Origin: Sinorhizobium alkalisoli
GTDB lineage: Bacteria; Pseudomonadota; Alphaproteobacteria; Rhizobiales; Rhizobiaceae
Assembly (NCBI RefSeq): GCF_008932245.1
Contig: NZ_CP034909.1
Coordinates: forward strand, 2,170,001 to 2,234,000
Direction of reading: 5' to 3'
DNA: 64,000 nucleotides
Each line of letters starts with the position of its first letter. The stretch's first letter is position 1. Positions 1 through 64,000 of the stretch are shown here, in pieces. A program made the position numbers and the translations under genes. The notes under the pieces were generated by a model that was not told where the DNA came from, did not search any database, and saw nothing but the letters and a program-made list of their open reading frames with translations.

Positions 1-301
1 CGAATTTCGCGATGGCGGGCCACGACGCGGCCCTTGCGCAGTACCATTATGGGATAACATGGGACCATATGGGCGTCAATGGGAGAAGGCCGAATTCAGC
101 CTCCTGAATGATCAAATATTGATAGGTTGTTAAGTTTAACAAAGGGTTACGACGACACCCCTAGTCCATTGGAGTCCCGAGCAAATGCGGGTGCCGACAA
201 GCACAGGAACGTGGTCGGAATCGGCTTGCGCCGCGGGCGACCCGAGGCGGGCGCCACGAGTTCCGCGGGCTCTGCGCCCGAAATGACATGGAAGAGAAAA
301 T
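1..301. other. Non-coding left edge up to the 3' end of rnpB
   Basis: Apart from the ATGGG repeats no convincing gene is visible here. A 63-codon frame starting with TTG at 127 lacks a ribosome-binding site and runs into the RNase P RNA gene. The stretch probably holds the promoter region of a gene off the left edge and the downstream flank of rnpB. Confidence 0.5.
49..83. promoter_or_regulatory. Four ATGGG direct repeats at exact 10-bp spacing (MraZ-binding-like)
   Basis: ATGGG occurs at 49, 59, 69 and 79, giving an exact 10-bp period with 5-nt spacers. Known MraZ operators at the head of the division and cell-wall (dcw) cluster are TGGGN direct repeats with 5-nt spacers, so the architecture fits. 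No mraZ is visible to the right. It may lie beyond the left edge, in which case the repeats would be antisense to it. The repeat is seen directly; the MraZ link is inference. Confidence 0.45.
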
Positions 302-711
302 CGCCAGTTGGCCTGTAAGCCGGGTTCTGTATGGCCCCGTCTCCCGCAGGAAACGGAACGTGGCAGCCATTCATCTGGGACTGCGCTTGCGCGCAGCCTC
401 GTGCAACCCACCCGGATGACGGGCCTGGAAACCGGCTGGGCGCTTGCGCGCCCGTGTCATCCCTATTCGGTCTTGCTCCCGGTGGGGTTTGCCGTGCCGT
501 CCATGTCGCCATGTCCGCGGTGGGCTCTTACCCCACCCTTTCACCCTTACTCCGCGAAGCGGAGCGGTTTGCTTTCTGTGGCACTTTCCCTGGGGTCGCC
601 CCCGCCGGACGTTATCCGGCACCGTGTTCCCGTGGAGCCCGGACTTTCCTCACCCCGCGGCCTTTCGGCGCTTGCGGGGCGCGGCTGCCCGGCCAACTGG
701 CAGAGGCTCAT
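302..711 (-). ncRNA. rnpB: RNase P RNA (bacterial type A)
   Basis: This is the catalytic RNA of RNase P, which trims the 5' leaders of tRNA precursors. Read on the minus strand, the 5' end begins near 711 and contains GCCAGTTGGCCGGGCAG. The 3' end carries the hallmark ACAGAACCCGGCTTA followed by GGCCAACTGGCG. The two ends pair to form the P1 helix (GCCAGTTGGCC with GGCCAACTGGC). The length of about 410 nt is normal for alphaproteobacteria. The boundaries are set by the P1 pairing and could shift by a few bases. The gene lies just downstream of, and on the same strand as, the FAD oxidoreductase. Confidence 0.95.
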
Positions 712-771
712 TAACCGAGCAAGCCGGCAAGCGCCAGAAAAATCGCGCCTCTCTGCCGCTCGATCGCCGGC

Positions 772-1959
772 TCACTGAAATGCGACGGCGAAATCGGTCT
801 CGTACTCGCTTGCATTCAGACGGCCTTCCATGGCGAGCATTGCGCCAAGCCTGCCGATCTCGTCGGAGCTCTTGGCGGCCTGACCATTGCCGCCCGTCAG
901 AACGGCGACGCGTTCGCTGGCAAAGCCGATATAGGGGTAGCCGTGTCGGGTGAACGACGTGACGCAAGGAGAAAAATGCGTTGAAACCGGCTTGAACCTC
1001 GGCATCACTTCGCTGAGCAGCCCGTCCATATGGGAGGCCGCTTCGGCGCTGCCTCCGCTGCGGAACCAGTCCCGGACCGCCGGCTCGCCCGCAAGCACCC
1101 GATCGGTCGGGTCGCCGCCGATCTTGATGTAGTGTTTGCCGTCGGCATAGGCAACGGGCGGCAGCAGGTAATAGCTTTTCTCCTGCTCCGGCGCCGCGAC
1201 GATCAGCGACGGCATGCCTTCGAAACCAGGAAGATCATCTTCGCCGACCTCGGCGAACAAGACGCTGCGCGCCTTGACGTCAAGATCGATCGGCCTCGCC
1301 AGCAAGGCCGTCGAAAGCGAAAATCCGCCGGCGGCGACGAGTACGCGCCCCGCCCGGATAGCCCGCCCATCGGCGGTGGCCACGACCACCTGCTCCACCT
1401 CTTCCGAGACCGAAACCACTTCGGAGCGGATGATCCGGGCACCCTGTCTTTCCGCTGCCTTGGTCTGGGCGCGAACCAGTGCACGCGGATTGATATATCC
1501 TGCGCCGCTTGCCTCGTGGACGCCCGCATGGCCGGCCGCGAAACGGAACCAGGGAAAGCGCTTCGCGAGTGCGCCGCCGCCGATCAGGGGCGCTTCCACG
1601 CCCAGCCTGTCGCGGGCGCGCTCGACCTTCTCGAGATAATCGAAATCGCCGCCGGGAGCCGGCGCCGCGATCAAGCAACCGCTCTCGAAATAGAAATCCA
1701 TCCCGCTCGCATCCGCGATTTCCGGATAACGATCGATCGAGCGGCGGGCAAGACGCGCCCAGACCGGGTCCGCATCGATCGTGCGGGTGATGCGGGCATT
1801 GTCGTAGTGGCTGGCGAATACGCCGCCGTGACTTGCCCAGTCCTCGGGCTCGTCAGGTCCGACGAGCGCAACGCTCGCGCCGGCGAGGCTGAGGTGACGC
1901 GCCGCCGCCGCTCCCATCATGCCTTTGCCGACCACAACGAAATCAAAGCTTTCCGACAT
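772..1959 (-). CDS. FAD-dependent oxidoreductase, DAO/sarcosine-oxidase-like
   Basis: A 395-residue protein of the D-amino-acid-oxidase/glycine-oxidase fold. The N-terminal Rossmann motif is VVVGKGMMGAAAARH with Gly at 11, 13 and 16, preceded by the usual hydrophobic strand. The C-terminal FAD contact appears as GGNGQAAKSSDEIG, typical of monomeric sarcosine-oxidase or N-methyl-amino-acid-oxidase relatives. The ATG at 1959 was chosen because an upstream in-frame start at 1995 adds an unconserved-looking 12-residue leader before the Rossmann strand. It probably oxidises a secondary or primary amine, but the substrate cannot be read from sequence. The gene ends about 60 bp before rnpB on the same strand. 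Confidence 0.85.
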   Translation of the reverse strand: MSESFDFVVVGKGMMGAAAARHLSLAGASVALVGPDEPEDWASHGGVFASHYDNARITRTIDADPVWARLARRSIDRYPEIADASGMDFYFESGCLIAAPAPGGDFDYLEKVERARDRLGVEAPLIGGGALAKRFPWFRFAAGHAGVHEASGAGYINPRALVRAQTKAAERQGARIIRSEVVSVSEEVEQVVVATADGRAIRAGRVLVAAGGFSLSTALLARPIDLDVKARSVLFAEVGEDDLPGFEGMPSLIVAAPEQEKSYYLLPPVAYADGKHYIKIGGDPTDRVLAGEPAVRDWFRSGGSAEAASHMDGLLSEVMPRFKPVSTHFSPCVTSFTRHGYPYIGFASERVAVLTGGNGQAAKSSDEIGRLGAMLAMEGRLNASEYETDFAVAFQ

Positions 1960-2104
1960 GCATTTCCCCGATCTGCTTGCCTGCGGGAATAGCACGTGGA
2001 TTTTCTACGGTACACCGGAACGCAAGACCTATCCGGCTACCTCCTGCATCGCGGCCGAACCGAGGCTCCGCATCGCGACGATCTCTTTCAACGTCGTGCG
2101 GCGG

Positions 2105-2632
2105 TCAATCCAGGATCGCCTTGACCTTGCCGCAATAGGCCTTCGAAACAGGATTCATCCGCTTGGCGCCGTGGCCGGCATTGTATTTCAGGATCGTGCC
2201 GCAGGTGCTGCCGTCCGAAAGCTCCTGCGCCTTGGCCAGATACAGCATGCCGAACTTAATATTGGTTTCCGGATCGTAGAGCCCTTTGGCAGAGCCGGAA
2301 TAGCCCATCATGCGCGCGGTGGCGGGCTTGATCTGCATGAGCCCGATCTCGCCGGCGCGGCCCCGTGCCTTTGCATTGAAATTGCTCTCGACCTCCACGA
2401 CGGCGCGGGCGAGATCGACGGCAACGCCATATTGCTTGGCGTAGGAGTGGATGAGATCGCCATAGTAGGATTTCGGCGAAAGGGAAGGTGTGGGAAATCC
2501 TGCGGTCCTGGTAACGGACTTCAGGGATGAGGTCTTGATGGTTCGGTCGACACCCCCTGCATACGACGTACCCATCCCGGCGACGAACATGCCAATGCAT
2601 GCCGCCACCGCAGCAACAGACGATATTCTCAT
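2105..2632 (-). CDS. Small secreted lytic transglycosylase (SLT domain)
   Basis: A 175-residue periplasmic peptidoglycan lytic transglycosylase cleaving the MurNAc-GlcNAc bond. The N-terminal signal peptide spans about residues 1-25 (hydrophobic VAAVAACIGMFVAGMG, cleavage near SYA-GG). The SLT domain covers about 60-175. It has the catalytic glutamate in VVEVESNFN (Glu82), then GEIGLMQIKPATA and a late KYNAGHG motif. It is short, with no accessory domain, so it resembles the single-domain rhizobial transglycosylases. A second transglycosylase, an amidase and a lysozyme lie within 10 kb. Confidence 0.9.
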   Translation of the reverse strand: MRISSVAAVAACIGMFVAGMGTSYAGGVDRTIKTSSLKSVTRTAGFPTPSLSPKSYYGDLIHSYAKQYGVAVDLARAVVEVESNFNAKARGRAGEIGLMQIKPATARMMGYSGSAKGLYDPETNIKFGMLYLAKAQELSDGSTCGTILKYNAGHGAKRMNPVSKAYCGKVKAILD

Positions 2633-2856
2633 GTAGTTTGGAGTCTCCGGTCTGCGGATCCGGCCGGACGGCGCACCCCACCGTCGCGACCGGTTTCCCG
2701 ATCGTTTTTATTTGGCAAGGTCCCGGTCTCTGCCTGCGTCCCCTGCGGTTGACGCGGCGAAAATGACCGCCCCATCATGGTAAACATGTGGCAACGCAAA
2801 AAATTTGTGCATAAAGCCATCGAAGGCGCTAATTTAGCGTAATCGAAGTTTGCAAC

Positions 2857-3621
2857 CTATGCGCTGAATTTCGGCAGCGCGGCCAGCAGGCGGTGAAGCG
2901 TATCTATGGTGGAAATGTCCGCGATCCCATCCACCCGGGATTGCCGGAAATGCCTTTGGAAAGCGGCCACTACGCCTTCGGTGCGCTCGCAGAAATTGCC
3001 CGTGACTTCAATGCCATAGCCGTAAAGCGAGAGCATGGACTGCAGCGCCTCCACCGGCTGCCCGTGATCGCCGCGCTGGAAGAAGCGTCCGCCGCCCACC
3101 GGCGCCGGTTCGACCCAGTGACCGACCCCCTGTCGAAAGAGCGCATTCCAGGGGAATTTTTCTCCCGGGTCGACCTTGCGAATCGGCGCCACATCGCTAT
3201 GGGCAAGCACCCTTTCGGGGGCAATTTGCCAGCGCTCGCCACAATCTCGACACAAATCGACGACGGCCGCGATCTGCGCCGCCGGGAAATCCGGCAGCCC
3301 GCCCAGATGGCCTGGATTGGCGATCTCGATACCGATGGAGCAGGAATTAATGTCGGCCTCGCCCTTCCACAGGCTCTTGCCGGCATGCCAGGCACGACGA
3401 TCTTCCGCCACGAGCTGGTCGACGCGCCCGTCCTCATGCACGAAATAGTGACAGGAGACCTGGCTTTCCTCGCGACAGAGCCAGTCCAGCGCCGAGACCG
3501 CTGTTTCCATGCCGGTATAATGGAGAAGGATCATATCCGGCCCGCGCCCGCCCGCGCGCTCCCCATGATTGGGTGACGGCACGAAACGGGCACCGGCGAA
3601 GTCGCAGCGCGTCGATGTCAT
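2857..3621 (-). CDS. N-acetylmuramoyl-L-alanine amidase (Amidase_2) with peptidoglycan-binding domain
   Basis: A 254-residue zinc amidase of the AmpD/AmiD family that removes the stem peptide from MurNAc. The expected zinc ligands are His34 (ILLHYTGM), His141 and Asp151 (HSDVAPIRKVDPGEKF), with Glu99 in GIEI. A PG_binding_1 module occupies roughly 180-245. No clear signal peptide is seen, so it may be cytoplasmic like AmpD (muropeptide recycling) or exported by another route. Its ATG overlaps the stop of the upstream TerB/J-domain gene by four bases (ATGA), implying translational coupling. Confidence 0.9.
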   Translation of the reverse strand: MTSTRCDFAGARFVPSPNHGERAGGRGPDMILLHYTGMETAVSALDWLCREESQVSCHYFVHEDGRVDQLVAEDRRAWHAGKSLWKGEADINSCSIGIEIANPGHLGGLPDFPAAQIAAVVDLCRDCGERWQIAPERVLAHSDVAPIRKVDPGEKFPWNALFRQGVGHWVEPAPVGGGRFFQRGDHGQPVEALQSMLSLYGYGIEVTGNFCERTEGVVAAFQRHFRQSRVDGIADISTIDTLHRLLAALPKFSA

Positions 3622-4325
3622 GCGGCGCGGCGTTCTCTCTCGATCGCTTCGTAGGCCGCGTTCAGCGCGGCCATACGATCCGTTGCAATGGCATGAAACT
3701 CCTCCGGCACGCCGCGCGCAACCAGCATGTCCGGGTGGTTCTCGGAAACGAGCACGCGATAGCGCTTGCGGATCTCGGCGAAATCGTCCTTCGGCGAGAC
3801 GCCGAGTACCTGGTAGGGATCGCGTCCTTCGGCATGGACATGACGCGCCATGATGCGTTGGAACCGCGCCTCGTCCATCCTGAAGATTTCGGCGACGCGC
3901 AGCAGAAATGCGAATTCCTTCTCATGCACGACGCCATCGGACGCGGCGATATGGAACAGTCCGTCGACGATGTCCTCGAGAATCGGGCAATTGCGCTCGC
4001 AGGAGGCGCAAAGCGAGGCCATCTTCTCCGCATAGGCCTCGAAGCCCGCCACGTCCTGGCGCGCGAGATTATACAGCCTGGCGACGTTCTTCGCCTGGTC
4101 CGCCGGGAATTTGAAGATATCCCGGAAAGCCGCGACCTCGGCCTCGCTCACAATGCCGTCTGCCTTTGCCATCTTCGCCGAAAGGGCGATCATGGCGACC
4201 GAGAAGGCAACCCTGCGGCGCGTTTCCGGATCGCCCTCGAAGAGGGTTCTGACCGCCTCGACCACCCCTGCAAGCGCATTGCCGGTGGCCGTGACGATTT
4301 TGAGGAGGCTGTCCCAAACTGTCAT
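3618..4325 (-). CDS. DjlA-like TerB + J-domain protein
   Basis: A 235-residue protein with a TerB-like helical domain (about 35-155) and a C-terminal DnaJ domain (about 169-235). The J domain carries HPD at 197-199 (VSENHPDM), the motif that stimulates Hsp70 ATPase activity. The layout matches DjlA-type co-chaperones, but the N terminus (MTVWDSLLKIVTATGNALAG) is only weakly hydrophobic, so membrane anchoring is uncertain. ATG 4325 is preferred over an upstream start at 4376 that adds an unlikely leader. It is coupled to the downstream amidase through ATGA. Confidence 0.85.
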   Translation of the reverse strand: MTVWDSLLKIVTATGNALAGVVEAVRTLFEGDPETRRRVAFSVAMIALSAKMAKADGIVSEAEVAAFRDIFKFPADQAKNVARLYNLARQDVAGFEAYAEKMASLCASCERNCPILEDIVDGLFHIAASDGVVHEKEFAFLLRVAEIFRMDEARFQRIMARHVHAEGRDPYQVLGVSPKDDFAEIRKRYRVLVSENHPDMLVARGVPEEFHAIATDRMAALNAAYEAIERERRAA

Positions 4326-4654
4326 GAGTGCGATTGTTCCCTGTCCACCACCGAGCATGGCCAGATGCGGTGGCAAATTGCAAGCGGCTGTCCGCGCGAA
4401 ACGTCATGGATTGACGAATTTGTGATGGCCCCTCAATAAATCAATTGGCCGTGAATCGCAATTGAATTCGCACGGCGACACGACGGGGGCATCCTCGAAT
4501 TTCCCGCTAGGCGCCAGGCCATGGGAGCGATCCACAGTCCTGTCATTTTATTTCCATCCGATTTGCGCTAGATCACAGGGATCATTGAGCATGGCAGCGT
4601 TCCGGGAACGCTTACCGTCGTGCGGTCCCGTCGCCCAAATCCCGAGGAGGAATC
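4326..4654. other. Intergenic region between the divergent TerB/J gene and pfp
   Basis: About 330 bp separate the two divergent genes. A TTGACG at 4411-4416 with a weak A/T-rich -10 about 17 bp downstream (CAATAA) could be a pfp promoter, giving a roughly 200-nt leader. An inverted repeat around CGTTCCGGGAACG lies near 4598-4611. No convincing short gene was found; a 217-codon plus-strand frame overlapping pfp is a shadow. Confidence 0.35.
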
Positions 4655-5869
4655 ATGGCCAAGAAGAAAGTCGCAATGCTGACGGCGGGCGGGCTCGCGC
4701 CCTGCCTTTCATCCGCCGTCGGCGGCCTGATCGAGCGCTATACGGACATCGCGCCCGACTACGAGCTCGTGGCCTATCGTTCCGGTTACCAGGGGCTGCT
4801 TTTGGCCGACCGCATCGAGATCACGAAGGAGATGCGGGAAAAGGCCCATCTTCTCCATCGCCACGGCGGTTCTCCCATCGGCAACAGCCGTGTGAAGCTC
4901 ACCAATGCCGCCGACTGCGTCAAACGCGGTCTGGTCAAGGAAGGCGACAACCCGCTTCGCATCGCCGCCGACAGGCTCGCAGCCGACGGCATCAGCATTC
5001 TGCACACGATCGGTGGCGACGACACCAACACCACGGCAGCCGATCTTGCCGCCTATCTCGGCGCCAATGGTTACGACCTCACCGTGGTCGGCCTGCCGAA
5101 GACCGTCGACAATGACGTGGTGCCGATTCGCCAGACGCTCGGCGCCTGGACGGCGGCCGAATACGGCGCGCGCTTCTTCGACCATGTCAGCAACGAGCAG
5201 AGCGCCGCCCCGCGCACCCTCGTCGTCCACGAGGTGATGGGCCGCCATTGCGGTTGGCTGACCGCGGCGACGGCACGCGCCTATATGCAACTGTCCGGCA
5301 GCAAGGACTATGTCGACGGCTTCATGATGAACGAGCAGTTGAAGAACATCGACGGCCTCTACCTGCCGGAGATGAAGTTCGACCTCGAATCGGAGGCCGC
5401 GCGCCTGCGCGACATCATGGACCGGGCCGGCTTCGTGACGCTGTTCGTCAGCGAAGGTGCCTGCCTCGATGCGATCGTTGCCGAACGCGAGGCGGCCGGC
5501 GAGACGGTCAAGCGCGATGCTTTCGGCCATGTGAAGATCGACACCATCAATGTCGGCAACTGGTTCTCAAAGCAGTTCGCCGCCCTCCTCGGCGCCGAAC
5601 GCGCGATGGTGCAGAAATCCGGCTACTATGCCCGCTCCGCACCCGCCAATGGCGACGACCTGCGCCTCATACAGAGCATGGTCGACCTTGCGGTCGAAAG
5701 TGCGCTCAACAAGGTTTCCGGCGTCACGGGCCACGACGAGGACCAGGGCGGCCGCCTGCGCACGATCGAATTCCCCCGCATCAAGGGGGGCAAGCATTTC
5801 GACACGTCGGCGAAATGGTTCGGCGAGGTGATGGACACCATCGGCCAGAAATGGCAGGCGGCAGACTGA
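4655..5869 (+). CDS. pfp: Pyrophosphate--fructose-6-phosphate 1-phosphotransferase
   Basis: A 404-residue PPi-dependent phosphofructokinase, which reversibly converts fructose 6-phosphate and PPi to fructose 1,6-bisphosphate and Pi. The phosphate-binding loop reads GGDDTN (120-125). The Asp at 122, where ATP enzymes have Gly, is the known PPi-specificity determinant. The catalytic loop PKTVDND (148-154) and the sugar-binding MGRHCGW (195-201) are present. A strong Shine-Dalgarno (GAGGAGG) precedes the ATG. The gene is monocistronic and followed by a long palindrome at 5891. Many rhizobia lack ATP-PFK and carry this enzyme instead. Confidence 0.95.
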   Translation: MAKKKVAMLTAGGLAPCLSSAVGGLIERYTDIAPDYELVAYRSGYQGLLLADRIEITKEMREKAHLLHRHGGSPIGNSRVKLTNAADCVKRGLVKEGDNPLRIAADRLAADGISILHTIGGDDTNTTAADLAAYLGANGYDLTVVGLPKTVDNDVVPIRQTLGAWTAAEYGARFFDHVSNEQSAAPRTLVVHEVMGRHCGWLTAATARAYMQLSGSKDYVDGFMMNEQLKNIDGLYLPEMKFDLESEAARLRDIMDRAGFVTLFVSEGACLDAIVAEREAAGETVKRDAFGHVKIDTINVGNWFSKQFAALLGAERAMVQKSGYYARSAPANGDDLRLIQSMVDLAVESALNKVSGVTGHDEDQGGRLRTIEFPRIKGGKHFDTSAKWFGEVMDTIGQKWQAAD

Positions 5870-5890
5870 GGTCGCGCAACGGTTAGCGAT

Positions 5891-5922
5891 GCCCTCTCCT
5901 CGGGTTTAACCCGAGGAGAGGG
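5891..5922 (+). terminator. Long near-perfect hairpin downstream of pfp
   Basis: An inverted repeat with arms of about 15 bp (GCCCTCTCCTCGGGTT ... AACCCGAGGAGAGGGC) and a tiny loop, starting 22 bp after the pfp stop. It is not followed by a U-run, so it may act as an mRNA end-stabilising or repeat element rather than a classical terminator. A related CCTCGGGTT/AACCCGAGG hairpin recurs at 55343-55361. Confidence 0.45.
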
Positions 5923-6096
5923 CATTCCTCACGCGACACCGGCGGATCATCCACTCATTGGAGTTCGAACGACGGTGTGAAATCGCCGCGCTGCTTGCCG
6001 CAGTGGACGGCATGGGTTAAGGGAGATTGAAGCACAGCGGACGGCAGCCGCTGATTTGCAAGGGGCTACGGGGCCCAGAAGCACGAAAGTGACAGC

Positions 6097-7086
6097 ATGG
6101 CGAAGATCCGTATCTCCCTTTCGAAACAGGCGCTTGCGGCCTCTGCACTGGTTTCCATCGGAATTGCCTCCGGGTGCTCGACCGTCGAGCGGACCTCACT
6201 TGAAGAACTGACCGCCGTGCAGACGGTCACACCCATCCCGAAGCCAGGAACGGAGATGACGGCCTATGCGCTGCCGGCACCGGTCGGTGCAACGGCCGAC
6301 GCATCCGCCACACTTGCGGCCGAGGCAGCGACCTCGACCACCGCGACGGAGGCCGCGGTAGCTGAAGCCGGCGCTGTATCGTCACCGGATGCGACGCTTG
6401 CCTTCGCCGCGCCGCAGACAACCGCGGTTCCGAACGCACGGCCCGCCCAGGCCATCCAGGTGGCCATGGCAGAGACTGGCGCGGCGCCCCTGTCGCCGGA
6501 AGTGACCGCCGCCGCCGACTCGGCGAGCGAACCGGCCGTCCCGCTGCTCGGCATTGCCGCCGCAATGGAATCGGATTTCGACACCGGCGAACCGGTCGGC
6601 CTCGAAACTCTCGTTGCCAAGCGCATGATCGTGCCGACCGAGCGGCCAAAGAGCGGCGTCATCGGTTCTGCGGTCGATGCCGTCGCCAAGGCCATTCCTG
6701 GCTCGCTGAAGCTCACCCGGACACCGACGAGTTCCCGACCCGAGCTCGACCGGCTGATCGAGTACTACGCCGAACTCAACGGCCTTCCGGTCGAACTCGT
6801 GCATCGTGTGGTCAAGCGCGAGAGCAATTACAATCCACGCGCCTACAGCCGCGGCAATTACGGGTTGATGCAGATCCGCTACAACACCGCCAAGGGGCTT
6901 GGCTATGAGGGCCCCGCCGAGGGCCTGTTCGACGCGGAGACCAATCTCAAATACGCGACCAGATATCTGCGCGGTGCCTGGATGGTTGCCGACAATCAGC
7001 ACGACGGTGCCGTGCGCCTCTATGCCAGTGGCTACTACTATCATGCCAAGCGCAAGGGTATGCTCGACGAACTCGGGCTGCAGTAA
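6097..7086 (+). CDS. Lipoprotein lytic transglycosylase (SLT domain)
   Basis: A 329-residue protein with a lipoprotein-type N terminus (hydrophobic stretch ending IASGC, lipid-modified Cys27). A long, low-complexity Ala/Thr/Pro-rich linker runs from about 30 to 210. The C-terminal SLT domain has catalytic Glu242 in VVKRESNYN, followed by GNYGLMQIRYNTAKG and an ATRYLRGA helix. The linker probably spans from the outer membrane to the peptidoglycan. It is a cell-wall lytic enzyme, and its specificity cannot be judged from sequence. Confidence 0.88.
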   Translation: MAKIRISLSKQALAASALVSIGIASGCSTVERTSLEELTAVQTVTPIPKPGTEMTAYALPAPVGATADASATLAAEAATSTTATEAAVAEAGAVSSPDATLAFAAPQTTAVPNARPAQAIQVAMAETGAAPLSPEVTAAADSASEPAVPLLGIAAAMESDFDTGEPVGLETLVAKRMIVPTERPKSGVIGSAVDAVAKAIPGSLKLTRTPTSSRPELDRLIEYYAELNGLPVELVHRVVKRESNYNPRAYSRGNYGLMQIRYNTAKGLGYEGPAEGLFDAETNLKYATRYLRGAWMVADNQHDGAVRLYASGYYYHAKRKGMLDELGLQ

Positions 7087-7106
7087 ATCCCCGACCCCGG
7101 CCGCGC

Positions 7107-8486
7107 TCAATCGAGCGCATCGATGACTTTGGCGTTCAGCGCCTGCACATTATAACCGTCGCGCCAGGGCGTGAGGCCGAGCCGGACGACGGCGAGGCGA
7201 AGAGAGGGAACGAGCATGATGGCTTGCCCGTCATGCCCAAGCATCCAGAAGCTGTCCGCCGGGAACCCGCCCGTCCCGGCCCTTATGCCATTCGCCGTGA
7301 GCCAGACCTGGCCCGAGCCGTAATCGCCGCCGGAGGCTGCGGAAGGTTTGCGCATGAAGTCGACGTAGCCCTCCGGCAGAAGCGCCCTCCCCTTCCAGCG
7401 CCCGTCGTCGAGCAGGAACTGCGCAATGCGTGCCCAATCCTGCGCCGTCGCATACATGTAGGACGAGCCGACGAAGGTGCCGCTTTGATCCGCCTCCATC
7501 ACCGCGCTCGTCATGCCGAGAGGTTCGAACAAAGCCAAGCGAGGATAGGCGAGCGCGGCGGCCGGATCGTCGAAGCTCCTCATCCAGAGCCGGGACAAAA
7601 TGTTGCTGGTGCCGCTCGAATAGCTGAACTTCGTGCCGGCCGCCGCTGCGAGCGGTTTCGATGCGGCGAAACCGGCCATGTCGCTTTCGAGGAAGAGCAT
7701 GCGCGTCACATCGGTGACATCGCCGTAGTCCTCGTTGAAGGCCAGACCGCTTTGCATCCCCAGGAGATCCGAAAGCTTGATTGCGGCGCGTTCGTCGCGA
7801 TCCCATTCGGCCAGGAGACGGTCCTGCTCTAAATCCATCCGCCCCTCGGCAATGCGCATGCCGACCAGCGCCGCCGTGACCGATTTCGTCATCGACCAGC
7901 CGAGCAAGGGGGTGTCGCGATCAATGCCGGGGCCGTAGCGCTCCGCCACAAGGCGGCCATCGCGAATGACCGCGATGGCGCGCATGCCGGGACCTGCCAA
8001 TTCGGGATCCTCGAGAAAGGTCTGGATCGTTGGGTCGATCTCCGCCCGCCCCCCCTCCGGCCATTCCGCTTCGGGATCGCCGGCTTCGGGATCGCCGACC
8101 GCAGCCTTCGACCCCGCGTTTCCGCCAGCCGCCGGATTTGCGAAAGCCTCGGCGACGCCATTGCCGGTGTTCATGCAGCCGAGCCCCGGCCGATGGACCG
8201 CACGGCCGGGCGCGGCGAACCCGAATATGCGCGCGGTCACGCGCTGCTCGTGATGATCGACGGATATGCTGACGAACTTCAGCAAGGGATGGCCGGGGGC
8301 CTGGACATCCACCGCGAGCACCTCTTGTGGGTCGCGCCCGGCGAGAAAGACATTGGAGCAGACGATCTTGGCGGCGTATCCATCGCCGACCTTCAGAAGC
8401 TCCGGCGGATAGAGCGCCAGCCAGCCGGCGGCGGCTGCCGGTGCCGCAACGGCCAAGGCTCCGAACTTCTTCGACAAACCTCGCAT
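7107..8486 (-). CDS. Serine beta-lactamase/6-aminohexanoate-dimer-hydrolase-like protein
   Basis: A 459-residue class-C-beta-lactamase-fold serine hydrolase. The nucleophile motif is SMTK (Ser198, Lys201), and the tyrosine motif appears as YSSG (Tyr289). A hydrophobic N-terminal segment (about 8-28) suggests membrane anchoring or export. The C-terminal half has GYVDFMRKP and FWMLGHDGQ, seen in esterase/amidase relatives such as NylB. An acidic Gly/Pro/Glu-rich insert at about 115-150 looks like a linker. Start 8486 (ATG) is preferred over a GTG two codons upstream. It is convergent with the preceding transglycosylase gene. Its physiological substrate is unknown. Confidence 0.8.
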   Translation of the reverse strand: MRGLSKKFGALAVAAPAAAAGWLALYPPELLKVGDGYAAKIVCSNVFLAGRDPQEVLAVDVQAPGHPLLKFVSISVDHHEQRVTARIFGFAAPGRAVHRPGLGCMNTGNGVAEAFANPAAGGNAGSKAAVGDPEAGDPEAEWPEGGRAEIDPTIQTFLEDPELAGPGMRAIAVIRDGRLVAERYGPGIDRDTPLLGWSMTKSVTAALVGMRIAEGRMDLEQDRLLAEWDRDERAAIKLSDLLGMQSGLAFNEDYGDVTDVTRMLFLESDMAGFAASKPLAAAAGTKFSYSSGTSNILSRLWMRSFDDPAAALAYPRLALFEPLGMTSAVMEADQSGTFVGSSYMYATAQDWARIAQFLLDDGRWKGRALLPEGYVDFMRKPSAASGGDYGSGQVWLTANGIRAGTGGFPADSFWMLGHDGQAIMLVPSLRLAVVRLGLTPWRDGYNVQALNAKVIDALD

Positions 8487-8667
8487 GATCACTCCTGTTC
8501 CCCATGAGGAAACCAGAATTGCCGGAAAAGAGAAAGCCCCATAGGCAGGTCGTCCCGGATTTGCCGCGCGTCTCCGAGAAGGTCATGCACAGACTGCGCG
8601 CGCCCGTCATCAAAGTGTAGTCGAGTCATTTTAGAAGCGGCTCAGTTTCAACTTGGATGGCAGCAAG

Positions 8668-9918
8668 ATGACGGACCTCGCACCCGATGCCGGCTTCGGC
8701 AGGAAGAACACGAAGCTGAAGAGCGCGCTCCTCCAGCATAAGACCTTCTCCTTGGCAGGCCTTTCAGAGCGACTGTTCGGGGTGCTCTTTTCGGGCCTGG
8801 TCTATCCCCAGATCTGGGAGGATCCGATCGTCGACATGGAAGCGATGCAGATCCGCTCCGGACACCGGATCGTGACAATCGGCTCCGGCGGCTGCAACGT
8901 GCTGACCTATCTTTCCGCCTGCCCGGCCCGCATCGACGTGGTCGACCTCAATCGTCATCATATCGCACTCAACCGGCTGAAGCTCGCGGCCTTCCGCCAC
9001 CTGCCGAGCCACAAGGACGTGGTGCGGTTCCTCGCATCCACCGGCATGCGCACGAACGGCGACGCATTCGACCTCTTCATCGCGCCGAAGCTCGACGCCG
9101 CCAGCCGCGCCTATTGGACCGGCCGCGACATCACGGGGCGCCGCCGCATCAGCGTTTTCGGCCGCAATATCTATCGCACCGGCCTGCTCGGCCGCTTCAT
9201 CGCCGCCAGCCATCTCCTCGCACGGCTGCATGGCATCGATCCGGAGGATTTCGTCCGGGCGCGCTCGATGCGCGAACAGCGGCAATTCTTCGACGACAAG
9301 CTCGCGCCACTCTTCGAGCGCCCGGTCATCCGCTGGTTGACCAGCCGCAAGAGCTCGCTGTTCGGCCTCGGCATTCCGCCGCAGCAGTTCGACGAGCTCG
9401 CCAGCCTCAGCGACGAGAGGTCGCTCGCGGCCGTGCTCCGTCACCGCCTCGAAAAGCTGACCTGCCATTTCCCGCTGCGTGAAAACTACTTTGCCTGGCA
9501 AGCCTTCGCCCGGCGTTACCCGCTGCCGCACGAGGGCGATCTGCCTCCTTATCTGCAGGGCTCGAAATACGAAACGATCCGCAATCATGCGGATCGCGTT
9601 GCCGTCCACCACGAAAGCTTCACCGAACTGCTCGCCCGCAAGCCTGCCGCCTCGGTCGACCGATACGTGCTGCTCGACGCCCAGGACTGGATGAGCGACC
9701 GGCAATTGAACGACCTCTGGAGCGAGATCACCCGCACGGCCGATGCCGGCGCGCTGGTGATCTTCCGCACGGCGGCGGAAGCCAGCATCCTGCCGGGCCG
9801 GCTTTCGGCCGCACTGCTCGAACAGTGGGACTACGATGCGGAAACCTCCATGCGGCTCGGTTCGCAGGACCGCTCGGCCATCTATGGCGGTTTCCATATC
9901 TACCGAAAGAGAGCATGA
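8668..9918 (+). CDS. btaA: BtaA: S-adenosylmethionine:diacylglycerol 3-amino-3-carboxypropyltransferase
   Basis: A 416-residue protein that moves the 3-amino-3-carboxypropyl group of SAM to diacylglycerol, giving diacylglyceryl-homoserine, the first step to the betaine lipid DGTS. The family-typical core PQIWEDP is followed by a SAM-binding segment (RIVTIGSGGCNVLTYL) and VVDLNRHHIALNRLK. Length fits the family. ATG 8668 is chosen; a TTG five codons upstream is possible. Its stop overlaps the btaB start (ATGA), so the two are coupled. DGTS replaces phospholipids under phosphate limitation in S. meliloti. A weak candidate Pho half-site (CCGTCAT at 8607) lies upstream. Confidence 0.93.
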   Translation: MTDLAPDAGFGRKNTKLKSALLQHKTFSLAGLSERLFGVLFSGLVYPQIWEDPIVDMEAMQIRSGHRIVTIGSGGCNVLTYLSACPARIDVVDLNRHHIALNRLKLAAFRHLPSHKDVVRFLASTGMRTNGDAFDLFIAPKLDAASRAYWTGRDITGRRRISVFGRNIYRTGLLGRFIAASHLLARLHGIDPEDFVRARSMREQRQFFDDKLAPLFERPVIRWLTSRKSSLFGLGIPPQQFDELASLSDERSLAAVLRHRLEKLTCHFPLRENYFAWQAFARRYPLPHEGDLPPYLQGSKYETIRNHADRVAVHHESFTELLARKPAASVDRYVLLDAQDWMSDRQLNDLWSEITRTADAGALVIFRTAAEASILPGRLSAALLEQWDYDAETSMRLGSQDRSAIYGGFHIYRKRA

Positions 9919-10583
9919 GTGCCGTGCAAGAAGCGGAAAACAACCATGCGCGGCTCATGGACCGGATGTACCGCTATCAGCGCTACATCTATGACTTCAC
10001 CCGCAAATACTATCTCTTCGGGCGCGACACGCTGATCCGTGACCTTCAGGCGCCACCCGGCGCCTCTGTGCTGGAGATCGGTTGCGGCACCGGCCGAAAC
10101 CTCGCCATGATCGGCGAACTCTATCCGGAGGCACGTCTGTTCGGGCTCGATATCTCCGCCGAGATGCTGGTGACCGCCAGGTCAAAGCTCAAGCGGCACG
10201 GCCGCCCGGATGCGGTGCTGCGCGTCGCCGACGCCACGCATTTCCATGCCGCCTCCTTTGGCGAAAAGAGCTTCGACCGAATCGTCATCTCCTATGCGCT
10301 GTCGATGATCCCTGCATGGGAAAAGGCGATCGAGGCGGCGATCGAGGCGCTCAGCCCGGGCGGCTCCCTGCACATCGCCGATTTCGGCCAACAGGAAGGT
10401 TGGCCCGGTGGCTTCCGCCGCCTGCTGCAGGCGTGGCTGAGGCGCTTCCATGTTTCGCCGCGCGACACGCTCTTCGACGTCATACGCGAGAAAGCGGATA
10501 TTCGCGGGGCGACGCTCGAACTCAAATCGATCGGCAGGGGCTATGCCTGGCTCGCCGTCTATCGCCGGCCCGCCACAGATTGA
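9915..10583 (+). CDS. btaB: BtaB: diacylglyceryl-homoserine N-methyltransferase
   Basis: A 222-residue class I SAM-dependent methyltransferase. It has motif I VLEIGCGTGRNLA, motif II LFGLDISAEML and a post-II SYALSMIP segment. In rhizobia BtaB adds three methyl groups to the homoserine headgroup of diacylglyceryl-homoserine to make diacylglyceryl-N,N,N-trimethylhomoserine (DGTS). The start overlaps the btaA stop by four bases, so stoichiometric coupled expression is likely. A longer in-frame extension back to 9825 lies within btaA and is not needed. Confidence 0.93.
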   Translation: MSAVQEAENNHARLMDRMYRYQRYIYDFTRKYYLFGRDTLIRDLQAPPGASVLEIGCGTGRNLAMIGELYPEARLFGLDISAEMLVTARSKLKRHGRPDAVLRVADATHFHAASFGEKSFDRIVISYALSMIPAWEKAIEAAIEALSPGGSLHIADFGQQEGWPGGFRRLLQAWLRRFHVSPRDTLFDVIREKADIRGATLELKSIGRGYAWLAVYRRPATD

Positions 10584-10765
10584 ACTCGAGCGCGCTCGTC
10601 CAAACAGACGCGCAGAGTTGGCCGCGCGCCGCAATTCCTGCTTGAGCTAACGCAATTTTTACGATGATATGGTGAAAAGGAGGCAAGCCTCCCCGGGGGA
10701 CATCGCACAGACATGGAAACCATCGCGTGAGGCAGGATCGTCGTTCGTCTCCAAATGGAACCCTC

Positions 10766-11551
10766 ATGCGCCGGATTCTCCTGGCTCTGTTGCCAATCGC
10801 GTCCCTTCTTTCCGCCTGCTCGTCCACCGATTACGACCTGGTGAAGACGGCTTCCATCCCGCCACGCTTCCACGATACCGATCCCCAGGATTTCGGCGAC
10901 CGTACCCCGCACCATCACAGCATCCACGGCATCGACATCTCCAAGTGGAACGGCAATATTGACTGGGTGAAGGTCAAGAATTCCGGCGTTTCCTTCGCCT
11001 TCATCAAGGCCACCGAGGGCAAGGACAGGCTCGACGCTCGCTTCCACGAATACTGGCAGCAGGCACGCGCCGTCGGTCTCGCCTACGCGCCCTATCATTT
11101 CTACTATTTCTGCTCGTCCGCCGATGCGCAGGCCGACTGGTTCATCGCCAATGTGCCGAAGAGCGCTGTCCATCTGCCGCCCGTGCTCGACGTCGAATGG
11201 AACGGCGAATCGAAGACCTGCCGCTATCGACCGGCCCCGGAAACTGTGCGCTCCGAAATGAAGCGGTTCATGGACCGACTGGAAACCCATTACGGCAAGC
11301 GGCCGATCATCTACACCTCGGTCGATTTTCACCGGGACAATCTGGTCGGCGCCTTCAACGACTATCATTTCTGGGTACGCTCCGTCGCAAAGCACCCGAA
11401 AGACATCTATGTCGACCGTCGATGGGCATTCTGGCAATACACCAGCACCGGCGTCATTCCGGGCATTGACGGCCAGACGGACATCAATGCCTTCGCCGGG
11501 TCGACCAGGAACTGGCAGAAATGGGTCGCCGCCGTCTCGCAAGCGCGATAG
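10766..11551 (+). CDS. GH25 lysozyme-family lipoprotein
   Basis: A 261-residue glycoside hydrolase family 25 muramidase. Signal peptide II with lipobox LLSAC gives a lipidated Cys18. The GH25 barrel starts at HGIDISKWNG (Asp56) and has the catalytic Asp-x-Glu pair DVEW (Asp142, Glu144), then PIIYTSVDF and a final WAFWQYTSTG. ATG 10766 is preferred because it begins the signal peptide; a start at 10727 adds a non-hydrophobic leader. Outer-membrane GH25 enzymes of rhizobia act on their own peptidoglycan or during envelope remodelling. Confidence 0.88.
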   Translation: MRRILLALLPIASLLSACSSTDYDLVKTASIPPRFHDTDPQDFGDRTPHHHSIHGIDISKWNGNIDWVKVKNSGVSFAFIKATEGKDRLDARFHEYWQQARAVGLAYAPYHFYYFCSSADAQADWFIANVPKSAVHLPPVLDVEWNGESKTCRYRPAPETVRSEMKRFMDRLETHYGKRPIIYTSVDFHRDNLVGAFNDYHFWVRSVAKHPKDIYVDRRWAFWQYTSTGVIPGIDGQTDINAFAGSTRNWQKWVAAVSQAR

Positions 11552-11699
11552 CCGCAAGACTGGTTTAAATCCGCTCGTCTTGCCGCCACATTTCTTCATT
11601 CGGTCATAATGCTCTGGAAGAGCGTCGGCGGATTTTCCCAGTGGACAGCATTGCAGCCGGTTGCCCGATAGAACCCGGCCGGACATGGAAAGGATCAAG

Positions 11700-12894
11700 A
11701 TGCGCAAGGCCCTTCTCTCCCTCGGACTGCTCGCTCTTGCCAGCACCACAGCAGCGGCACAAACCCAGACTGCCGCGCCGGTCGCCTGCGGCGGTGATCT
11801 CCAGACCTTCCTGGAGGGCGTCAAGGCCGAGGCGATCGCCCGGGGCGTTCCCGCCGAGGCCGCCGACCATGCGCTTGCGGGTGCCGCCATCGACCAGAAG
11901 GTATTAAGCCGCGACCGCGCCCAGAGCGTCTTCAAACAATCCTTCACGGAGTTTTCCAAGCGCACCGTCAGCAAGTCGCGCCTCGATATCGGCGCCAAAA
12001 AAATGCGCGAGTATGCCGAGATTTTTGCCCGCGCCGAACAGGAATTCGGCGTGCCGGCGCCGGTGATAACCGCCTTCTGGGCGATGGAAACGGATTTCGG
12101 CGCCGTTCAGGGCGATTTCAACGCGCAATGCCCTGGTGACGCTCGCCCATGACTGCCGCCGCCCGGAGATGTTCCGGCCGCAGCTTCTCGCCGCGATCGA
12201 GATGGCCCAGCACGGCGACCTCGATCCCGCGACGACCACCGGCGCCTGGGCCGGCGAGATCGGTCAGGTTCAAATGCTGCCGGAGGACATCATCGCCTAT
12301 GGCGTCGATGGTGACGGCGACCACCATGTCGATGTGAAAAAGAGCGCGCCGGACGCGATCCTGACGGCGGCGAAATTCATTCAGAGTCTCGGTTTCAAGG
12401 CGGGCCAGCCCTGGATCCAGGAAGTGACCGTCCCCGCCCAGCTTCCCTGGGAGAAAACGGGGCTGCAGTCGGGCATGACCGCGGGCGACTGGTTCGCCCT
12501 CGGCGTCACCCCACGCGACGGCAACACCGCCAACAGCGCGCTCGAAGCATCGCTGGTGCTGCCGCAGGGCCACAAGGGCGTCGCCTTACTGACCTATCCG
12601 AACTTCAACATCTATCTCGAGTGGAACCAATCCTTCATCTACACGACGTCGGCCGCCTATTTCGCCAGCCGCCTCGCTGGGGCACCGCCCTATCAGCCAG
12701 GCAATCCGGAGCCGGGGCTCGGCGACGCGGAAATGAAGGCGCTGCAGGAAAAGCTGCAGGCGCTCGGGCACGATGTCGGCAAGATCGACGGAATTCTCGG
12801 TTCCGGCACCCGCACCGCCCTGCAAAAGGAGCAATTGAAGCGCGGGCTCCCGGCAGACGGCTGGGCAACGTCCGCTGTGTTGAGCGCGCTCTGA
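11700..12894 (+). pseudogene. MltB-like lytic murein transglycosylase broken by a frameshift
   Basis: Two adjacent frames together make one full-length protein: signal peptide (MRKALLSLGLLALASTTAAA), transglycosylase domain and a C-terminal PG_binding_1 module. Frame 1 carries the catalytic Glu130 (FWAMETDFG) and reads through GDFN near 12120, then goes into nonsense and stops at 12152. The family sequence continues in the next frame as ALVTLAHDCRRPEMFRPQ and runs to 12894. The junction AACGCGCAATGCC fits AACACGCGCAATGCC with one AC lost, a 2-nt deletion. It is either a real recent pseudogene or a sequencing error; both flanks otherwise look intact. Confidence 0.8.
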
Positions 12895-13073
12895 CGAGCT
12901 AACGAAGCGCTATTCTTGATTCTCGCAGGAAGCGGGTGGCAACGCCCGCTTTCTTCCATTATTGCTTGCACGAATCCGATTTTCCGGAACTCGGGATAAG
13001 CACTGCTTCCCCAAGTCCGCCGAGCACCGATGGCAGACAACCCATGCAATATGTTCAGACCGGAAAGACGCAG

Positions 13074-13979
13074 ATGAGCCTGCGCCTGTGGGCGCTGTTG
13101 ATGCTGCTCGGCGTGATCTGGGGCGGCTCGTTCTTCTTCGCTCGCGTGGCCGTCCTCCATGTGCCGCCCTTCACCCTCGTGCTCGCGCGCGTCGCTCTCG
13201 CCGCTCTTGCATTGCATGTCTATCTTCGCGGCCGCCACGGCCTCTACCCGGCACTCACCGCGCGTTGGCGCGAATTCCTCGTGATGGGGCTCATCAACAA
13301 CGCTATCCCGCACGCCTTCATCTTTCTCGGCCAGATCCATATCGGCGCCGGCCTCGCGGCAATCCTCAACGCGACAACGCCGGTCTGGACGGTGCTGATC
13401 GCCAACATCGCGACCGAAGACGAAAAGCTGAGTGCCGCGAAAATCAACGGCTGTCTGCTTGGCCTTGCCGGCACGATCGTGCTCATCGGGCCGAACGCTC
13501 TGTCGGACCTCTTCGGCCGCGCGAGCGACATTCCCCTCTGGGCGCTCGTGCTACCGGTTCTGGCGGCGGTGAGCTATGGCCTTTCCGCCACCTACGGCAA
13601 GCGCTTCCGCGACCTGACGCCGACCGTCACCGCAGCGGGACAACTGACGGCCTCCACGGTCCTCATGCTGCCGGTCGCCGCCTTTACCGATATGCCATGG
13701 ACCTTGCCGTTGCCGCCGATCACGGCCATGGGAGCAATCCTCGCTCTCGCGCTGGTCTCGACCGCCTATGCCTACATTCTCTTCTTCCGGATCATGGCGG
13801 AGGCGGGCGCCACCAATACATCGCTGGTGACCCTGCTGGTGCCGCCAAGCGCGATCCTGCTCGGCTATCTCTTCCTTGGAGAAAGGCTGCAGGCGATCGA
13901 CTTCGCCGGCATGGCCCTGATCGCGGCCGGCCTGGCGGTTCTCGACGGGCGCATCCTGAGACGCCGCCGCCCGGTCTGA
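13074..13979 (+). CDS. DMT-superfamily (EamA) transporter
   Basis: A 301-residue, ten-helix EamA-type inner-membrane transporter with two homologous halves. The first helix is LWALLMLLGVIWGGSFFFARVA and the last halves contain STAYAYILFFRIM and LGYLFLGERL, diagnostic of the family. ATG 13074 follows GGAAAG at good spacing; ATG 13044 is an alternative adding ten residues. It probably exports amino acids or related metabolites, with substrate unknown. Confidence 0.85.
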   Translation: MSLRLWALLMLLGVIWGGSFFFARVAVLHVPPFTLVLARVALAALALHVYLRGRHGLYPALTARWREFLVMGLINNAIPHAFIFLGQIHIGAGLAAILNATTPVWTVLIANIATEDEKLSAAKINGCLLGLAGTIVLIGPNALSDLFGRASDIPLWALVLPVLAAVSYGLSATYGKRFRDLTPTVTAAGQLTASTVLMLPVAAFTDMPWTLPLPPITAMGAILALALVSTAYAYILFFRIMAEAGATNTSLVTLLVPPSAILLGYLFLGERLQAIDFAGMALIAAGLAVLDGRILRRRRPV

Positions 13980-14159
13980 AGATTCGCAAAGATCGACCTG
14001 CCGGCGTGTTCACGCGCCGTTACAGCCGTTCATATTAACTCCCGCGCAGTAAATATGAAAAAAATGTGGCACGAAAATTCTTGTTTTGTACCAATGAGTT
14101 AGTCCTGTGCATATGTGCGACCGGTTCACCTGTTTTCGCGCTGCAGCACAAGATTTGCT

Positions 14160-14187
14160 TTGAACTGCCGCTCTTTCGCCCTATGTT
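14160..14187 (+). promoter_or_regulatory. Candidate sigma70 promoter for the 25-codon ORF
   Basis: TTGAAC (14160-14165) and TATGTT (14182-14187) with a 16-bp spacer sit 30 bp upstream of the micro-ORF start. This is close to the rhizobial CTTGAC-N17-CTATAT pattern. Based on pattern only. Confidence 0.4.
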
Positions 14188-14216
14188 TTACCCGTCAACG
14201 CAGGGAGGATCATCCT

Positions 14217-14294
14217 ATGGGACTTACACATTCGTTGAATGTCCTCATGATCAGTGCAGCGTTCGCGTTTGTGGCCGTTATGCTCTTCGTCTGA
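14217..14294 (+). CDS. 25-residue single-pass membrane micro-protein
   Basis: ATG 14217 follows a strong Shine-Dalgarno (CAGGGAGGATCATCCT) and opens 25 codons ending TGA at 14292. The peptide begins MGLTHSLNVLM and continues as a hydrophobic helix (ISAAFAFVAVMLFV), so it is predicted to be one transmembrane segment. A plausible promoter lies just upstream. No known small-protein family is recognised with certainty. The strong SD, promoter and coherent hydrophobic pattern favour a real gene; length alone cannot prove it. Confidence 0.6.
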   Translation: MGLTHSLNVLMISAAFAFVAVMLFV

Positions 14295-14912
14295 AGCAGG
14301 GCCGCTGAAAGTCCAAAAAGGAAGAGGGACTTAAGTTTCCGGAATTAGAATCGCAGCAAATCCGGGGAGGCAGGCCGCTCCAGGAGCACCCGGCCTAGAG
14401 AGCTGTAACAGGACCGAAGCCCATGGACGTGGATGCGTTCATGGGCTTTCGCAATCAGGCGGCGGCGCCATCGCCAGCGCATCGGCGTGGATCCGAAAGC
14501 CCATAGCGTCCTTTGCGCGAAAGGACGCTCGGCAGCCAACGATGTTGCCCTCTTGCCACAGAGCCCGATGATGCCTGCAATTCGCAATTGCAGAGACTTG
14601 CCGAACGGCAAATCTCATGTAAGATACACACACTCGCAATTCAATCAGAGGAGGCGTGAGATGGATACTGTTGTCGTGTTTGTGCGCCTCTCTTGCGGAG
14701 CGATTCTGCCGTCGATGCATCATAAATCGACCGGAAGCCGATTTACATCCAAAGGACTGTAATCCTTGGATTTCCGCTGAAGCGGCATCTTTCCCATTTG
14801 ACCTGACGTGACCGTCTGACGGAGCGATGTCTCGCGACTTCCGCTGCCGCATCGGCGCGTCCCTTCACCATCGAGAGGACCCGGCAGCGTTACCGCGTCG
14901 GGACGGAACACC
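14295..14912. other. Intergenic region with hairpins and one more micro-ORF
   Basis: About 620 bp without an ordinary gene. It contains a stem AAGCCCATG/CATGGGCTT (14417-14425 with 14440-14448) and a perfect 10-bp stem AGCGTCCTTT/AAAGGACGCT with a 5-nt loop (14505-14529). A third GAAAGCCCAT copy lies between them. The hairpins suggest a structured RNA, but no U-run terminator is visible on either strand. A 33-codon ORF with good SD follows at 14661. Confidence 0.4.
14661..14762 (+). CDS. Possible 33-residue ORF with strong ribosome-binding site
   Basis: ATG 14661 is preceded by GAGGAGGCGTGAG, a strong Shine-Dalgarno, and opens 33 codons (MDTVVVFVRLSCGAIL ...) ending at 14762. The sequence is a short hydrophobic start followed by a basic tail. 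No family is recognised. It may be a leader or small protein associated with the DUF1127 gene 150 bp downstream, or an accident. Confidence 0.3.
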   Translation: MDTVVVFVRLSCGAILPSMHHKSTGSRFTSKGL

Positions 14913-15149
14913 ATGCGCGATTCACAATTATTGATTGCAAATACTCTTACGGCCACGGTTGATGACCTGTGCCAGCAATTCGGCGTCTGGAAGACTGCGC
15001 GTGCATTGGCGCGCGCCGCCTGGCGGCAGCGCCAGACCACGAGCCATGTCTCCCACCTGTCGAATCGCATGCGCCGGGACATCGGCCTGCCGGAAAGCGA
15101 CGATACGCCCGAGCAAATCGGTTCTTTCCTGTGGGACATCAGGATTTGA
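14913..15149 (+). CDS. DUF1127 (YjiS-like) small protein
   Basis: A 78-residue protein whose C-terminal part RMRRDIGLPESD matches the DUF1127 signature, following an Arg/Ala-rich helix (WKTARALARAAWRQRQ). DUF1127 proteins are small, basic and abundant in rhizobia. Some are RNA-interacting or affect phosphate and carbon metabolism, but the role of this longer member is unknown. The ATG follows GGGACGGA at modest spacing. It is followed by a palindromic repeat at 15271. Confidence 0.75.
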   Translation: MRDSQLLIANTLTATVDDLCQQFGVWKTARALARAAWRQRQTTSHVSHLSNRMRRDIGLPESDDTPEQIGSFLWDIRI

Positions 15150-15264
15150 GGCCGGGCAACAACGGGAGGCCACGACGGTTGGAAGAGCCCGATTGTCGTG
15201 GCCGGCATACATATATGGAGCGTCAGGCCCTGCGGGAAGAAAACCGCAGGCTCTTCCCCAATAC

Positions 15265-15320
15265 AGCGCCGCGCGTCTTATCAGACGCGCAAAGGTCGCT
15301 GTAGCACTTTGGATTGCTGC
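15265..15320. repeat. Short interspersed palindromic repeat, copy 1
   Basis: Contains the hairpin GCGCGTCTTATCAGACGCGC (15271-15290, 8-bp arms), then AAAGGTCGCTGTAGCACTTTG. The hairpin recurs at 45002-45021, and the hairpin plus flank recur in reverse at 31336-31389. It lies at the end of the DUF1127 gene and between convergent genes. Confidence 0.7.
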
Positions 15321-15371
15321 ATGTCTTTGTCCTTAAATCGAGTTTGAATAAAGGAGACATGCAGTAGTCTT

Positions 15372-16313
15372 TCAGCGCGCTCCTGCGGCCGTCTTGATCG
15401 AGCCGACGGCCATTTCCCGGGCGTTCACCGGCGAACGGACATAACCGAGGAGTTCGCACACGGCGATGACGAGAGGGGAGCGGTTCATGGTGTAGATGTG
15501 AAAGTCGCGCACGCCGCGCCGAACGAGATCGACGATCTGCTCGGCGGCGATGTGACTTGCCTCCCGGAACCTCTCCTCCGGCTGGTCATCGAGATGCGCG
15601 AGCCGCGAGGTGATCGCATCTGGCACCGTCGAGCCGCAAAGCCCGGCGAATTTCATCACCTGCGATAGATTGTTGATCGGCAGGATACCCGGGACGACCG
15701 GGACTTCAATGCCGGCACGCCGCACCTGATCGAGGTAGCGCTCGAAATCGTCATTGTCGAAGAAGAACTGCGTGATCGCCCGCGTCGCGCCGTTGTCGAC
15801 CTTTCGCTTCAACATGTCGATGTCGGCCGCAGCATCACGACTTTCCGGATGTTTTTCCGGATAGGCGGACACCGAAATCTCGAAATCGCCGCGCGCACGC
15901 AGCGCCTTGACGAGCGCCGCAGCGTTCTCGTATCCGCCCGGAAACGGCTGGTAAGCGCTGCCGACGCCTCCCTGCGGATCGCCCCGCAATGCCACAAAAT
16001 GGCGGACGCCGCAGGCGACGAACTCTTCGATGATTGCATCGACCTCGGGCTGGGGCGCGCCGACGCAGGTCAGATGCGCGGCCGTGTTGCTGAGTCCCAT
16101 CTCGCCGATCATGCGCCTGACCGTCGTCAGGGAGCGGGCTTTTGTCGAACCGCCGGCGCCGTAGGTCACGGTCTGGAAGGCCGGGGCGAAGGCCGAAAGA
16201 TCCGCCACCGTTTGAAAGAGCTGCGCTTCCATTTCTTCGTTCTTCGGCGGGAAATATTCGAACGAGAGGCTGATCTCGGCGCGCTCGCTCGGATGAAGCG
16301 TCGTTCTTTCCAT
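15372..16313 (-). CDS. metF: 5,10-methylenetetrahydrofolate reductase
   Basis: A 313-residue flavoprotein that reduces methylene-THF to 5-methyl-THF for methionine synthesis. The N-terminal strand FEYFPPKNEEME carries the proton-donor Glu of the MTHFR barrel, followed by VTYGAGGSTKARSL, HLTCVGAP and FVALRGDPQGG. ATG 16313 is used; a TTG two codons earlier overlaps the upstream gene's stop. It sits directly downstream of an ArsR-methyltransferase regulator, with stop and start nearly overlapping, so the two form an operon for methionine-cycle control. Confidence 0.95.
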   Translation of the reverse strand: MERTTLHPSERAEISLSFEYFPPKNEEMEAQLFQTVADLSAFAPAFQTVTYGAGGSTKARSLTTVRRMIGEMGLSNTAAHLTCVGAPQPEVDAIIEEFVACGVRHFVALRGDPQGGVGSAYQPFPGGYENAAALVKALRARGDFEISVSAYPEKHPESRDAAADIDMLKRKVDNGATRAITQFFFDNDDFERYLDQVRRAGIEVPVVPGILPINNLSQVMKFAGLCGSTVPDAITSRLAHLDDQPEERFREASHIAAEQIVDLVRRGVRDFHIYTMNRSPLVIAVCELLGYVRSPVNAREMAVGSIKTAAGAR

Positions 16314-16315
16314 GC

Positions 16316-17335
16316 TCAAATTCCCCCCGCCTGAAGACGCTGGCGCATATCGGCGATGTTGCTGGCAACGCGCTGGTCGCGCGCGAGCCAGATGGTGACC
16401 GTCAGTTTCCTCTCATCGGCGCCCTCGGGCGCGAGATCGGTCGTCTTCTCGAGCGCGAGACCGGCCCGCTGCAGCCAATCGGTCATCGTCTGGTGCGAAA
16501 AGCCGAGCCGCGCATGCGCATGCTCGTCGCGCAGATATTCGAGCCCATGCGGGGCAAAATCGATGATGACGAGGCGGCCGGCGGGCATGAGCATGCGCGC
16601 GGCCTCCGCGATCGCCGCCTCGGGCTCCGCCAGATAATGCAGCACCTGATGGATCGTCACGAGATCGAAGGATTGATCGTCGAGCGGCAGGTTGAAGATG
16701 TCGCCATGGCGGATCGACGCCTTGGTGATGCCGGCCTTGTCGAGGTTGGAGCGGGCCACCGCCAGCATGTCGCGGCTGGCATCGACACCGATCCCGCGCC
16801 GGTAGATGCCTTCGAAGAGTTGCAGGATACGGCCGGTGCCGGTTCCGAGATCGAGCAGGCTGTCAACGGGTTCGTCGCCGACCATTGCCTTCAGTGCCGC
16901 CTCGACATCGCCTTCGCTCACGTGCAGACGCCTCAGTTCGTCCCATTCGGCGGCGTTGCGGCTGAAATAGGCCTGCGCCTTTTCCGCGCGCGCCTTCTTC
17001 AATGCCACAAGCCGCATCTCGTCGCGCGCGAGAACGGCATCATCGGCAGCGGCCGCCGACAGCAATCCGCGCACAAGCGCCACGCGGCCACCTTCCTGGC
17101 GCAGCCGGAAATAGGCCCAGGCGCCTTCCTGATAGCGATCGATCAGGGCGACTTCGCCGAGGAGTTTCAGGTGCCTCGAGATGCGGGGTTGCGACTGGCC
17201 GAGAATTTCGGTCAAGTCGGTTACGGTGAGATCGCTGGCGGCAAGCAACGCCAACAGGCGCATGCGCGTCGGCTCCCCCGCCGCCTTCAAGACGTCGACC
17301 AGCGCATCCAAGCCAAGTGTGTCACGATCAACCAT
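16316..17335 (-). CDS. ArsR-family regulator fused to a SAM-methyltransferase-like domain (SahR-type)
   Basis: A 339-residue protein with an N-terminal ArsR winged helix (about 10-95; recognition region TEILGQSQPRISRHLKLL) and a C-terminal class I methyltransferase-like domain (LLDLGTGTGRILQLF at about 160-175). This domain pair matches SahR, a regulator that senses S-adenosylhomocysteine and controls methionine-cycle genes in Proteobacteria. It shares an operon with metF. A perfect 22-bp palindrome lies immediately upstream of the start, consistent with autoregulation. ATG 17335 was chosen; ATG 17347 is possible. Whether the methyltransferase domain is catalytic or only a ligand sensor is unknown. 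Confidence 0.85.
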   Translation of the reverse strand: MVDRDTLGLDALVDVLKAAGEPTRMRLLALLAASDLTVTDLTEILGQSQPRISRHLKLLGEVALIDRYQEGAWAYFRLRQEGGRVALVRGLLSAAAADDAVLARDEMRLVALKKARAEKAQAYFSRNAAEWDELRRLHVSEGDVEAALKAMVGDEPVDSLLDLGTGTGRILQLFEGIYRRGIGVDASRDMLAVARSNLDKAGITKASIRHGDIFNLPLDDQSFDLVTIHQVLHYLAEPEAAIAEAARMLMPAGRLVIIDFAPHGLEYLRDEHAHARLGFSHQTMTDWLQRAGLALEKTTDLAPEGADERKLTVTIWLARDQRVASNIADMRQRLQAGGI

Positions 17336-17350
17336 CGCCTTCCCCATCAA

Positions 17351-17372
17351 CACATAAAGATATCTTTATGTG
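17351..17372 (-). promoter_or_regulatory. Perfect 22-bp palindrome, likely SahR-type operator
   Basis: CACATAAAGATATCTTTATG followed by TG is fully self-complementary. It is placed 16-37 bp upstream of the ArsR-methyltransferase start, on top of its presumed promoter. ArsR-family regulators bind such AT-rich palindromes, and derepression would raise both the regulator and metF. The palindrome is seen directly; the cognate regulator is inferred from adjacency. Confidence 0.75.
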
Positions 17373-17509
17373 AATTACGGATGGCACGCAAGCGAATTTG
17401 CGCAGGAAGGCAACGGGATGGCGTTGGCAGACAGGCGGGCGAAAAGCTCCGCGGACCAGACGATACCGCATGGCCGCGCTTCTGAACCGCGAGGCCCAAG
17501 GCCTCGACC

Positions 17510-17538
17510 CTCATTCCTGTGCTTGTCACAGGAATGAG
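17510..17538 (-). terminator. 12-bp perfect hairpin downstream of ettA
   Basis: CTCATTCCTGTG-CTTGT-CACAGGAATGAG, a perfect 12-bp stem and 5-nt loop, about 20 bp after the ettA stop on the minus strand and before the ArsR-methyltransferase promoter. There is no U-run. A degenerate copy with CCCTGTGCTCGTCAGGGG lies near 28539, so this is also a repeat-family hairpin that probably protects or ends the ettA mRNA. Confidence 0.5.
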
Positions 17539-17558
17539 GCGCTGGGGGTGACCGCGCC

Positions 17559-19208
17559 CTAACGCGTCAGGCGCTTGTAGGTCACCCGTGTCGGGTTGAC
17601 CGATTCGGGGCCAAGCCGGCGGATCTTGTCCTTCTCATAGTCTTCGAAGTTACCCTCGAACCACTCGACGTGGCTGTCGCCCTCGAAGGCGAGAATGTGG
17701 GTCGCGAGACGGTCGAGGAACATCCGATCGTGGCTGATGATCACGGCGCAGCCGGCGAAGTTCTCGAGTGCATCCTCGAGCGCGGCCAGCGTCTCGGTGT
17801 CGAGATCGTTGGTTGGCTCGTCGAGCAGGATGACATTGCCGCCGGATTTCAGCATCTTGGCGAGGTGCACCCGGTTGCGCTGGCCGCCGGAAAGCGTGCC
17901 AAGCTTCTGCTGCTGATCGCCTCCCTTGAAGTTGAAGGAGGAGCAATAGGCGCGCGAATTGACCTCGTGCTTGCCAAGCTTGATGACATCGTTGCCGCCG
18001 GAAATCTCTTCCCAGACGGTCTTGTTCGGGTCGAGCGCGTCGCGGCTCTGGTCGACATAGGCGAGCTGCACGCTGTCGCCGATGCGGAAGGAGCCGTCAT
18101 CCGGCTGCTCCTGGCCGGTGATCATCCGGAAGAGCGTCGTCTTGCCGGCGCCGTTCGGACCGATGACGCCGACGATGCCGCCCGGCGGCAATTTGAAGCT
18201 CAGCCCATCGATCAGGAGCTGGTCGCCATAGCCCTTGGAAAGGTTGTCCGCTTCGATGACGACCTGGCCGAGCCGCTCGCCGACTGGGATGATGATCTGC
18301 GCGTCGCCCGGGCGCCGATCGGCCGCCGCCTTGACCAGCTCGTCATAGGCGCGGATACGGGCCTTGGACTTGGCCTGACGCGCCTTCGGGCTCGAGGAAA
18401 TCCACTCCTGCTCGCGGCTGATCGCCTTCTGCCGGGTAGCCTCCTCCCGTCCCTCCTGCGCCATGCGCTTGGCCTTGGCTTGGAGATAGGCCGAATAGTT
18501 GCCCTCATAGGGAATGCCTCGGCCACGGTCGAGTTCGAGGATCCATCCGGTAACGTTGTCGAGGAAGTAGCGGTCGTGGGTGATCATCAGCACGGCGCCC
18601 GGATATTCGCGCAGGTGCTTTTCGAGCCAGGCGATCGTCTCGGCGTCGAGATGGTTGGTCGGCTCGTCGAGCAGCAGCAGGTCCGGCTGCGAGAGCAAGA
18701 GCTTGCATAGCGCGACGCGGCGCTTCTCACCGCCCGAGAGGTTATTGACGTCGGCGTCGCCCGGCGGGCAGCGCAGCGCATCCATCGCCATTTCCACCTG
18801 GCTGTCGAGGTCCCACAGGTTCTGGCTATCGATGATGTCCTGGAGCTTCGCTCCCTCTTCCGCCGTCTCGTCGGAATAGTTCATCATCAGCTCGTTGTAA
18901 CGGTCGAGGATCGCCTTCTTGGCGGCGACGCCCTCCATGACGTTCCCGACCACGGTCTTTGCGGGGTCGAGTTGCGGCTCCTGCGGCAGGTAGCCGATCG
19001 TAGCGCCTTCCGCGACCCAGGCCTCGCCGGTATATTCATGGTCGAGGCCGGCCATGATTCTCAGGACCGTCGACTTGCCGGCCCCGTTCGGACCGAGGAT
19101 GCCGATCTTGGCGTCCGGATAGAAGGACAGATGGATGTTCTCCAGGACCTTCTTGTTGCCGTAGGCCTTATTGAGCCCGGCCATGTGGTAGATGAATTGA
19201 CGTGCCAT
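17559..19208 (-). CDS. ettA: Energy-dependent translational throttle protein EttA (ABC-F)
   Basis: A 549-residue ABC-F ATPase with two nucleotide-binding domains and no membrane segment. NBD1 has GPNGAGKST and [15 protein letters not shown]2 has GPNGAGKTT and [13 protein letters not shown]. The P-site tRNA-interaction linker and an arm in NBD1 are present, and length is that of EttA. EttA binds the ribosomal E site and gates entry into elongation according to the ADP/ATP ratio. The start is MARQFIYHM at 19208; the upstream frame extension is spurious. Confidence 0.95.
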
Positions 19209-19326
19209 AAAGCATGCTCCGCATCGGAAGGGGAATTTGGCCGCTATGTAGGCGAAATATGGTGGCTGGGCAATCCGCCAAAGGCTTTGCCCACGCCGAT
19301 CCCTTGCTCGCGGAGTGCCGCTTCGA

Positions 19327-20100
19327 TCAAGTCCGTTTGACGGCGGCCACGATCCCCTTCGCACATTTGAACTCGGTCGGTCCGGCCGCCTGGATCAGGT
19401 TCCGAAGATCCGCCCTGCCCGAAAATTCTCCGGTCAGGCCGATGGTGAGGCCTGTGATCACACTTCGCCCAGCCACCGTCTGGCAACGCATCCGCACCCG
19501 CTCCCCAGCACCGGCTCCGAAGCTTTTGTCGAATGCCGCCTTGATCTCGGCTTCGCCGACCTCGGCTCCGATCCTGCCGGCAAAGAGCGCCTGCACGGCG
19601 GACTCGTTCAACTGGTCGAGCAGACGAAGCTGCAAGGCGAAGTAATCCTCGGCATTTTCCGCCTGGCAGGTGCCGCTGCGCAGCCATTGGTGCCGGTCGA
19701 GGCCGGATTTCACGCCCGGCATGGCGACGAGCAGGCGCGCGGCCGTCTCGTCCGCCATGGCGAGCTTCGGCAAGTCGAGCCAGTCACCCTTGCGGTCGCG
19801 GCCCTTCAGTTCCGCCTCGACGCCGCAATAGCTCTTCCTGAGCGGCCACAGGCCGTGAAGCGAAAAATGCGTCGCGTCGACCCGCTCGGCCGCCTGCTCG
19901 GCGCACTCCTTGCGCGTCGGCCGCGTCTCGCAGAAACCCGGCTGCCAGCTGACCGCCAGGACATATTGCGTCCGGCCGGCTTCCACCGCCTCCCCGCCCC
20001 CGGCCGCCGCTTGTTCCTGCGCCGCCGCCGGAGATACAAGAACCAGACCCAGCACAAGCGCTGCAACCCGCGGTACACTCACCATTCCCCGCACTGCCAT
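19327..20100 (-). CDS. Secreted RNase T2-family protein with altered active site
   Basis: A 257-residue protein with a signal peptide ([16 protein letters not shown]) and an RNase T2 fold. CAS I is intact (FSLHGLWP, His82). CAS II, normally HEWxKHGTC, reads HQWLRSGTC (137-145): His137 is kept, but the catalytic Glu is Gln138, Lys is Arg141 and the second His is Ser142. Cysteines for the usual disulfides are present (Cys57, Cys66, Cys92, Cys145). It may be a weak or non-catalytic RNA-binding member, or act by a modified mechanism. Start 20100 gives a clean signal peptide; ATG 20112 is possible. Three GTT(G/C/T) boxes at 11-nt spacing precede it. Confidence 0.85.
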
Positions 20101-20116
20101 AATGGCCTCCATTGAA

Positions 20117-20142
20117 AAACAAAACGAGAACAAAAGAACAAC
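20117..20142 (-). promoter_or_regulatory. GTTG-N7-GTTC-N7-GTTT boxes (LexA-like)
   Basis: On the minus strand GTTG, GTTC and GTTT occur with exactly 7-nt spacers. The rhizobial LexA box is the direct repeat GTTC-N7-GTTC, so each adjacent pair is one mismatch away. The boxes lie 17-42 bp before the RNase T2 start. Low-complexity T-rich DNA could give this by chance. Confidence 0.25.
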
Positions 20143-20335
20143 AAAAGCGGGAAAATTGCAACCCCCTGCTGAAGGCGCCTTACAACACCCCGGAATTCTC
20201 CTGACCTCATGCGCAACAAGCAACAAGCGGCGATTGCCTTTGGCGGCCAAATCGATTTGATATCTCAGGGCAGATTTATGCTCGGCTCTTCCGCAAGGGC
20301 GTGGCGGTGCCGTGAGGAAATGTTCGGAGATTGGA

Positions 20336-21289
20336 ATGTTCGGGCAGGTAAAAACGCTTCAAAGCCCGACGGGCGCTATGCTCGCCTGGCGCCACTGGCC
20401 TGCCTCTGGCGAACCGATCGCCATTCTGCTCGTCAGCCATGGCCTAGCCGAGCATTCCGGTCGCTACGCCCGCTTGGCAGAAGCCATCGCCGCCGACGGC
20501 ATTCATATCTACGCCCATGACCACCGCGGACATGGTCATACGCGCGCACCCGACGCGCCGCCGGGGATGTTTGCCCGGAAGGGCGGCGTCGAAATGGTCA
20601 TTGCCGACTTGCGCGCCGTGCGCGAGATGGCCGTCGCGCGTCACCCCAGTCTGCCGGTCATCCTCTTCGGACACTCCATGGGTGGCCTGATCGCCCTCAA
20701 TGCAGCCGAAACGCATCCTCGATCCTATGATGCGCTCGCCGTCTGGAACTCCAATTTCCGACCGGGTTCTGCCGGCCGCGTGGCCCAGGCGATTCTCCGG
20801 ATCGAGCGAATGCTGAAAGGCTCGGATGTGCCGAGCCCGATGCTTTCGCGTCTCACCTTCGGCGCCTGGGCTCAGGCTATCCCGAACCACAAAACCGCCT
20901 TCGACTGGCTGTCGCGGGACGAGGAAGAGGTTGCGAAATATATCGCCGATCCGCTCTGCGGCTTCGATGCCACCGTATCGCTGTGGATCGATCTCTTCAT
21001 TCTCGTCTATGCCGGAGCGCGGGCGGACCGATTGGCGCGGCTCCCCGCGCGCCTTCCCGTTCACCTCGCCGGCGGTACCGCCGATCCGTCGACCGACGGC
21101 GGAGCGGCAATTCGCTGGCTTTGCGATCGCATGAAGGCGCGCGGGATGACGGACGTAACGGTCGCGATCCATGAGGGCATGCGTCATGAAACGCTGAACG
21201 AGCTCGGCCGGGAGAAGGCGACGCAAGACTTTGCCGCCTGGTGCCGGGACGCGGTGGGCGTGAAAGCCCCTACGGGCGCACTCTCATGA
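20336..21289 (+). CDS. Alpha/beta hydrolase, lysophospholipase/monoacylglycerol-lipase family
   Basis: A 317-residue serine hydrolase of the Hydrolase_4 (PldB-like) family. The nucleophile elbow is FGHSMGGL (Ser114), preceded by the oxyanion-side VSHGLAEHSGRY and HDHRGHGHT. The late ADPSTDGG and HEGMRHETLNE segments supply the expected acid and His. No signal peptide or membrane segment is seen, so it is cytoplasmic or peripheral. ATG 20336 (MFGQVKTL) is chosen over 20312. Its stop overlaps the next gene's start (ATGA), indicating an operon with the DMT transporter. Confidence 0.85.
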   Translation: MFGQVKTLQSPTGAMLAWRHWPASGEPIAILLVSHGLAEHSGRYARLAEAIAADGIHIYAHDHRGHGHTRAPDAPPGMFARKGGVEMVIADLRAVREMAVARHPSLPVILFGHSMGGLIALNAAETHPRSYDALAVWNSNFRPGSAGRVAQAILRIERMLKGSDVPSPMLSRLTFGAWAQAIPNHKTAFDWLSRDEEEVAKYIADPLCGFDATVSLWIDLFILVYAGARADRLARLPARLPVHLAGGTADPSTDGGAAIRWLCDRMKARGMTDVTVAIHEGMRHETLNELGREKATQDFAAWCRDAVGVKAPTGALS

Positions 21290-22236
21290 GCGATGTGGTC
21301 CTCTCCCGGTCGGCACCGGACCGCCGTGTCAGCTACGGCCTGATGCTGATGGTTCTTTCGGTGCTGATTTCGCCGGTGATCGACGTCTTCGCCAAGCTGG
21401 CGATCGCCACCGTCCCGTCGGCGGAGATCACCGCCGTGCGTTTCCTGCTGCAGGTCGTCTTCATTCTCCCTGTCGTCCTCTACCGGCGCACGATGCTCGA
21501 TCTCACCTGGAAAAAAAGCGCGCTGCATGCGCTGCGCGGCGGTCTCCTCGTTCTGACCATGCTTTCCTTCATCACGACGCTCAAAGTGATGGAGGTGGCC
21601 GATGCTATCGCCATCTTCTTCGTCGAGCCGATCATACTCACCATTCTCGGCAGCATCTTTCTGAAGGAGACGATCGGCTGGCGGCGCTACACCGCCTGCG
21701 CCGTCGGCTTTTTCGGCGCCATGCTCGTGATCCAGCCGAGCATGCAGGAGGTCGGACCGATCGCGCTCCTTCCGATCGTCGCGGCTTTCACCCTCGCCGT
21801 CTTTCTGCTCCTCACCCGAATGGTCGCGCAAAACGAGGACCCCTGGTCGATGCAGTTCCATGCGGGCATCTGGGGCTGCCTTTTCTGCCTCGTGCTGCTG
21901 GCGTTCGGCCAAGGAACGGGCTCGAGCATCGTAGATCCCGTCTGGCCGGAAGGGCGCGTCTGGCTCTACCTGTGGGGTGTCGGCGTCGCTGCCACCGTAT
22001 CCGGCGTGCTCGGCGTCTATGCCTATCGCGCCGCCCCCGCCTCGGTGCTCGCACCCTTGCAGTATCTGGAAATCGTGTCGGCGACGATCCTCGGTTGGCT
22101 CGTCTTCGGCGATCTGCCGGATGCGCTGAAGTGGCTCGGCATCGCCATCATCATCGGCTCCGGCCTCTATATCATCTGGCGCGAGCGACGGCTGCAGAAG
22201 ACCGCCGGCACGCCGCCGGTCTCGCCGGCAATCTGA
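21286..22236 (+). CDS. DMT-superfamily (EamA) transporter
   Basis: A 316-residue ten-helix inner-membrane transporter with two EamA repeats. It has VAKLAIATVPSAEITAVRF-type motifs after helix 1, VADAIAIFFVEPIILTIL in the first half and LAPLQYLEIVSATILGWLVFGD in the second. It is coupled by ATGA to the preceding lipase gene and lies 31 bp before the ThDP enzyme, suggesting a three-gene transcript. Likely an exporter of unknown substrate. Confidence 0.85.
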   Translation: MSDVVLSRSAPDRRVSYGLMLMVLSVLISPVIDVFAKLAIATVPSAEITAVRFLLQVVFILPVVLYRRTMLDLTWKKSALHALRGGLLVLTMLSFITTLKVMEVADAIAIFFVEPIILTILGSIFLKETIGWRRYTACAVGFFGAMLVIQPSMQEVGPIALLPIVAAFTLAVFLLLTRMVAQNEDPWSMQFHAGIWGCLFCLVLLAFGQGTGSSIVDPVWPEGRVWLYLWGVGVAATVSGVLGVYAYRAAPASVLAPLQYLEIVSATILGWLVFGDLPDALKWLGIAIIIGSGLYIIWRERRLQKTAGTPPVSPAI

Positions 22237-22267
22237 GGCGAAAAACAAAGCATTGGGAGGCGTTCGC

Positions 22268-23914
22268 ATGAAAACGGGAGGGCAACTGGTCGTCGAGGCG
22301 CTGGTGGCGAACGGCGTGAAGCGCATATCCTGCGTACCGGGGGAAAGCTATCTGGCCGTGCTCGACGCGCTTTGCGACACCGATATCGACGTGGTCGTCT
22401 GTCGCCAGGAGGGGGGCGCCGCGATGATGGCGGATGCCTGGGGCCGGCTGACCGGCGAGCCCGGCATCTGCATGGTTACCCGCGGCCCCGGCGCAACGAA
22501 CGCGTCTGCCGGCCTCCACATCGCCCGGCAGGACTCGATCCCGATGATCCTGTTTATCGGCCAGGTCCAGCGTGACGCCCGCGAGCGCGAAGCCTTTCAG
22601 GAGATCGAATATCGCCGCGCCCTCACCGAGGTCGCGAAATGGGTCGGCGAGATCGACGACCCCGCGCGCATCCCGGAATTCGTCACCCGCGCCTTTGCCG
22701 CCGCCACCTCTGGCCGCCCCGGCCCGGTGGTGCTCACGCTGCCGGAGGACATGCTCACCGAGACCGCCAAAGCCCCCGCCGCACGCGCCTACCAGCCGGT
22801 CGAAAGCCATCCGGGACCAGGTCAGATCGCCCGCCTCGAGGCGCTCCTCACGGAAGCGAAACGACCGATCGCCATTCTCGGCGGCACCCGCTGGACGGCT
22901 GACAGTGTCGCCGAATTCCAGCATTTCGCCGAGCGCTGGCATCTGCCGGTCGGGTGCTCCTTCCGCCGCCAGATGCTGTTCGACCACCTGCATCCGGTCT
23001 ATGCGGGCGACGTCGGCATCGGCATCAATCCGGCGCTTGCGGAGGAAATCCGGCAAGCCGATCTCGTTCTGCTCGTCGGCGGCCGCTTCTCGGAAATGCC
23101 CTCCTCCGGCTATACGCTGATCGATGTGCCTTATCCGAAACAGACGCTGGTCCATGTGCATCCCGATCCATCCGAAATCGGACGCGTCTATCGCCCGGAT
23201 CTCGCAATCGCCGCGAGCCCCCGCGATTTCGTCGCCGCGCTCGAAATGGTGCGGCCTGCCGCAGACCCTTCCTGGTCCCCTCGCACGGCGGCCATGCACG
23301 CAGCCTATCTCCGATGGTCGACTCCGCCGGTGACGGGGCCGGGCAACGTCCAGATGGGGCCGATCATGAACTGGATCGAGGCCAACACTGACCCCGATAC
23401 CATCTTCACCAATGGCGCCGGCAACTATGCCACCTGGCTGCACCGCTTTCATCGCTTCCGCCGTTACGGCACCCAGGCGGCCCCCACCTCCGGCTCCATG
23501 GGCTACGGCGTGCCGGCGGCGGTGGCGGCCCGTCACCTCCACCCCGACCGCGAAGTCATCTGCTTTGCAGGCGACGGCTGTTTCCTGATGCACGGCCAGG
23601 AATTCGCGACCGCGATTCAATATGCGCTGCCGATCATCGTGCTCGTTATCAACAACGGCATCTACGGCACGATCCGCATGCACCAGGAGCGTGAATATCC
23701 CGGCCGCGTCAGCGCGACGGATCTGACCAATCCGGACTTTGCCGCGCTTGCCCGCGCCTATGGCGGCCATGGCGAGACGGTGGAGCGGACGGAGGAATTT
23801 GCCGAAGCCTTTCTTCGGGCCCGCGCCAGCGGCAAGCCGGCGATCATCGAGATCAAGCTCGACCCGGAAGCGATCACGCCGACCCGCACCCTCAGCGAAA
23901 TCCGTAAGGGTTGA
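22268..23914 (+). CDS. Thiamine-diphosphate enzyme, acetolactate-synthase-like
   Basis: A 548-residue ThDP-dependent decarboxylase/ligase-family protein. The cofactor-activating Glu is in RQEGGAAMMADAWGR (Glu48). The Mg/pyrophosphate site is GDGCFLMHGQEFATA to VINNGIYGTI. It has the three-domain layout of acetolactate synthase catalytic subunits, but no small regulatory subunit gene follows and the gene is not with ilv genes. So it is more likely a catabolic or paralogous ThDP enzyme than the biosynthetic IlvB. The ATG at 22268 follows TGGGAGG. Reaction not assignable from sequence. Confidence 0.82.
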   Translation: MKTGGQLVVEALVANGVKRISCVPGESYLAVLDALCDTDIDVVVCRQEGGAAMMADAWGRLTGEPGICMVTRGPGATNASAGLHIARQDSIPMILFIGQVQRDAREREAFQEIEYRRALTEVAKWVGEIDDPARIPEFVTRAFAAATSGRPGPVVLTLPEDMLTETAKAPAARAYQPVESHPGPGQIARLEALLTEAKRPIAILGGTRWTADSVAEFQHFAERWHLPVGCSFRRQMLFDHLHPVYAGDVGIGINPALAEEIRQADLVLLVGGRFSEMPSSGYTLIDVPYPKQTLVHVHPDPSEIGRVYRPDLAIAASPRDFVAALEMVRPAADPSWSPRTAAMHAAYLRWSTPPVTGPGNVQMGPIMNWIEANTDPDTIFTNGAGNYATWLHRFHRFRRYGTQAAPTSGSMGYGVPAAVAARHLHPDREVICFAGDGCFLMHGQEFATAIQYALPIIVLVINNGIYGTIRMHQEREYPGRVSATDLTNPDFAALARAYGGHGETVERTEEFAEAFLRARASGKPAIIEIKLDPEAITPTRTLSEIRKG

Positions 23915-24049
23915 GAAGAGACAACGCCGAACCTCGGCGCCAATCTTTGCATTTGAGGCACCCGCCCTTTTACCGCGCCTGCCTTCAGCAGAGACTCGGT
24001 CCTGTCATGCCGAAACCTCCATGCACGCCGGCTAACGGACGACGTGCCT

Positions 24050-24388
24050 TCAGCCGCGGATATGCAGCGTCTGCTGATAGACGGCGGTGGAGCGAGCCCC
24101 GGAACGGCAGTAGCCCAGCATCGGGCGCGGAAATTCGTCGAGTGCATCGACCATGCGGGTGACGGCGTCTGCCGTGACACCCATCGGGCCGATCGGGATA
24201 TGGGTGATTTCCAATCCCAATTCCTCGGCACGCGCGGCGATCGCATCGAAGGTGGGTTGGTCGGGTACTTCGAAATCCGGACGGTGGCAGACGATGGACT
24301 TGAAGCCGAGCGCCTTGATCTCGTCGAGGTCCGCGACCGTGATCTGGCCCGCGACCGAATATTCATCGTTGATCTGGCGAATGTCCAT
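24050..24388 (-). CDS. DUF442 / beta-lactamase-hydrolase-like phosphatase-fold protein
   Basis: A 112-residue protein of the TIGR01244/DUF442 family, a small dual-specificity-phosphatase-like fold. It has the cysteine loop YCRSGARST (Cys94, Arg99) and an early IVCHRPDFE motif typical of the family. In other rhizobia and Xylella the domain is fused to a sulfur dioxygenase-type metallo-hydrolase (Blh); here it stands alone. It is probably involved in sulfide/persulfide handling or its regulation, by analogy only. Convergent with the ThDP gene. Confidence 0.78.
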   Translation of the reverse strand: MDIRQINDEYSVAGQITVADLDEIKALGFKSIVCHRPDFEVPDQPTFDAIAARAEELGLEITHIPIGPMGVTADAVTRMVDALDEFPRPMLGYCRSGARSTAVYQQTLHIRG

Positions 24389-24521
24389 GATGGCGTTTCC
24401 TCATGAGTCCTTTGCCTTGGTGTAGGCCGGGCGGCAAGCGGCGTCAATCGCCGGAGCGGGATGAGGAAAAGTGTGTGCGGTTTTCCGCCCGCATCCCGCT
24501 GAAACTAACGGAACATTGCTT

Positions 24522-25472
24522 TCAGGAGACCGCGAAGGCGAGCGCATAGTCGCGGCGCTCGCCCGGCTCCAGAAGGGCGAGTTCGCCGCCGGCAGCAAGC
24601 TCGGCCCGCTTCGCCAGCCGGTGCGACGCCGGCTCGATGCTGATCACATCGGCACTGCCGCGCTGGCAGCGCCAGATCTGCAGAAACGGCAGCGTCTCGG
24701 CCCGGAACCGGACGTGAAGGCTGCGGCCTGCAAGCCCCGGCAGCGCGACAAGCGAAACCTCCGCCCACCCGTCGCCGCCAGCGACGGCGGGCAAGCAGAA
24801 ATGGGCGCTCTCCTCTGCGCCGAAGCGCCAGGCAAGCGAACCGCCCTCGACCGACGTGCTTTCGATCAGCGTTTCCGCGCCGAGGAGGCGGCCGGCGATG
24901 TTCATGTGATACATCATCATCGGCGCAAAGGCCGTAGCTCCGATATTGACGACTCGATCCTCGAGCAGCACGCCTCCACCATCCCGCTCGGCTCGCCAGC
25001 AGCGCTCGATCGCCGCCCTGCCGCCGCAGGCAAGTTCGACCTCGATGACGGCCGTGCACCGGTTGCCGGCGGAAGCCATGTCCGTTCTCGTCACCGGTGT
25101 CCCGCAGAGCGACCCATGCAGCGGATAACGCGCGCCGTCACCCCGGCCGGGGAACGGTTCCGGATGACGGATATGGTCGGGGCCGCACGTGAAGAAGAAA
25201 CCGGCCAATGCGCGGTCGATCCGTGGATCTCCGTCGGAGGGAACTGCGTCGCCGGGCGACAGATCGACGCCGGCAACGACGAAGGCGGCGATATCAAGGG
25301 CAGACGATCGGTCGAGCAGGAGACAGACCTCGCCCCCAGGGCCTGCACTGTCTCCTTTCTTGGCGCCGGTCCCCACTTCCATCCGTTTACCCCCAGAATC
25401 AGCTGTAACGAGGGTAGAATAGCCTAACGGGACAGGTGTTTGCCCGGCACTTCCCCATGAACTATCCGGCAC
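24522..25472 (-). CDS. DUF4432 / aldose-1-epimerase-like protein
   Basis: A 316-residue protein with the beta-sandwich pattern of the galactose-mutarotase superfamily. RYPLHGSLCGTPV carries the family His, LEDRVVNIGATAFAPMMMYHMN matches the second half, and SIEPASHRLAKRAEL is near the end. It looks like a DUF4432 member, a group seen with sugar or polyol catabolic genes; here it has no sugar operon around it. The start is uncertain: several ATG/GTG codons lie within the first 30 codons, and the conserved part begins only near residue 45. Confidence 0.65.
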   Translation of the reverse strand: MPDSSWGSAGQTPVPLGYSTLVTADSGGKRMEVGTGAKKGDSAGPGGEVCLLLDRSSALDIAAFVVAGVDLSPGDAVPSDGDPRIDRALAGFFFTCGPDHIRHPEPFPGRGDGARYPLHGSLCGTPVTRTDMASAGNRCTAVIEVELACGGRAAIERCWRAERDGGGVLLEDRVVNIGATAFAPMMMYHMNIAGRLLGAETLIESTSVEGGSLAWRFGAEESAHFCLPAVAGGDGWAEVSLVALPGLAGRSLHVRFRAETLPFLQIWRCQRGSADVISIEPASHRLAKRAELAAGGELALLEPGERRDYALAFAVS

Positions 25473-25632
25473 CGGAAAACGTTATGAATTCAAGAAACTC
25501 GGGGCGTGGCGGCGATCGGCCGTTGCGCTCGCTGGCAGGCTCGCCTAACGGATTTAAGGGAATGTTCATGATGAATTCATTTATTTCACATTAACGTCGA
25601 AATCGGCATGTACCGCCGCGAGGCAGCCCCGA

Positions 25633-27054
25633 ATGAAAACAGGTTCTATCGTGACGTCAGCGACCCGCATTGGACTTTTGCTTCTCACCGCCGCCGGTCT
25701 TGTGGCCGTGGAGCTGGCGCCCGCGCATGCACAGGAAGGCTATCGCGGCTATTGGCACCGCGGCGATGTGATGCTCGTTACGCCCGAGGGTGACATTCTC
25801 GACTACATGCCCCGGGATGGCGAAGTGCACGCCGTGCGCGATCGCAGCGGCCGCACGGTTCTGATCGACGACTGGGGCAATATCGTTGCGACCGTCGTGC
25901 CGAATGACGGCTATGGCGTGCGCCGCCGCGGCTACGGCGTCGACGTCTATTCCAACCGGCGCGACCGCGGAGACGTCTACTCCGAGCCCGGCGAGTTTAC
26001 CGGCACCGTCCCCGATTATCGCGATGTGACGCCGGCACCGGTGGAGCGCGAAGAGCTTCCGAACAGCCTGCCTTCGCTGACCGAGGGCGACCAGGCCGCC
26101 TATGATCCGCAATATGACGAACCGTTGAGGCAGCCTATGCCGCGGGCTGCCCCGGTAAAGGGCAAGTCCCAGGCGGAGATCGCGGCGCTGCAGGTTTTCC
26201 TTGACCGGGAAGGTTTTTCACCCGGCGTGATCGACGGCAGGATGGGGTCGAACGTCACCAAGGCGATCGAGGCCTGGCAGCAGGCAACCGGCGAAACGCT
26301 CGATCCCAACAACACCGAGGATATTCTCGAACGGCTGCGCTTCAACGGCGGTCTTCCGATCGCCACCTACACCATCACCGCGGCCGATGCGGCCGGGCCC
26401 TATGTCGCCTCGATTCCGGAAGATTACGCCCACAAGGCCCAGCTTCCGCACCTTTCCTTCACGTCCACCGCCGAGATGCTCGGCGAGAAATTCCATATGG
26501 ACGAGAACTACCTGCGCGAACTCAATCCGGGTGTCGATTTTTCCATTCCGGGCACGACGATCAAGGTGATCAATCCGGGTCCGAATAAGACCGGCAAGGT
26601 GGCGCGGATCGTTGCCGACAAGGGGCGCAAGCAGGTTTTCGCCTATGATCAGGCCGGGAAGATGATTGCCGCCTATCCGGCGACGATCGGATCCGCCGAC
26701 ACGCCCTCGCCGACCGGCACCGTGAACGTCGAGCGGATCGCTTTCAATCCGGGCTACACCTACAACCCGAAGATCAATTTCAAACAGGGCGCGAACGATA
26801 AGATCCTGAACCTGCAGCCTGGCCCGAACGGCCCGGTGGGCACCGTCTGGATCGCGCTCTCCAGGCCGACCTACGGCATTCACGGAACCCCGGATCCGTC
26901 CAAGATCGGCAAGACGCAGAGCCATGGTTGCGTGCGGCTGACCAACTGGGATGCGACCGAACTCGGCAAGATGGTAAGCCCGGGCGTCACCGTCGAATTC
27001 GTGGATGAGCCTGGGGCGCAGATGTCAGGGGATGTCTTCAGTCCTTATCAATAA
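25633..27054 (+). CDS. L,D-transpeptidase (YkuD) with peptidoglycan-binding module
   Basis: A 473-residue exported cell-wall enzyme. Signal peptide about 1-34 (GLLLLTAAGLVAVELAPAHA). A Tyr/Arg/Asp-rich region (about 45-130) is followed by PG_binding_1 (about 178-240; FLDREGFSPGVIDGRMG), a LysM-like segment (about 285-315; MDENYLRELNPG) and the YkuD catalytic domain (about 325-460). The catalytic motif is HGTPDPSKIG ... SHGCVRLTN, with His417 and Cys433. It forms 3-3 cross-links or attaches proteins to peptidoglycan; the two binding modules suggest septal or wall localisation. Confidence 0.92.
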   Translation: MKTGSIVTSATRIGLLLLTAAGLVAVELAPAHAQEGYRGYWHRGDVMLVTPEGDILDYMPRDGEVHAVRDRSGRTVLIDDWGNIVATVVPNDGYGVRRRGYGVDVYSNRRDRGDVYSEPGEFTGTVPDYRDVTPAPVEREELPNSLPSLTEGDQAAYDPQYDEPLRQPMPRAAPVKGKSQAEIAALQVFLDREGFSPGVIDGRMGSNVTKAIEAWQQATGETLDPNNTEDILERLRFNGGLPIATYTITAADAAGPYVASIPEDYAHKAQLPHLSFTSTAEMLGEKFHMDENYLRELNPGVDFSIPGTTIKVINPGPNKTGKVARIVADKGRKQVFAYDQAGKMIAAYPATIGSADTPSPTGTVNVERIAFNPGYTYNPKINFKQGANDKILNLQPGPNGPVGTVWIALSRPTYGIHGTPDPSKIGKTQSHGCVRLTNWDATELGKMVSPGVTVEFVDEPGAQMSGDVFSPYQ

Positions 27055-27130
27055 CACGCCGCCGGACTGGGCGGAGCCGCACGGAGCATTCTCGCCCCGC
27101 TTTTGCCGCTTCGTCCGGTATCGTCAGCCT

Positions 27131-27157
27131 TCATGACTTCATGAAACATTGTCATGA
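27131..27157. promoter_or_regulatory. Three TCATGA boxes upstream of FAD oxidase 2
   Basis: TCATGA occurs at 27131, 27139 and 27152, about 65-90 bp before the downstream start. Each is itself palindromic. Such clustering may mark an operator, but no regulator is adjacent. Confidence 0.2.
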
Positions 27158-27220
27158 AAATGTTTGCCACATTCGCTCTATCACAGGCAAAGAACCCCGG
27201 CTGACAAAGGAATATCCGCG

Positions 27221-28510
27221 ATGGCGACGGAGCGCCTCCTTCCCAATCTCTGGCATGCGACGGCACCGGCTGCCCCCGCAACCGCACCCCTAACGGGGGA
27301 ATTGAGGTGCGATGTGGCGATCATCGGCGGCGGCTTCACCGGCCTCTCAGCCGCCCTGCATCTCGCCGAGATGGGCGTGAAGGCGGTGGTGATCGAAGCC
27401 CGGGCCATCGGCCATGGCGGCTCGGGCCGCAATGTCGGTCTCGTCAATGCCGGCATGTGGGTGAAACCCGACGACCTCATCGCCACACTCGGAACCGAAG
27501 CCGGAAACCGTCTGCTGCATGAACTCGGCGACGGCCCGTCGCTCGTCTACGAGCTCGTCGCCAGACACGGTATCGCATGCGAAGCAGTGCGCAACGGAAC
27601 GCTGCACATGGCCGCCGGCGCCGAGGGATTGAAAGAGATCCGCGAGCGCGAGGCGCAGTGGCGGAAGCGCGGCGCGCCCGTCGAGGTGCTGCCGGCCGAG
27701 AAGGCGCATGCGCTTTCCGGCGCCGAAGGTTTCACCGGCGCCCTGCTTGACCGGCGAGCCGGCACGATCCAGCCGCTCGCCTATGCACGGGGGCTCGCCG
27801 CTGCGGCGATCGCCGCCGGCGCCGAGATCTTCACCGACACGCCGCTCCTGGCCGCCGAACGCACGGGTGACCTCTGGAAACTCGAGGCCGGTCGCGGCAC
27901 GCTTACGGCCCGATATGTCATCGTCGCCACCAATGCCTATGGCGCGCTGGTGAACAGCGCGCCATGGAAGGCGCAGACGCAGGAACTGACGATCCTTCCC
28001 TTTTTCCAGTTCGCGACCAATCCGCTTGCCGACGGCATCGCCGAACGCATCCTGCCCGAGCGCCAGGGAGCCTGGGACACCGGCCTCGTGATGACGTCGT
28101 TCCGCATGGATCAGCAGAATCGGCTGATCTTCGGTTCCATCGGTCGGCTCGACGCGATGGCGGAAGGCACCCACCGCGCCTTTGCCGCCCGCGCGGTGCG
28201 CAGACTCTTCCCCTATGTAGGCGATTTCCGCTTCGAATATTGGTGGGATGGCCGCATCGGGATGACCACCAACAACCTGCCGGTCATGCACAAGCTCGCG
28301 CCCGGCGTCGTTTCGATCAGCGGCTACAACGGCCGTGGCATTGCGCCCGGAACCGTCTTCGGCCGCGCGCTTGCCCGCTACGTCTCCGGCGACATCTCGG
28401 CAATTCCGCTCACCGAAACCCCGATCATGCCGGACCCATGGCGGAACCTGAAGTCCGCCTTCTACCACGCCGGCGCCCAGGCCAAGCACTTCATCGACCG
28501 GCGTTTCTAG
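27221..28510 (+). CDS. FAD-dependent oxidoreductase, DAO/PuuB-like
   Basis: A 429-residue DAO-family flavoprotein. It begins with WHATAPAAP and then CDVAIIGGGFTGLSAALHLAE (Gly36, Gly38, Gly41), a second dinucleotide-type Gly run GGSGRNVGLVNAGMW, and a C-terminal YNGRGIAPGTVFG flavin contact. The opening LPNLWHATA and the SGRNVG segment resemble gamma-glutamylputrescine oxidase (PuuB/OrdL) relatives. The exact amine substrate is unknown. ATG 27221 is chosen. It is not linked to the glutamine-synthetase-like gene 6 kb downstream. Confidence 0.85.
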   Translation: MATERLLPNLWHATAPAAPATAPLTGELRCDVAIIGGGFTGLSAALHLAEMGVKAVVIEARAIGHGGSGRNVGLVNAGMWVKPDDLIATLGTEAGNRLLHELGDGPSLVYELVARHGIACEAVRNGTLHMAAGAEGLKEIREREAQWRKRGAPVEVLPAEKAHALSGAEGFTGALLDRRAGTIQPLAYARGLAAAAIAAGAEIFTDTPLLAAERTGDLWKLEAGRGTLTARYVIVATNAYGALVNSAPWKAQTQELTILPFFQFATNPLADGIAERILPERQGAWDTGLVMTSFRMDQQNRLIFGSIGRLDAMAEGTHRAFAARAVRRLFPYVGDFRFEYWWDGRIGMTTNNLPVMHKLAPGVVSISGYNGRGIAPGTVFGRALARYVSGDISAIPLTETPIMPDPWRNLKSAFYHAGAQAKHFIDRRF

Positions 28511-28584
28511 GGGCGCCATCTCCGCCACCCCGGGGATCCCTGTGCTCGTCAGGGGAGTTTACGTAGGCCGGCCTCTTCGACGAC

Positions 28585-30102
28585 CTACGCAGCGGCCTGG
28601 TACCCGGACGTCCCCGGCTTGGCGCTGCCCGAGGTACGGAAGGCGCTGAGGCGTAGGGCGATCTGCTCGACCTCCGTCGTCAGCGCCTGGCTCGAGGCGT
28701 TCGCCTGTTCCACCATCGCCGCGTTCTGCTGAGTGATCGTATCCATTTGAGTAAGGGCGCTGTTGACCTCCTGCAGGCCCGTCGCCTGTTCGGCGGTACT
28801 GGCCCTGATCGAGCCGAAAACCGAACTTACCTCCACAACCTGCGCCACAATCTGCTGCAGCGATTGCGCCACCTTGTTGACCGAGGCAACGCCGTCTTCC
28901 ACCTGCTCGCGCGATTTCGCGATCAAGGATTGGATGTCCTTGGCCGCATCGGCGCAGCGTTGCGCAAGGGCGCGCACCTCGGACGCAACGACGGCGAACC
29001 CCCTGCCGGCATCGCCCGCACGCGCCGCCTCGATTCCGGCATTGAGCGCCAGGAGATTGGTCTGGAAAGCGATCTCGTCGATGACGTCGACGATCCGGGC
29101 GATGCTCGTCGACGAGGTTTGGATTTCCTGCATCACGCCGATGGCGTGGTTGACGACCTCGCCGCTCTGCTCGGCATTCGAACGCGCTGCCATAACCGTC
29201 GAGTTGGCCTGGTCGGCGCCCTCGGCCGTCTGGCGCACGGTACGGGTGACCTCTTCGATCGCGGCGGCGGTTTGCTCGAGATTGGCGGCCTGGCGTTCCG
29301 TTCGCTTGGAAAGGTCATCGGCCGCCGCGGCGATTTCCTTGGCGTTCACATGAATCTGGCTGGCACCGGCGCCGATGCCGCCGATGGCCTGCCCAAGTTC
29401 CGCGATCGCATGGTTGAAATTCTCGCCGAGTTCCCTGTAGGCCTCGGGCAGATTGGAGTCGACCCGCGCCGTCAGATCGCCGTCGGAAATCCTGGCCAGC
29501 GCCGCGCCAAACGTGCGACCCACCAGCTCCCGCTCTCCGGCAAGTGCCTCCTCCTGCACCGCGCGCTGCTTCGTCAGGTCCGAGGCGTTCATATAGACGG
29601 AGATCGAGAGGTCCATGTCGAGGAAGATGCCCTTGATGAGGCTTGCGATCATCGCCCCCATTTCTTCTGCGGAGATCTTTTGGCGCGAGAACGCACCGCC
29701 CTTCGGCCAATGCGCCTTCACGACCTCGCCGATCAGATGCTCCGCGATCAGCGCGTAACCGCCGATATACCAGCGCGGATCCAGGCCAATCTTGGCATGG
29801 ACCTGTCCAATGGTACGCACCTTGGCGCCGTATTCGTCATTGAAGTCGCCGTCAACGATATTCGCCCAATGACCGACCTGTGCGCCCTTGGCAGCCTTCA
29901 TGTGGGCGTCGGACGAGAAGAAGCGGTTCGTTTCCGGCGTCTGCCGCACCTTGGCGTAGAAGCGGTCGAGCGCAGGTCCGAGCGCCGTCTGCAAGACGGG
30001 CTTCAACGCCCTGAGCTTCGCTCTCGCGGCATCATCCAGTGCCATGAACTCGAGGCGGCCGGCAAGATCGTTGTTGCCGCGTCCGGCTTGTTCCGTATTC
30101 AT
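28585..30102 (-). CDS. Soluble globin-coupled methyl-accepting chemotaxis protein
   Basis: A 505-residue chemoreceptor with no transmembrane segment. The N-terminal globin-coupled-sensor domain (about 15-165) contains the proximal haem His102 in [16 protein letters not shown], the canonical HxxIGLxPxWY context. A HAMP-like stretch follows (about 195-245), then the MCP signalling hairpin with the tip [21 protein letters not shown] and [15 protein letters not shown]. It is an aerotaxis/oxygen or NO sensor acting in the cytoplasm through CheA/CheW. No CheR-tethering pentapeptide is visible at the C terminus (SGYQAAA). Start ATG 30102 excludes an 11-codon extension. Confidence 0.92.
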
Positions 30103-30388
30103 CCGCAAACTTCCCTGCGTACAAAGGTCTCTCAATGGATCATGGAAGGTTCGGAACCGAGGATGTCGACGGCATCCGGGGGAACCACCTGTCGGCCGCT
30201 TTCATGGCGGCCGCCCCAAAGACGAGGCGACGGCGCAGGCTCACTTTCCGTAGAATGGGGTTAAAGTAACAGGGTAAAGGAAGCCTTACGGCAGGTCGTA
30301 TTCGCTCGCTTCTGCGCGAAAATCTCAACCGGAATTGAAACTCGTCAAACCCGGTCGAAATTCGGGAGGAACACTCCTGGATGAGATA

Positions 30389-31105
30389 TCAGGCGGCGCG
30401 CGGCAAAGCCCAGTGCAGGCGCAAGGCAAGGGAGCGGCGAACGCGCATGGGGAGGATCTCCTGCACTTCGCGGGCAAGCGCAAAGGCATTTTCGCGCGCC
30501 TTGTCAAGATTGCTGACGCGGTCTGCATCCATGGTCTGCAGCGTTCCGCCGCATTCGAAGATCTCGCGATAGGCGGCACGCTCGACGATCGGGGTGTCGA
30601 GGACGGAAACGCCGCGGGCGGCGAGCAGGGCCTTGATCGTCTGCAGCGCCCGGGTGGTGACCAGCGAGCTGACGCGCGTCAGTACCACCGCGTGGTTGAT
30701 GCGCGTCCTCGCCTTCTCTTCGATCTGGCGGATGAGTTCGAGGATCTGCACCGCGCCGCGCGCATCCATGGCGCAGCCCTGAACCGGGATCAGCACCTGA
30801 TCGGAAAGCCCGAGCGCCAATGCGACGATCGCGTCCTTCGCGCCGGCAAGATCGATCACGATGAAATCGACCTCATCCTTGAGTTCGCGGATGTGGCAGG
30901 GCAGAGAGGCCGGCGTGATGTGCGAAATCACTTCGAGATTGGGGATGTTGCCGGAAAGCTCGAACCAGTTGGTGATCCAGCGCTGCGGATCCGCGTCGAG
31001 AATAACCACGCGGCTTCCCTGTCGGGCAAGTTCCGTTGCCAGGATCAGAGCCGCCGTCGTTTTGCCGGCGCCACCCTTCGCATTGGCGAGTGTAATGACC
31101 GCCAT
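30389..31105 (-). CDS. Orphan ParA/MinD-family ATPase
   Basis: A 238-residue P-loop ATPase with the deviant Walker A AKGGAGKTT (9-17), switch I DADPQRW and Walker B-like DFIVIDLAGAKD. There is no ParB partner nearby, so it is not a chromosome-partition pair. Orphan ParAs of this kind position cytoplasmic cargo such as chemosensory clusters. The neighbouring gene on the same strand encodes a soluble chemoreceptor, 286 bp downstream. Confidence 0.88.
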   Translation of the reverse strand: MAVITLANAKGGAGKTTAALILATELARQGSRVVILDADPQRWITNWFELSGNIPNLEVISHITPASLPCHIRELKDEVDFIVIDLAGAKDAIVALALGLSDQVLIPVQGCAMDARGAVQILELIRQIEEKARTRINHAVVLTRVSSLVTTRALQTIKALLAARGVSVLDTPIVERAAYREIFECGGTLQTMDADRVSNLDKARENAFALAREVQEILPMRVRRSLALRLHWALPRAA

Positions 31106-31249
31106 CTTCCACCTCGTTCTTTCGATGCTCCATCCCCCCGCGCCTCGGGGCAGATTCGATTAACGGAACCTTTCAGAACATGGTTAACAAAATGGAAATT
31201 TGCGACTGCCAAAGATTAACCGCGGCGCTGCCGCTTCAGGCCCTTGCAC

Positions 31250-31285
31250 GCAAGAAAGCCCGGGAAATCAGCGCTTTCCCGGACC
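31250..31285 (-). terminator. Rho-independent-like terminator after the alcohol dehydrogenase
   Basis: On the minus strand CCGGGAAA (31282-31275), a short loop, TTTCCCGG (31267-31260) and then GCTTTCTTG form an 8-bp stem followed by a T-rich tail. It lies about 110 bp after the dehydrogenase stop and upstream of parA, so it likely ends the long minus-strand catabolic transcript. Confidence 0.5.
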
Positions 31286-31335
31286 TTAAAGAAATTAACG
31301 CATCGGCCCGAAGATCGTACCGATTGTCGGAAAGC

Positions 31336-31389
31336 CCGACGCGCAAATTCAAAGAGTTGCAGCGATCTTTGCGCGTCTGAAAGACACGC
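31336..31389 (-). repeat. Short interspersed palindromic repeat, copy 2 (reverse)
   Basis: Read on the minus strand this is GCGTGTCTTTCAGACGCGC followed by AAAGATCGCTGCAACTCTTTG. It matches copy 1 (15271 onward) in both hairpin and flank. It sits directly after the alcohol-dehydrogenase stop. Confidence 0.7.
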
Positions 31390-31391
31390 GA

Positions 31392-32537
31392 TCAGATACA
31401 CTCGACAAAGAGCTTCCTTGCCGATTCGAGCGTCAGTTCCACCGGATTGCCGCCGGCCGTCGGATCGACGATCGCCATTTCCGCCATTTCGTCGATGCGG
31501 TCGGTCCCGACCCCGAGGGCCGCGAGACTGTCCGGAACGCCGAGTTCCTCGCGCAGTTGCAGCACATAGTCGTAGAAGCCGTCAAAGCCGCCGGCAATGC
31601 CGAGATAGGCGGCGGCGCATGCGATCTTTTCCTCGATCGCCGGGCGGTTGAAGCGCAAGACCGGCGGCATCACGACGGCATTGGTCATGCCGTGATGGGT
31701 GTTGTAGATGGCGCCGACCGGATGGGAGAGCGAATGGATGGCGCCCAGCCCCTTCTGGAAGGCGACCGCCCCCATTGCCGCCGCGCTCATCATATGGGCG
31801 CGAGCCTCGATATCGGCGCCATCCTTGTAGGCGCGCGGCAGGTACTCCTTGACGAGCCGCATGCCTTCGAGCGCGATGCCGGCCGACATCGGGTGGTAGA
31901 ACGGTGAGGAATAGGCTTCCAGGCAGTGGGCAAAGGCATCCATGCCCGTGCCGGCCGTGATCACCTTCGGCATGCCGACCGTCAGTTCCGGATCGCAGAT
32001 CGTCACCGCCGGCAGGAATTTCGGGTGGAAGATCACCTTCTTCACATGGGTCTGCGAATTGGTGATGACGCTTGCACGGCCGACTTCCGAGCCGGTGCCA
32101 GCCGTGGTCGGCACCGCGACGATCGGCGCAATGCCCTCGACATTCGCGCGCGTCCACCAATCGCCGACATCTTCGAAATCCCAGACCGGCCGCGTCTGGC
32201 CGGCCATGAAGGCGATGCATTTGCCGAGATCGAGGCCGGAGCCGCCGCCGAAGGCGACGACGCCGTCATGGCCGCCATCCTTGAAGGCCTTGATGCCGGC
32301 CTCGAGATTGACGTCGTTCGGATTCGGATCGACCTCCGCGAAGATCGCGCGGCCGAGACCGCCGGCGTCGAGGATATCGAGTGCGCCTTGCGTGATCGCC
32401 ATCGGCGCGAGGCCGCGATCGGTGACGAGCAGCGGCTTCCTCATGCCGACGGCCTTGCAATGGTCGGCAAGCTCCTTGATCCGGCCGGCACCGAACTTGA
32501 TGGCCGTCGGATAGCTCCAGTTGGCAATGATCGTCAT
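31392..32537 (-). CDS. Iron-containing (group III) alcohol dehydrogenase
   Basis: A 381-residue Fe-ADH. The NAD-binding GGGSGLDLGKCIA segment is followed by PTTAGTGSEVGRASV and the metal-binding region AFAHCLEAYSSP to HSLSHPVGAIYNTHHGMTNAVVMP, providing the expected His ligands. It oxidises a primary alcohol to the aldehyde. Its ATG overlaps the stop of the aldehyde dehydrogenase upstream (ATGA), so the two enzymes act in sequence. Gene context (GS-like ligase, TRAP importer, amidohydrolase) suggests a gamma-glutamylated amino-alcohol substrate. Confidence 0.9.
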   Translation of the reverse strand: MTIIANWSYPTAIKFGAGRIKELADHCKAVGMRKPLLVTDRGLAPMAITQGALDILDAGGLGRAIFAEVDPNPNDVNLEAGIKAFKDGGHDGVVAFGGGSGLDLGKCIAFMAGQTRPVWDFEDVGDWWTRANVEGIAPIVAVPTTAGTGSEVGRASVITNSQTHVKKVIFHPKFLPAVTICDPELTVGMPKVITAGTGMDAFAHCLEAYSSPFYHPMSAGIALEGMRLVKEYLPRAYKDGADIEARAHMMSAAAMGAVAFQKGLGAIHSLSHPVGAIYNTHHGMTNAVVMPPVLRFNRPAIEEKIACAAAYLGIAGGFDGFYDYVLQLREELGVPDSLAALGVGTDRIDEMAEMAIVDPTAGGNPVELTLESARKLFVECI

Positions 32538-33919
32538 GCTGTCACTTTCTTCAGGTGATAGGATTTGGGACGGGTAAGATTCTGGAAGCCGATGACGGAG
32601 AGCGATCCGCCGCGGCCCGTTTCCTTGACGCCGGTCCAGCAGAGCGCCGGGTCGAGATAGTCGGCCCGGTTCATGAACACCGTGCCGGTCTCGAGCTCGC
32701 CTCCGATCCGGGCGGCACGTTCGGCGTCCTTCGTCCAGAGCGAGGCCGTCAGGCCATACCGGCAATCATTCATCAGTTCGATCGCCTGCGCATCGGTCTT
32801 CACCTTCATGATGCCGACGGCCGGGCCGAAGGTCTCCTCGCGCATGAACGCCATCGAGTGGTCGACATCGACGAGAAGCTGCGGCGCGAGATAGGCACCG
32901 CCGTCGTCCTCGGGGAAGAGCTTCGGATCGATCAGCGCCTTTGCCCCCTTCGACACCGCATCGGCGATCTGGCCGCGCACCGTCTCCGCGAAGCGCCTGT
33001 TGGCCATGGGACCGAGCGTCGTTTCCGGGGCAAGCGGGTTGCCGAGCTTGTAATTGGACACCCAGGCGACGGATTTTTCGACAAAGGCATCATAGAGCGA
33101 CTCGTGCACATAGATGCGTTCGATGCCGCAGCAGCATTGGCCGGAATTATAGGTGGCGCCGTCCATCAGCGTATCGACCGCCGCGTCGAGATCGGCATCC
33201 TCCATCACATAGCCCGGATCCTTGCCGCCGAGTTCGAGCCCGAGGCCGGTGAAGGTGCCGGCCGCCGCGCGCTCGATCGAGCGCCCGCCTTCGACCGAAC
33301 CGGTGAAATTGATGAAGTCGAAGCTCTTGGCGGCAATGAGCGCCGCCGTCGTCTCGTGGTCCAGGAACAGGTTCTGGAAGACGTCCTCCGGCACGCCGGC
33401 CTCGACAAATGCGCGCACCAGGCGCTCGCCGACGAGGATCGTCTGGCTCGCATGCTTGATCACGACCGTATTGCCGGCCATCAGCGCCGGAGCGACGGTG
33501 TTGATCGCCGTCATATAGGGGTAGTTCCAGGGCGCGATGACGAAGACGACGCCATGCGGCTCGCGTTCGATGCGCCGCTCGAAGCGCTCGCTCTCTTCGA
33601 CGACAAGCGGCTTCAAAGCGTCGCTAGCAATGGAAGCGACATAGTTGGAGCGCTCATTGAAACCCTTGAATTCGCCGCCATAGCGGACCGGCCGACCCAT
33701 CTGCCAGGCAAGTTCCGGCACCACCTCGTCGGCCATGTCGTTGAGCCTTGCGACGCCGGCAAGCACCAGCTTGACCCGTTCGTCAAGCGGCCGTTTCGCC
33801 CACGCCTTCTGTGCGAGCCGCGCTTTCGCCACCGCCTCCTTGGCACGCTCCAGCGGCATGGCCGGGCGCTCGGCATAGACCTCGCCATTGACCGGCGAAA
33901 TGCATCTGATCATCGTCAT
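32534..33919 (-). CDS. NAD(P)-dependent aldehyde dehydrogenase
   Basis: A 461-residue ALDH-superfamily enzyme. It has the oxyanion Asn132 in APWNYP, the general-base Glu229 in GLELGGKDPG and the nucleophile Cys263 in NSGQCCCG. The C-terminal EETFGPAVGIMKV motif is present. Start 33919 (MTMIRCISP) is chosen; the ATG two codons later is equally possible and the longer frame reaches into a repeat. Translationally coupled to the Fe-ADH, it would convert the aldehyde produced there to the acid. Its upstream flank is an inverted-repeat element. Confidence 0.92.
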   Translation of the reverse strand: MTMIRCISPVNGEVYAERPAMPLERAKEAVAKARLAQKAWAKRPLDERVKLVLAGVARLNDMADEVVPELAWQMGRPVRYGGEFKGFNERSNYVASIASDALKPLVVEESERFERRIEREPHGVVFVIAPWNYPYMTAINTVAPALMAGNTVVIKHASQTILVGERLVRAFVEAGVPEDVFQNLFLDHETTAALIAAKSFDFINFTGSVEGGRSIERAAAGTFTGLGLELGGKDPGYVMEDADLDAAVDTLMDGATYNSGQCCCGIERIYVHESLYDAFVEKSVAWVSNYKLGNPLAPETTLGPMANRRFAETVRGQIADAVSKGAKALIDPKLFPEDDGGAYLAPQLLVDVDHSMAFMREETFGPAVGIMKVKTDAQAIELMNDCRYGLTASLWTKDAERAARIGGELETGTVFMNRADYLDPALCWTGVKETGRGGSLSVIGFQNLTRPKSYHLKKVTA

Positions 33920-33963
33920 GATCGCCTTCCTGCTTTCCTGTTCGACTAATCTTTCGCGAGTTA

Positions 33964-34119
33964 CCCCTCCCCAACCCCTCTCCACAAGGGGGAGGGACTT
34001 AACCTGCGGCACCGCCTTTTGACAGTAACTCGGCCGTGCCGCTTGCGGCGGCGCTGAGTTGGTCACGAAGGTGACGTCAGCAAGCCCCTCACCCCTTGTG
34101 GAGAGGGGTTGGGGAGGGG
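33964..34119. repeat. MITE-like element A with 28-bp perfect terminal inverted repeats
   Basis: The left arm 33964-33991 (CCCCTCCCCAACCCCTCTCC then ACAAGGGG) and right arm 34092-34119 are perfect reverse complements. About 100 bp of unrelated sequence lies between. Related arms bound elements at 53575-53760 and 56655-56807. It is wedged between the aldehyde dehydrogenase and the glutamine-synthetase-like gene. Confidence 0.8.
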
Positions 34120-34131
34120 AAATTCAGGCAC

Positions 34132-35502
34132 CTACGCCCGCTCGAAGCCGCGCGCGACCTCCCAATCGGTGACGCGCCGGTCGTATTCCTCCTGCTCCCA
34201 GCGGGCCGCGCGCGTATAATGGTCGACGACGTCATCGCCGAATGCGGCCCTCAGCATCTCCGATCCGCTCAGCAAATCGGCCGCTTCCCTCAACGTGTGC
34301 GGAATTTCGCGCACGTCCTTGCCGTGATAGGCATCGCCGACGAAGGGCGCCTCCAGTTCCAGCTTGTTTTCGATCCCCGCGATGCCAGCCGCGAGCAAAG
34401 CGGCGAAGGCGAGATAGGGATTGAGGTCGGAACCGCCGACGCGGCACTCGATGCGGATCCCCTTGGTGCCGTCGCCGCAGAGGCGGTAACCGGCCGTGCG
34501 GTTGTCCTTGCTCCAGATCGCCTTGGTCGGCGCGAAGGTGCCGGCCATGAAGCGCTTGTAGGAATTGATGTAGGGGGCAAGAAAATAGGTAATATCGCTC
34601 GCATGAGCGAGTAACCCGGCAACATAGTGACGCATCAGCTCGGACATGCCGTAGCGGCCGTCCTTGTCGTAGAACATCGGCGTCTCGCCGTCGGCACTCC
34701 ACAGCGACTGGTGAATATGCGACGAGGAGCCGGCGGCCGAGTAGTTCCACTTGGCAAGGAAGGTGATCGCCTTGCCACGCTGCCAGGCGATCTCCTTGCA
34801 ACCGTTCTTGATGATTGTATGGCGGTCGGCCATCGTTAGCGCATCCGCATAGCGGACGTTGATCTCTTCCTGGCCGGCGGACGCCTCCCCCTTGGAGTTT
34901 TCCACCGGAATGCCAGCGCCCTGCAGGCCGTTGCGGATCGCCCGCATCACGTCCTCTTCCTTGGTCGTCTGGAAAATGTGGTAGTCCTCGTTGTAGCCGC
35001 TGACGAGCTGCAGGTCGCGGTATCCGGAGAGCCGCGCATCGTCATAGGATTGGTCGAAGAGGAAGAATTCGAGCTCGCTCGCCATGAAGGCCTTGAGGCC
35101 CATCCCTTCGAGCCGCGCAACCTGTTTCTTCAGGATGGCGCGCGGCGAATGCGCCACCTCCGTATGGGTGTCGTGGTCGAGCACGTCGCAGATGACGAGC
35201 GCCGTTCCTTCGAGCCAGGGAATGCGCCGCAGCGTCGCAAGGTCAGGCTTCATCGTATAGTCGCCATAGCCCTTTTCCCAGCTCGTCGCCCTGTAGCCCT
35301 GGACCGTCTCCATCTCCAGGTCGGTTGCGAGCAGATAGTTGCAGCTATGCGTTTCCTTCCAGGCGCTCTCGACGAAATACTGGGCATGAAAGCGCTTGCC
35401 CATCAGGCGGCCCTGCATATCGACCTGGCAGGCGAGCACCGTGTCGATGCGGCCCTCGGCCACGTCTTTCTTCAAATCATCGAATGTATAGTTCGCGCTC
35501 AT
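34132..35502 (-). CDS. Glutamine-synthetase-like gamma-glutamylamine ligase
   Basis: A 456-residue GS-superfamily ATP-dependent ligase. Metal and substrate motifs are visible: ASELEFFLFD, GEASAGQEEINVRYAD, SSSHIHQSLW, the TFAPTKAIWSKDNRTAGYR segment, and IECRVGGSDLNPYLAFAA. No adenylylation-site Tyr motif of GlnA type I is seen. Location with ADH, ALDH, an amidohydrolase and a TRAP importer, not with glnB, argues for a PuuA/GlnA4-like enzyme making a gamma-glutamyl amide from glutamate and an amine. Start is ATG 35502; the N-terminal 17-residue extension is rejected. Confidence 0.85.
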   Translation of the reverse strand: MSANYTFDDLKKDVAEGRIDTVLACQVDMQGRLMGKRFHAQYFVESAWKETHSCNYLLATDLEMETVQGYRATSWEKGYGDYTMKPDLATLRRIPWLEGTALVICDVLDHDTHTEVAHSPRAILKKQVARLEGMGLKAFMASELEFFLFDQSYDDARLSGYRDLQLVSGYNEDYHIFQTTKEEDVMRAIRNGLQGAGIPVENSKGEASAGQEEINVRYADALTMADRHTIIKNGCKEIAWQRGKAITFLAKWNYSAAGSSSHIHQSLWSADGETPMFYDKDGRYGMSELMRHYVAGLLAHASDITYFLAPYINSYKRFMAGTFAPTKAIWSKDNRTAGYRLCGDGTKGIRIECRVGGSDLNPYLAFAALLAAGIAGIENKLELEAPFVGDAYHGKDVREIPHTLREAADLLSGSEMLRAAFGDDVVDHYTRAARWEQEEYDRRVTDWEVARGFERA

Positions 35503-35600
35503 GGAGAAGTCCTGGTTCCGGTGTCGATCCGGTTTGCGTTGGCCCGTCGGCATCCGGGACCGCGGTGCCGCCCCGGATGCGAAGTTGGTGACGATCGTGA

Positions 35601-36647
35601 TCAGCTGTAGCGGTAGGGCGGACCTGCCTTCTCCATCACGTCACGATATTTCTTGAGGATCTCGACGACCTTGACCGCGCGCGGGCTGGTGGCCGCGATC
35701 TCATCCCAGAACTTCAGCGCTTCCTGTTCCACGGTCTTCCATTCCTCGTCCGGAATGGTCGTCAGTTCGAGCTTGGTGCCTTCGGCGCGCAACTGCGCCT
35801 CGCCGCCCCAGTACCAGTGCTGGCGATAATAGTGCGAGGAGTCGATGCAGAGACGGAACAGCGTCTTGAGATGCTCGGGAACCTCGTTCCAGCGGGCGGA
35901 GTTTGCGAAGAACGAACCGCACCAGGCGCCGGAGATGTTGTTGGTGAGGAAATACTTGGTCACGTCCGCCCAACCGACCGTGTAGTCCTCGGTGATGCCC
36001 GACCAGGCGAGACCATCGAGTTCGCCGGTCTGCATGGCGACCTGAACGTCTTCCCAAGGCAACGTCACCGGCACGACCCCGAAGCGCGTCAGGAATTTGC
36101 CGGCCGTCGGGAAGGTGAAGATGCGCAGGCCCTTCAGATCCTCGAGCGACTTGACCGGCTTGACGGTCGCGAAGTTGCAGGGGTCCCAGGACCCGGCAGA
36201 TAACCAGGTGACACCCTCGACCTCGCCATAGGCCTCGGCCCAGATTTCGTTGAGGCCGTATTGGTGGAAGAGCGTCGGCACGTCGAGGCTGTAGCGCGAG
36301 GCAAAGGGGAAATAGCCGCCGAATACCTTGATGTCGACCGGCGAGGCCATGGAATCGTCGTCGCTCTGGACGGCATCGATCGTGCCCGCCTGCATGGCGC
36401 GGAAGAGTTCGCCCGTCGGCACCAGCTGGTCGGAGGTATAGAGATCGATCTGCATCTCGCCATTGGCCGCCTTGTTGAAGGCGTCGATCGCCGGCTTGAT
36501 GACGTGCTCGGCGAGCGCCGGGCCGGCATAGGTCTGCAGGCGCCAGGTGATCTTGCCCTGCGCGCGCACGGCCGGCGCCGCCAGCGCCGTGGTGCCGGCG
36601 GCGGCAGCGAGCCCCGCCTTCTTCAGAAAATCGCGTCTGTTGGTCAT
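35601..36647 (-). CDS. TRAP transporter substrate-binding protein (DctP family)
   Basis: A 348-residue periplasmic receptor with a Tat-type signal (NRRDFLKKAGLAAAAGTTALA). The DctP fold is recognised from FRAMQAGTIDAVQ and LPWEDVQVAMQTGELDGLAW. At the position where most DctP proteins have a carboxylate-clamping Arg (LKGLKIRVP-like), this one reads LKGLRIFTFP, with Phe177. That points to a ligand without a clamped carboxylate, such as a cationic amino alcohol. It is encoded directly downstream of the two membrane subunits. Confidence 0.9.
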   Translation of the reverse strand: MTNRRDFLKKAGLAAAAGTTALAAPAVRAQGKITWRLQTYAGPALAEHVIKPAIDAFNKAANGEMQIDLYTSDQLVPTGELFRAMQAGTIDAVQSDDDSMASPVDIKVFGGYFPFASRYSLDVPTLFHQYGLNEIWAEAYGEVEGVTWLSAGSWDPCNFATVKPVKSLEDLKGLRIFTFPTAGKFLTRFGVVPVTLPWEDVQVAMQTGELDGLAWSGITEDYTVGWADVTKYFLTNNISGAWCGSFFANSARWNEVPEHLKTLFRLCIDSSHYYRQHWYWGGEAQLRAEGTKLELTTIPDEEWKTVEQEALKFWDEIAATSPRAVKVVEILKKYRDVMEKAGPPYRYS

Positions 36648-36753
36648 CTTTCTGTTTCCCTCTTTCCTGGTTCAGTTGCACTTCTTCTATTTATTGGAGC
36701 CCTGCACCAGCGGAGAGGGCTCAATGTCTTGCGGCGCAATGCGCCGCCTCCCG

Positions 36754-38079
36754 TCAGCCCCTCACATAGACGTGCTGCGGCAACCAGAGTGCGATCTCCG
36801 GAAAGGCCGTCACGATCGCCAGCCCCACCATCATGACAAGGACGAAGGGCAACACCGATTTGTAGATATCCGCCAGGGTGATCTCGGGTGGCGCCATGGC
36901 CCGCATCAGGAACAGGTTGTAACCGAATGGCGGGGTCATGTAGGCGATCTGGCAGGTGATCGTGTAGAGCACCCCGTACCAGATGAGATCGAATCCGAGG
37001 CTGCCGACGAGCGGTATGTAGAGCGGCGCCACGATGACCAGCATCGCCGTGTCGTCGAGGAAGGTGCCCATGAGGATATAGGAGATCTGCATCAGGATCA
37101 GCACCTCCCAGGGACCAAGGCCCCATTTCTCCAGGAACAGGTACTCGATTGCCTTGACCGCACCGAGACCGTCGAAGACGGCGCCGAAGCACAGCGCCGC
37201 CAGGATGATCCACATGAACATGCAGGAAATCCCGAGCGTCTGCTCCACCGTCCGGTCGAACACACGCCAGGTCAGCCGTCCTTTGACCCAGGCCGCCACG
37301 AGCGCGGACATCGCACCGACAGCCGAGCTTTCGACGAGGCTGGTGATGCCCAGGACGAAGAGGCCCATCATCAGGAAGAAGATCATGAAGGGCAGGATGC
37401 CGGCTCTGAGCAATTTGAGCTTCTCGGCGAGCGGAAGATCTCGTTCCTCCTTCGGCAGCGCCGGCCCGAGATGCGGCTGGATCTTGCAGCGGATGACGAC
37501 ATAGAGCGAAAACAGAAACGCCAGAAGCAGGCCAGGGAAGACACCGGCGAGCCAAAGCTGTCCGACCGGCTGGCGGGCGATCATGCCATAGAGCACCAGC
37601 ACCACGCTCGGCGGCACCAGGATGCCGAGTGAGCTGCCCGCCTGGATGACGCCGGAGACCATGGTCTTGTCATAGCCGCGCCTCAACAGTTCCGGCAGCG
37701 CGATCGTCGCTCCGATCGCCATGCCGGCGACGCTGAGACCGTTCATGGCGGAGATGATGACCATGAGCCCGATGGTTCCGAGCGCCAGCCCCCCGCGCAA
37801 TCCGCCCATCCAGACATGGAACATCTTGTAGAGGTCCTCGGCGATGCCGGACTCCGACAGCATGTAGCCCATGAAGATGAAGAGCGGCAGGGTCAGAAGA
37901 GGATACCACTTCATCAGCTTCATCGAGGCGGCAAAGGCCATTTCGAAGCCGCCGTCGCCCCACAGGAATGCGGCGGCGACCACGCCGACGAAACCGATCG
38001 CGGCGAAGACGCGCTGACCGGTCAGCATCGTCATCATCATCGACGAGAACATCGTGAAGGCGATCATTTCGTAGCTCAT
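36754..38079 (-). CDS. TRAP transporter large membrane subunit (DctM)
   Basis: A 441-residue ion-coupled transporter subunit with about 11-12 membrane helices. Characteristic DctM segments are visible: PLFIFMGYMLSESGIAEDLY, AIGATIALPELLRRGYDK, SGVIQAGSSLGILVPPSVVL and PPFGYNLFLMRAM. The start overlaps the DctQ stop by four bases. It drives sodium-dependent uptake of the DctP ligand. Confidence 0.93.
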   Translation of the reverse strand: MSYEMIAFTMFSSMMMTMLTGQRVFAAIGFVGVVAAAFLWGDGGFEMAFAASMKLMKWYPLLTLPLFIFMGYMLSESGIAEDLYKMFHVWMGGLRGGLALGTIGLMVIISAMNGLSVAGMAIGATIALPELLRRGYDKTMVSGVIQAGSSLGILVPPSVVLVLYGMIARQPVGQLWLAGVFPGLLLAFLFSLYVVIRCKIQPHLGPALPKEERDLPLAEKLKLLRAGILPFMIFFLMMGLFVLGITSLVESSAVGAMSALVAAWVKGRLTWRVFDRTVEQTLGISCMFMWIILAALCFGAVFDGLGAVKAIEYLFLEKWGLGPWEVLILMQISYILMGTFLDDTAMLVIVAPLYIPLVGSLGFDLIWYGVLYTITCQIAYMTPPFGYNLFLMRAMAPPEITLADIYKSVLPFVLVMMVGLAIVTAFPEIALWLPQHVYVRG

Positions 38080-38585
38080 GCGAGCGGCCTCCCGATGGCG
38101 TGGGCAAGGTCTTTGATGAAGATGGATGTCGCCTGGAGGAAGGTCAGCACGATGCCGATCGTCATGATGACCTTGATCGGCGCCATATAGGGCGCCCAGG
38201 CCGAATAACTGGTCTCGCCATATTTCAACGCATAGGCGGTACTGGAAACGCCGCCGTAAAGCAGGAACGCCAGATAGACGAGCAGCAAGATGATGGTGAC
38301 GGCATCGACTATGGCGCGTATGCGCAGCGTCCAGCGGCCATAGAGCAGGTCCATGCGGACGTGGCTGTCGAGCTGCAGCGAATAGGCCCCGCCCAGAAGA
38401 TAATAGGCAGCCATGACGAACTGGGCCATTTCAAGGGTCCAGAGCGATGGCAACAGCCACGCCTTCGAAATCGATGAATAGAGCAGGATGCCCATCATCG
38501 CGAAAATCAGATACATGGTGGCCCTGCCGACGCGCCGATTGAATCCATCGACGACTCGGACATAGGTCTTCAGATATTCAGGCAT
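38076..38585 (-). CDS. TRAP transporter small membrane subunit (DctQ)
   Basis: A 169-residue protein with four membrane helices. Conserved DctQ features include the FNRRVGRATMYLIFAMMG opening, AYYLLGGAYSLQLDSHVRMDLLYGRW and the final WAPYMAPIKVIMTIGIVL helix. It is the first TRAP gene of the minus-strand block and is coupled to dctM by ATGA. Confidence 0.92.
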   Translation of the reverse strand: MPEYLKTYVRVVDGFNRRVGRATMYLIFAMMGILLYSSISKAWLLPSLWTLEMAQFVMAAYYLLGGAYSLQLDSHVRMDLLYGRWTLRIRAIVDAVTIILLLVYLAFLLYGGVSSTAYALKYGETSYSAWAPYMAPIKVIMTIGIVLTFLQATSIFIKDLAHAIGRPLA

Positions 38586-38726
38586 GGCGGCAACCCCGCC
38601 GGGCGCATGCGTTATCCCCTCGAGGAAATGCGCCTCCCCGTGCTGTCCATCCAGGCATCGGCTGTCATTCTCCTGTTCAATAGATCACCGGTCATCACCG
38701 CGAGCGCTGCCGCTCCCCAGGGGCTT

Positions 38727-39512
38727 TTATTGTGCGGATAAGGCAGCCGCGCTCTTGGCGAGCAGCCCTTCCAGATAATCGGCCATGCCCCTTTGGCCGA
38801 TCTCGTCGCGGATGAGATCGTTCCTGATCTCGATCATCACATTGGGCAGTCCGTAACGGACGCCGTATTCTATCAGACTGTGCGTCACCCCGTCCTGAGG
38901 ACCGTATGGCTCGTTGCGGCGGACGTCATAAGTGCCATCCGCGGCCGCAATCGCCAGCATACGGTCGGCGAGCCGGCTGTCGGCATCATGGAGAATGCCA
39001 AGCTGCACGGCGCGCGGCCTGCCAAAATAGACCGGGGTGAAGCTGTGCATAGTGACGAGCACGGGCCTCCGCCCGCCCGCCTTGCGCTCGACCACGAAGC
39101 GCGACACGGCATCGTGAAAGGGCCGGTAGAGCTCGTCGACCCGCGCCCGGCGCTCGGCCCCGGACATCGTCCTGTTGCCCGGCACCTCGTAGATCTCGCT
39201 GGCGACTGGCATTGCGGCCTCCGATTCCGGCGGCCGGTTGCAGTCATAGGCAAGACGGGAGAACCGCTGATGGATCAGCGCGCCGTCAAGTTTTGCGGCG
39301 AGCAGATCGGCAACCGCAAGCGCGCCCGGATCCCAGGCGATATGGCTCTTGAGAACGTCCTCGGAGAGCCCGAGCGTCCCCAGTCGCTGCGGCAGGCGGC
39401 GCGACGCGTGCTCGCACAGGAAGACGAATTCTCCCTTTGCCTCCGCATTCGTGACGGTGACCGGATTGCCTTCGGCGTCAGTCAAAAGCCTTGTCACAAC
39501 CGGCGCCCCCAT
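38727..39512 (-). CDS. N-formylglutamate-amidohydrolase-family enzyme
   Basis: A 261-residue zinc amidohydrolase of the HutG-type N-formylglutamate deformylase family. Motifs: VFLCEHASRRLP, HIAWDPGA, AYDCNRPP, a central VTMHSFTP and IEIRNDLI. There are no hut genes here; it leads a block of TRAP, GS-like, ALDH and Fe-ADH genes. By analogy with PuuD it is a good candidate to hydrolyse the gamma-glutamyl amide at the end of that pathway, since the family acts on N-acyl glutamates. Start ATG 39512 was chosen because upstream sequence is the divergent promoter region. Confidence 0.85.
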   Translation of the reverse strand: MGAPVVTRLLTDAEGNPVTVTNAEAKGEFVFLCEHASRRLPQRLGTLGLSEDVLKSHIAWDPGALAVADLLAAKLDGALIHQRFSRLAYDCNRPPESEAAMPVASEIYEVPGNRTMSGAERRARVDELYRPFHDAVSRFVVERKAGGRRPVLVTMHSFTPVYFGRPRAVQLGILHDADSRLADRMLAIAAADGTYDVRRNEPYGPQDGVTHSLIEYGVRYGLPNVMIEIRNDLIRDEIGQRGMADYLEGLLAKSAAALSAQ

Positions 39513-39673
39513 CAAACAGCCCAGCCGACGATAATCGTGAAAAGAATTCTTCACAGAAAAACGACTGTCAACCAGAATCTGAAACAATCTCTTCAAAAAT
39601 CCGATTGACTCCTGTCGCGACGGCGATGTTAAATTCACCTCAAGCTGGCAGAGACCGGCTGAGGGGCACGGCA

Positions 39674-40552
39674 TTGAACGATACTGCGGCATCCATGACG
39701 GTGTCGGATGTGATCAACGCACATTTCACGGCGCTGACGCGCGCCGAGAAGCGCTTGGCGGAGACACTTCTAGACAACTATCCCGTGTCCGGACTCGGCT
39801 CGATCACCACGGTCGCCGAGAACGCGGGGGTCTCTTCGCCGACAGTTGTCCGCATGGTGCAGAAGCTCGGCTTCCGCGGTTTTCCCGATTTCCAGGCGAG
39901 ACTGCACCAGGAACTGGAGGCGACGATCTCCAATCCGATCGCCAAGCACGATCGCTGGGCGGCGAGCGCACCGGGGACGCATATCCTCAACCGTTTCGCC
40001 GACGCGGTCATGGGCAATATGCGCCAGACGCTTTCGCAGATCGAACCCGCCGAATTCGACGACGCCGCGGCACTCGTCGCCGATCGCAAGCGCCATGTCT
40101 ATCTCGTCGGCGGGCGCATCACCCGCTCGATGGCCGACTATCTCTTCACCCATCTTCAGGTCATACGCACCGGCGTCACGCAGATCGCCCACAACCCGAG
40201 TTCCTGGCCCCACTATGTGCTGGACATGCAGCAGGGCGATGTCCTGATCCTTTTCGATATCCGCCGCTATGAGCAGGAAATGGAGACGCTCGCCCGCTTT
40301 GCCCGCGAACGGCGCGTCGAAATCGTGCTCTTCACCGACCAGTGGGGCTCGCCTGTGGCCAAGTCCGCGTCCAAGGTTTTCCGCGCGCGGATCGAGGTAC
40401 CCTCGGCCTGGGACAGCTCGGTCCTTCTCCTGTTCCTCGTCGAGGCGCTGATCGAGGCCGTGCAGAGTTCAAACTGGGAGGAAACCCGCGACCGGATGAA
40501 GACCCTCGAGGGCCTGTTCGACTCGACCCGCATTTTCCGCAAGCCGGTCTAG
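39674..40552 (+). CDS. RpiR-family transcriptional regulator
   Basis: A 292-residue regulator with an N-terminal HTH_6 domain (ITTVAENAGVSSPTVVRMVQKLG) and a C-terminal SIS domain (HVYLVGGRITRSMADYLFTHL; later ILFDIRRYEQEM). RpiR proteins sense phosphosugars or related metabolites. A TTG at 39674 is preferred as start because GAGGGG lies 7 bp upstream; ATG 39695 is the alternative. It is divergent from the amidohydrolase/TRAP block (160 bp apart) and upstream of an ABC importer, so it could control either. Confidence 0.88.
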   Translation: MNDTAASMTVSDVINAHFTALTRAEKRLAETLLDNYPVSGLGSITTVAENAGVSSPTVVRMVQKLGFRGFPDFQARLHQELEATISNPIAKHDRWAASAPGTHILNRFADAVMGNMRQTLSQIEPAEFDDAAALVADRKRHVYLVGGRITRSMADYLFTHLQVIRTGVTQIAHNPSSWPHYVLDMQQGDVLILFDIRRYEQEMETLARFARERRVEIVLFTDQWGSPVAKSASKVFRARIEVPSAWDSSVLLLFLVEALIEAVQSSNWEETRDRMKTLEGLFDSTRIFRKPV

Positions 40553-40667
40553 GAGGTGCCCGGCATTATCCGAGGTCAAATGATGAAGCATGTGGCGAGC
40601 GCAACACCTCGACCCTCGAAGAACCGGCTTTCGAGCCACCGCATCTTGGTTGTAAGCGGGGCGACGA

Positions 40668-40685
40668 CTGTCACATAAGTTTCAT
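40668..40685 (+). promoter_or_regulatory. Candidate Pho box
   Basis: CTGTCAC-ATAA-GTTTCAT matches the PhoB consensus CTGTCAT-N4-CTGTCAT at 11 of 14 positions, with the correct 7-4-7 spacing. It lies about 50 bp before the ABC binding-protein start. A chance match of equal quality occurs at 38662, so support is weak. Confidence 0.28.
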
Positions 40686-40736
40686 CGCAGCGCTTTATCA
40701 GCATCGCCGAAACTAAACCCAATAAGGAGAACGCCA

Positions 40737-41843
40737 GTGATTTCAAAGACTCAACGCTTGCTCTCGCTTTCGACCGCCGTGCTTCTGGCGACGACGGCCA
40801 TCGCCGCCGCCGAGCCCAGCGGGGAGCTCATCGCCGAAGCCAAGAAGGAAGGCATGCTCACCACCATCGCTCTGCCCCACGACTGGTGCGGCTATGGCGA
40901 CGTCATTGCCTCCTTCAAGGCCAAGTATCCGGAAATCCAGGTCAACGAACTGAACCCGGATGCCGGCTCGGCCGACGAAGTCGAAGCCGTCAAGGCCAAC
41001 AAGGACAACAAGGGCCCGCAGGCGCCCGACGTTGTCGACGTCGGCCTCGCTTTCGGTCCGCAAATGAAGGCCGAAGGCCTGCTGCAGCCCTACAAGGTCT
41101 CCACCTGGGACGAGATTCCGGACTCCGTCAAGGATGCCGAGGGCTACTGGTACGGCGACTATTACGGCGTGATGTCCTTCCTCATCAACAAGGACCTCGT
41201 TACCAATTCGCCGAAGGACTGGGCCGATCTGCTGAAGCCGGAATATTCCGGCCAGGTCGCCCTCGCCGGCGATCCGCGCGCTTCGAACCAGGCGATCCTC
41301 GGCGTACTCGCCGCAGGCCTCGCCAAGGGCGCCAAGGCCGGGAAGGAAGCCGGCGAAGCCGGTCTCGACTTTTTCGCCGAGTTGAACAAGGCCGGCAATT
41401 TCGTCCCGGTCATCGGCAAGTCGGGCACGCTTGCCCAGGGCTCGACCCCGATCATAGTTGCGTGGGACTACAACGCGCTCGGTTGGGCCAAGACGCTGGA
41501 GGGCAACCCGCCGACCGAAGTCGTCGTTCCGGAAAGCGGCGTTCTCGCCGGCGTCTACGTTCAAGGCATCTCGGCCTATGCACCGCATCCGAATGCCGCC
41601 AAGCTGTGGATGGAGCACCTCTATTCCGACGAAGGTCAGCTCGGCTGGCTGAAGGGCTTCTGCCACCCGGCACGCTTCAACGCGATGGTCAAGGACGGAA
41701 AGGTTCCGAAGGAACTGATCGACGCCCTCCCGCCGGCGGATGCGTATGAAAAGGCTTACTTCCCGACGCTGGAAGAGGTCGACGCGAACAAGGCTGCCGT
41801 GACCGGCGGCTGGGATTCCGTCGTCGGCGCAAACGTCCAGTAA
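40737..41843 (+). CDS. ABC transporter substrate-binding protein (family 1, iron/thiamine/phosphonate-like)
   Basis: A 368-residue periplasmic binding protein with a Sec signal peptide (LLSLSTAVLLATTAIAAA). It belongs to SBP family 1, the group of AfuA/FbpA, ThiB/PotD and aminoethylphosphonate receptors: ELIAEAKKEGMLTTIA, DVVDVGLAFGPQMKAEG, NALGWAKTLEG and YAPHPNAAKLWMEHL. The start is GTG 40737 after ATAAGGAGA. It heads an ABC operon with two permeases and an ATPase. The ligand cannot be decided from sequence; no Tyr pair diagnostic of ferric-binding FbpA is evident. Confidence 0.85.
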   Translation: MISKTQRLLSLSTAVLLATTAIAAAEPSGELIAEAKKEGMLTTIALPHDWCGYGDVIASFKAKYPEIQVNELNPDAGSADEVEAVKANKDNKGPQAPDVVDVGLAFGPQMKAEGLLQPYKVSTWDEIPDSVKDAEGYWYGDYYGVMSFLINKDLVTNSPKDWADLLKPEYSGQVALAGDPRASNQAILGVLAAGLAKGAKAGKEAGEAGLDFFAELNKAGNFVPVIGKSGTLAQGSTPIIVAWDYNALGWAKTLEGNPPTEVVVPESGVLAGVYVQGISAYAPHPNAAKLWMEHLYSDEGQLGWLKGFCHPARFNAMVKDGKVPKELIDALPPADAYEKAYFPTLEEVDANKAAVTGGWDSVVGANVQ

Positions 41844-41860
41844 GCGTTTCCGCAATCATT

Positions 41861-41941
41861 CCGTCCCGGCCGGTTTCCCGTCCGGGACGGATGCGACAAT
41901 CATCGGAACTTTAAAGGAACGGCCGCGTCTGCGACGCGGCC
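41861..41941 (+). promoter_or_regulatory. Two intercistronic hairpins between binding protein and permease
   Basis: CCGTCCCGG/CCGGGACGG (41861-41869 with 41882-41890) and GGCCGCGTC-TGC-GACGCGGCC (41921-41941) are perfect 9-bp stems. Such structures after a binding-protein gene usually stabilise its mRNA or attenuate the downstream permease genes, raising receptor levels over the membrane components. Confidence 0.5.
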
Positions 41942-41957
41942 CCGTAGGGCGCAAGGA

Positions 41958-42839
41958 ATGTCAACTGCTCACATCAGCGCCAGGTCGCCGGCGCGTCGTC
42001 TTCCGCTTCACTGGCTGGGCATCCTGCCCTTTGCCGCTTTTGTGACGCTTTTTCTCATTCTTCCGACGATGAAGATCGTGGTCGGCGCCTTTCAGACACC
42101 GGACGGCAGCTTCACGCTCGATAATATCCAAGGTCTTTTCACCCCTTCGATCCTCGCAGCCTATTGGATCTCCATTAAAATCAGCGTCGCTTCGGCGCTC
42201 CTCGGTTGCCTGGCCGGCTTTGCCATCTCCGCAGCCGTCGTGTTCGGCGGATTGCCGAGAGGTATCCGCGGGCCGCTACTGACTTTTTCCGGCGTCGCGT
42301 CCAACTTTGCGGGCGTACCGCTGGCCTTCGCCTTTCTCGCAACGCTCGGGCCGGTCGGCATCGTCAACGTTTTCCTGCGCTCGGAGCTTGGCGTGGATCT
42401 GCGGGCGCTCGGCTTCAACATTCTGTCCTTCTGGGGCCTGACCATTACATATCTCTTCTTCCAGATCCCGCTGATGATCCTCATCATCACGCCCGCACTC
42501 GACGGACTGAAGCGCGAGTGGCGCGAAGCGGCATCGATCCTCGGCGCCACCGGGTTTCAATACTGGCGGATGGTCGCCTTTCCGATCCTGCTCCCCTCTA
42601 TCCTTGGCACCCTGGCGCTTCTCTTCGCCAATGCCTTCGGCGCCGTCGCAACCGCCATTGCATTAACCGGCTCGTCGCTCTCGATCGTGCCCATCCTGCT
42701 CTTCGCCCAGATCCGCGGCGACGTGCTCGGCAATCCGCACCTCGGCTACGCGCTTGCCTTCGGCATGATCGTGGTTACGGGTGTCGCCAACGCAATCTAC
42801 ATCTGGCTTCGCGCCCGCAGCGAGAGGTGGCTGAAATGA
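41958..42839 (+). CDS. ABC transporter permease (PotB-type)
   Basis: A 293-residue inner-membrane permease with about six helices. The ATPase-docking EAA loop is REAASILGATGFQYWRMVAFPILLPSILG. Pairs with the following permease; the stop overlaps the next ATG (ATGA). Member of the SBP-family-1 importer beginning at 40737. Confidence 0.9.
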   Translation: MSTAHISARSPARRLPLHWLGILPFAAFVTLFLILPTMKIVVGAFQTPDGSFTLDNIQGLFTPSILAAYWISIKISVASALLGCLAGFAISAAVVFGGLPRGIRGPLLTFSGVASNFAGVPLAFAFLATLGPVGIVNVFLRSELGVDLRALGFNILSFWGLTITYLFFQIPLMILIITPALDGLKREWREAASILGATGFQYWRMVAFPILLPSILGTLALLFANAFGAVATAIALTGSSLSIVPILLFAQIRGDVLGNPHLGYALAFGMIVVTGVANAIYIWLRARSERWLK

Positions 42840-43618
42840 AGAAGATCTGGGCCTGGGGCGCCCTCTTTTTCGGCATCCTCTACTTCACGCTTCCGCTCGT
42901 GGGGATGACCAACTTCTCGCTGAAGATGCGGCGCGGAGAATATTCCTTCGAGGCCTATGCGAGAGTGTTCGGCGATCCGCGCTTCCAGGAGACCTTCACC
43001 TATTCCGTGACGCAGGCGCTCTTCACCATCGTCTTCGGTGTGCTGCTCGTCGTGCCGACGGCCTACTGGATCCGCCTCAAGCTGCCGGGCCTGCGTCCCT
43101 ATGTCGAATTCGTGACGTTGCTGCCATTGGTCATTCCGGCAATCGTCATCGTCTTCGGCTATATCCGGCTCTACAACACATCGAGCTGGCTGCCCCTGAC
43201 AGGCTCCGCTTTCGGCACCAACATACTGCTGATGTTCGGCTATGCCACGCTGGCGCTGCCATACATGTACCGTGCGGTGGACACCGGCCTCAGGACAATC
43301 GACGTGGCCACGCTTACCGAAGCCGCCCAGAGTCTGGGCGCCGGTTGGACCACGATCCTGGCGCGGATCATACTGCCCAACGTGCTTGTTGCCGTGCTCT
43401 CCGGCGCCTTCCTCACCTTCGCCATCGTCATCGGCGAGTTCACCATGGCAGCGCTGCTGAACAGGCCGGCTTTCGGCCCCTATATGCAGCTTCTCGGCGC
43501 CAACCGCGCCTATGAACCGGCGGCGCTCGCCGTCATCGCATTCGGAATCACCTGGGGCTGCCTCGGCCTCATCCAGCTCGTCTCGCGCTTCCAGAAAAGC
43601 GCGCCTCCCAAGGCCTGA
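42836..43618 (+). CDS. ABC transporter permease (PotC-type)
   Basis: A 260-residue permease with six helices and the EAA loop TEAAQSLGAGWTTILARIILPNVL. The start ATG overlaps the preceding gene's stop. A longer frame starting at 42206 is an artefact that runs through the first permease in another frame. It ends 11 bp before the ATPase gene. Confidence 0.9.
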   Translation: MKKIWAWGALFFGILYFTLPLVGMTNFSLKMRRGEYSFEAYARVFGDPRFQETFTYSVTQALFTIVFGVLLVVPTAYWIRLKLPGLRPYVEFVTLLPLVIPAIVIVFGYIRLYNTSSWLPLTGSAFGTNILLMFGYATLALPYMYRAVDTGLRTIDVATLTEAAQSLGAGWTTILARIILPNVLVAVLSGAFLTFAIVIGEFTMAALLNRPAFGPYMQLLGANRAYEPAALAVIAFGITWGCLGLIQLVSRFQKSAPPKA

Positions 43619-43629
43619 GGACCGTTCGC

Positions 43630-44691
43630 ATGAGTTTCCTGTCACTGACCAACATCAAGAAATCCTTCGGCCCGGTCCAGGTCGTGCACGATTTCAACAT
43701 GGGCATCGAGAAAGGCGAGTTCGTTTCTTTTCTCGGGCCTTCCGGCTGCGGCAAGACGACCATCCTCCGGATGATCGCCGGCTTCGAGACGCCCTCCGAC
43801 GGGAGGATCACGATAGACGGCAAGGACCAGGGTTCGCTCAAGCCCAACCAGCGCAATATCGGCATGGTGTTCCAGGCCTATGCGCTGTTCCCCAACATGA
43901 ACGTGCACGACAATGTCGCCTTCGGCCTCAAGGTGGCCGGCGCTTCCAGGTCGGAAATCGATACTCGGGTGAAGCAGATGCTCGGGCTCATCAAGCTCGA
44001 CCACCTGGCGGACCGTTTCCCCTATCAGATGTCCGGCGGTCAGCAGCAGCGTGTGGCGCTGGCCCGCGCCCTTGCGGTGAAGCCGCAGGTGCTGCTGCTC
44101 GACGAACCTCTCTCGGCGCTCGATGCGAAGATCCGCGTCTCGCTACGCGAAGAAATCCGGCAGATCCAGCAGCAGCTCGGCATTACCACCGTGTTCGTCA
44201 CGCATGACCAGGAGGAGGCGCTGTCGATCTCCGATCGCATCGTCGTCATGAATGCCGGGCGCGCCGACCAGATCGGCACGCCTTTCGAGATCTACAACAC
44301 GCCGGCGACCCGATTCGTCGCCTCCTTCGTCGGCACGCTCAACATCATCGAGGCCAAGGTGGCCGACCCGGCCACCGGTGCCGTCATGGTGGGCGACCAA
44401 CCGGTTACTCTGGCGGAGCCAATTGCCAACCTGAAGGGTGGCGACACGATCTCGCTTGCCTTGCGGCCGGAGGCAGGCTCCATAGCCGAGAGCGCCAGCG
44501 GCGATACATCGCTTGTCGGCGAGGTCGAAGCGACGAACTTCCTCGGCTCGGTCATCCGCACCAGGCTGCGCGTGGGCAATGACCTGATCTCTTTCGACAT
44601 GTTTAACAATCCCGGCGTCGTGCCGCCGTCTTACGGCGAGAGCGTCAAACTGCGTTTCGCCGCCAAGGACCTGCTGGTGATCCGCGAATAG
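43630..44691 (+). CDS. ABC transporter ATP-binding protein
   Basis: A 353-residue ATPase: Walker A GPSGCGKTT (36-44), Q-loop MVFQAYALFP, signature MSGGQQQRVALARAL, Walker B LLLDEPLSALD and switch FVTHDQEEALS. A C-terminal TOBE domain (about 270-350) is typical of the polyamine/iron/AEP importer subclass. It closes the four-gene importer operon and is followed by a GC-rich stem. Confidence 0.93.
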   Translation: MSFLSLTNIKKSFGPVQVVHDFNMGIEKGEFVSFLGPSGCGKTTILRMIAGFETPSDGRITIDGKDQGSLKPNQRNIGMVFQAYALFPNMNVHDNVAFGLKVAGASRSEIDTRVKQMLGLIKLDHLADRFPYQMSGGQQQRVALARALAVKPQVLLLDEPLSALDAKIRVSLREEIRQIQQQLGITTVFVTHDQEEALSISDRIVVMNAGRADQIGTPFEIYNTPATRFVASFVGTLNIIEAKVADPATGAVMVGDQPVTLAEPIANLKGGDTISLALRPEAGSIAESASGDTSLVGEVEATNFLGSVIRTRLRVGNDLISFDMFNNPGVVPPSYGESVKLRFAAKDLLVIRE

Positions 44692-44700
44692 GCCCTGCCT

Positions 44701-44728
44701 CCCGGCCGCGACCTCTCCTGCGGCCGGG
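44701..44728 (+). terminator. GC-rich hairpin after the ABC operon
   Basis: CCCGGCCGC (44701-44709) pairs with GCGGCCGGG (44720-44728) in a perfect 9-bp stem, 10 bp after the ATPase stop. There is no clean U-run (GTGCCCCGAAAAAATC follows), so termination may be partial. Confidence 0.45.
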
Positions 44729-44779
44729 TGCCCCGAAAAAATCTGTCGTGATTTCTCGCTTTTTCGTCGTTCACCGCAT

Positions 44780-44807
44780 TTGACCGGCGCCGAGCCGTCT
44801 CTATAGT
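44780..44807 (+). promoter_or_regulatory. Sigma70 promoter for the FMN riboswitch transcript
   Basis: TTGACC (44780-44785), 16-bp spacer, TATAGT (44802-44807). The transcription start would fall near 44814, exactly at the 5' strand of riboswitch helix P1. Confidence 0.6.
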
Positions 44808-44813
44808 CGCGAG

Positions 44814-45578
<765 letters not shown>

Positions 45579-45656
45579 CGGTCTCGTTCAATTCGGAAGG
45601 AGGGCGCAGCAGGGGCGCGCCATCCTTCTTTCTGAACCCATGAGGAATCATTGCTC

Positions 45657-46460
45657 TCAATGTCCGAGACTATTGATGTAGAGCGACAGGAGTTGCGTCT
45701 GCGAGGAGATGCCGAGCTTGCGGTAGACGTTGCGACGATGGACTTTCACGGTCCCGGTCGAAATGCCGAGCTTCAATCCGATCGACTCCGATGAATGCCC
45801 CTGCAGCACGAGTTCGATGATCGAAGTCTCCCGCTCCGTGAGGTTGAGATGTCGCCAGACACCATCAGCGGGCGGATGCGTCGCCTTGCGGCGGTTCCGA
45901 CCGGTTTTTGCGAGCGCCGCGTCGAAGCGGCGGTCGAGATCGGCCCAATGGTGCCGTACCAGCGCTGCGACGAGCGGTTCGACCTTCTTGAGCAGCGCGA
46001 ATTCCGCCGCGCTGAAGCTGCCGGTCGCTTCCCGCCGCATCAGCGATAGGACGACGGTCACCTGCCCGCTCACTGGAACAAAGAAGCCTACCTCCTCCGC
46101 AAGACCGGTCTGCACATAGTAGGTGCGGTAATATTCGCTGGAGAAGAAGCGATCGGGGGCGAGTTCCCGCATCCGCCAGACCCCCGGCTTCGGCGCGCAG
46201 GCGGCATGATAGAAAGGATCGAGCAGATAGGGGCCGGCCTGGTACAGGCTCACGAAGAGCACATGCTCCTTCGCGTTGAACGTGCTGAAGAGATCGAGCG
46301 GCCGTTCTTTTCCCCGATATGCGAAGACGACGACATAGTCGAAACTCATCAGGCTCAGCATCAGCCGTCGGAACGTGTTTCCGAGAGCCTCGTCCTCCAT
46401 CGAGGCGCCGTCCACCAAAGACGCTGTGACCCGAAAAAGTCCCTCGAAGTCGATGCCCAA
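45657..46460 (-). CDS. LuxR-family transcriptional regulator
   Basis: A 267-residue regulator with a C-terminal LuxR/GerE HTH (LTERETSIIELVLQGHSSESIGLKLGISTGTVKVHRRNVYRKLG in family order; helix 8-9 region about 205-250). The N-terminal domain of about 180 residues carries no recognised sensor family. There is no receiver-type aspartate pattern, so it is not a response regulator. A TTG at 46460 preceded by GGGAGG is the most plausible start; a longer frame to 46640 runs through the divergent promoter region. It faces a polyamine-type ABC operon and likely controls it. Confidence 0.82.
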   Translation of the reverse strand: MGIDFEGLFRVTASLVDGASMEDEALGNTFRRLMLSLMSFDYVVVFAYRGKERPLDLFSTFNAKEHVLFVSLYQAGPYLLDPFYHAACAPKPGVWRMRELAPDRFFSSEYYRTYYVQTGLAEEVGFFVPVSGQVTVVLSLMRREATGSFSAAEFALLKKVEPLVAALVRHHWADLDRRFDAALAKTGRNRRKATHPPADGVWRHLNLTERETSIIELVLQGHSSESIGLKLGISTGTVKVHRRNVYRKLGISSQTQLLSLYINSLGH

Positions 46461-46536
46461 ATCGCCCTCCCGGCCCGTTCCCGCCCTGCAGCGCGTCCGC
46501 GGATATACTCCTGCCACAGGCCAATTCGCGCTTAAA

Positions 46537-46552
46537 TACCTCTCTTGGGGTA
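46537..46552. promoter_or_regulatory. Candidate operator between LuxR-type regulator and ABC operon
   Basis: TACCTCTCTTGGGGTA is an imperfect 16-bp dyad (TACCTC/GGGGTA) in the 195-bp divergent intergenic region. Location suggests a LuxR-type binding site; not otherwise supported. Confidence 0.3.
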
Positions 46553-46655
46553 TATACCTGCACGCCCTCATCTGACTAGGCTGCTTATCAATGACGGGGG
46601 GACGAGGCGGCGCCAAACCGTGAACGATCTCCGATAACAACCGCAGGGAACAGAC

Positions 46656-47735
46656 GTGGGATCCGCTTCGACGAACGATATTGAATTCCGTTCGGTCGCC
46701 AAACGCTATGGCAGCGTGACGGCCGTGTCCGGCATCGACCTAGCGGTTCCCAAGGGCGCCTTCGTCGCCTTGCTCGGCCCGTCCGGCTGCGGCAAGACCA
46801 CATGCCTGAGGATGATCGGCGGTTTCGAGCAGCCGAGCGAGGGGACCGTTCATATCGGTGGCGAAGCGGTGAACGGCGTGCCTGCCTATCGCCGGCCGGT
46901 CAACATGGTATTCCAGCACTATGCGCTGTTTCCCCATCTCGACGTCGCGCAGAACGTCGCCTACGGGCTGAAGCAGATGCGCCCGCGCATCGCCGCCGCC
47001 GAAATAGGCCGGCGGACACAGGAAGCGCTGGAAATGGTGCGCCTCGGCGGCTTTGCGAAGCGCCGCATCCACGAAATGTCGGGCGGACAGCAGCAGCGAG
47101 TCGCACTCGCGCGCGCCATTGTCAACAAGCCTAAGGTGCTGCTTCTCGACGAACCGCTCGCCGCCCTCGACAAGAAGCTGCGCACCGCCATGCAGATCGA
47201 GTTGCAGAGCCTGCAGCGCGAGCTCGGCATCACATTTGTGCTCGTGACGCACGACCAGGAGGAGGCGCTGTCGATGAGCGACCTCGTCTGCGTCATGAAC
47301 GCCGGCCGGATCATTCAGGTCGGCACGCCCGAGGAGATCTATGACCGGCCGGCGACGCTCTTCGTCGCCGATTTTGTCGGCAAGACCAACCGCATCGCCG
47401 CCACGATCGAGCCCGGCGCGGGTCCGATCCGGCTCGCGAACGGCCTGGGATTGACAAAACCCGCGCGGGTGAACGGTACCGTCGGCGCCGCCATGGTGGC
47501 GCTGCGCCCGGAGGCGATCCGTCTCGTGCGCGACGGTGCCTCGACGCTCGAGGGCACCGTCACCCATCGCATCTTTCTCGGTTCTTCGGTGGAATATTCC
47601 GTCGAGGTCGACGGCCTCGGCGATTTTCTGGTGACCGCCGACCGCCGAGCCCTCGTCGAAAGCGAGCTCGCCGAACCGGGAGAAAGGATCGGTCTCAGCT
47701 TCGATGCGAACGCAATGCATATCTTCCCGGCCTGA
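46656..47735 (+). CDS. Polyamine-type ABC transporter ATP-binding protein (PotA-like)
   Basis: A 359-residue ATPase: GPSGCGKTT Walker A, MVFQHYALFPH Q-loop, MSGGQQQRVALARAI signature, LLLDEPLAALD Walker B, VTHDQEEALSMSD switch, then a C-terminal TOBE_2 domain with MVALRPEAIRL. The start is GTG 46656 after CAGGGAA. First gene of an operon with a PotD/F-like receptor, two permeases and an SDR. Confidence 0.92.
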   Translation: MGSASTNDIEFRSVAKRYGSVTAVSGIDLAVPKGAFVALLGPSGCGKTTCLRMIGGFEQPSEGTVHIGGEAVNGVPAYRRPVNMVFQHYALFPHLDVAQNVAYGLKQMRPRIAAAEIGRRTQEALEMVRLGGFAKRRIHEMSGGQQQRVALARAIVNKPKVLLLDEPLAALDKKLRTAMQIELQSLQRELGITFVLVTHDQEEALSMSDLVCVMNAGRIIQVGTPEEIYDRPATLFVADFVGKTNRIAATIEPGAGPIRLANGLGLTKPARVNGTVGAAMVALRPEAIRLVRDGASTLEGTVTHRIFLGSSVEYSVEVDGLGDFLVTADRRALVESELAEPGERIGLSFDANAMHIFPA

Positions 47736-47785
47736 CCGGCCGGTCTGCTGCCATAAATGCCTGTCAAGAACAAGGGAACAGCGTC

Positions 47786-48946
47786 ATGACCAAGTGGTAC
47801 AGAGAAAATGCCCCAATCACTGCAGTGAAGCTCGCCGACGAACTGATGCGCCTGAAGCGCGGCTCGGTCTCACGGCGGCATTTCCTCGGCGTAACCGGCC
47901 TCGGCCTCGCCGCCGCTGTCCTGGCACGCCAGCCCGGCCTCTTCAATTCAACCGTTTTCGCCGGCGATCTCGGCAGCCAGATGTCGATCGCCACCTGGCC
48001 GAACTATCACGATCCCGCCACCTTCGAAGCCTTCACCGCTGCCACCGGCGTCGCCGTCGAGGTCAATGTCTTCGGTTCGAATGAAGAGATGCTCGCGAAG
48101 CTGCAGGCGGGCGGCACCGGCTGGGACCTGTTCGTTCCCACCAATTATACGATCTCGACCTATGTCAAGCTCGGCCTGATCGACGAACTGGACATGGGAC
48201 AATTGCCGAACTTCGATGCGTCGACCGAGAATGCGCGCTTCACCCATGAGGGCATGGTCGACGGCAGGACCTATGCGGTTCCCAAGAACTGGGGAACGAC
48301 CGGCATTGCGGTGAACACGAGCAAGATCAAAGCGCCGGTATCCAGCTGGAAGGACTTCTTCGAGGTGGCGATGTCGGAGGCCGACGGCCGCACAATGGTG
48401 CATGATTATCAGTTGACCACCATCGGCAATGCGCTCGTCTCGCTCGGCTACTCCTTCAACTCGATCAAGCCGGAGGAGTTGGCCAAGGCTGAGGAACTGT
48501 TGCTCCGCGTCAAGCCGCATCTCTACGCGATCAACAGCGACTACCAGCCGGCGATGCGCGCGACCGATGCCTGGATGACCATGTGCTGGACCAATGACGG
48601 CGCCCAGCTCAACCGCGACATGCCGGAGATCGAGTACGTGCTCGGCAAGGACGGCGGCGAGATCTGGACGGACTTCTATGCCATCCCGAAAAGCGCCGCC
48701 AACAAGCCGGCCGGCTATGCGCTGCTCAATTACCTGATGGCGCCGGAAAACGCAGTCAAGGAGCACATCGCCAACGGCGCGCCGACCACCGATAGCCGCG
48801 TGCTGAAGCTGCTGCCGGAGGAGGTCACCTCGAACAAGATCGTCTATCCGGACGAGGCGTCGCTGACGCCGCTCGAGTTCGGCGCCGCCGTGACCTTGAC
48901 CGACCCTGGTCGCGCCGAGCTGATGGCCCGCTTCAAGTCCGCCTGA
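47786..48946 (+). CDS. Polyamine-type ABC transporter substrate-binding protein (PotD/PotF-like)
   Basis: A 386-residue periplasmic receptor with a Tat signal (SVSRRHFLGVTGLGLAAAVL). The SBP_bac_8 fold is recognised by MSIATWPNYHDPATFEAF, VEVNVFGSNEEMLAKLQAGG and DLFVPTNYTISTYVKLGLID, close to PotD/PotF. The polyamine-site acidic and aromatic residues are only partly evident, so the ligand may be another cation such as a betaine. Gene order ATPase-receptor-permease-permease is typical. Confidence 0.88.
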   Translation: MTKWYRENAPITAVKLADELMRLKRGSVSRRHFLGVTGLGLAAAVLARQPGLFNSTVFAGDLGSQMSIATWPNYHDPATFEAFTAATGVAVEVNVFGSNEEMLAKLQAGGTGWDLFVPTNYTISTYVKLGLIDELDMGQLPNFDASTENARFTHEGMVDGRTYAVPKNWGTTGIAVNTSKIKAPVSSWKDFFEVAMSEADGRTMVHDYQLTTIGNALVSLGYSFNSIKPEELAKAEELLLRVKPHLYAINSDYQPAMRATDAWMTMCWTNDGAQLNRDMPEIEYVLGKDGGEIWTDFYAIPKSAANKPAGYALLNYLMAPENAVKEHIANGAPTTDSRVLKLLPEEVTSNKIVYPDEASLTPLEFGAAVTLTDPGRAELMARFKSA

Positions 48947-49010
48947 CCCGTCACAGACAGCCTTTTCCCTCTCATCCGGCACGGCAATCCGAAATCTGGC
49001 CGAAGTCTGG

Positions 49011-49913
49011 ATGGGGGGGACAAGTTCAACAGCACCCGGCCGATCCCTCATGCGTGCAGCAAACAGGAAGAGGAATCTCGTAACGGCGGCGCTCATTGCG
49101 CCGGCAGCCGGCTGGCTCTCCGTCTTCCTCGTCCTGCCGTTCATCGCTATGCTCGTCTTCGCCTTTGGCGAACGGGCGCCCGAGGGCGGCTATCAGCCGG
49201 CCTTCACCTTCGCGCAGTTCGCCAATCTGCCGACGCGCGCCACCGCCTTCTGGAACACGCTGATGCTGGCGCCGGCCGGGGCCTTCCTCTGCCTGCTGGT
49301 TGCCTACCCAACCGCGTATTATCTCGCGGTGAAGGCAAATCCGCGCTACCGGCTCATCCTCGTCTCGCTCGTCGTGGTGCCGTTCTGGACGAGCCTTCTC
49401 GTGCGCACCTATGCGTGGATGTACATCCTTGGATCGCGCGGAATCCCCAATCTTCTGTCGATGATCGGCATTGAGGACGTGCGCCTGCTCAACACCCCGG
49501 GCGCCGTCCTGCTCGGCATCGTCTATGGCTACCTACCGCTGATGATCATGCCGATCTACGTGAGCCTCGAGAAGCTCGATCGCAGGCTCCTGGAGGCATC
49601 GGCCGATCTCGGGGCGAAACCCGTCTCCACCTTTTTCGGCGTCACGCTGCCACTCTCCCTACCCGGCGTCATGACAGGGGTCGCGCTTGTCACCATCCTG
49701 CTCCTCGGCGAGTATCTGATCCCGCAACTCCTCGGCGGCGGCAAGGTCTTCTTCATCGGCAACGCGCTCGTCGATCTCTTCCTGCAATCGCGCAACTGGC
49801 CCTTCGGCTCGGCGATCGCCGTTACGCTCGTCGCCGTAGTTGTCGTGGTGCTGATGGCGGCGATGCGGATCGCCTGGAAAATAGCCGGAACGCGGCAGGT
49901 GGATCTCGTCTGA
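49011..49913 (+). CDS. Polyamine-type ABC transporter permease (PotB-like)
   Basis: A 300-residue permease with six predicted helices. The EAA loop is LEASADLGAKPVSTFFGVTLPLSLPGV, and the N-terminal helix begins LVTAALIAPAAGWLSVFLVLPF. ATG 49011 gives a short hydrophilic leader; ATG 49050 (MRAANRKR) is a credible alternative start. The stop overlaps the next ATG (TGATG). Confidence 0.9.
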   Translation: MGGTSSTAPGRSLMRAANRKRNLVTAALIAPAAGWLSVFLVLPFIAMLVFAFGERAPEGGYQPAFTFAQFANLPTRATAFWNTLMLAPAGAFLCLLVAYPTAYYLAVKANPRYRLILVSLVVVPFWTSLLVRTYAWMYILGSRGIPNLLSMIGIEDVRLLNTPGAVLLGIVYGYLPLMIMPIYVSLEKLDRRLLEASADLGAKPVSTFFGVTLPLSLPGVMTGVALVTILLLGEYLIPQLLGGGKVFFIGNALVDLFLQSRNWPFGSAIAVTLVAVVVVVLMAAMRIAWKIAGTRQVDLV

Positions 49914-50731
49914 TGCGCGCCTTTCTCTCCGCCGTTTATCTGTTCCTCTACGCGCCGATCGCCCTCGTCGTGCTGTTCTCCTTCAACGCAGGTCGAAATG
50001 CGAGCGAGTTCACCGGCTTTTCCACCGCTTGGTACGGCAAGGCGCTCTCGAACACCTTTCTCGTCGCCGCGCTGCAGAACAGCCTGATCATCGCCTTCAC
50101 CAGCGCCGTGCTCGCCGCGATCTTCGGCACGATGGCGGCGCTCGGGCTGGAACGGCTCAGGCCGCGGATGCGCGCGCTCTTCGATGCGCTGCTTGCCGCG
50201 GCGATCGTGGTGCCGGGCGTCGTCATCGGCATCGCTACGCTTGTCGCCCTCGTCGCGCTCTTTTCCATCGTCAATCCGGCACTCGCGAACCTTTGGCCGG
50301 GGGAGCGGCCGCCGCAACTCGGGCTCGGCTATGGCTCGATCATCGCCGCGCACGGGCTGTTCTCAATGGCGCTCGTCACCATGATCGTCAAGGCGCGCAT
50401 CGCAAGCCTCGGCCGCGACATCGTCGAAGCGTCGAGCGACCTCTACGCGACGCCACTGACGACCTTCCGACTGATCGTGCTGCCGCAGATCCTGCCGTCG
50501 ATCCTCGCCGGCTTCCTGCTCGCCTTCACCTTTTCCTTTGACGACTTCATCATCGCCTTCTTTGTCGCGGGCTCGAAAACGACGCTGCCGATTTACGTCT
50601 TCGCATCGATCCGCCGCGGCGTGACGCCCGAGATCAACGCGATCGCGACGATGGTGCTGGCCGCATCGCTGCTCCTCATTTTGAGTGCTCGCCTGTTGAT
50701 GCGCGAAAAGAAAAGCAAATCCGGGGAGTGA
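49913..50731 (+). CDS. Polyamine-type ABC transporter permease (PotC-like)
   Basis: A 272-residue permease with six helices, the EAA loop VEASSDLYATPLTTFRLIVLPQILPSI and the PotC-like stretch FDDFIIAFFVAGSKTTLPIYVFASIRRGVTPEINA. Overlaps the upstream stop and is 4 bp from the SDR start, so transporter and dehydrogenase are one transcription unit. Confidence 0.92.
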   Translation: MRAFLSAVYLFLYAPIALVVLFSFNAGRNASEFTGFSTAWYGKALSNTFLVAALQNSLIIAFTSAVLAAIFGTMAALGLERLRPRMRALFDALLAAAIVVPGVVIGIATLVALVALFSIVNPALANLWPGERPPQLGLGYGSIIAAHGLFSMALVTMIVKARIASLGRDIVEASSDLYATPLTTFRLIVLPQILPSILAGFLLAFTFSFDDFIIAFFVAGSKTTLPIYVFASIRRGVTPEINAIATMVLAASLLLILSARLLMREKKSKSGE

Positions 50732-50735
50732 AACG

Positions 50736-51497
50736 ATGATTCTGAAAGACCGGATCGCCATCGTCACCGGAGCGGGCTCCGGCATCGGCAGGGCTGGCGC
50801 CGCCATGATGGCGCGCGAGGGCGCCCATGTCGTCATCATCGACCGCAGTCGGGAGGCTGCGGAAGCAACGGCAGTCTCGATCGCCGGCGCGGGCGGCAGC
50901 GCCGAAGCACTCGCCGTCGACGTCACTGATGACGCCGCGCTTTCGCATGGCGTCGCCGATGTGCTCGACCGCCACGGCCGCGTCGACATCCTGCACAACC
51001 ATGCCGGAGCCCAGGTCGCGGGCGACCTCGAAGGGGTCGACGTCGAGGGTTTCGACCGGTCCTGGAAGCTGAACGTGCGCGCCCATTTCATGGCGGCCCG
51101 GCTCGTCATGTCGTCTATGAAGCGCGCCGGCCGCGGCGTCATCCTCAACACCTCGTCTTCATCCGGCGTGCTCTATGACCGCGAGATGATCGCCTACACG
51201 ACGACGAAGCACGCGGTGATCGCCATGACTCGGCAAATGGCCGGAGACTACGCAAAATTCGGAGTGCGGGTGAATGCGCTCTGCCCCGGATGGGTGGACA
51301 CGCCCTTCAACGAACCCTTCATTCGCCAGATGGGCGGTCGCGACGCGATCGAAGCCTATATCCGCGACAAGGTGCCGCTCGGCCGCTGGGCAAGCGTCGA
51401 GGAAATCGCCGAGTCGATCCTCTTCCTCGTCTCGGATCGGTCTTCCTACATCACCGGTCAGATCCTCGTGGCCGACGGGGGCGAGACGGTGGTCTGA
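50736..51497 (+). CDS. Short-chain dehydrogenase/reductase
   Basis: A 253-residue classical SDR: cofactor motif TGAGSGIG (11-18), catalytic Tyr154 and Lys158 in YTTTKHA, a preceding Ser in TSSSSGV, and the C-terminal SSYITGQILVADGG. An acidic residue after strand 2 (IIDRS) favours NAD. It ends the polyamine-type ABC operon and lies next to the carnitine locus, so it may oxidise an imported hydroxylated ammonium compound; this is inference. Confidence 0.88.
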   Translation: MILKDRIAIVTGAGSGIGRAGAAMMAREGAHVVIIDRSREAAEATAVSIAGAGGSAEALAVDVTDDAALSHGVADVLDRHGRVDILHNHAGAQVAGDLEGVDVEGFDRSWKLNVRAHFMAARLVMSSMKRAGRGVILNTSSSSGVLYDREMIAYTTTKHAVIAMTRQMAGDYAKFGVRVNALCPGWVDTPFNEPFIRQMGGRDAIEAYIRDKVPLGRWASVEEIAESILFLVSDRSSYITGQILVADGGETVV

Positions 51498-51586
51498 GTT
51501 TGAATCGGCGCCTCAGCACGACTCGGCAAGCCGCTGTTCCGACTCGGACAAATGCCGTCGTTGAACCGGGATATGAGATCATTGAA

Positions 51587-52558
51587 TCAGATTTTGAGCT
51601 TCAGCCGCCGGCGCGTCTCGCTCGGGCTCTCGCGATAGTGCGCCCGATAGCTGCGCGAGAACGATGAAGAGGAATTAAAGCCGGAAATCGCCGCGATATC
51701 GGCAAATTCCATCCGCGTCTCGATCACCTTGCGGCGTGCCGCATTAAGCCTCAGCGCCAGATAGTGCTCGTGCGGCGCAACCCCCATGGTCTCCCGGAAA
51801 AGGTCCTGCAGGTGCCGCGCGCTGACGCCGACGCGGCGCGCTAGCTTCGCAAGCGTCAGCGGCGCCTCGACGGTTTCCTCCATCAGCCTGACCGCCACGC
51901 CGACACGGGCATCGAGAATGCGCATGTTGCCGATCGCCGGCACCTGCAGGAGGTCCCCGCGGGTGCGCTCCTGCTCGTAAATGAAGAGGCGGGAGACTTC
52001 GAGCGCCAGCGAATAGCCATGCGCCCGCCGGATCAATTCCAGCATCAGATCAAGCGTGGGCAGCGATCCTCCGGTGGTGATGCGCTTGCCGTCTATGACG
52101 AAACGCTCGCGGACCATCGTCACCTGCGGATAGGTCGAGGCAAAATCCTCGAAATCCTCCCAATGCGTCGTCGCGGAGAAATTGTCGAGCAGGCTTGCCT
52201 CCGCAAGCAGCCAGGAGCCGGATTCGATCCCCGCCATCGCCACGCGGTGCCGCGCGGTCTGAGAAAGCAGCATCTTCAAATGCGAGGTGGCGCCGCGCCG
52301 CCAATTGTAGCTTGACAGCACGAAAAGTGGCGCCGTCTCGCGCTGCGGCCGGAACGCACCGGCGACAGGGATCGGGATGCCGCTCTTGGTCTCGATCGCC
52401 TCGCCGTCCGGACTGAACATCGTCCAACTGTAAAGGCTGCGTCCGGCAATCCGGTTGGCGGCCCGCAACGGCTCCACGACCGACGCGACGAGAATGAGAT
52501 TGGTCTCCGGCAGGACCAGCAGATCGATGTGCTGCACCTGCAAAGCAATGTCTTCCAT
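51587..52558 (-). CDS. GlxA-family AraC-type regulator (CdhR-like)
   Basis: A 323-residue regulator with an N-terminal DJ-1/PfpI-like domain (about 1-190; IDLLVLPETNLILVASVVEPLRAAN) and a C-terminal AraC HTH (about 215-320; TLAKLARRVGVSARHLQDLFRE). This architecture is that of CdhR, GbdR and ArgR-like activators of quaternary-amine and arginine catabolism. It is divergent from the dehydrocarnitine-cleaving enzyme, as cdhR is in pseudomonads. A TTCC-N6-GGAA dyad at 52599-52612 in the intergenic region is a possible site. Start ATG 52558. Confidence 0.87.
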   Translation of the reverse strand: MEDIALQVQHIDLLVLPETNLILVASVVEPLRAANRIAGRSLYSWTMFSPDGEAIETKSGIPIPVAGAFRPQRETAPLFVLSSYNWRRGATSHLKMLLSQTARHRVAMAGIESGSWLLAEASLLDNFSATTHWEDFEDFASTYPQVTMVRERFVIDGKRITTGGSLPTLDLMLELIRRAHGYSLALEVSRLFIYEQERTRGDLLQVPAIGNMRILDARVGVAVRLMEETVEAPLTLAKLARRVGVSARHLQDLFRETMGVAPHEHYLALRLNAARRKVIETRMEFADIAAISGFNSSSSFSRSYRAHYRESPSETRRRLKLKI

Positions 52559-52665
52559 TTGCGAAACTCCCCGCTCGTGCCGAGAATGTATAGGATCCTT
52601 CCGTTTATGGAAAGCAGCGGCGACCTTTCTGGCTCGTAATGGGCTCAACGAAAAGGGAGACAGCT

Positions 52666-53568
52666 ATGCCGCTCAGCATGAACCGAGAGGTTTTCATCAC
52701 CTGCGCAGTCACCGGTTCGGGGGACACCGTTTCGAAATCCAGCCACGTTCCGGTGACGCCGAAACAGATCGCCGAAGCCGCGGTCGACGCCGCCAGGGCG
52801 GGTGCCGCAATCGTCCATTGCCATGTCCGCGATCCGGAGACCGGTGCGCCCGCCCGCCGCCTTGATCTTTACAGGGAGGTGACCGACCGCATCCGCTCCG
52901 CCGATGTCGACGTAGTTCTCAACCTGACCGCGGGCATGGGCGGCGACCTCGTCTTCGGCAATGTCGAGAGCCCCTTTCCGTTAAACGAAAACGGCACGGA
53001 CATGGCCGGCGCCACCGAGCGCGTCTCCCATGTCGCCGAATGCCTGCCGGAGATCTGCACGCTCGACTGCGGCACGATGAACTTCTCGCTCGGCGACTAT
53101 GTCATGACCAACACGCCGTCCATGCTGCGCGAAATGGCGCGTCAGATGACGGCGCTTGGCGTGCGCCCGGAAATCGAGGCGTTCGACACCGGCCACCTCT
53201 GGTTCGCCAAGCAACTCGTCGAGGAAGGTCTGATCGAGGATCCGGTGCTGATCCAGCTCTGCATGGGCATTCCCTGGGGGGCGCCGGACGATCTCAACAC
53301 CTTCATGGCGATGGTAAACAACGTGCCGGCAAACTGGACATTCTCGGCCTTCTCGATCGGCCGCAACGCCATGGCCTATCCGGCCGCCGCGATCCTTGCC
53401 GGCGGCAATGTCCGCGTCGGCCTCGAGGACAATCTGTACGTCGCCAAGGGCCAGCTCGCGACCAACGCCCAGCTTGTCGAAAAGGCCGTATCGGTCATCG
53501 AAGGCATGGGCGCCAGGATCATCGGGCCGCAGGAGGTCCGCGAAAAGCTGAAGCTGACGAAGCGGTAA
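52666..53568 (+). CDS. BKACE family: dehydrocarnitine (3-keto acid) cleavage enzyme
   Basis: A 300-residue beta-keto acid cleavage enzyme. The zinc site is VHCHVRDP (His51, His53) with Glu254 in GLEDNLYV. The family reaction is beta-keto acid + acetyl-CoA to acetoacetate + a new CoA ester. Placed with a carnitine dehydrogenase-thioesterase fusion, it should convert dehydrocarnitine to acetoacetate and betainyl-CoA (the CdhC role). The start ATG 52666 has AAAGGGAGA upstream. First gene of the carnitine operon, divergent from the regulator. Confidence 0.9.
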   Translation: MPLSMNREVFITCAVTGSGDTVSKSSHVPVTPKQIAEAAVDAARAGAAIVHCHVRDPETGAPARRLDLYREVTDRIRSADVDVVLNLTAGMGGDLVFGNVESPFPLNENGTDMAGATERVSHVAECLPEICTLDCGTMNFSLGDYVMTNTPSMLREMARQMTALGVRPEIEAFDTGHLWFAKQLVEEGLIEDPVLIQLCMGIPWGAPDDLNTFMAMVNNVPANWTFSAFSIGRNAMAYPAAAILAGGNVRVGLEDNLYVAKGQLATNAQLVEKAVSVIEGMGARIIGPQEVREKLKLTKR

Positions 53569-53574
53569 GAACAC

Positions 53575-53760
53575 CCCTCCCCGCCCTCCCACAAGGGGGA
53601 GGGCTTACTGCGCGGTACTGCATGGGCCTGAAAGCTAGCGTCGGCACCTGTTGAGGCGTTGGGACGGAACAGCGGCAAGCACAGCGCAGCGAGGGACGAA
53701 AAGGACCTGGAGCCACCCATCCCTCCCCTTGTGGGAGGGTGGCCCGAAGGGCCGGAAGGG
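53575..53760. repeat. MITE-like element B with imperfect terminal inverted repeats
   Basis: The left arm CCCTCCCACAAGGGGGAGGG (about 53586-53605) and the right arm ACCCATCCCTCCCCTTGTGG then GAGGGT (about 53716-53741) are imperfect reverse complements, sharing the CCTCCCACAAGGGG core with elements A and C. It occupies almost the whole gap between the BKACE gene and the dehydrogenase fusion. Confidence 0.6.
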
Positions 53761-53782
53761 TTACGACGCAAATGGAGAGGGC

Positions 53783-55273
53783 ATGACTATTATCACCAAG
53801 GCCGCCTGCATCGGCGGCGGCGTCATCGGCGGGGCCTGGGCGGCACGTTTCGTGCTTGCCGGCATCGACGTCAACATATTCGACCCGCACGCGGAAGCCG
53901 AGCGCATCATCGGCGAAGTCATGGCCAATGCCGAACGCGCCTATGGCATGCTGACCATGGCGCCGCTGCCGCCGCGTGGCAAACTCGCCTTCTGCAAGAG
54001 CATCAAAGAAGCCGTCGAGGACGTTGACTGGATTCAGGAAAGCGTTCCGGAGAGGCTGCCATTGAAGCGCGGCGTCCTCACCGAAATCGACGCGGCCGCC
54101 CGCCCAGACGCGCTGATCGGATCATCGACCTCCGGGCTGTTGCCCTCCGACCTGCAGACGGAGATGAAGCATCCGGAACGCATGTTCGTGGCGCACCCCT
54201 ATAACCCGGTCTATCTACTGCCGCTGGTGGAGCTCGTCGGCGGGAAGAAAACCTCGCCGGAGACGATCAGGCGCGCGGAAGCAGCCGTTGCGGAGATCGG
54301 CATGAAGGGCGTGGTCATTGCCAAGGAGATTGAGGCCTTCGTCGGCGACCGTCTTCTCGAAGCGCTCTGGCGCGAAGCGCTCTGGTTGATCAAGGACGAC
54401 ATCTGCGACACCGAGACCCTCGACGATGTCATGCGCTATTCTTTCGGCATGCGTTGGGCGCAGATGGGCCTTTTCGAGACCTATCGCATCGCCGGCGGGG
54501 AAGCCGGTATGCGCCATTTCCTCGCGCAGTTCGGCCCCTGTCTGAAATGGCCCTGGACCAAATTCACCGATGTCGTCGATCTCGATGACGAACTGATCGA
54601 GAAGATCGGCGCGCAGTCAGACGCGCAGGCGGCGGGCCGTTCGATCCGCGAACTCGAGCGCATCCGCGACGAAAACCTCGTCGGCATCATGCATGCGCTC
54701 AAGGCTGGCGACGGAGGTAAGGGCTGGGGCGCCGGCAAGCTGCTCGCAGACTTCGAGACGCGCCTCTGGGCGAAGGGCGGCAACCCGTCGAAAACCTACG
54801 ACACCTCGGGGCCGCTGCGCCTCGTCGACACCAGGGTCAACGCCGCCTGGGTCGACTATAACGGCCACATGACCGAGCACCGCTATCTGCAGCTCTTCGG
54901 CGATACGTCCGATGCGCTGCTGAGGCTGATCGGCGTAGACTTCGCCTATGTCGAGGCCGGCCACAGCTACTATACGGTGGAGACCCATATCCGCCATCTT
55001 GGCGAGGCGAAGCTCGGACAGGCGATTTACACGACGCTGCAGCTCCTGAGCTCCGACGACAAGCGCATCCACTTCTTCACGCGGATCCACGACGCGGCGT
55101 CCGGCGAGGTCATCGCCACCGCCGAGCAGATGATGCTGCACGTCGATGCCAGCGCCGGCAAGTCGGTGCCGGCACCCGCAGAGGTGACGGCGAAGCTGCG
55201 ACCGATCGCGGACGCTCATGCGAGGCTGCCGGTGCCACAGGGTGCAGGGCGGCATGTAGGGCAGCGGCGCTGA
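53783..55273 (+). CDS. L-carnitine dehydrogenase fused to betainyl-CoA thioesterase
   Basis: A 496-residue two-domain enzyme. Residues 1-280 are a 3-hydroxyacyl-CoA-dehydrogenase fold with CIGGGVIGGAWAARF (Gly11, Gly13, Gly16), IQESVPERLPLKR, GSSTSGLLPSDLQ and the HPYNPVYLLPLVELV segment of carnitine dehydrogenases. From about 340 a hotdog thioesterase domain follows (VDYNGHMTEHRYLQLFGDTS). It would oxidise L-carnitine to dehydrocarnitine and, after the BKACE step, hydrolyse betainyl-CoA to glycine betaine (CdhA plus CdhB). Such a fusion is known for S. meliloti, while Pseudomonas has separate genes. ATG 53783 follows GGAGAGG. Confidence 0.92.
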   Translation: MTIITKAACIGGGVIGGAWAARFVLAGIDVNIFDPHAEAERIIGEVMANAERAYGMLTMAPLPPRGKLAFCKSIKEAVEDVDWIQESVPERLPLKRGVLTEIDAAARPDALIGSSTSGLLPSDLQTEMKHPERMFVAHPYNPVYLLPLVELVGGKKTSPETIRRAEAAVAEIGMKGVVIAKEIEAFVGDRLLEALWREALWLIKDDICDTETLDDVMRYSFGMRWAQMGLFETYRIAGGEAGMRHFLAQFGPCLKWPWTKFTDVVDLDDELIEKIGAQSDAQAAGRSIRELERIRDENLVGIMHALKAGDGGKGWGAGKLLADFETRLWAKGGNPSKTYDTSGPLRLVDTRVNAAWVDYNGHMTEHRYLQLFGDTSDALLRLIGVDFAYVEAGHSYYTVETHIRHLGEAKLGQAIYTTLQLLSSDDKRIHFFTRIHDAASGEVIATAEQMMLHVDASAGKSVPAPAEVTAKLRPIADAHARLPVPQGAGRHVGQRR

Positions 55274-55280
55274 AGGCCTT

Positions 55281-55361
55281 GCGGGCGGATGTGCCCCCAT
55301 CCGCCCGCGGGACCTCTCCCCGCCTGCGGGGAGAGGGTTAGTCCTCGGGTTAAACCCGAGG
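55281..55361. repeat. Three tandem perfect hairpins (REP-like cluster)
   Basis: GCGGGCGGATG/CATCCGCCCGC (55281-55308), CCTCTCCCCGC/GCGGGGAGAGG (55313-55336) and CCTCGGGTT/AACCCGAGG (55343-55361) follow the fusion-gene stop. The third is related to the hairpin after pfp at 5891. They may protect the upstream mRNA or attenuate the acyl-CoA dehydrogenase gene. Confidence 0.7.
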
Positions 55362-55456
55362 AGAGGAGCAAAATGCAACGCCCGCAGCGGCCAACAGGTC
55401 GATGAGGAGCGATCGGCAGGCGAAAGCAAGCGAATAAAAATTGACGAGGGAGAACG

Positions 55457-56617
55457 ATGAATTTCGCATTGACCGAAGAACAGCAGATGATCGTCGACAC
55501 GGTCCGCAGCTTCGTCGAGACCGAGATCTATCCGCATGAGAACGAGGTCGAGCGCGCCGGCATGGTGCCGCGCGAGCTCGGCCTCGAGATCGCCCGCAAA
55601 TGCAGGGAGCTCGGCTTTTTCGCCTGCAACTTCCCCGAAGAAGTCGGCGGCGCCGGGCTCGATCACCTCACCTTCACGCTCGTCGAGCGCGAACTCGGCC
55701 GCGGATCGATGGGACTCACCGTGTTCTTCGGCCGCCCCTCCGGCATTCTGATGGCCTGCAATGACGAGCAGCGCGAGCGTTACCTGCTGCCGGCCGTTCG
55801 CGGCGACAGGTTCGACGCGCTTGCCATGACCGAGCCGGATGCGGGGTCCGACGTGCGCGGCATGAAATGCTTCGCCCGGCCGGACGGCGGCGACTGGATC
55901 GTCAACGGCACGAAGCATTTCATCAGCCATGCCGACATTGCCGATTTCGTCATCGTGTTCATCGCCACCGGCGAGGAAGAGACGCCGCGCGGGCCGAAGA
56001 AGAAGATCACCTGCTTCCTCGTCGACCGCGGCACCCCGGGTTTCGAAATCCGCGAAGGCTACAATTCCGTCTCCCATCGCGGCTACAAGAACTGCATCCT
56101 TACCTTCGACGATTGCCGGCTGCCCTCCGCGCAGATCCTCGGCGAGGTGCACAAGGGATTCGAGCTTGCCAATGACTGGCTCTATGCGACGCGGCTGACG
56201 GTTGCCGCCACCTCGGTCGGACGGGCGCGCCGCGCTTTCGATTACGCGCTGAGCTATGCCGCGGAGCGCAAGCAGTTCGGCAAGCCGATCGGAGCCAACC
56301 AGGGCGTCTCCTTCAAGCTCGCCGACATGATCACCGAAATCGACGCCGCCGACCTGCTGACGCTTTCGGCCGCCTGGAGGCTCGATCAGGGTCTGCCGTC
56401 GAACCGGGAAATCGCTTCGGCGAAGGTCTTCGCCACCGAGATGCTTGCCCACGTCACCGACGAGGCGATCCAGATCTATGGCGGCATGGGCCTGATGGAC
56501 GACCTGCCGCTCGCCCGCTTCTGGCGCGACGCTCGCGTCGAACGCATCTGGGACGGCACCTCGGAGATCCAGCGGCACATCATCAGCCGCGATCTGCTCA
56601 GGCCGTTGGGGGCTTGA
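55457..56617 (+). CDS. Acyl-CoA dehydrogenase (candidate gamma-butyrobetainyl-CoA dehydrogenase)
   Basis: A 386-residue ACAD-family flavoprotein: FPEEVGGAGLDHLTF, AMTEPDAGSDVRGMK, the flavin-binding AERKQFGKPIGANQGV and IYGGMGLMDDLP. At the position of the catalytic Glu in many ACADs (YEGT), it has Asp366 (IWDGTSEIQ), still a carboxylate. Operon context with an acyl-CoA synthetase and crotonase suggests oxidation of gamma-butyrobetainyl-CoA to crotonobetainyl-CoA, the reverse of the anaerobic CaiA direction. The reaction is inferred from context. Confidence 0.85.
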   Translation: MNFALTEEQQMIVDTVRSFVETEIYPHENEVERAGMVPRELGLEIARKCRELGFFACNFPEEVGGAGLDHLTFTLVERELGRGSMGLTVFFGRPSGILMACNDEQRERYLLPAVRGDRFDALAMTEPDAGSDVRGMKCFARPDGGDWIVNGTKHFISHADIADFVIVFIATGEEETPRGPKKKITCFLVDRGTPGFEIREGYNSVSHRGYKNCILTFDDCRLPSAQILGEVHKGFELANDWLYATRLTVAATSVGRARRAFDYALSYAAERKQFGKPIGANQGVSFKLADMITEIDAADLLTLSAAWRLDQGLPSNREIASAKVFATEMLAHVTDEAIQIYGGMGLMDDLPLARFWRDARVERIWDGTSEIQRHIISRDLLRPLGA

Positions 56618-56654
56618 GCGATGGCGACTTTTCTCGCTTGCGATGTTCAAAAGA

Positions 56655-56807
56655 CCCCTCCCCAACCCCTCCCCACAAGGGGGAGGGGCCACACTGCCGC
56701 GCCCTCCTTCCCTGACTTGAACGGACGCCACACGTGGAGATGTCGGGTTGGGCGAGACGGCGCCGCCACGAAGCCCCTCCCCCTTGTGGGGAGGGGTTGG
56801 GGAGGGG
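56655..56807. repeat. MITE-like element C with 35-bp perfect terminal inverted repeats
   Basis: The left arm 56655-56689 and right arm 56773-56807 are perfect reverse complements over 35 bp (CCCCTCCCCAACCCCTCCCC then ACAAGGGGGAGGGGC). About 83 bp of interior sequence is unrelated to element A. It fills the gap before the acyl-CoA synthetase gene, whose ATG is 26 bp away. Confidence 0.85.
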
Positions 56808-56832
56808 TCTTTCCTGGCAAAGGAATCCGGAG

Positions 56833-58896
56833 ATGACACGGATTCCCCGCTCTCTCGATCGCCTCATCCGCCCCCGCTCCATCGCGGTCTTCGGTGGCAA
56901 GGAGGCCCGCCGGGTCATTGAGCAATGCGACCGGATGGGCTATTCCGGCCAGATCTGGCCGGTCCATCCGCGCGAAGAGGAAATTCTCGGCCGCCGCTGC
57001 TACCGCTCCGTCACCGAACTTCCGAAGGCGCCGGACGCCGCCTTCGTCGGGGTCAACCGGGCGCTGACGATCGAGATCATCCGCGAACTTGCGACGCGCG
57101 GCGCCGGCGGCGCCATCTGCTATGCCTCGGGTTTTCGCGAGGCGGCGAACGAGCTTGCCGACGGCAACGGCCTGCAGGAGGCGCTGGTCGCGGCCGCCGG
57201 CGACATGCCGATCGTCGGGCCCAATTGCTACGGCTTCATCAATATGCTGGATGGCGCCCTGCTCTGGCCCGACCAGCACGGCATGCAACGCGTCGAGCGC
57301 GGCGTCGCGATCCTCACGCAATCCTCCAACATCGCCTGCAACATCTCGATGCAGAAGCGCGGGCTGCCGCTCGCCTATGTCATGACCGCCGGCAACCAGG
57401 CACAGACGGGACTTTCCGACCTCGCCTGCGCCGTCGTCGAGGATCCGCGCGTTACCGCCGTCGGGCTCCACATCGAGGGTTTCGACAGCATCGAAGCGTT
57501 GGAGCGTCTGGCGGCGCGCGCGCGGCAGTTGCGTAAGCCGATCGTGGCGCTGAAGGTCGGCAAGTCGAAGGCCGCGCAGCTTGCGACGGTGTCCCACACC
57601 GCCTCTCTTGCCGGCAATGACCGCGTCTCTTCGGCGCTTCTCGCCCGCCTCGGCATCGGCCGCGTCGACACGCTTCCGGAGCTTCTGGAAACGCTGAAGC
57701 TCCTGCATCTCCACGGCCCGCTCGATAGCGCCGATATTTCCTCGATGAGCTGTTCCGGCGGCGAGGCCTCGCTGATGGCGGATGCGGGCGTCAAGCGCCG
57801 GCTCAATTTCCGTCCTCTCAAGGAGGACCAGCGCCAGCCGCTCAAGGAAGCCCTCGGCGAAATGGTGACGATCTCCAATCCGCTCGATTACCACACCTTT
57901 GTCTGGGGCAATCGCGAAAAACAGAGTGCGGCCTTCGCCGCGATGATGCGGGGCGGTTATGCGCTCAACCTGATCGTGCTCGATTTCCCCCGCCTCGACC
58001 GCTGCGACGCCGCCGACTGGGTGACGACCTGCGAGGCGGTGATCGACGCAGCGAATGCGACCGCCGCCGCTGCCGGAATCGTTGCCAGCCTTGGTGAAAA
58101 CATGCCGGAGGAAACGGCGCTCTCGCTGATCGCGGCGGGCGTCGTGCCTTTCTTCGGCATAGACGAGGCGCTCGCCGCCGCCGAGACCGCCGCCTCCATC
58201 GGCGCCCTCTGGAGAAAGCCCCCTCTCCCGCCGCTCGTGACGACGGCGGTTTCAGAGGGCGAAGCCGAAACCCTGACGGAGGCCGAAGCCAAAGCGGAAC
58301 TCGCGCGAGCCGGCATAGCCGTTCCGCCGGGCAGAACCGCGCAATCGCCGGCGCAGGCGGCGAATGCCGGCGACGCGCTGGGCTTCCCCGTTGCGCTCAA
58401 GCGCCTGGGCGTCGCACACAAAACTGAAGCCGGCGCGGTCAGACTGGATCTCGCCTGTCGCGATCAGGTGCTTGCCGCGGCCGAGGCGATGGCCTCGGGC
58501 GCATCCGGCTATCTGGTTGAGAAGATGGTCGCCAAACCGGTCGCGGAGGTGATCGTCGGCGCCACGCGCGACGCGGTCGCGGGCCCGGTGCTCACCATCG
58601 GCGCCGGCGGAATCCTGGTGGAACTGCTGGACGACACGGCGATCCTGACGCTTCCGACGACGGAAGAGGCAATCCGCGAAGCCATTGATGGCCTGAAGAT
58701 CAGCAAACTGATGGGGGGCTATCGCGGCGCTCCGCAGGCGGATGTCGCATCTCTCGTAAAAACTGTCGCTGCCGTGGCATCCTATGTCGTTGCAAACGCT
58801 GCGAAACTCGACGAACTGGATATCAATCCCATAATGGTGTTGCCGGACGGCCGCGGAGCCGTTGCCGCCGACGCCCTGATCCGCCGGAGGAAATAG
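56833..58896 (+). CDS. NDP-forming acyl-CoA synthetase
   Basis: A 687-residue fused acyl-CoA synthetase of the succinyl-CoA-synthetase-like superfamily: CoA-binding domain (about 8-105; IRPRSIAVFGGK), ligase domains (about 150-440; phospho-His candidate His255 in VSHTASLAGN) and a C-terminal ATP-grasp domain (about 475-687; FPVALKRLGVAHKTEAGAV). It makes an acyl-CoA with ADP + Pi rather than AMP + PPi. In this operon it would activate gamma-butyrobetaine or carnitine, replacing an AMP-forming CaiC-type ligase. ATG 56833; the longer frame reads through the repeat. Confidence 0.88.
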   Translation: MTRIPRSLDRLIRPRSIAVFGGKEARRVIEQCDRMGYSGQIWPVHPREEEILGRRCYRSVTELPKAPDAAFVGVNRALTIEIIRELATRGAGGAICYASGFREAANELADGNGLQEALVAAAGDMPIVGPNCYGFINMLDGALLWPDQHGMQRVERGVAILTQSSNIACNISMQKRGLPLAYVMTAGNQAQTGLSDLACAVVEDPRVTAVGLHIEGFDSIEALERLAARARQLRKPIVALKVGKSKAAQLATVSHTASLAGNDRVSSALLARLGIGRVDTLPELLETLKLLHLHGPLDSADISSMSCSGGEASLMADAGVKRRLNFRPLKEDQRQPLKEALGEMVTISNPLDYHTFVWGNREKQSAAFAAMMRGGYALNLIVLDFPRLDRCDAADWVTTCEAVIDAANATAAAAGIVASLGENMPEETALSLIAAGVVPFFGIDEALAAAETAASIGALWRKPPLPPLVTTAVSEGEAETLTEAEAKAELARAGIAVPPGRTAQSPAQAANAGDALGFPVALKRLGVAHKTEAGAVRLDLACRDQVLAAAEAMASGASGYLVEKMVAKPVAEVIVGATRDAVAGPVLTIGAGGILVELLDDTAILTLPTTEEAIREAIDGLKISKLMGGYRGAPQADVASLVKTVAAVASYVVANAAKLDELDINPIMVLPDGRGAVAADALIRRRK

Positions 58897-58901
58897 CGCC
58901 T

Positions 58902-59684
58902 ATGACCGGACCGATCCACACCCGTCGCGAAGGCGGCATCCTCGAAGTCACCATCGACCGGCCGAAGGCGAACGCCATCGACTTGAAGACGAGCCGGATC
59001 ATGGGCGAAGTCTTCCGGGATTTCCGCGACGATCCGGACCTCCGGGTAGCCATCGTCACCGGTGCCGGCGAAAAATTCTTTTGCGCCGGCTGGGACCTTA
59101 AGGCCGCGGCAGCGGGCGATGCCGTCGATGGTGATTACGGCATCGGCGGTTTCGGCGGCATGCAGGAACTGCGCGACCTCAACAAGCCGATCATCGCCGC
59201 CGTCAACGGCATCTGTTGCGGCGGCGGCTTGGAAATCGCGCTGTCGACGGACCTGATCCTCGCCGCGGAGCATGCAAGCTTTGCGCTGCCGGAGATCCGC
59301 TCGGGCACGGTCGCCGATGCCGCCTCGATCAAGCTGCCGAAGCGCATCCCCTACCACATCGCCATGGACATGCTGCTGACCGGCCGCTGGCTCGAGGCCG
59401 GCGAGGCCCATCGCTGGGGCTTCGTCAACGAGATCCTGCCGGCCGCGCGGCTGATGGAGCGCGCCTGGGAACTCGCGCGCCTGCTCGAAAGCGGACCGCC
59501 GCTCGTCTATGCCGCCATCAAGGAAGTCGTGCGTGAAGCCGAGGGCCGCGACTTCCAGACGACGATGAACAGGATCACCCGCCGACAGTTCAGGACGGTC
59601 GATGTGCTCTATTCGAGCGAAGACCAGTTGGAAGGGGCGCGCGCTTTTGCCGAGAAGCGCGATCCGATCTGGAAAGGGCGATAG
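58902..59684 (+). CDS. Enoyl-CoA hydratase family, CaiD-like (carnitinyl-CoA dehydratase)
   Basis: A 260-residue crotonase-fold enzyme. It has the oxyanion-hole segment FCAGWDLKA and a second motif VNGICCGGGLEIALSTDLILA, with a probable acid Glu in FALPEIRSGTVADAA. The GWDLKA form of the first motif and the general sequence resemble CaiD. It would hydrate crotonobetainyl-CoA to L-carnitinyl-CoA, linking the dehydrogenase step to carnitine. It starts 5 bp after the synthetase stop, so the two are cotranscribed. Confidence 0.88.
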   Translation: MTGPIHTRREGGILEVTIDRPKANAIDLKTSRIMGEVFRDFRDDPDLRVAIVTGAGEKFFCAGWDLKAAAAGDAVDGDYGIGGFGGMQELRDLNKPIIAAVNGICCGGGLEIALSTDLILAAEHASFALPEIRSGTVADAASIKLPKRIPYHIAMDMLLTGRWLEAGEAHRWGFVNEILPAARLMERAWELARLLESGPPLVYAAIKEVVREAEGRDFQTTMNRITRRQFRTVDVLYSSEDQLEGARAFAEKRDPIWKGR

Positions 59685-60047
59685 GCAGGTGCCGCGAAGT
59701 CCCAGGGCTTTGCGATCAGAACCTGCGGCAAAGCCAAGGAATCTAAGCAGATAATCGTGGGTAAACCCATGAATATCTGCTTAGAATGAAACGACCGGCC
59801 GCACGTCGACGAAGAACGGCCCCCATAGACAGACTTTATGGGAAGAATTGATAAACTGGGACGTTACAAGCTGCATCCAACTGGCTAGCCTTAGCAGCAG
59901 CGGTGGCCCTGAAAGAACAGGAGGACGGGCAAGAAGATACTCGAACAGGCTAGAAGCCGCCTTGAGCCATTACAAAATGGCGAAGCGCAACAGTCTCTGA
60001 CGATAGACAACAAACGGCGAATGCCGGCTAAAGAAGGGAACAGGGGA
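59685..60047. other. Intergenic region before the dipeptide-type ABC operon
   Basis: About 360 bp. Its main feature is a 44-bp palindrome at 59742-59785. The rest holds a CAGGAGGACGGGCAAG segment near 59919 without a start codon at useful distance, and no convincing ORF. It likely contains the promoter of the ABC operon. Confidence 0.45.
59742..59785. promoter_or_regulatory. 44-bp imperfect palindrome
   Basis: TCTAAGCAGATA and its exact complement TATCTGCTTAGA bound an inner CGTGGG/CCCATG pairing with a short loop. No U-run follows. It may be a terminator-like hairpin for the carnitine operon or an operator of the downstream ABC operon. Confidence 0.5.
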
Positions 60048-61637
60048 ATGAGCGATTACAAGGACTATCTGACACGACAGGTCATGCTGGGCAAAATGAA
60101 CCGGCGCGAATTTCTCGGACGCGCGGCCGCCCTCGGTATAGCCGCGTCGACGGCGAACACGCTTTTCGCGACCAGTGCCGCAGCGCAGGAGCCGAAGCGC
60201 GGCGGTCACCTGAAGCTCGGCCTCGAGGGCGCAGCCGCCACCGATTCCAGGGATCCGGCGAAGGCGCTGTCGCAGTTCCTGTTCGTCGTTGGCCGCAACT
60301 GGGGCGACACCCTCGTCGAAAGCCATCCGACGACCGGTGCACCGGTGCCGGCGCTTGCCGAATCCTGGGAGCCTTCCGCCGACGCGTCGACCTGGACCTT
60401 CGCGATCCGCAAGGGCGTCAAGTTCCACGACGGCAAGGAACTGACCGTCGACGACGTGGTCAAGACGCTGCAGCGCCACACGGACGAGAAGTCCGAGTCG
60501 GGCGCGCTGGGCGTCATGAAGTCGATCAAGGAGATCAAGGCGGACGGCGACAAGCTGGTGCTGGTGCTGACGGAAGGCAATGCGGACCTGCCGCTGCTTC
60601 TTTCCGACTATCACCTGATCATCCAGCCGAACGGCGGCCTCGATAATCCCGACGCGATGATCGGCACCGGTCCTTACAAGGTCATGAGCTTCGAACCGGG
60701 CGTGCGCGCCACCTTCGAGAAGAACGCCGACGACTGGCGCACGGACCGCGGCTATGTCGATTCGGTCGAACTCATCGCCATGAACGACGCGACGGCGCGT
60801 ATCGCCGCGCTTTCCTCCGGCCAGGTGCACTTTATCAACCGTGTCGACCCGAAGACGGTGTCTTTGTTGAAGCGGGCGCCAACCGTCGAGATCCTGAACA
60901 CTTCCGGCCGCGGCCACTACGTCTTCATCATGCACTGCAACACCGCGCCGTTCGACAATAACGACCTTCGGATGGCGCTGAAGCTGGCGATGGATCGCGA
61001 GACCATGGTCCAGCGCATCCTTGGCGGCTACGGCAAGATCGGCAACGACTTCCCGATCAACGAAACCTATGCCCTGTTCCCGGAGGGGATCGAGCAGCGC
61101 ACCTACGATCCGGACAAGGCCGCCTTCCACTACAAGAAGTCGGGTCACAGCGGATCGGTCCTGCTGCGCACGTCCGACGTCGCCTTTCCGGGCGCGGTCG
61201 ACGCGGCCGTTCTCTATCAGGCGAGCGCAAAGAAAGCCGGCATCGACATCGAGGTCAAGCGCGAACCGGGCGACGGCTATTGGACCAATGTCTGGAACGC
61301 CCAGCCCTTCTGCACCTCCTATTGGGGCGGTCGGCCGACCCAGGACCAGATGTATTCGACCGCCTATCTGTCGACGGCCGACTGGAACGACACCCGCTTC
61401 CTGCGCCCGGATTTCGACAAGCTCCTGCTCGAGGCACGTTCCGAACTGGATGAGGCCAAGCGCAAGGAGATGTACCGCACCATGGCGATGATGGTGCGCG
61501 ACGAGGGCGGCCTGATCCTGCCCATGTTCAACGATTTCGTGAACGCGGCGAGCAAGCAGGTGAAGGGCTATGTCCACGACATCGGCAACGACATGTCGAA
61601 CGGCTATGTCGCGACCCGAGTCTGGCTGGACGCCTGA
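60048..61637 (+). CDS. Dipeptide-type ABC transporter substrate-binding protein (SBP family 5)
   Basis: A 529-residue periplasmic receptor with a Tat signal (MNRREFLGRAAALGIAAST after a 24-residue leader). The SBP_bac_5 signature is WTFAIRKGVKFHDGKELTVDDVV, followed by GTGPYKVMSFEPGVRATFEKN. The ATG 60048 has a good SD (CAGGGGA). Family members bind peptides, opines or quaternary amines. Adjacent carnitine catabolic genes make gamma-butyrobetaine or a carnitine-like compound a plausible ligand. Confidence 0.9.
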   Translation: MSDYKDYLTRQVMLGKMNRREFLGRAAALGIAASTANTLFATSAAAQEPKRGGHLKLGLEGAAATDSRDPAKALSQFLFVVGRNWGDTLVESHPTTGAPVPALAESWEPSADASTWTFAIRKGVKFHDGKELTVDDVVKTLQRHTDEKSESGALGVMKSIKEIKADGDKLVLVLTEGNADLPLLLSDYHLIIQPNGGLDNPDAMIGTGPYKVMSFEPGVRATFEKNADDWRTDRGYVDSVELIAMNDATARIAALSSGQVHFINRVDPKTVSLLKRAPTVEILNTSGRGHYVFIMHCNTAPFDNNDLRMALKLAMDRETMVQRILGGYGKIGNDFPINETYALFPEGIEQRTYDPDKAAFHYKKSGHSGSVLLRTSDVAFPGAVDAAVLYQASAKKAGIDIEVKREPGDGYWTNVWNAQPFCTSYWGGRPTQDQMYSTAYLSTADWNDTRFLRPDFDKLLLEARSELDEAKRKEMYRTMAMMVRDEGGLILPMFNDFVNAASKQVKGYVHDIGNDMSNGYVATRVWLDA

Positions 61638-61639
61638 CG

Positions 61640-62752
61640 ATGGCAAGCGGACCAATGGCTGGTCCGGTTCCGACGGATGAGACCGCGCGCGAAATCGACG
61701 CGCGGTCCACCGACCCTTCCGGAGTGCCAGCAAACCCCACAGCCGCCGTCGCCACGGGCGAGATCGGCGGCACGTTCTGGCGGCTTTTCGTCTTTCGTCG
61801 TCCGCTCGCGGCGCTGATCCTCAAGCGCCTCGGGCTAAGCGTTGGACTGCTCTTCGCCGTGTCGCTGATGATTTCCGGCGGCATCGAGGCGCTGCCCGGC
61901 GATTTCGCCACCACCTATCTCGGGCAATCGGCGACGCCCCAGGCGGTGGAGAACATCCGACGGGATCTCGGCCTCGACCGGCCGTGGAGCGAACGCTACT
62001 TGAGTTGGCTCGGCGGCGCTGTCACGGGCGATTTCGGCACCTCCTGGGCGAGCAAGCAATCCGTCAGCGAACAGATCGGCAAGCGGCTCGGCAATTCTCT
62101 CTTTCTCGCCTTCTTCGCGGCACTCGTCTCGGTGCCGCTTGCCGTCGGCCTCGGCATGGTGGCGGTACAGTTCCGCAACCGCATGCCGGACAAGATCATC
62201 AATGTGATCTCGCTTGCGGCGATTTCACTGCCGGAATTCTTCGTTGGCTATCTTCTGATCATGGTCTTTGCCGTCGAATGGGGCGTCGCCACCTTCCCGG
62301 CCACCGTCTATGACAGCATGGCGCTTGCCGATCGGCTGTCGGCGATCGCGCTTCCCGTCGCGACGCTCGTGCTGGTCGTCCTTGCCCACATGATGCGCAT
62401 GACGCGGGCGGCGATCCTCAACGTGATGTCCTCGGCCTATGTCGAGACGGCGGAACTGAAAGGGCTCAGCACCTTCCGCATCATCGCCCGTCATGCCGCG
62501 CCGAATGCGGTGGCGCCGGTGATCAACGTCATCGCACTCAACCTCGCCTATCTGGTCGTCGGCGTGGTCGTCGTGGAGGTCGTCTTCGTCTATCCGGGCA
62601 TGGGGCAATACATGGTCGATGCGGTGACGGTGCGCGATATGCCGGTCGTGCAGGCCTGTGGCCTCATTTTCGCAGCCTTCTACATCTTCCTCAACATGGC
62701 GGCCGACATTCTCGCCATTCTCGCCAATCCGAGACTGAGGCATCCGCGATGA
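61640..62752 (+). CDS. Dipeptide-type ABC transporter permease (DppB-like)
   Basis: A 370-residue permease. A hydrophilic N-terminal extension of about 55 residues (unusually long for DppB) precedes helix 1 (LKRLGLSVGLLFAVSLMISGG). The family features LPGDFATTYLGQSATPQAVENIRRDLGLDRPW and the EAA region VETAELKGLSTFRIIARHAAPNAV are present. ATG 61640 is 2 bp after the receptor stop. Its own stop overlaps the next ATG (ATGA). Confidence 0.92.
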   Translation: MASGPMAGPVPTDETAREIDARSTDPSGVPANPTAAVATGEIGGTFWRLFVFRRPLAALILKRLGLSVGLLFAVSLMISGGIEALPGDFATTYLGQSATPQAVENIRRDLGLDRPWSERYLSWLGGAVTGDFGTSWASKQSVSEQIGKRLGNSLFLAFFAALVSVPLAVGLGMVAVQFRNRMPDKIINVISLAAISLPEFFVGYLLIMVFAVEWGVATFPATVYDSMALADRLSAIALPVATLVLVVLAHMMRMTRAAILNVMSSAYVETAELKGLSTFRIIARHAAPNAVAPVINVIALNLAYLVVGVVVVEVVFVYPGMGQYMVDAVTVRDMPVVQACGLIFAAFYIFLNMAADILAILANPRLRHPR

Positions 62753-63576
62753 ACGTGAAATCCATACCAATCAGCGCCTGGGTTGGCATTGCCGGCATCG
62801 CCATTGCGATCCTCTGCGCGGTCTTCGCGCCATTTCTCGCCCCCTTTGGCGAGCGGGAAATCGTCGGCGAGATCTGGATGCCGGCCGGTGGGGAATTCCT
62901 GCTCGGAACCGACAATCTCGGGCGCGACCTGCTCTCGCGCCTGATCTATGGCGCCCGCACCACCATCCTCGTGGCGCTGGCGGCCACCGTACTTTCCTTC
63001 GCGCTTGGCATGATCTTAAGCTTCGCCGCAGCCGTGATGGGCGGCTTCGTCGACCAGCTGTTTTCGCGCTTCAACGACCTGATGATGGCGATCCCGACAC
63101 TGATCTTCGCCCTTGTCGTGCTTGCCGTGCTGCCACAGCACCTCTGGATCCTGATCCTCGTCATGGCCGTGCTCGATTCCACCCGCGTCTTCCGCATTGG
63201 CCGTGCCGTGGCGCTCGATGTCGCGGTGATGGAGTTCGTCGAGGCGGCAAGGCTGCGCGGCGAAGGCTCGCTCTGGATCATTTTCCGGGAAATCCTGCCG
63301 AACACGCTGTCGCCGCTGCTCGCCGAATTCGGCCTGCGCTTCGCCTTTTCGATCCTGTTCCTCTCCACGCTCTCCTTCCTCGGCCTCGGGATCCAGCCGC
63401 CGGCCGCCGATTGGGGCGGCATGGTCAAGGACAACAAGGACGGCATCATCTTCGGCATCTCGGCCGCGCTCGTGCCCGGTGCCGCGATCGCCACGCTTGC
63501 CATCTGCGTCAACCTGGTCGTCGACTGGCTGATGAAGCGTACTTCGAGCCTGAAAGGAGGCCGCGGCGATGCCTGA
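62749..63576 (+). CDS. Dipeptide-type ABC transporter permease (DppC-like)
   Basis: A 275-residue permease: GTDNLGRDLLSRLIYGARTTI, EAARLRGEGSLWIIFREILPNTLSPLL (EAA loop) and SFLGLGIQPPAADWGGMVKD, all diagnostic of DppC/OppC. Coupled by overlap both to the upstream permease and to the downstream ATPase. Confidence 0.93.
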   Translation: MNVKSIPISAWVGIAGIAIAILCAVFAPFLAPFGEREIVGEIWMPAGGEFLLGTDNLGRDLLSRLIYGARTTILVALAATVLSFALGMILSFAAAVMGGFVDQLFSRFNDLMMAIPTLIFALVVLAVLPQHLWILILVMAVLDSTRVFRIGRAVALDVAVMEFVEAARLRGEGSLWIIFREILPNTLSPLLAEFGLRFAFSILFLSTLSFLGLGIQPPAADWGGMVKDNKDGIIFGISAALVPGAAIATLAICVNLVVDWLMKRTSSLKGGRGDA

Positions 63577-64000
63577 TCTGCTTTCCGTAAAGAACCTCAA
63601 GATCGAGGCGACGAGCTATCCGCCGGGCGAACCGCCGAAGGTGGTCACATTGGTCGAAGGCGTTTCCTTCGAGCTCGAGAAGGGCAAGGTGCTGGGCCTG
63701 ATCGGCGAATCCGGCGCCGGCAAGTCGACGATCGGCCTTTCGGCGCTCGCCTATGGCCGCGGCGGCGTCCGCATCACCGGCGGCGAAGTGCTGCTCGACG
63801 GCAAGGACATCCTGAAGCTCGACAAGACCGGCATCCGCATGATCCGCGGCGCCCGGGTCTGCTACGTCGCCCAATCCGCCGCTGCCGCATTCAACCCGGC
63901 CCACAAGCTCGGCGACCAGGTGATCGAAGCCTCGCTCCGCCACGGCATCATGACGCGCGAGGAAGCGAAAGAGCGCGCGCTCTATCTTTTCCGCGTGCTC
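63569..64000 (+). CDS. Dipeptide-type ABC transporter ATP-binding protein (DppD-like), partial
   Basis: The first 144 codons of an ATPase cut by the window end. It starts MPDLLSVKNLKIEATSYPPG and has Walker A GESGAGKSTIG and the Q-loop region CYVAQSAAAAFNPAHKLGDQ, the form found in peptide/nickel importer ATPases. Its ATG overlaps the preceding gene by 8 bp. A second ATPase (DppF-like) is probably just outside. Confidence 0.9.
   Translation, partial: MPDLLSVKNLKIEATSYPPGEPPKVVTLVEGVSFELEKGKVLGLIGESGAGKSTIGLSALAYGRGGVRITGGEVLLDGKDILKLDKTGIRMIRGARVCYVAQSAAAAFNPAHKLGDQVIEASLRHGIMTREEAKERALYLFRVL

Follow-up and report, generated by a model that had tools for sequence, protein, structure and literature searches.

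What does the minus-strand gene block at positions 31392-39512 of this Sinorhizobium alkalisoli sequence (the window, a stretch of 64,000 nucleotides) do, and on which substrate? Seven uninterrupted open reading frames fill the block, from the ATG at 39512, which gives a hydrolase of 261 aa, to the end of the Fe-ADH gene at 31392. Their products matched the Pfam families Fe-ADH, Aldedh, Gln-synt_C, DctP, DctM, DctQ and FGase, every match lying above the gathering cut-off. The open frames and these matches confirmed the gene content given in a preliminary description of the DNA, namely a TRAP importer, a glutamine synthetase (GS)-like ligase, an iron-containing alcohol dehydrogenase (Fe-ADH), an aldehyde dehydrogenase (ALDH) and an enzyme of the N-formylglutamate amidohydrolase (FGase) fold, and these are found in one block with an RpiR gene adjacent (Table 1). 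The ATGA overlaps between the ALDH and Fe-ADH genes and between the DctQ and DctM genes are indicative of an operon-like organization. We conclude that the block is very probably an ethanolamine gamma-glutamylation operon.

Table 1. Features of the minus-strand block and of its divergent neighbours, in window coordinates
Feature	Coordinates	Strand	Evidence
Fe-ADH, proposed gamma-glutamylethanolamide dehydrogenase (GETADH)	31392..32537	-	Pfam Fe-ADH/ADH_Fe_C; 381 aa
ALDH, proposed gamma-glutamyl-aminoacetaldehyde dehydrogenase (GAADDH)	32534..33919	-	Pfam Aldedh, E 1e-120
GS-like ligase, proposed ethanolamine gamma-glutamylase (ETAGA)	34132..35553	-	PDB identities, NCBIfam scores, flap residue
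TRAP solute-binding protein (SBP) EtoX, Tat-type leader	35601..36647	-	4UAB identity; Tat leader model
TRAP large permease EtoW, DctM family	36754..38079	-	Pfam DctM
TRAP small permease EtoV, DctQ family	38076..38585	-	Pfam DctQ
FGase-family enzyme, proposed gamma-glutamylglycine amidohydrolase (GGAH)	38727..39512	-	Pfam FGase, E 2.5e-43
Candidate RpiR operator 1, TGAA-N8-TTCA	39538..39553	.	Sequence motif
Candidate RpiR operator 2, TGAA-N8-TTCA, 42 bp from operator 1	39580..39595	.	Sequence motif
RpiR-family regulator (HTH_6 + SIS), divergent	39695..40552	+	Pfam; start ambiguous (candidates include 39626 and 39695)
ABC importer (SBP_bac_6 SBP, two permeases, ATPase), 3' of RpiR, linked neighbour	40737..44691	+	Pfam/NCBIfam profile matches

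The TRAP SBP, in which a leader model scored a Tat-type leader above its cut-off, shares 70.5% identity with 4UAB, the ethanolamine-bound structure of Csal_0678 from Chromohalobacter salexigens. The stretch SGITEDYT is identical in the two proteins, and 117 of the 120 SBP homologues among the matches listed (4117 were found) contain GITED. Glu220, the ligand-holding residue of Csal_0678 and the sole binding-site residue named for it in the source, appears to be kept in the S. alkalisoli protein, its equivalent having been placed by position count. Where four other aligned TRAP chains carry Arg, the SBP has Phe, and Csal_0678 is likewise described as being without that Arg (PMC4646407). Judged by sequence, the SBP is a probable orthologue of Csal_0678 with the ethanolamine-site residues in place. 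It is this similarity to an ethanolamine-bound protein that favours ethanolamine as the substrate, which the preliminary description had proposed alongside other amino alcohols.

The same pathway has been assigned to an operon of Phaeobacter sp. MED193 (MED193_10021-10056), which encodes RpiR, GGAH, EtoV, EtoW, EtoX, ETAGA, GAADDH and GETADH (PMC10132767); that assignment itself rests on Vetting 2015. As far as the published gene list goes, all eight genes recur in S. alkalisoli, another organism, in matching locus-tag order and with a regulator of the same family; the ABC cassette that lies beyond RpiR in S. alkalisoli is not in the Phaeobacter list. The SBP, ligase and hydrolase also resemble those of the pathway described for C. 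salexigens (Csal_0678/Csal_0679) and Agrobacterium tumefaciens C58 (Vetting et al. 2015), differing in host; the hydrolase shares 59.7% identity with A. tumefaciens Atu2144 (structure 2ODF). For the ALDH and Fe-ADH, neither NCBIfam nor the PDB yielded a close characterized relative, and none of the best 25 of 44 NCBIfam matches to the ALDH reached its cut-off. In Streptomyces coelicolor, the pathway described for GlnA4 (SCO1613) similarly comprises gamma-glutamylation of ethanolamine and two proposed oxidations, although no TRAP importer is mentioned in that description, unlike the S. alkalisoli block (PMC6529630). The final hydrolase fold had been presented as a contrast to the GlnA4 route; this distinction does not hold, as the GlnA4 paper proposes a formylglutamate-amidohydrolase-family enzyme, SCO1615, for the same step.

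In the mechanism that we infer for S. alkalisoli, including each pathway step and the operator, the TRAP importer would take up ethanolamine and the GS-like ligase would use ATP to couple the gamma-carboxyl group of glutamate to the ethanolamine amine. The Fe-ADH and ALDH would then oxidize the alcohol to gamma-glutamylglycine, from which the FGase-family hydrolase would release glycine and glutamate, the latter being recycled. This sequence of import, glutamylation, two oxidations and release, read from the DNA in the preliminary description, is that of the published Phaeobacter assignment with its matching gene set and order. The earlier interpretation is thus supported and essentially correct, but the novelty that it implied is lost, the pathway having already been published; the block is a correctly read instance of it in a soil bacterium.

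We examined 80 fetched relatives, counting a match where it covered more than half of the query length unless stated otherwise. In 75 of the 80, the genes run in the order hydrolase, ligase, ALDH, Fe-ADH, and RpiR and the ABC SBP diverge from them, which argues that the block is not a chance grouping; four of the remaining five (L019, L044, L055 and L065) come from short contigs or from the edge of one, and in the fifth (L060) RpiR is matched over a short length only. Individually, Fe-ADH was found in 78/80 relatives (80.6-97.4% identity), ALDH in 79/80, the hydrolase in 78/80, and RpiR and the ABC SBP each in 77/80. Beyond the family, the complete gene set is not fixed, since in 11 ligase-bearing stretches that represent other families within the class the hydrolase was near the ligase in two and the ALDH in five; the Fe-ADH was near it in nine, and the ABC SBP in none of the 11.

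The ligase is 65.6% identical to 5DM3, which we take to be Csal_0679, and 65.3% identical to 11ZS, and matched other GS structures at no more than 184.9 bits. Csal0679 is given as a putative GS. The S. alkalisoli enzyme falls within the GS catalytic-domain family and matches the NCBIfam models for GlnA and gamma-glutamylputrescine synthetase (PuuA), as would be expected if the locus were a plain glutamine synthetase or polyamine (Puu-like) locus in which the oxidoreductases and TRAP genes lay by chance. The PuuA-PuuD putrescine pathway follows the same gamma-glutamyl protection logic, but its substrate differs, and the PuuD hydrolase fold differs from that of the FGase-type final hydrolase. 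Against both readings, the ligase fell below the equivalog cut-offs for GlnA (262.3 bits, cut-off 429.15), type III GS and gamma-glutamylputrescine synthetase (203.4 bits of 650 required), and it lacks the flap Glu, having Phe in its place (GTFAP versus GYEAP). On these grounds the GS and polyamine readings were rejected; the ordered conservation described above and the four further GS-like matches elsewhere in the genome also speak against them, and we consider them extremely unlikely.

A closer competitor retains the chemistry of the ethanolamine operon but assigns it another small amino alcohol, such as 2-amino-1-propanol or serinol, as main natural substrate, with a product amino acid other than glycine. 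The PDB contains the sequence of 4UAB in a further entry, 4XF5, whose ligand is presumably 2-amino-1-propanol. Furthermore, the importers in the operon slot vary among the 80 relatives: 65 have an APC permease there, 10 have TRAP genes and four have an APC protein resembling ethanolamine permeases. The last group, however, points back to ethanolamine: the slot permease of one (L070) scored 363.8 bits against TIGR00908, short of the curated cut-off (381.75 bits), and its counterparts in the other three share 89-90% identity with it. The S. alkalisoli genome itself has no TIGR00908 match above the cut-off (best, 185.2 bits). The closeness of the SBP to an ethanolamine-bound protein, with the site stretch kept, likewise weighs against a different amino alcohol, as does Phaeobacter EtoX, which is reported to bind ethanolamine with a Kd of 7.9 µM and whose operon responds to phosphoethanolamine, five of its proteins being raised on that compound, although plain phosphate starvation raised the SBP as well (PMC10132767). 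We therefore regard another principal substrate as very unlikely.

The ethanolamine operon is probably controlled by the divergent RpiR protein through the paired TGAA-N8-TTCA sequence beside its gene, which we propose as a candidate operator from its sequence and position. The pair is unique in the 6.13-Mb genome; at least one such site was present in 76 of 78 relatives, and 24 of the 25 relatives with two sites had the 42-bp spacing. In each of the 78 relatives with an RpiR match of any length, RpiR and the hydrolase are encoded on opposite strands. The motif was not found in the two RpiR-bearing stretches from other families (L102 and L104), a number too small to set its reach. For the neighbouring ABC cassette, the best solved relative of the SBP was 5T1P (171.8 bits), followed by weak matches that included iron- and aminoethylphosphonate-binding proteins, which point to no one ligand.

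In contrast to the canonical Eut pathway, the block contains no EutB or EutC among its genes, as assessed by Pfam. The absence of an EutBC lyase noted in the preliminary description is accurate for the block within the window, but not for the genome, which encodes a fused EutB-EutC with a Tat-like leader approximately 187 kb away (C1:2012286-2014631). It is conceivable, though we consider it unlikely, that S. alkalisoli handles ethanolamine by two routes in separate compartments. One would be the cytoplasmic gamma-glutamylation operon, switched by RpiR at the paired TGAA-N8-TTCA operators and supplied by the RpiR-linked ABC cassette with a compound that yields ethanolamine; the other would be an EutB-EutC fusion that is exported by the Tat system and works outside the cytoplasm, next to a TRAP importer of the TAXI type. 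What the analysis adds to the published pathway is small: the exchange of importers among relatives, the candidate operator and the EutBC fusion, which has a Tat-like leader. Of the 61 genomes sampled from the family, 41 carried a relative of the ligase; this count covers the ligase and not the whole operon, and suggests that rhizobia may commonly draw nitrogen from ethanolamine. Only one of the 12 sampled genomes with EutB of the non-fused type carried the ligase, against the overall 41/61, which speaks for the ethanolamine reading within the limits of a comparison that ignores phylogeny. Mutual avoidance of ligase and EutB at the level of the class was rejected: among 114 other genomes, 11 had the ligase, nine had EutB and one had both.

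The block is transcribed in the order FGase-family hydrolase, DctQ, DctM, TRAP solute-binding protein (SBP), GS-like ligase, aldehyde dehydrogenase (ALDH) and iron alcohol dehydrogenase (Fe-ADH), with ATGA overlaps at DctQ/DctM and ALDH/Fe-ADH. An RpiR-family regulator gene, followed by an ABC importer, is divergent to it. The genome searched around the window comprises 6.13 Mb in three contigs. Vetting, in 2015, reportedly described a new pathway by which ethanolamine serves as the only source of nitrogen. In the accessible text of PMC10132767, that work (Vetting 2015, Biochemistry 54:909) is cited for the pathway of C. salexigens and A. tumefaciens C58, and Phaeobacter MED193_10021-10056 is given as RpiR, GGAH (hydrolase), EtoV, EtoW, EtoX (TRAP subunits), ETAGA (ligase), GAADDH (ALDH) and GETADH (Fe-ADH), alike to our block in gene set and locus-tag order. 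The same source reports that EtoX binds ethanolamine (Kd 7.9 uM) and that five of the operon proteins increase on phosphoethanolamine; for EtoX, phosphate starvation by itself had the same effect. Equivalent chemistry was proposed for the S. coelicolor GlnA4 route, with a formylglutamate-amidohydrolase-family enzyme, SCO1615, for the last step (PMC6529630, as far as its text was available). Chemistry, hydrolase family and gene order are therefore already in print. The block is an instance of a known pathway: the preliminary description read it correctly, as import, glutamylation, two oxidations and release of glycine and glutamate, but the pathway had been published for Phaeobacter, and the contrast it drew with GlnA4 over the final hydrolase fold falls away with SCO1615.

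Features of the window and of the wider genome
Feature	Position	Strand	Remarks
Seven-gene block	31392-39512	-	all frames uninterrupted
Candidate operator sites, TGAA-N8-TTCA	39538 and 39580		between hydrolase and RpiR
ABC importer	40737-44691		downstream of RpiR
Second ABC importer cluster	46656-55273		ATPase, SBP_bac_8 SBP, two permeases
Fused EutB-EutC	C1:2012286-2014631 (L083:7284-9698)		own genome, outside the window

The TRAP SBP favours ethanolamine as substrate: in a PDB sequence search it was 70.5% identical to 4UAB (E 1e-159), the second-best match reaching 63.4 bits. The accessible text of PMC12410723 describes 4UAB as an ethanolamine complex of Csal_0678 in which Glu220 holds the ligand by its amine and its hydroxyl. 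Both proteins carry SGITEDYT, and the Glu matching the ligand-holding residue falls inside it; counting residues, with the numbering shifted by three, makes the Glu of our SBP the probable counterpart of Glu220. Csal_0678 is described as lacking the carboxylate-binding Arg of other TRAP SBPs (PMC4646407, in the part available), and our SBP has Phe where four other aligned chains (2HZK, 4YZZ, 4YIC and 2ZZV) have Arg. Among the 120 homologues listed of 4117, GITED was present in 117 and an R-[IVL]-FTFP stretch in 115.

The ligase was 65.3% identical to 11ZS and 65.6% to 5DM3, the remaining matched GS structures scoring at most 184.9 bits, and it fell under the NCBIfam cut-offs for GlnA, type III GS and gamma-glutamylputrescine synthetase. 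Its flap reads GTFAP, versus GYEAP in the more distant GS chains of the alignment, the Glu of which we take to be the catalytic flap residue of GS. The hydrolase was 59.7% identical to Atu2144 (2ODF), and 75 of its 261 positions were near-invariant (>=98%) across 79 sequences. ALDH and Fe-ADH had only general PDB relatives.

The ligase scan yielded at least 592 confirmed stretches, the best 80 of which were used for counts, presence being a match over half of the query length. The nearest was Ensifer sp. LCM 4579 (97%), which makes a rhizobium of the Sinorhizobium/Ensifer type the most likely host. The ligase was found in 80/80, ALDH in 79, Fe-ADH and hydrolase in 78 each, RpiR and the ABC SBP in 77 each, and the whole ordered set in 75; the exceptions were short contigs or contig edges (L019, L044, L055, L065) and a short RpiR match (L060). 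In the 79 loci that could be assigned, all but L019 with its 4.9-kb contig, the importer slot between hydrolase and ligase held TRAP in 10, an APC permease in 65 and an ethanolamine-permease-like APC in four. The two APC types were 20-26% identical. A single representative of each was scanned: that of the four-locus type scored 363.8 bits with TIGR00908 (cut-off 381.75), and that of the 65-locus type passed no cut-off. One slot houses three importer types among Rhizobiaceae loci L003-L082.

In the class sample, the ligase occurred in 12/115 genomes, our own included (E 1e-120 or better). The neighbourhoods of the other 11, one a stretch of only 8.4 kb, contained the window's TRAP type in three, the ethanolamine-permease-like type in one, weak TRAP large-subunit matches alone (25-30%) in two, Fe-ADH in nine, ALDH in five (a sixth with a 28% match), and hydrolase and RpiR in two each; the ABC SBP was found in none of the 11.

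The ABC importer adjoins RpiR in 77 of the best 80 loci. In Sinorhizobium/Ensifer, two identity classes of its second permease can be told apart, one at about 71-73% and one at >90%; they do not track the identity of the regulator, which suggests exchange of the ABC cassette.

Between hydrolase and RpiR, the two TGAA-N8-TTCA sites span 39538-39595 with a spacing of 42 bp. These were the only two copies in the window (shuffles averaged 0.42, and 6/100 reached two). The paired form, with sites 15 to 40 bases apart, occurred once in the whole genome, where a control pattern had zero matches. At least one site was present in this gap in 76/78 relatives, against 0.375 loci expected from mononucleotide shuffling, counts that are not independent because the rows are related; L008 and L031 had none there. 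Two sites were found in 25/78, with the 42-bp spacing in 24 of these, and 10 sites lay elsewhere across 1.64 Mb. Stretches from other families (L102, L104) contained no site. We infer that RpiR would bind these candidate operators; the accessible literature on RpiR and ethanolamine yielded no operator description, which is not proof of absence.

The block itself contains no EutBC lyase, as the preliminary description had stated, but the genome carries one: its single EutB and EutC matches lie in one 804-aa open frame (782 aa in the protein database) with a twin-Arg leader. RR-x-hydrophobic within 60 residues was found in 109 and ETGQGSE in all of the 120 homologues listed of 4691, our own included. 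The fusion is possibly exported. Beside it lie an NMT1_3 SBP, which we take to be of TAXI type, and a long DctM-family permease. The source genera named for its close homologues, among those listed, include Sinorhizobium, Ensifer and Rhizobium.

Across the 61-genome family sample, EutB occurred in 13 genomes and the ligase in 41. EutB of the non-fused type, set apart by score (at least 661 bits versus about 474 for fused copies), was present in 12 of the 13 and coincided with the ligase only in G171 (Fisher p 4e-6, uncorrected for phylogeny). The fusion was found in two genomes, our own and G171, both with the ligase. At class level, avoidance between EutB and ligase was absent (p 1.0).

Elsewhere in the window, the second ABC importer cluster also encodes an SDR, a BKACE enzyme and a fused 3HCDH-thioesterase, and presumably resembles a carnitine-type catabolic cluster.
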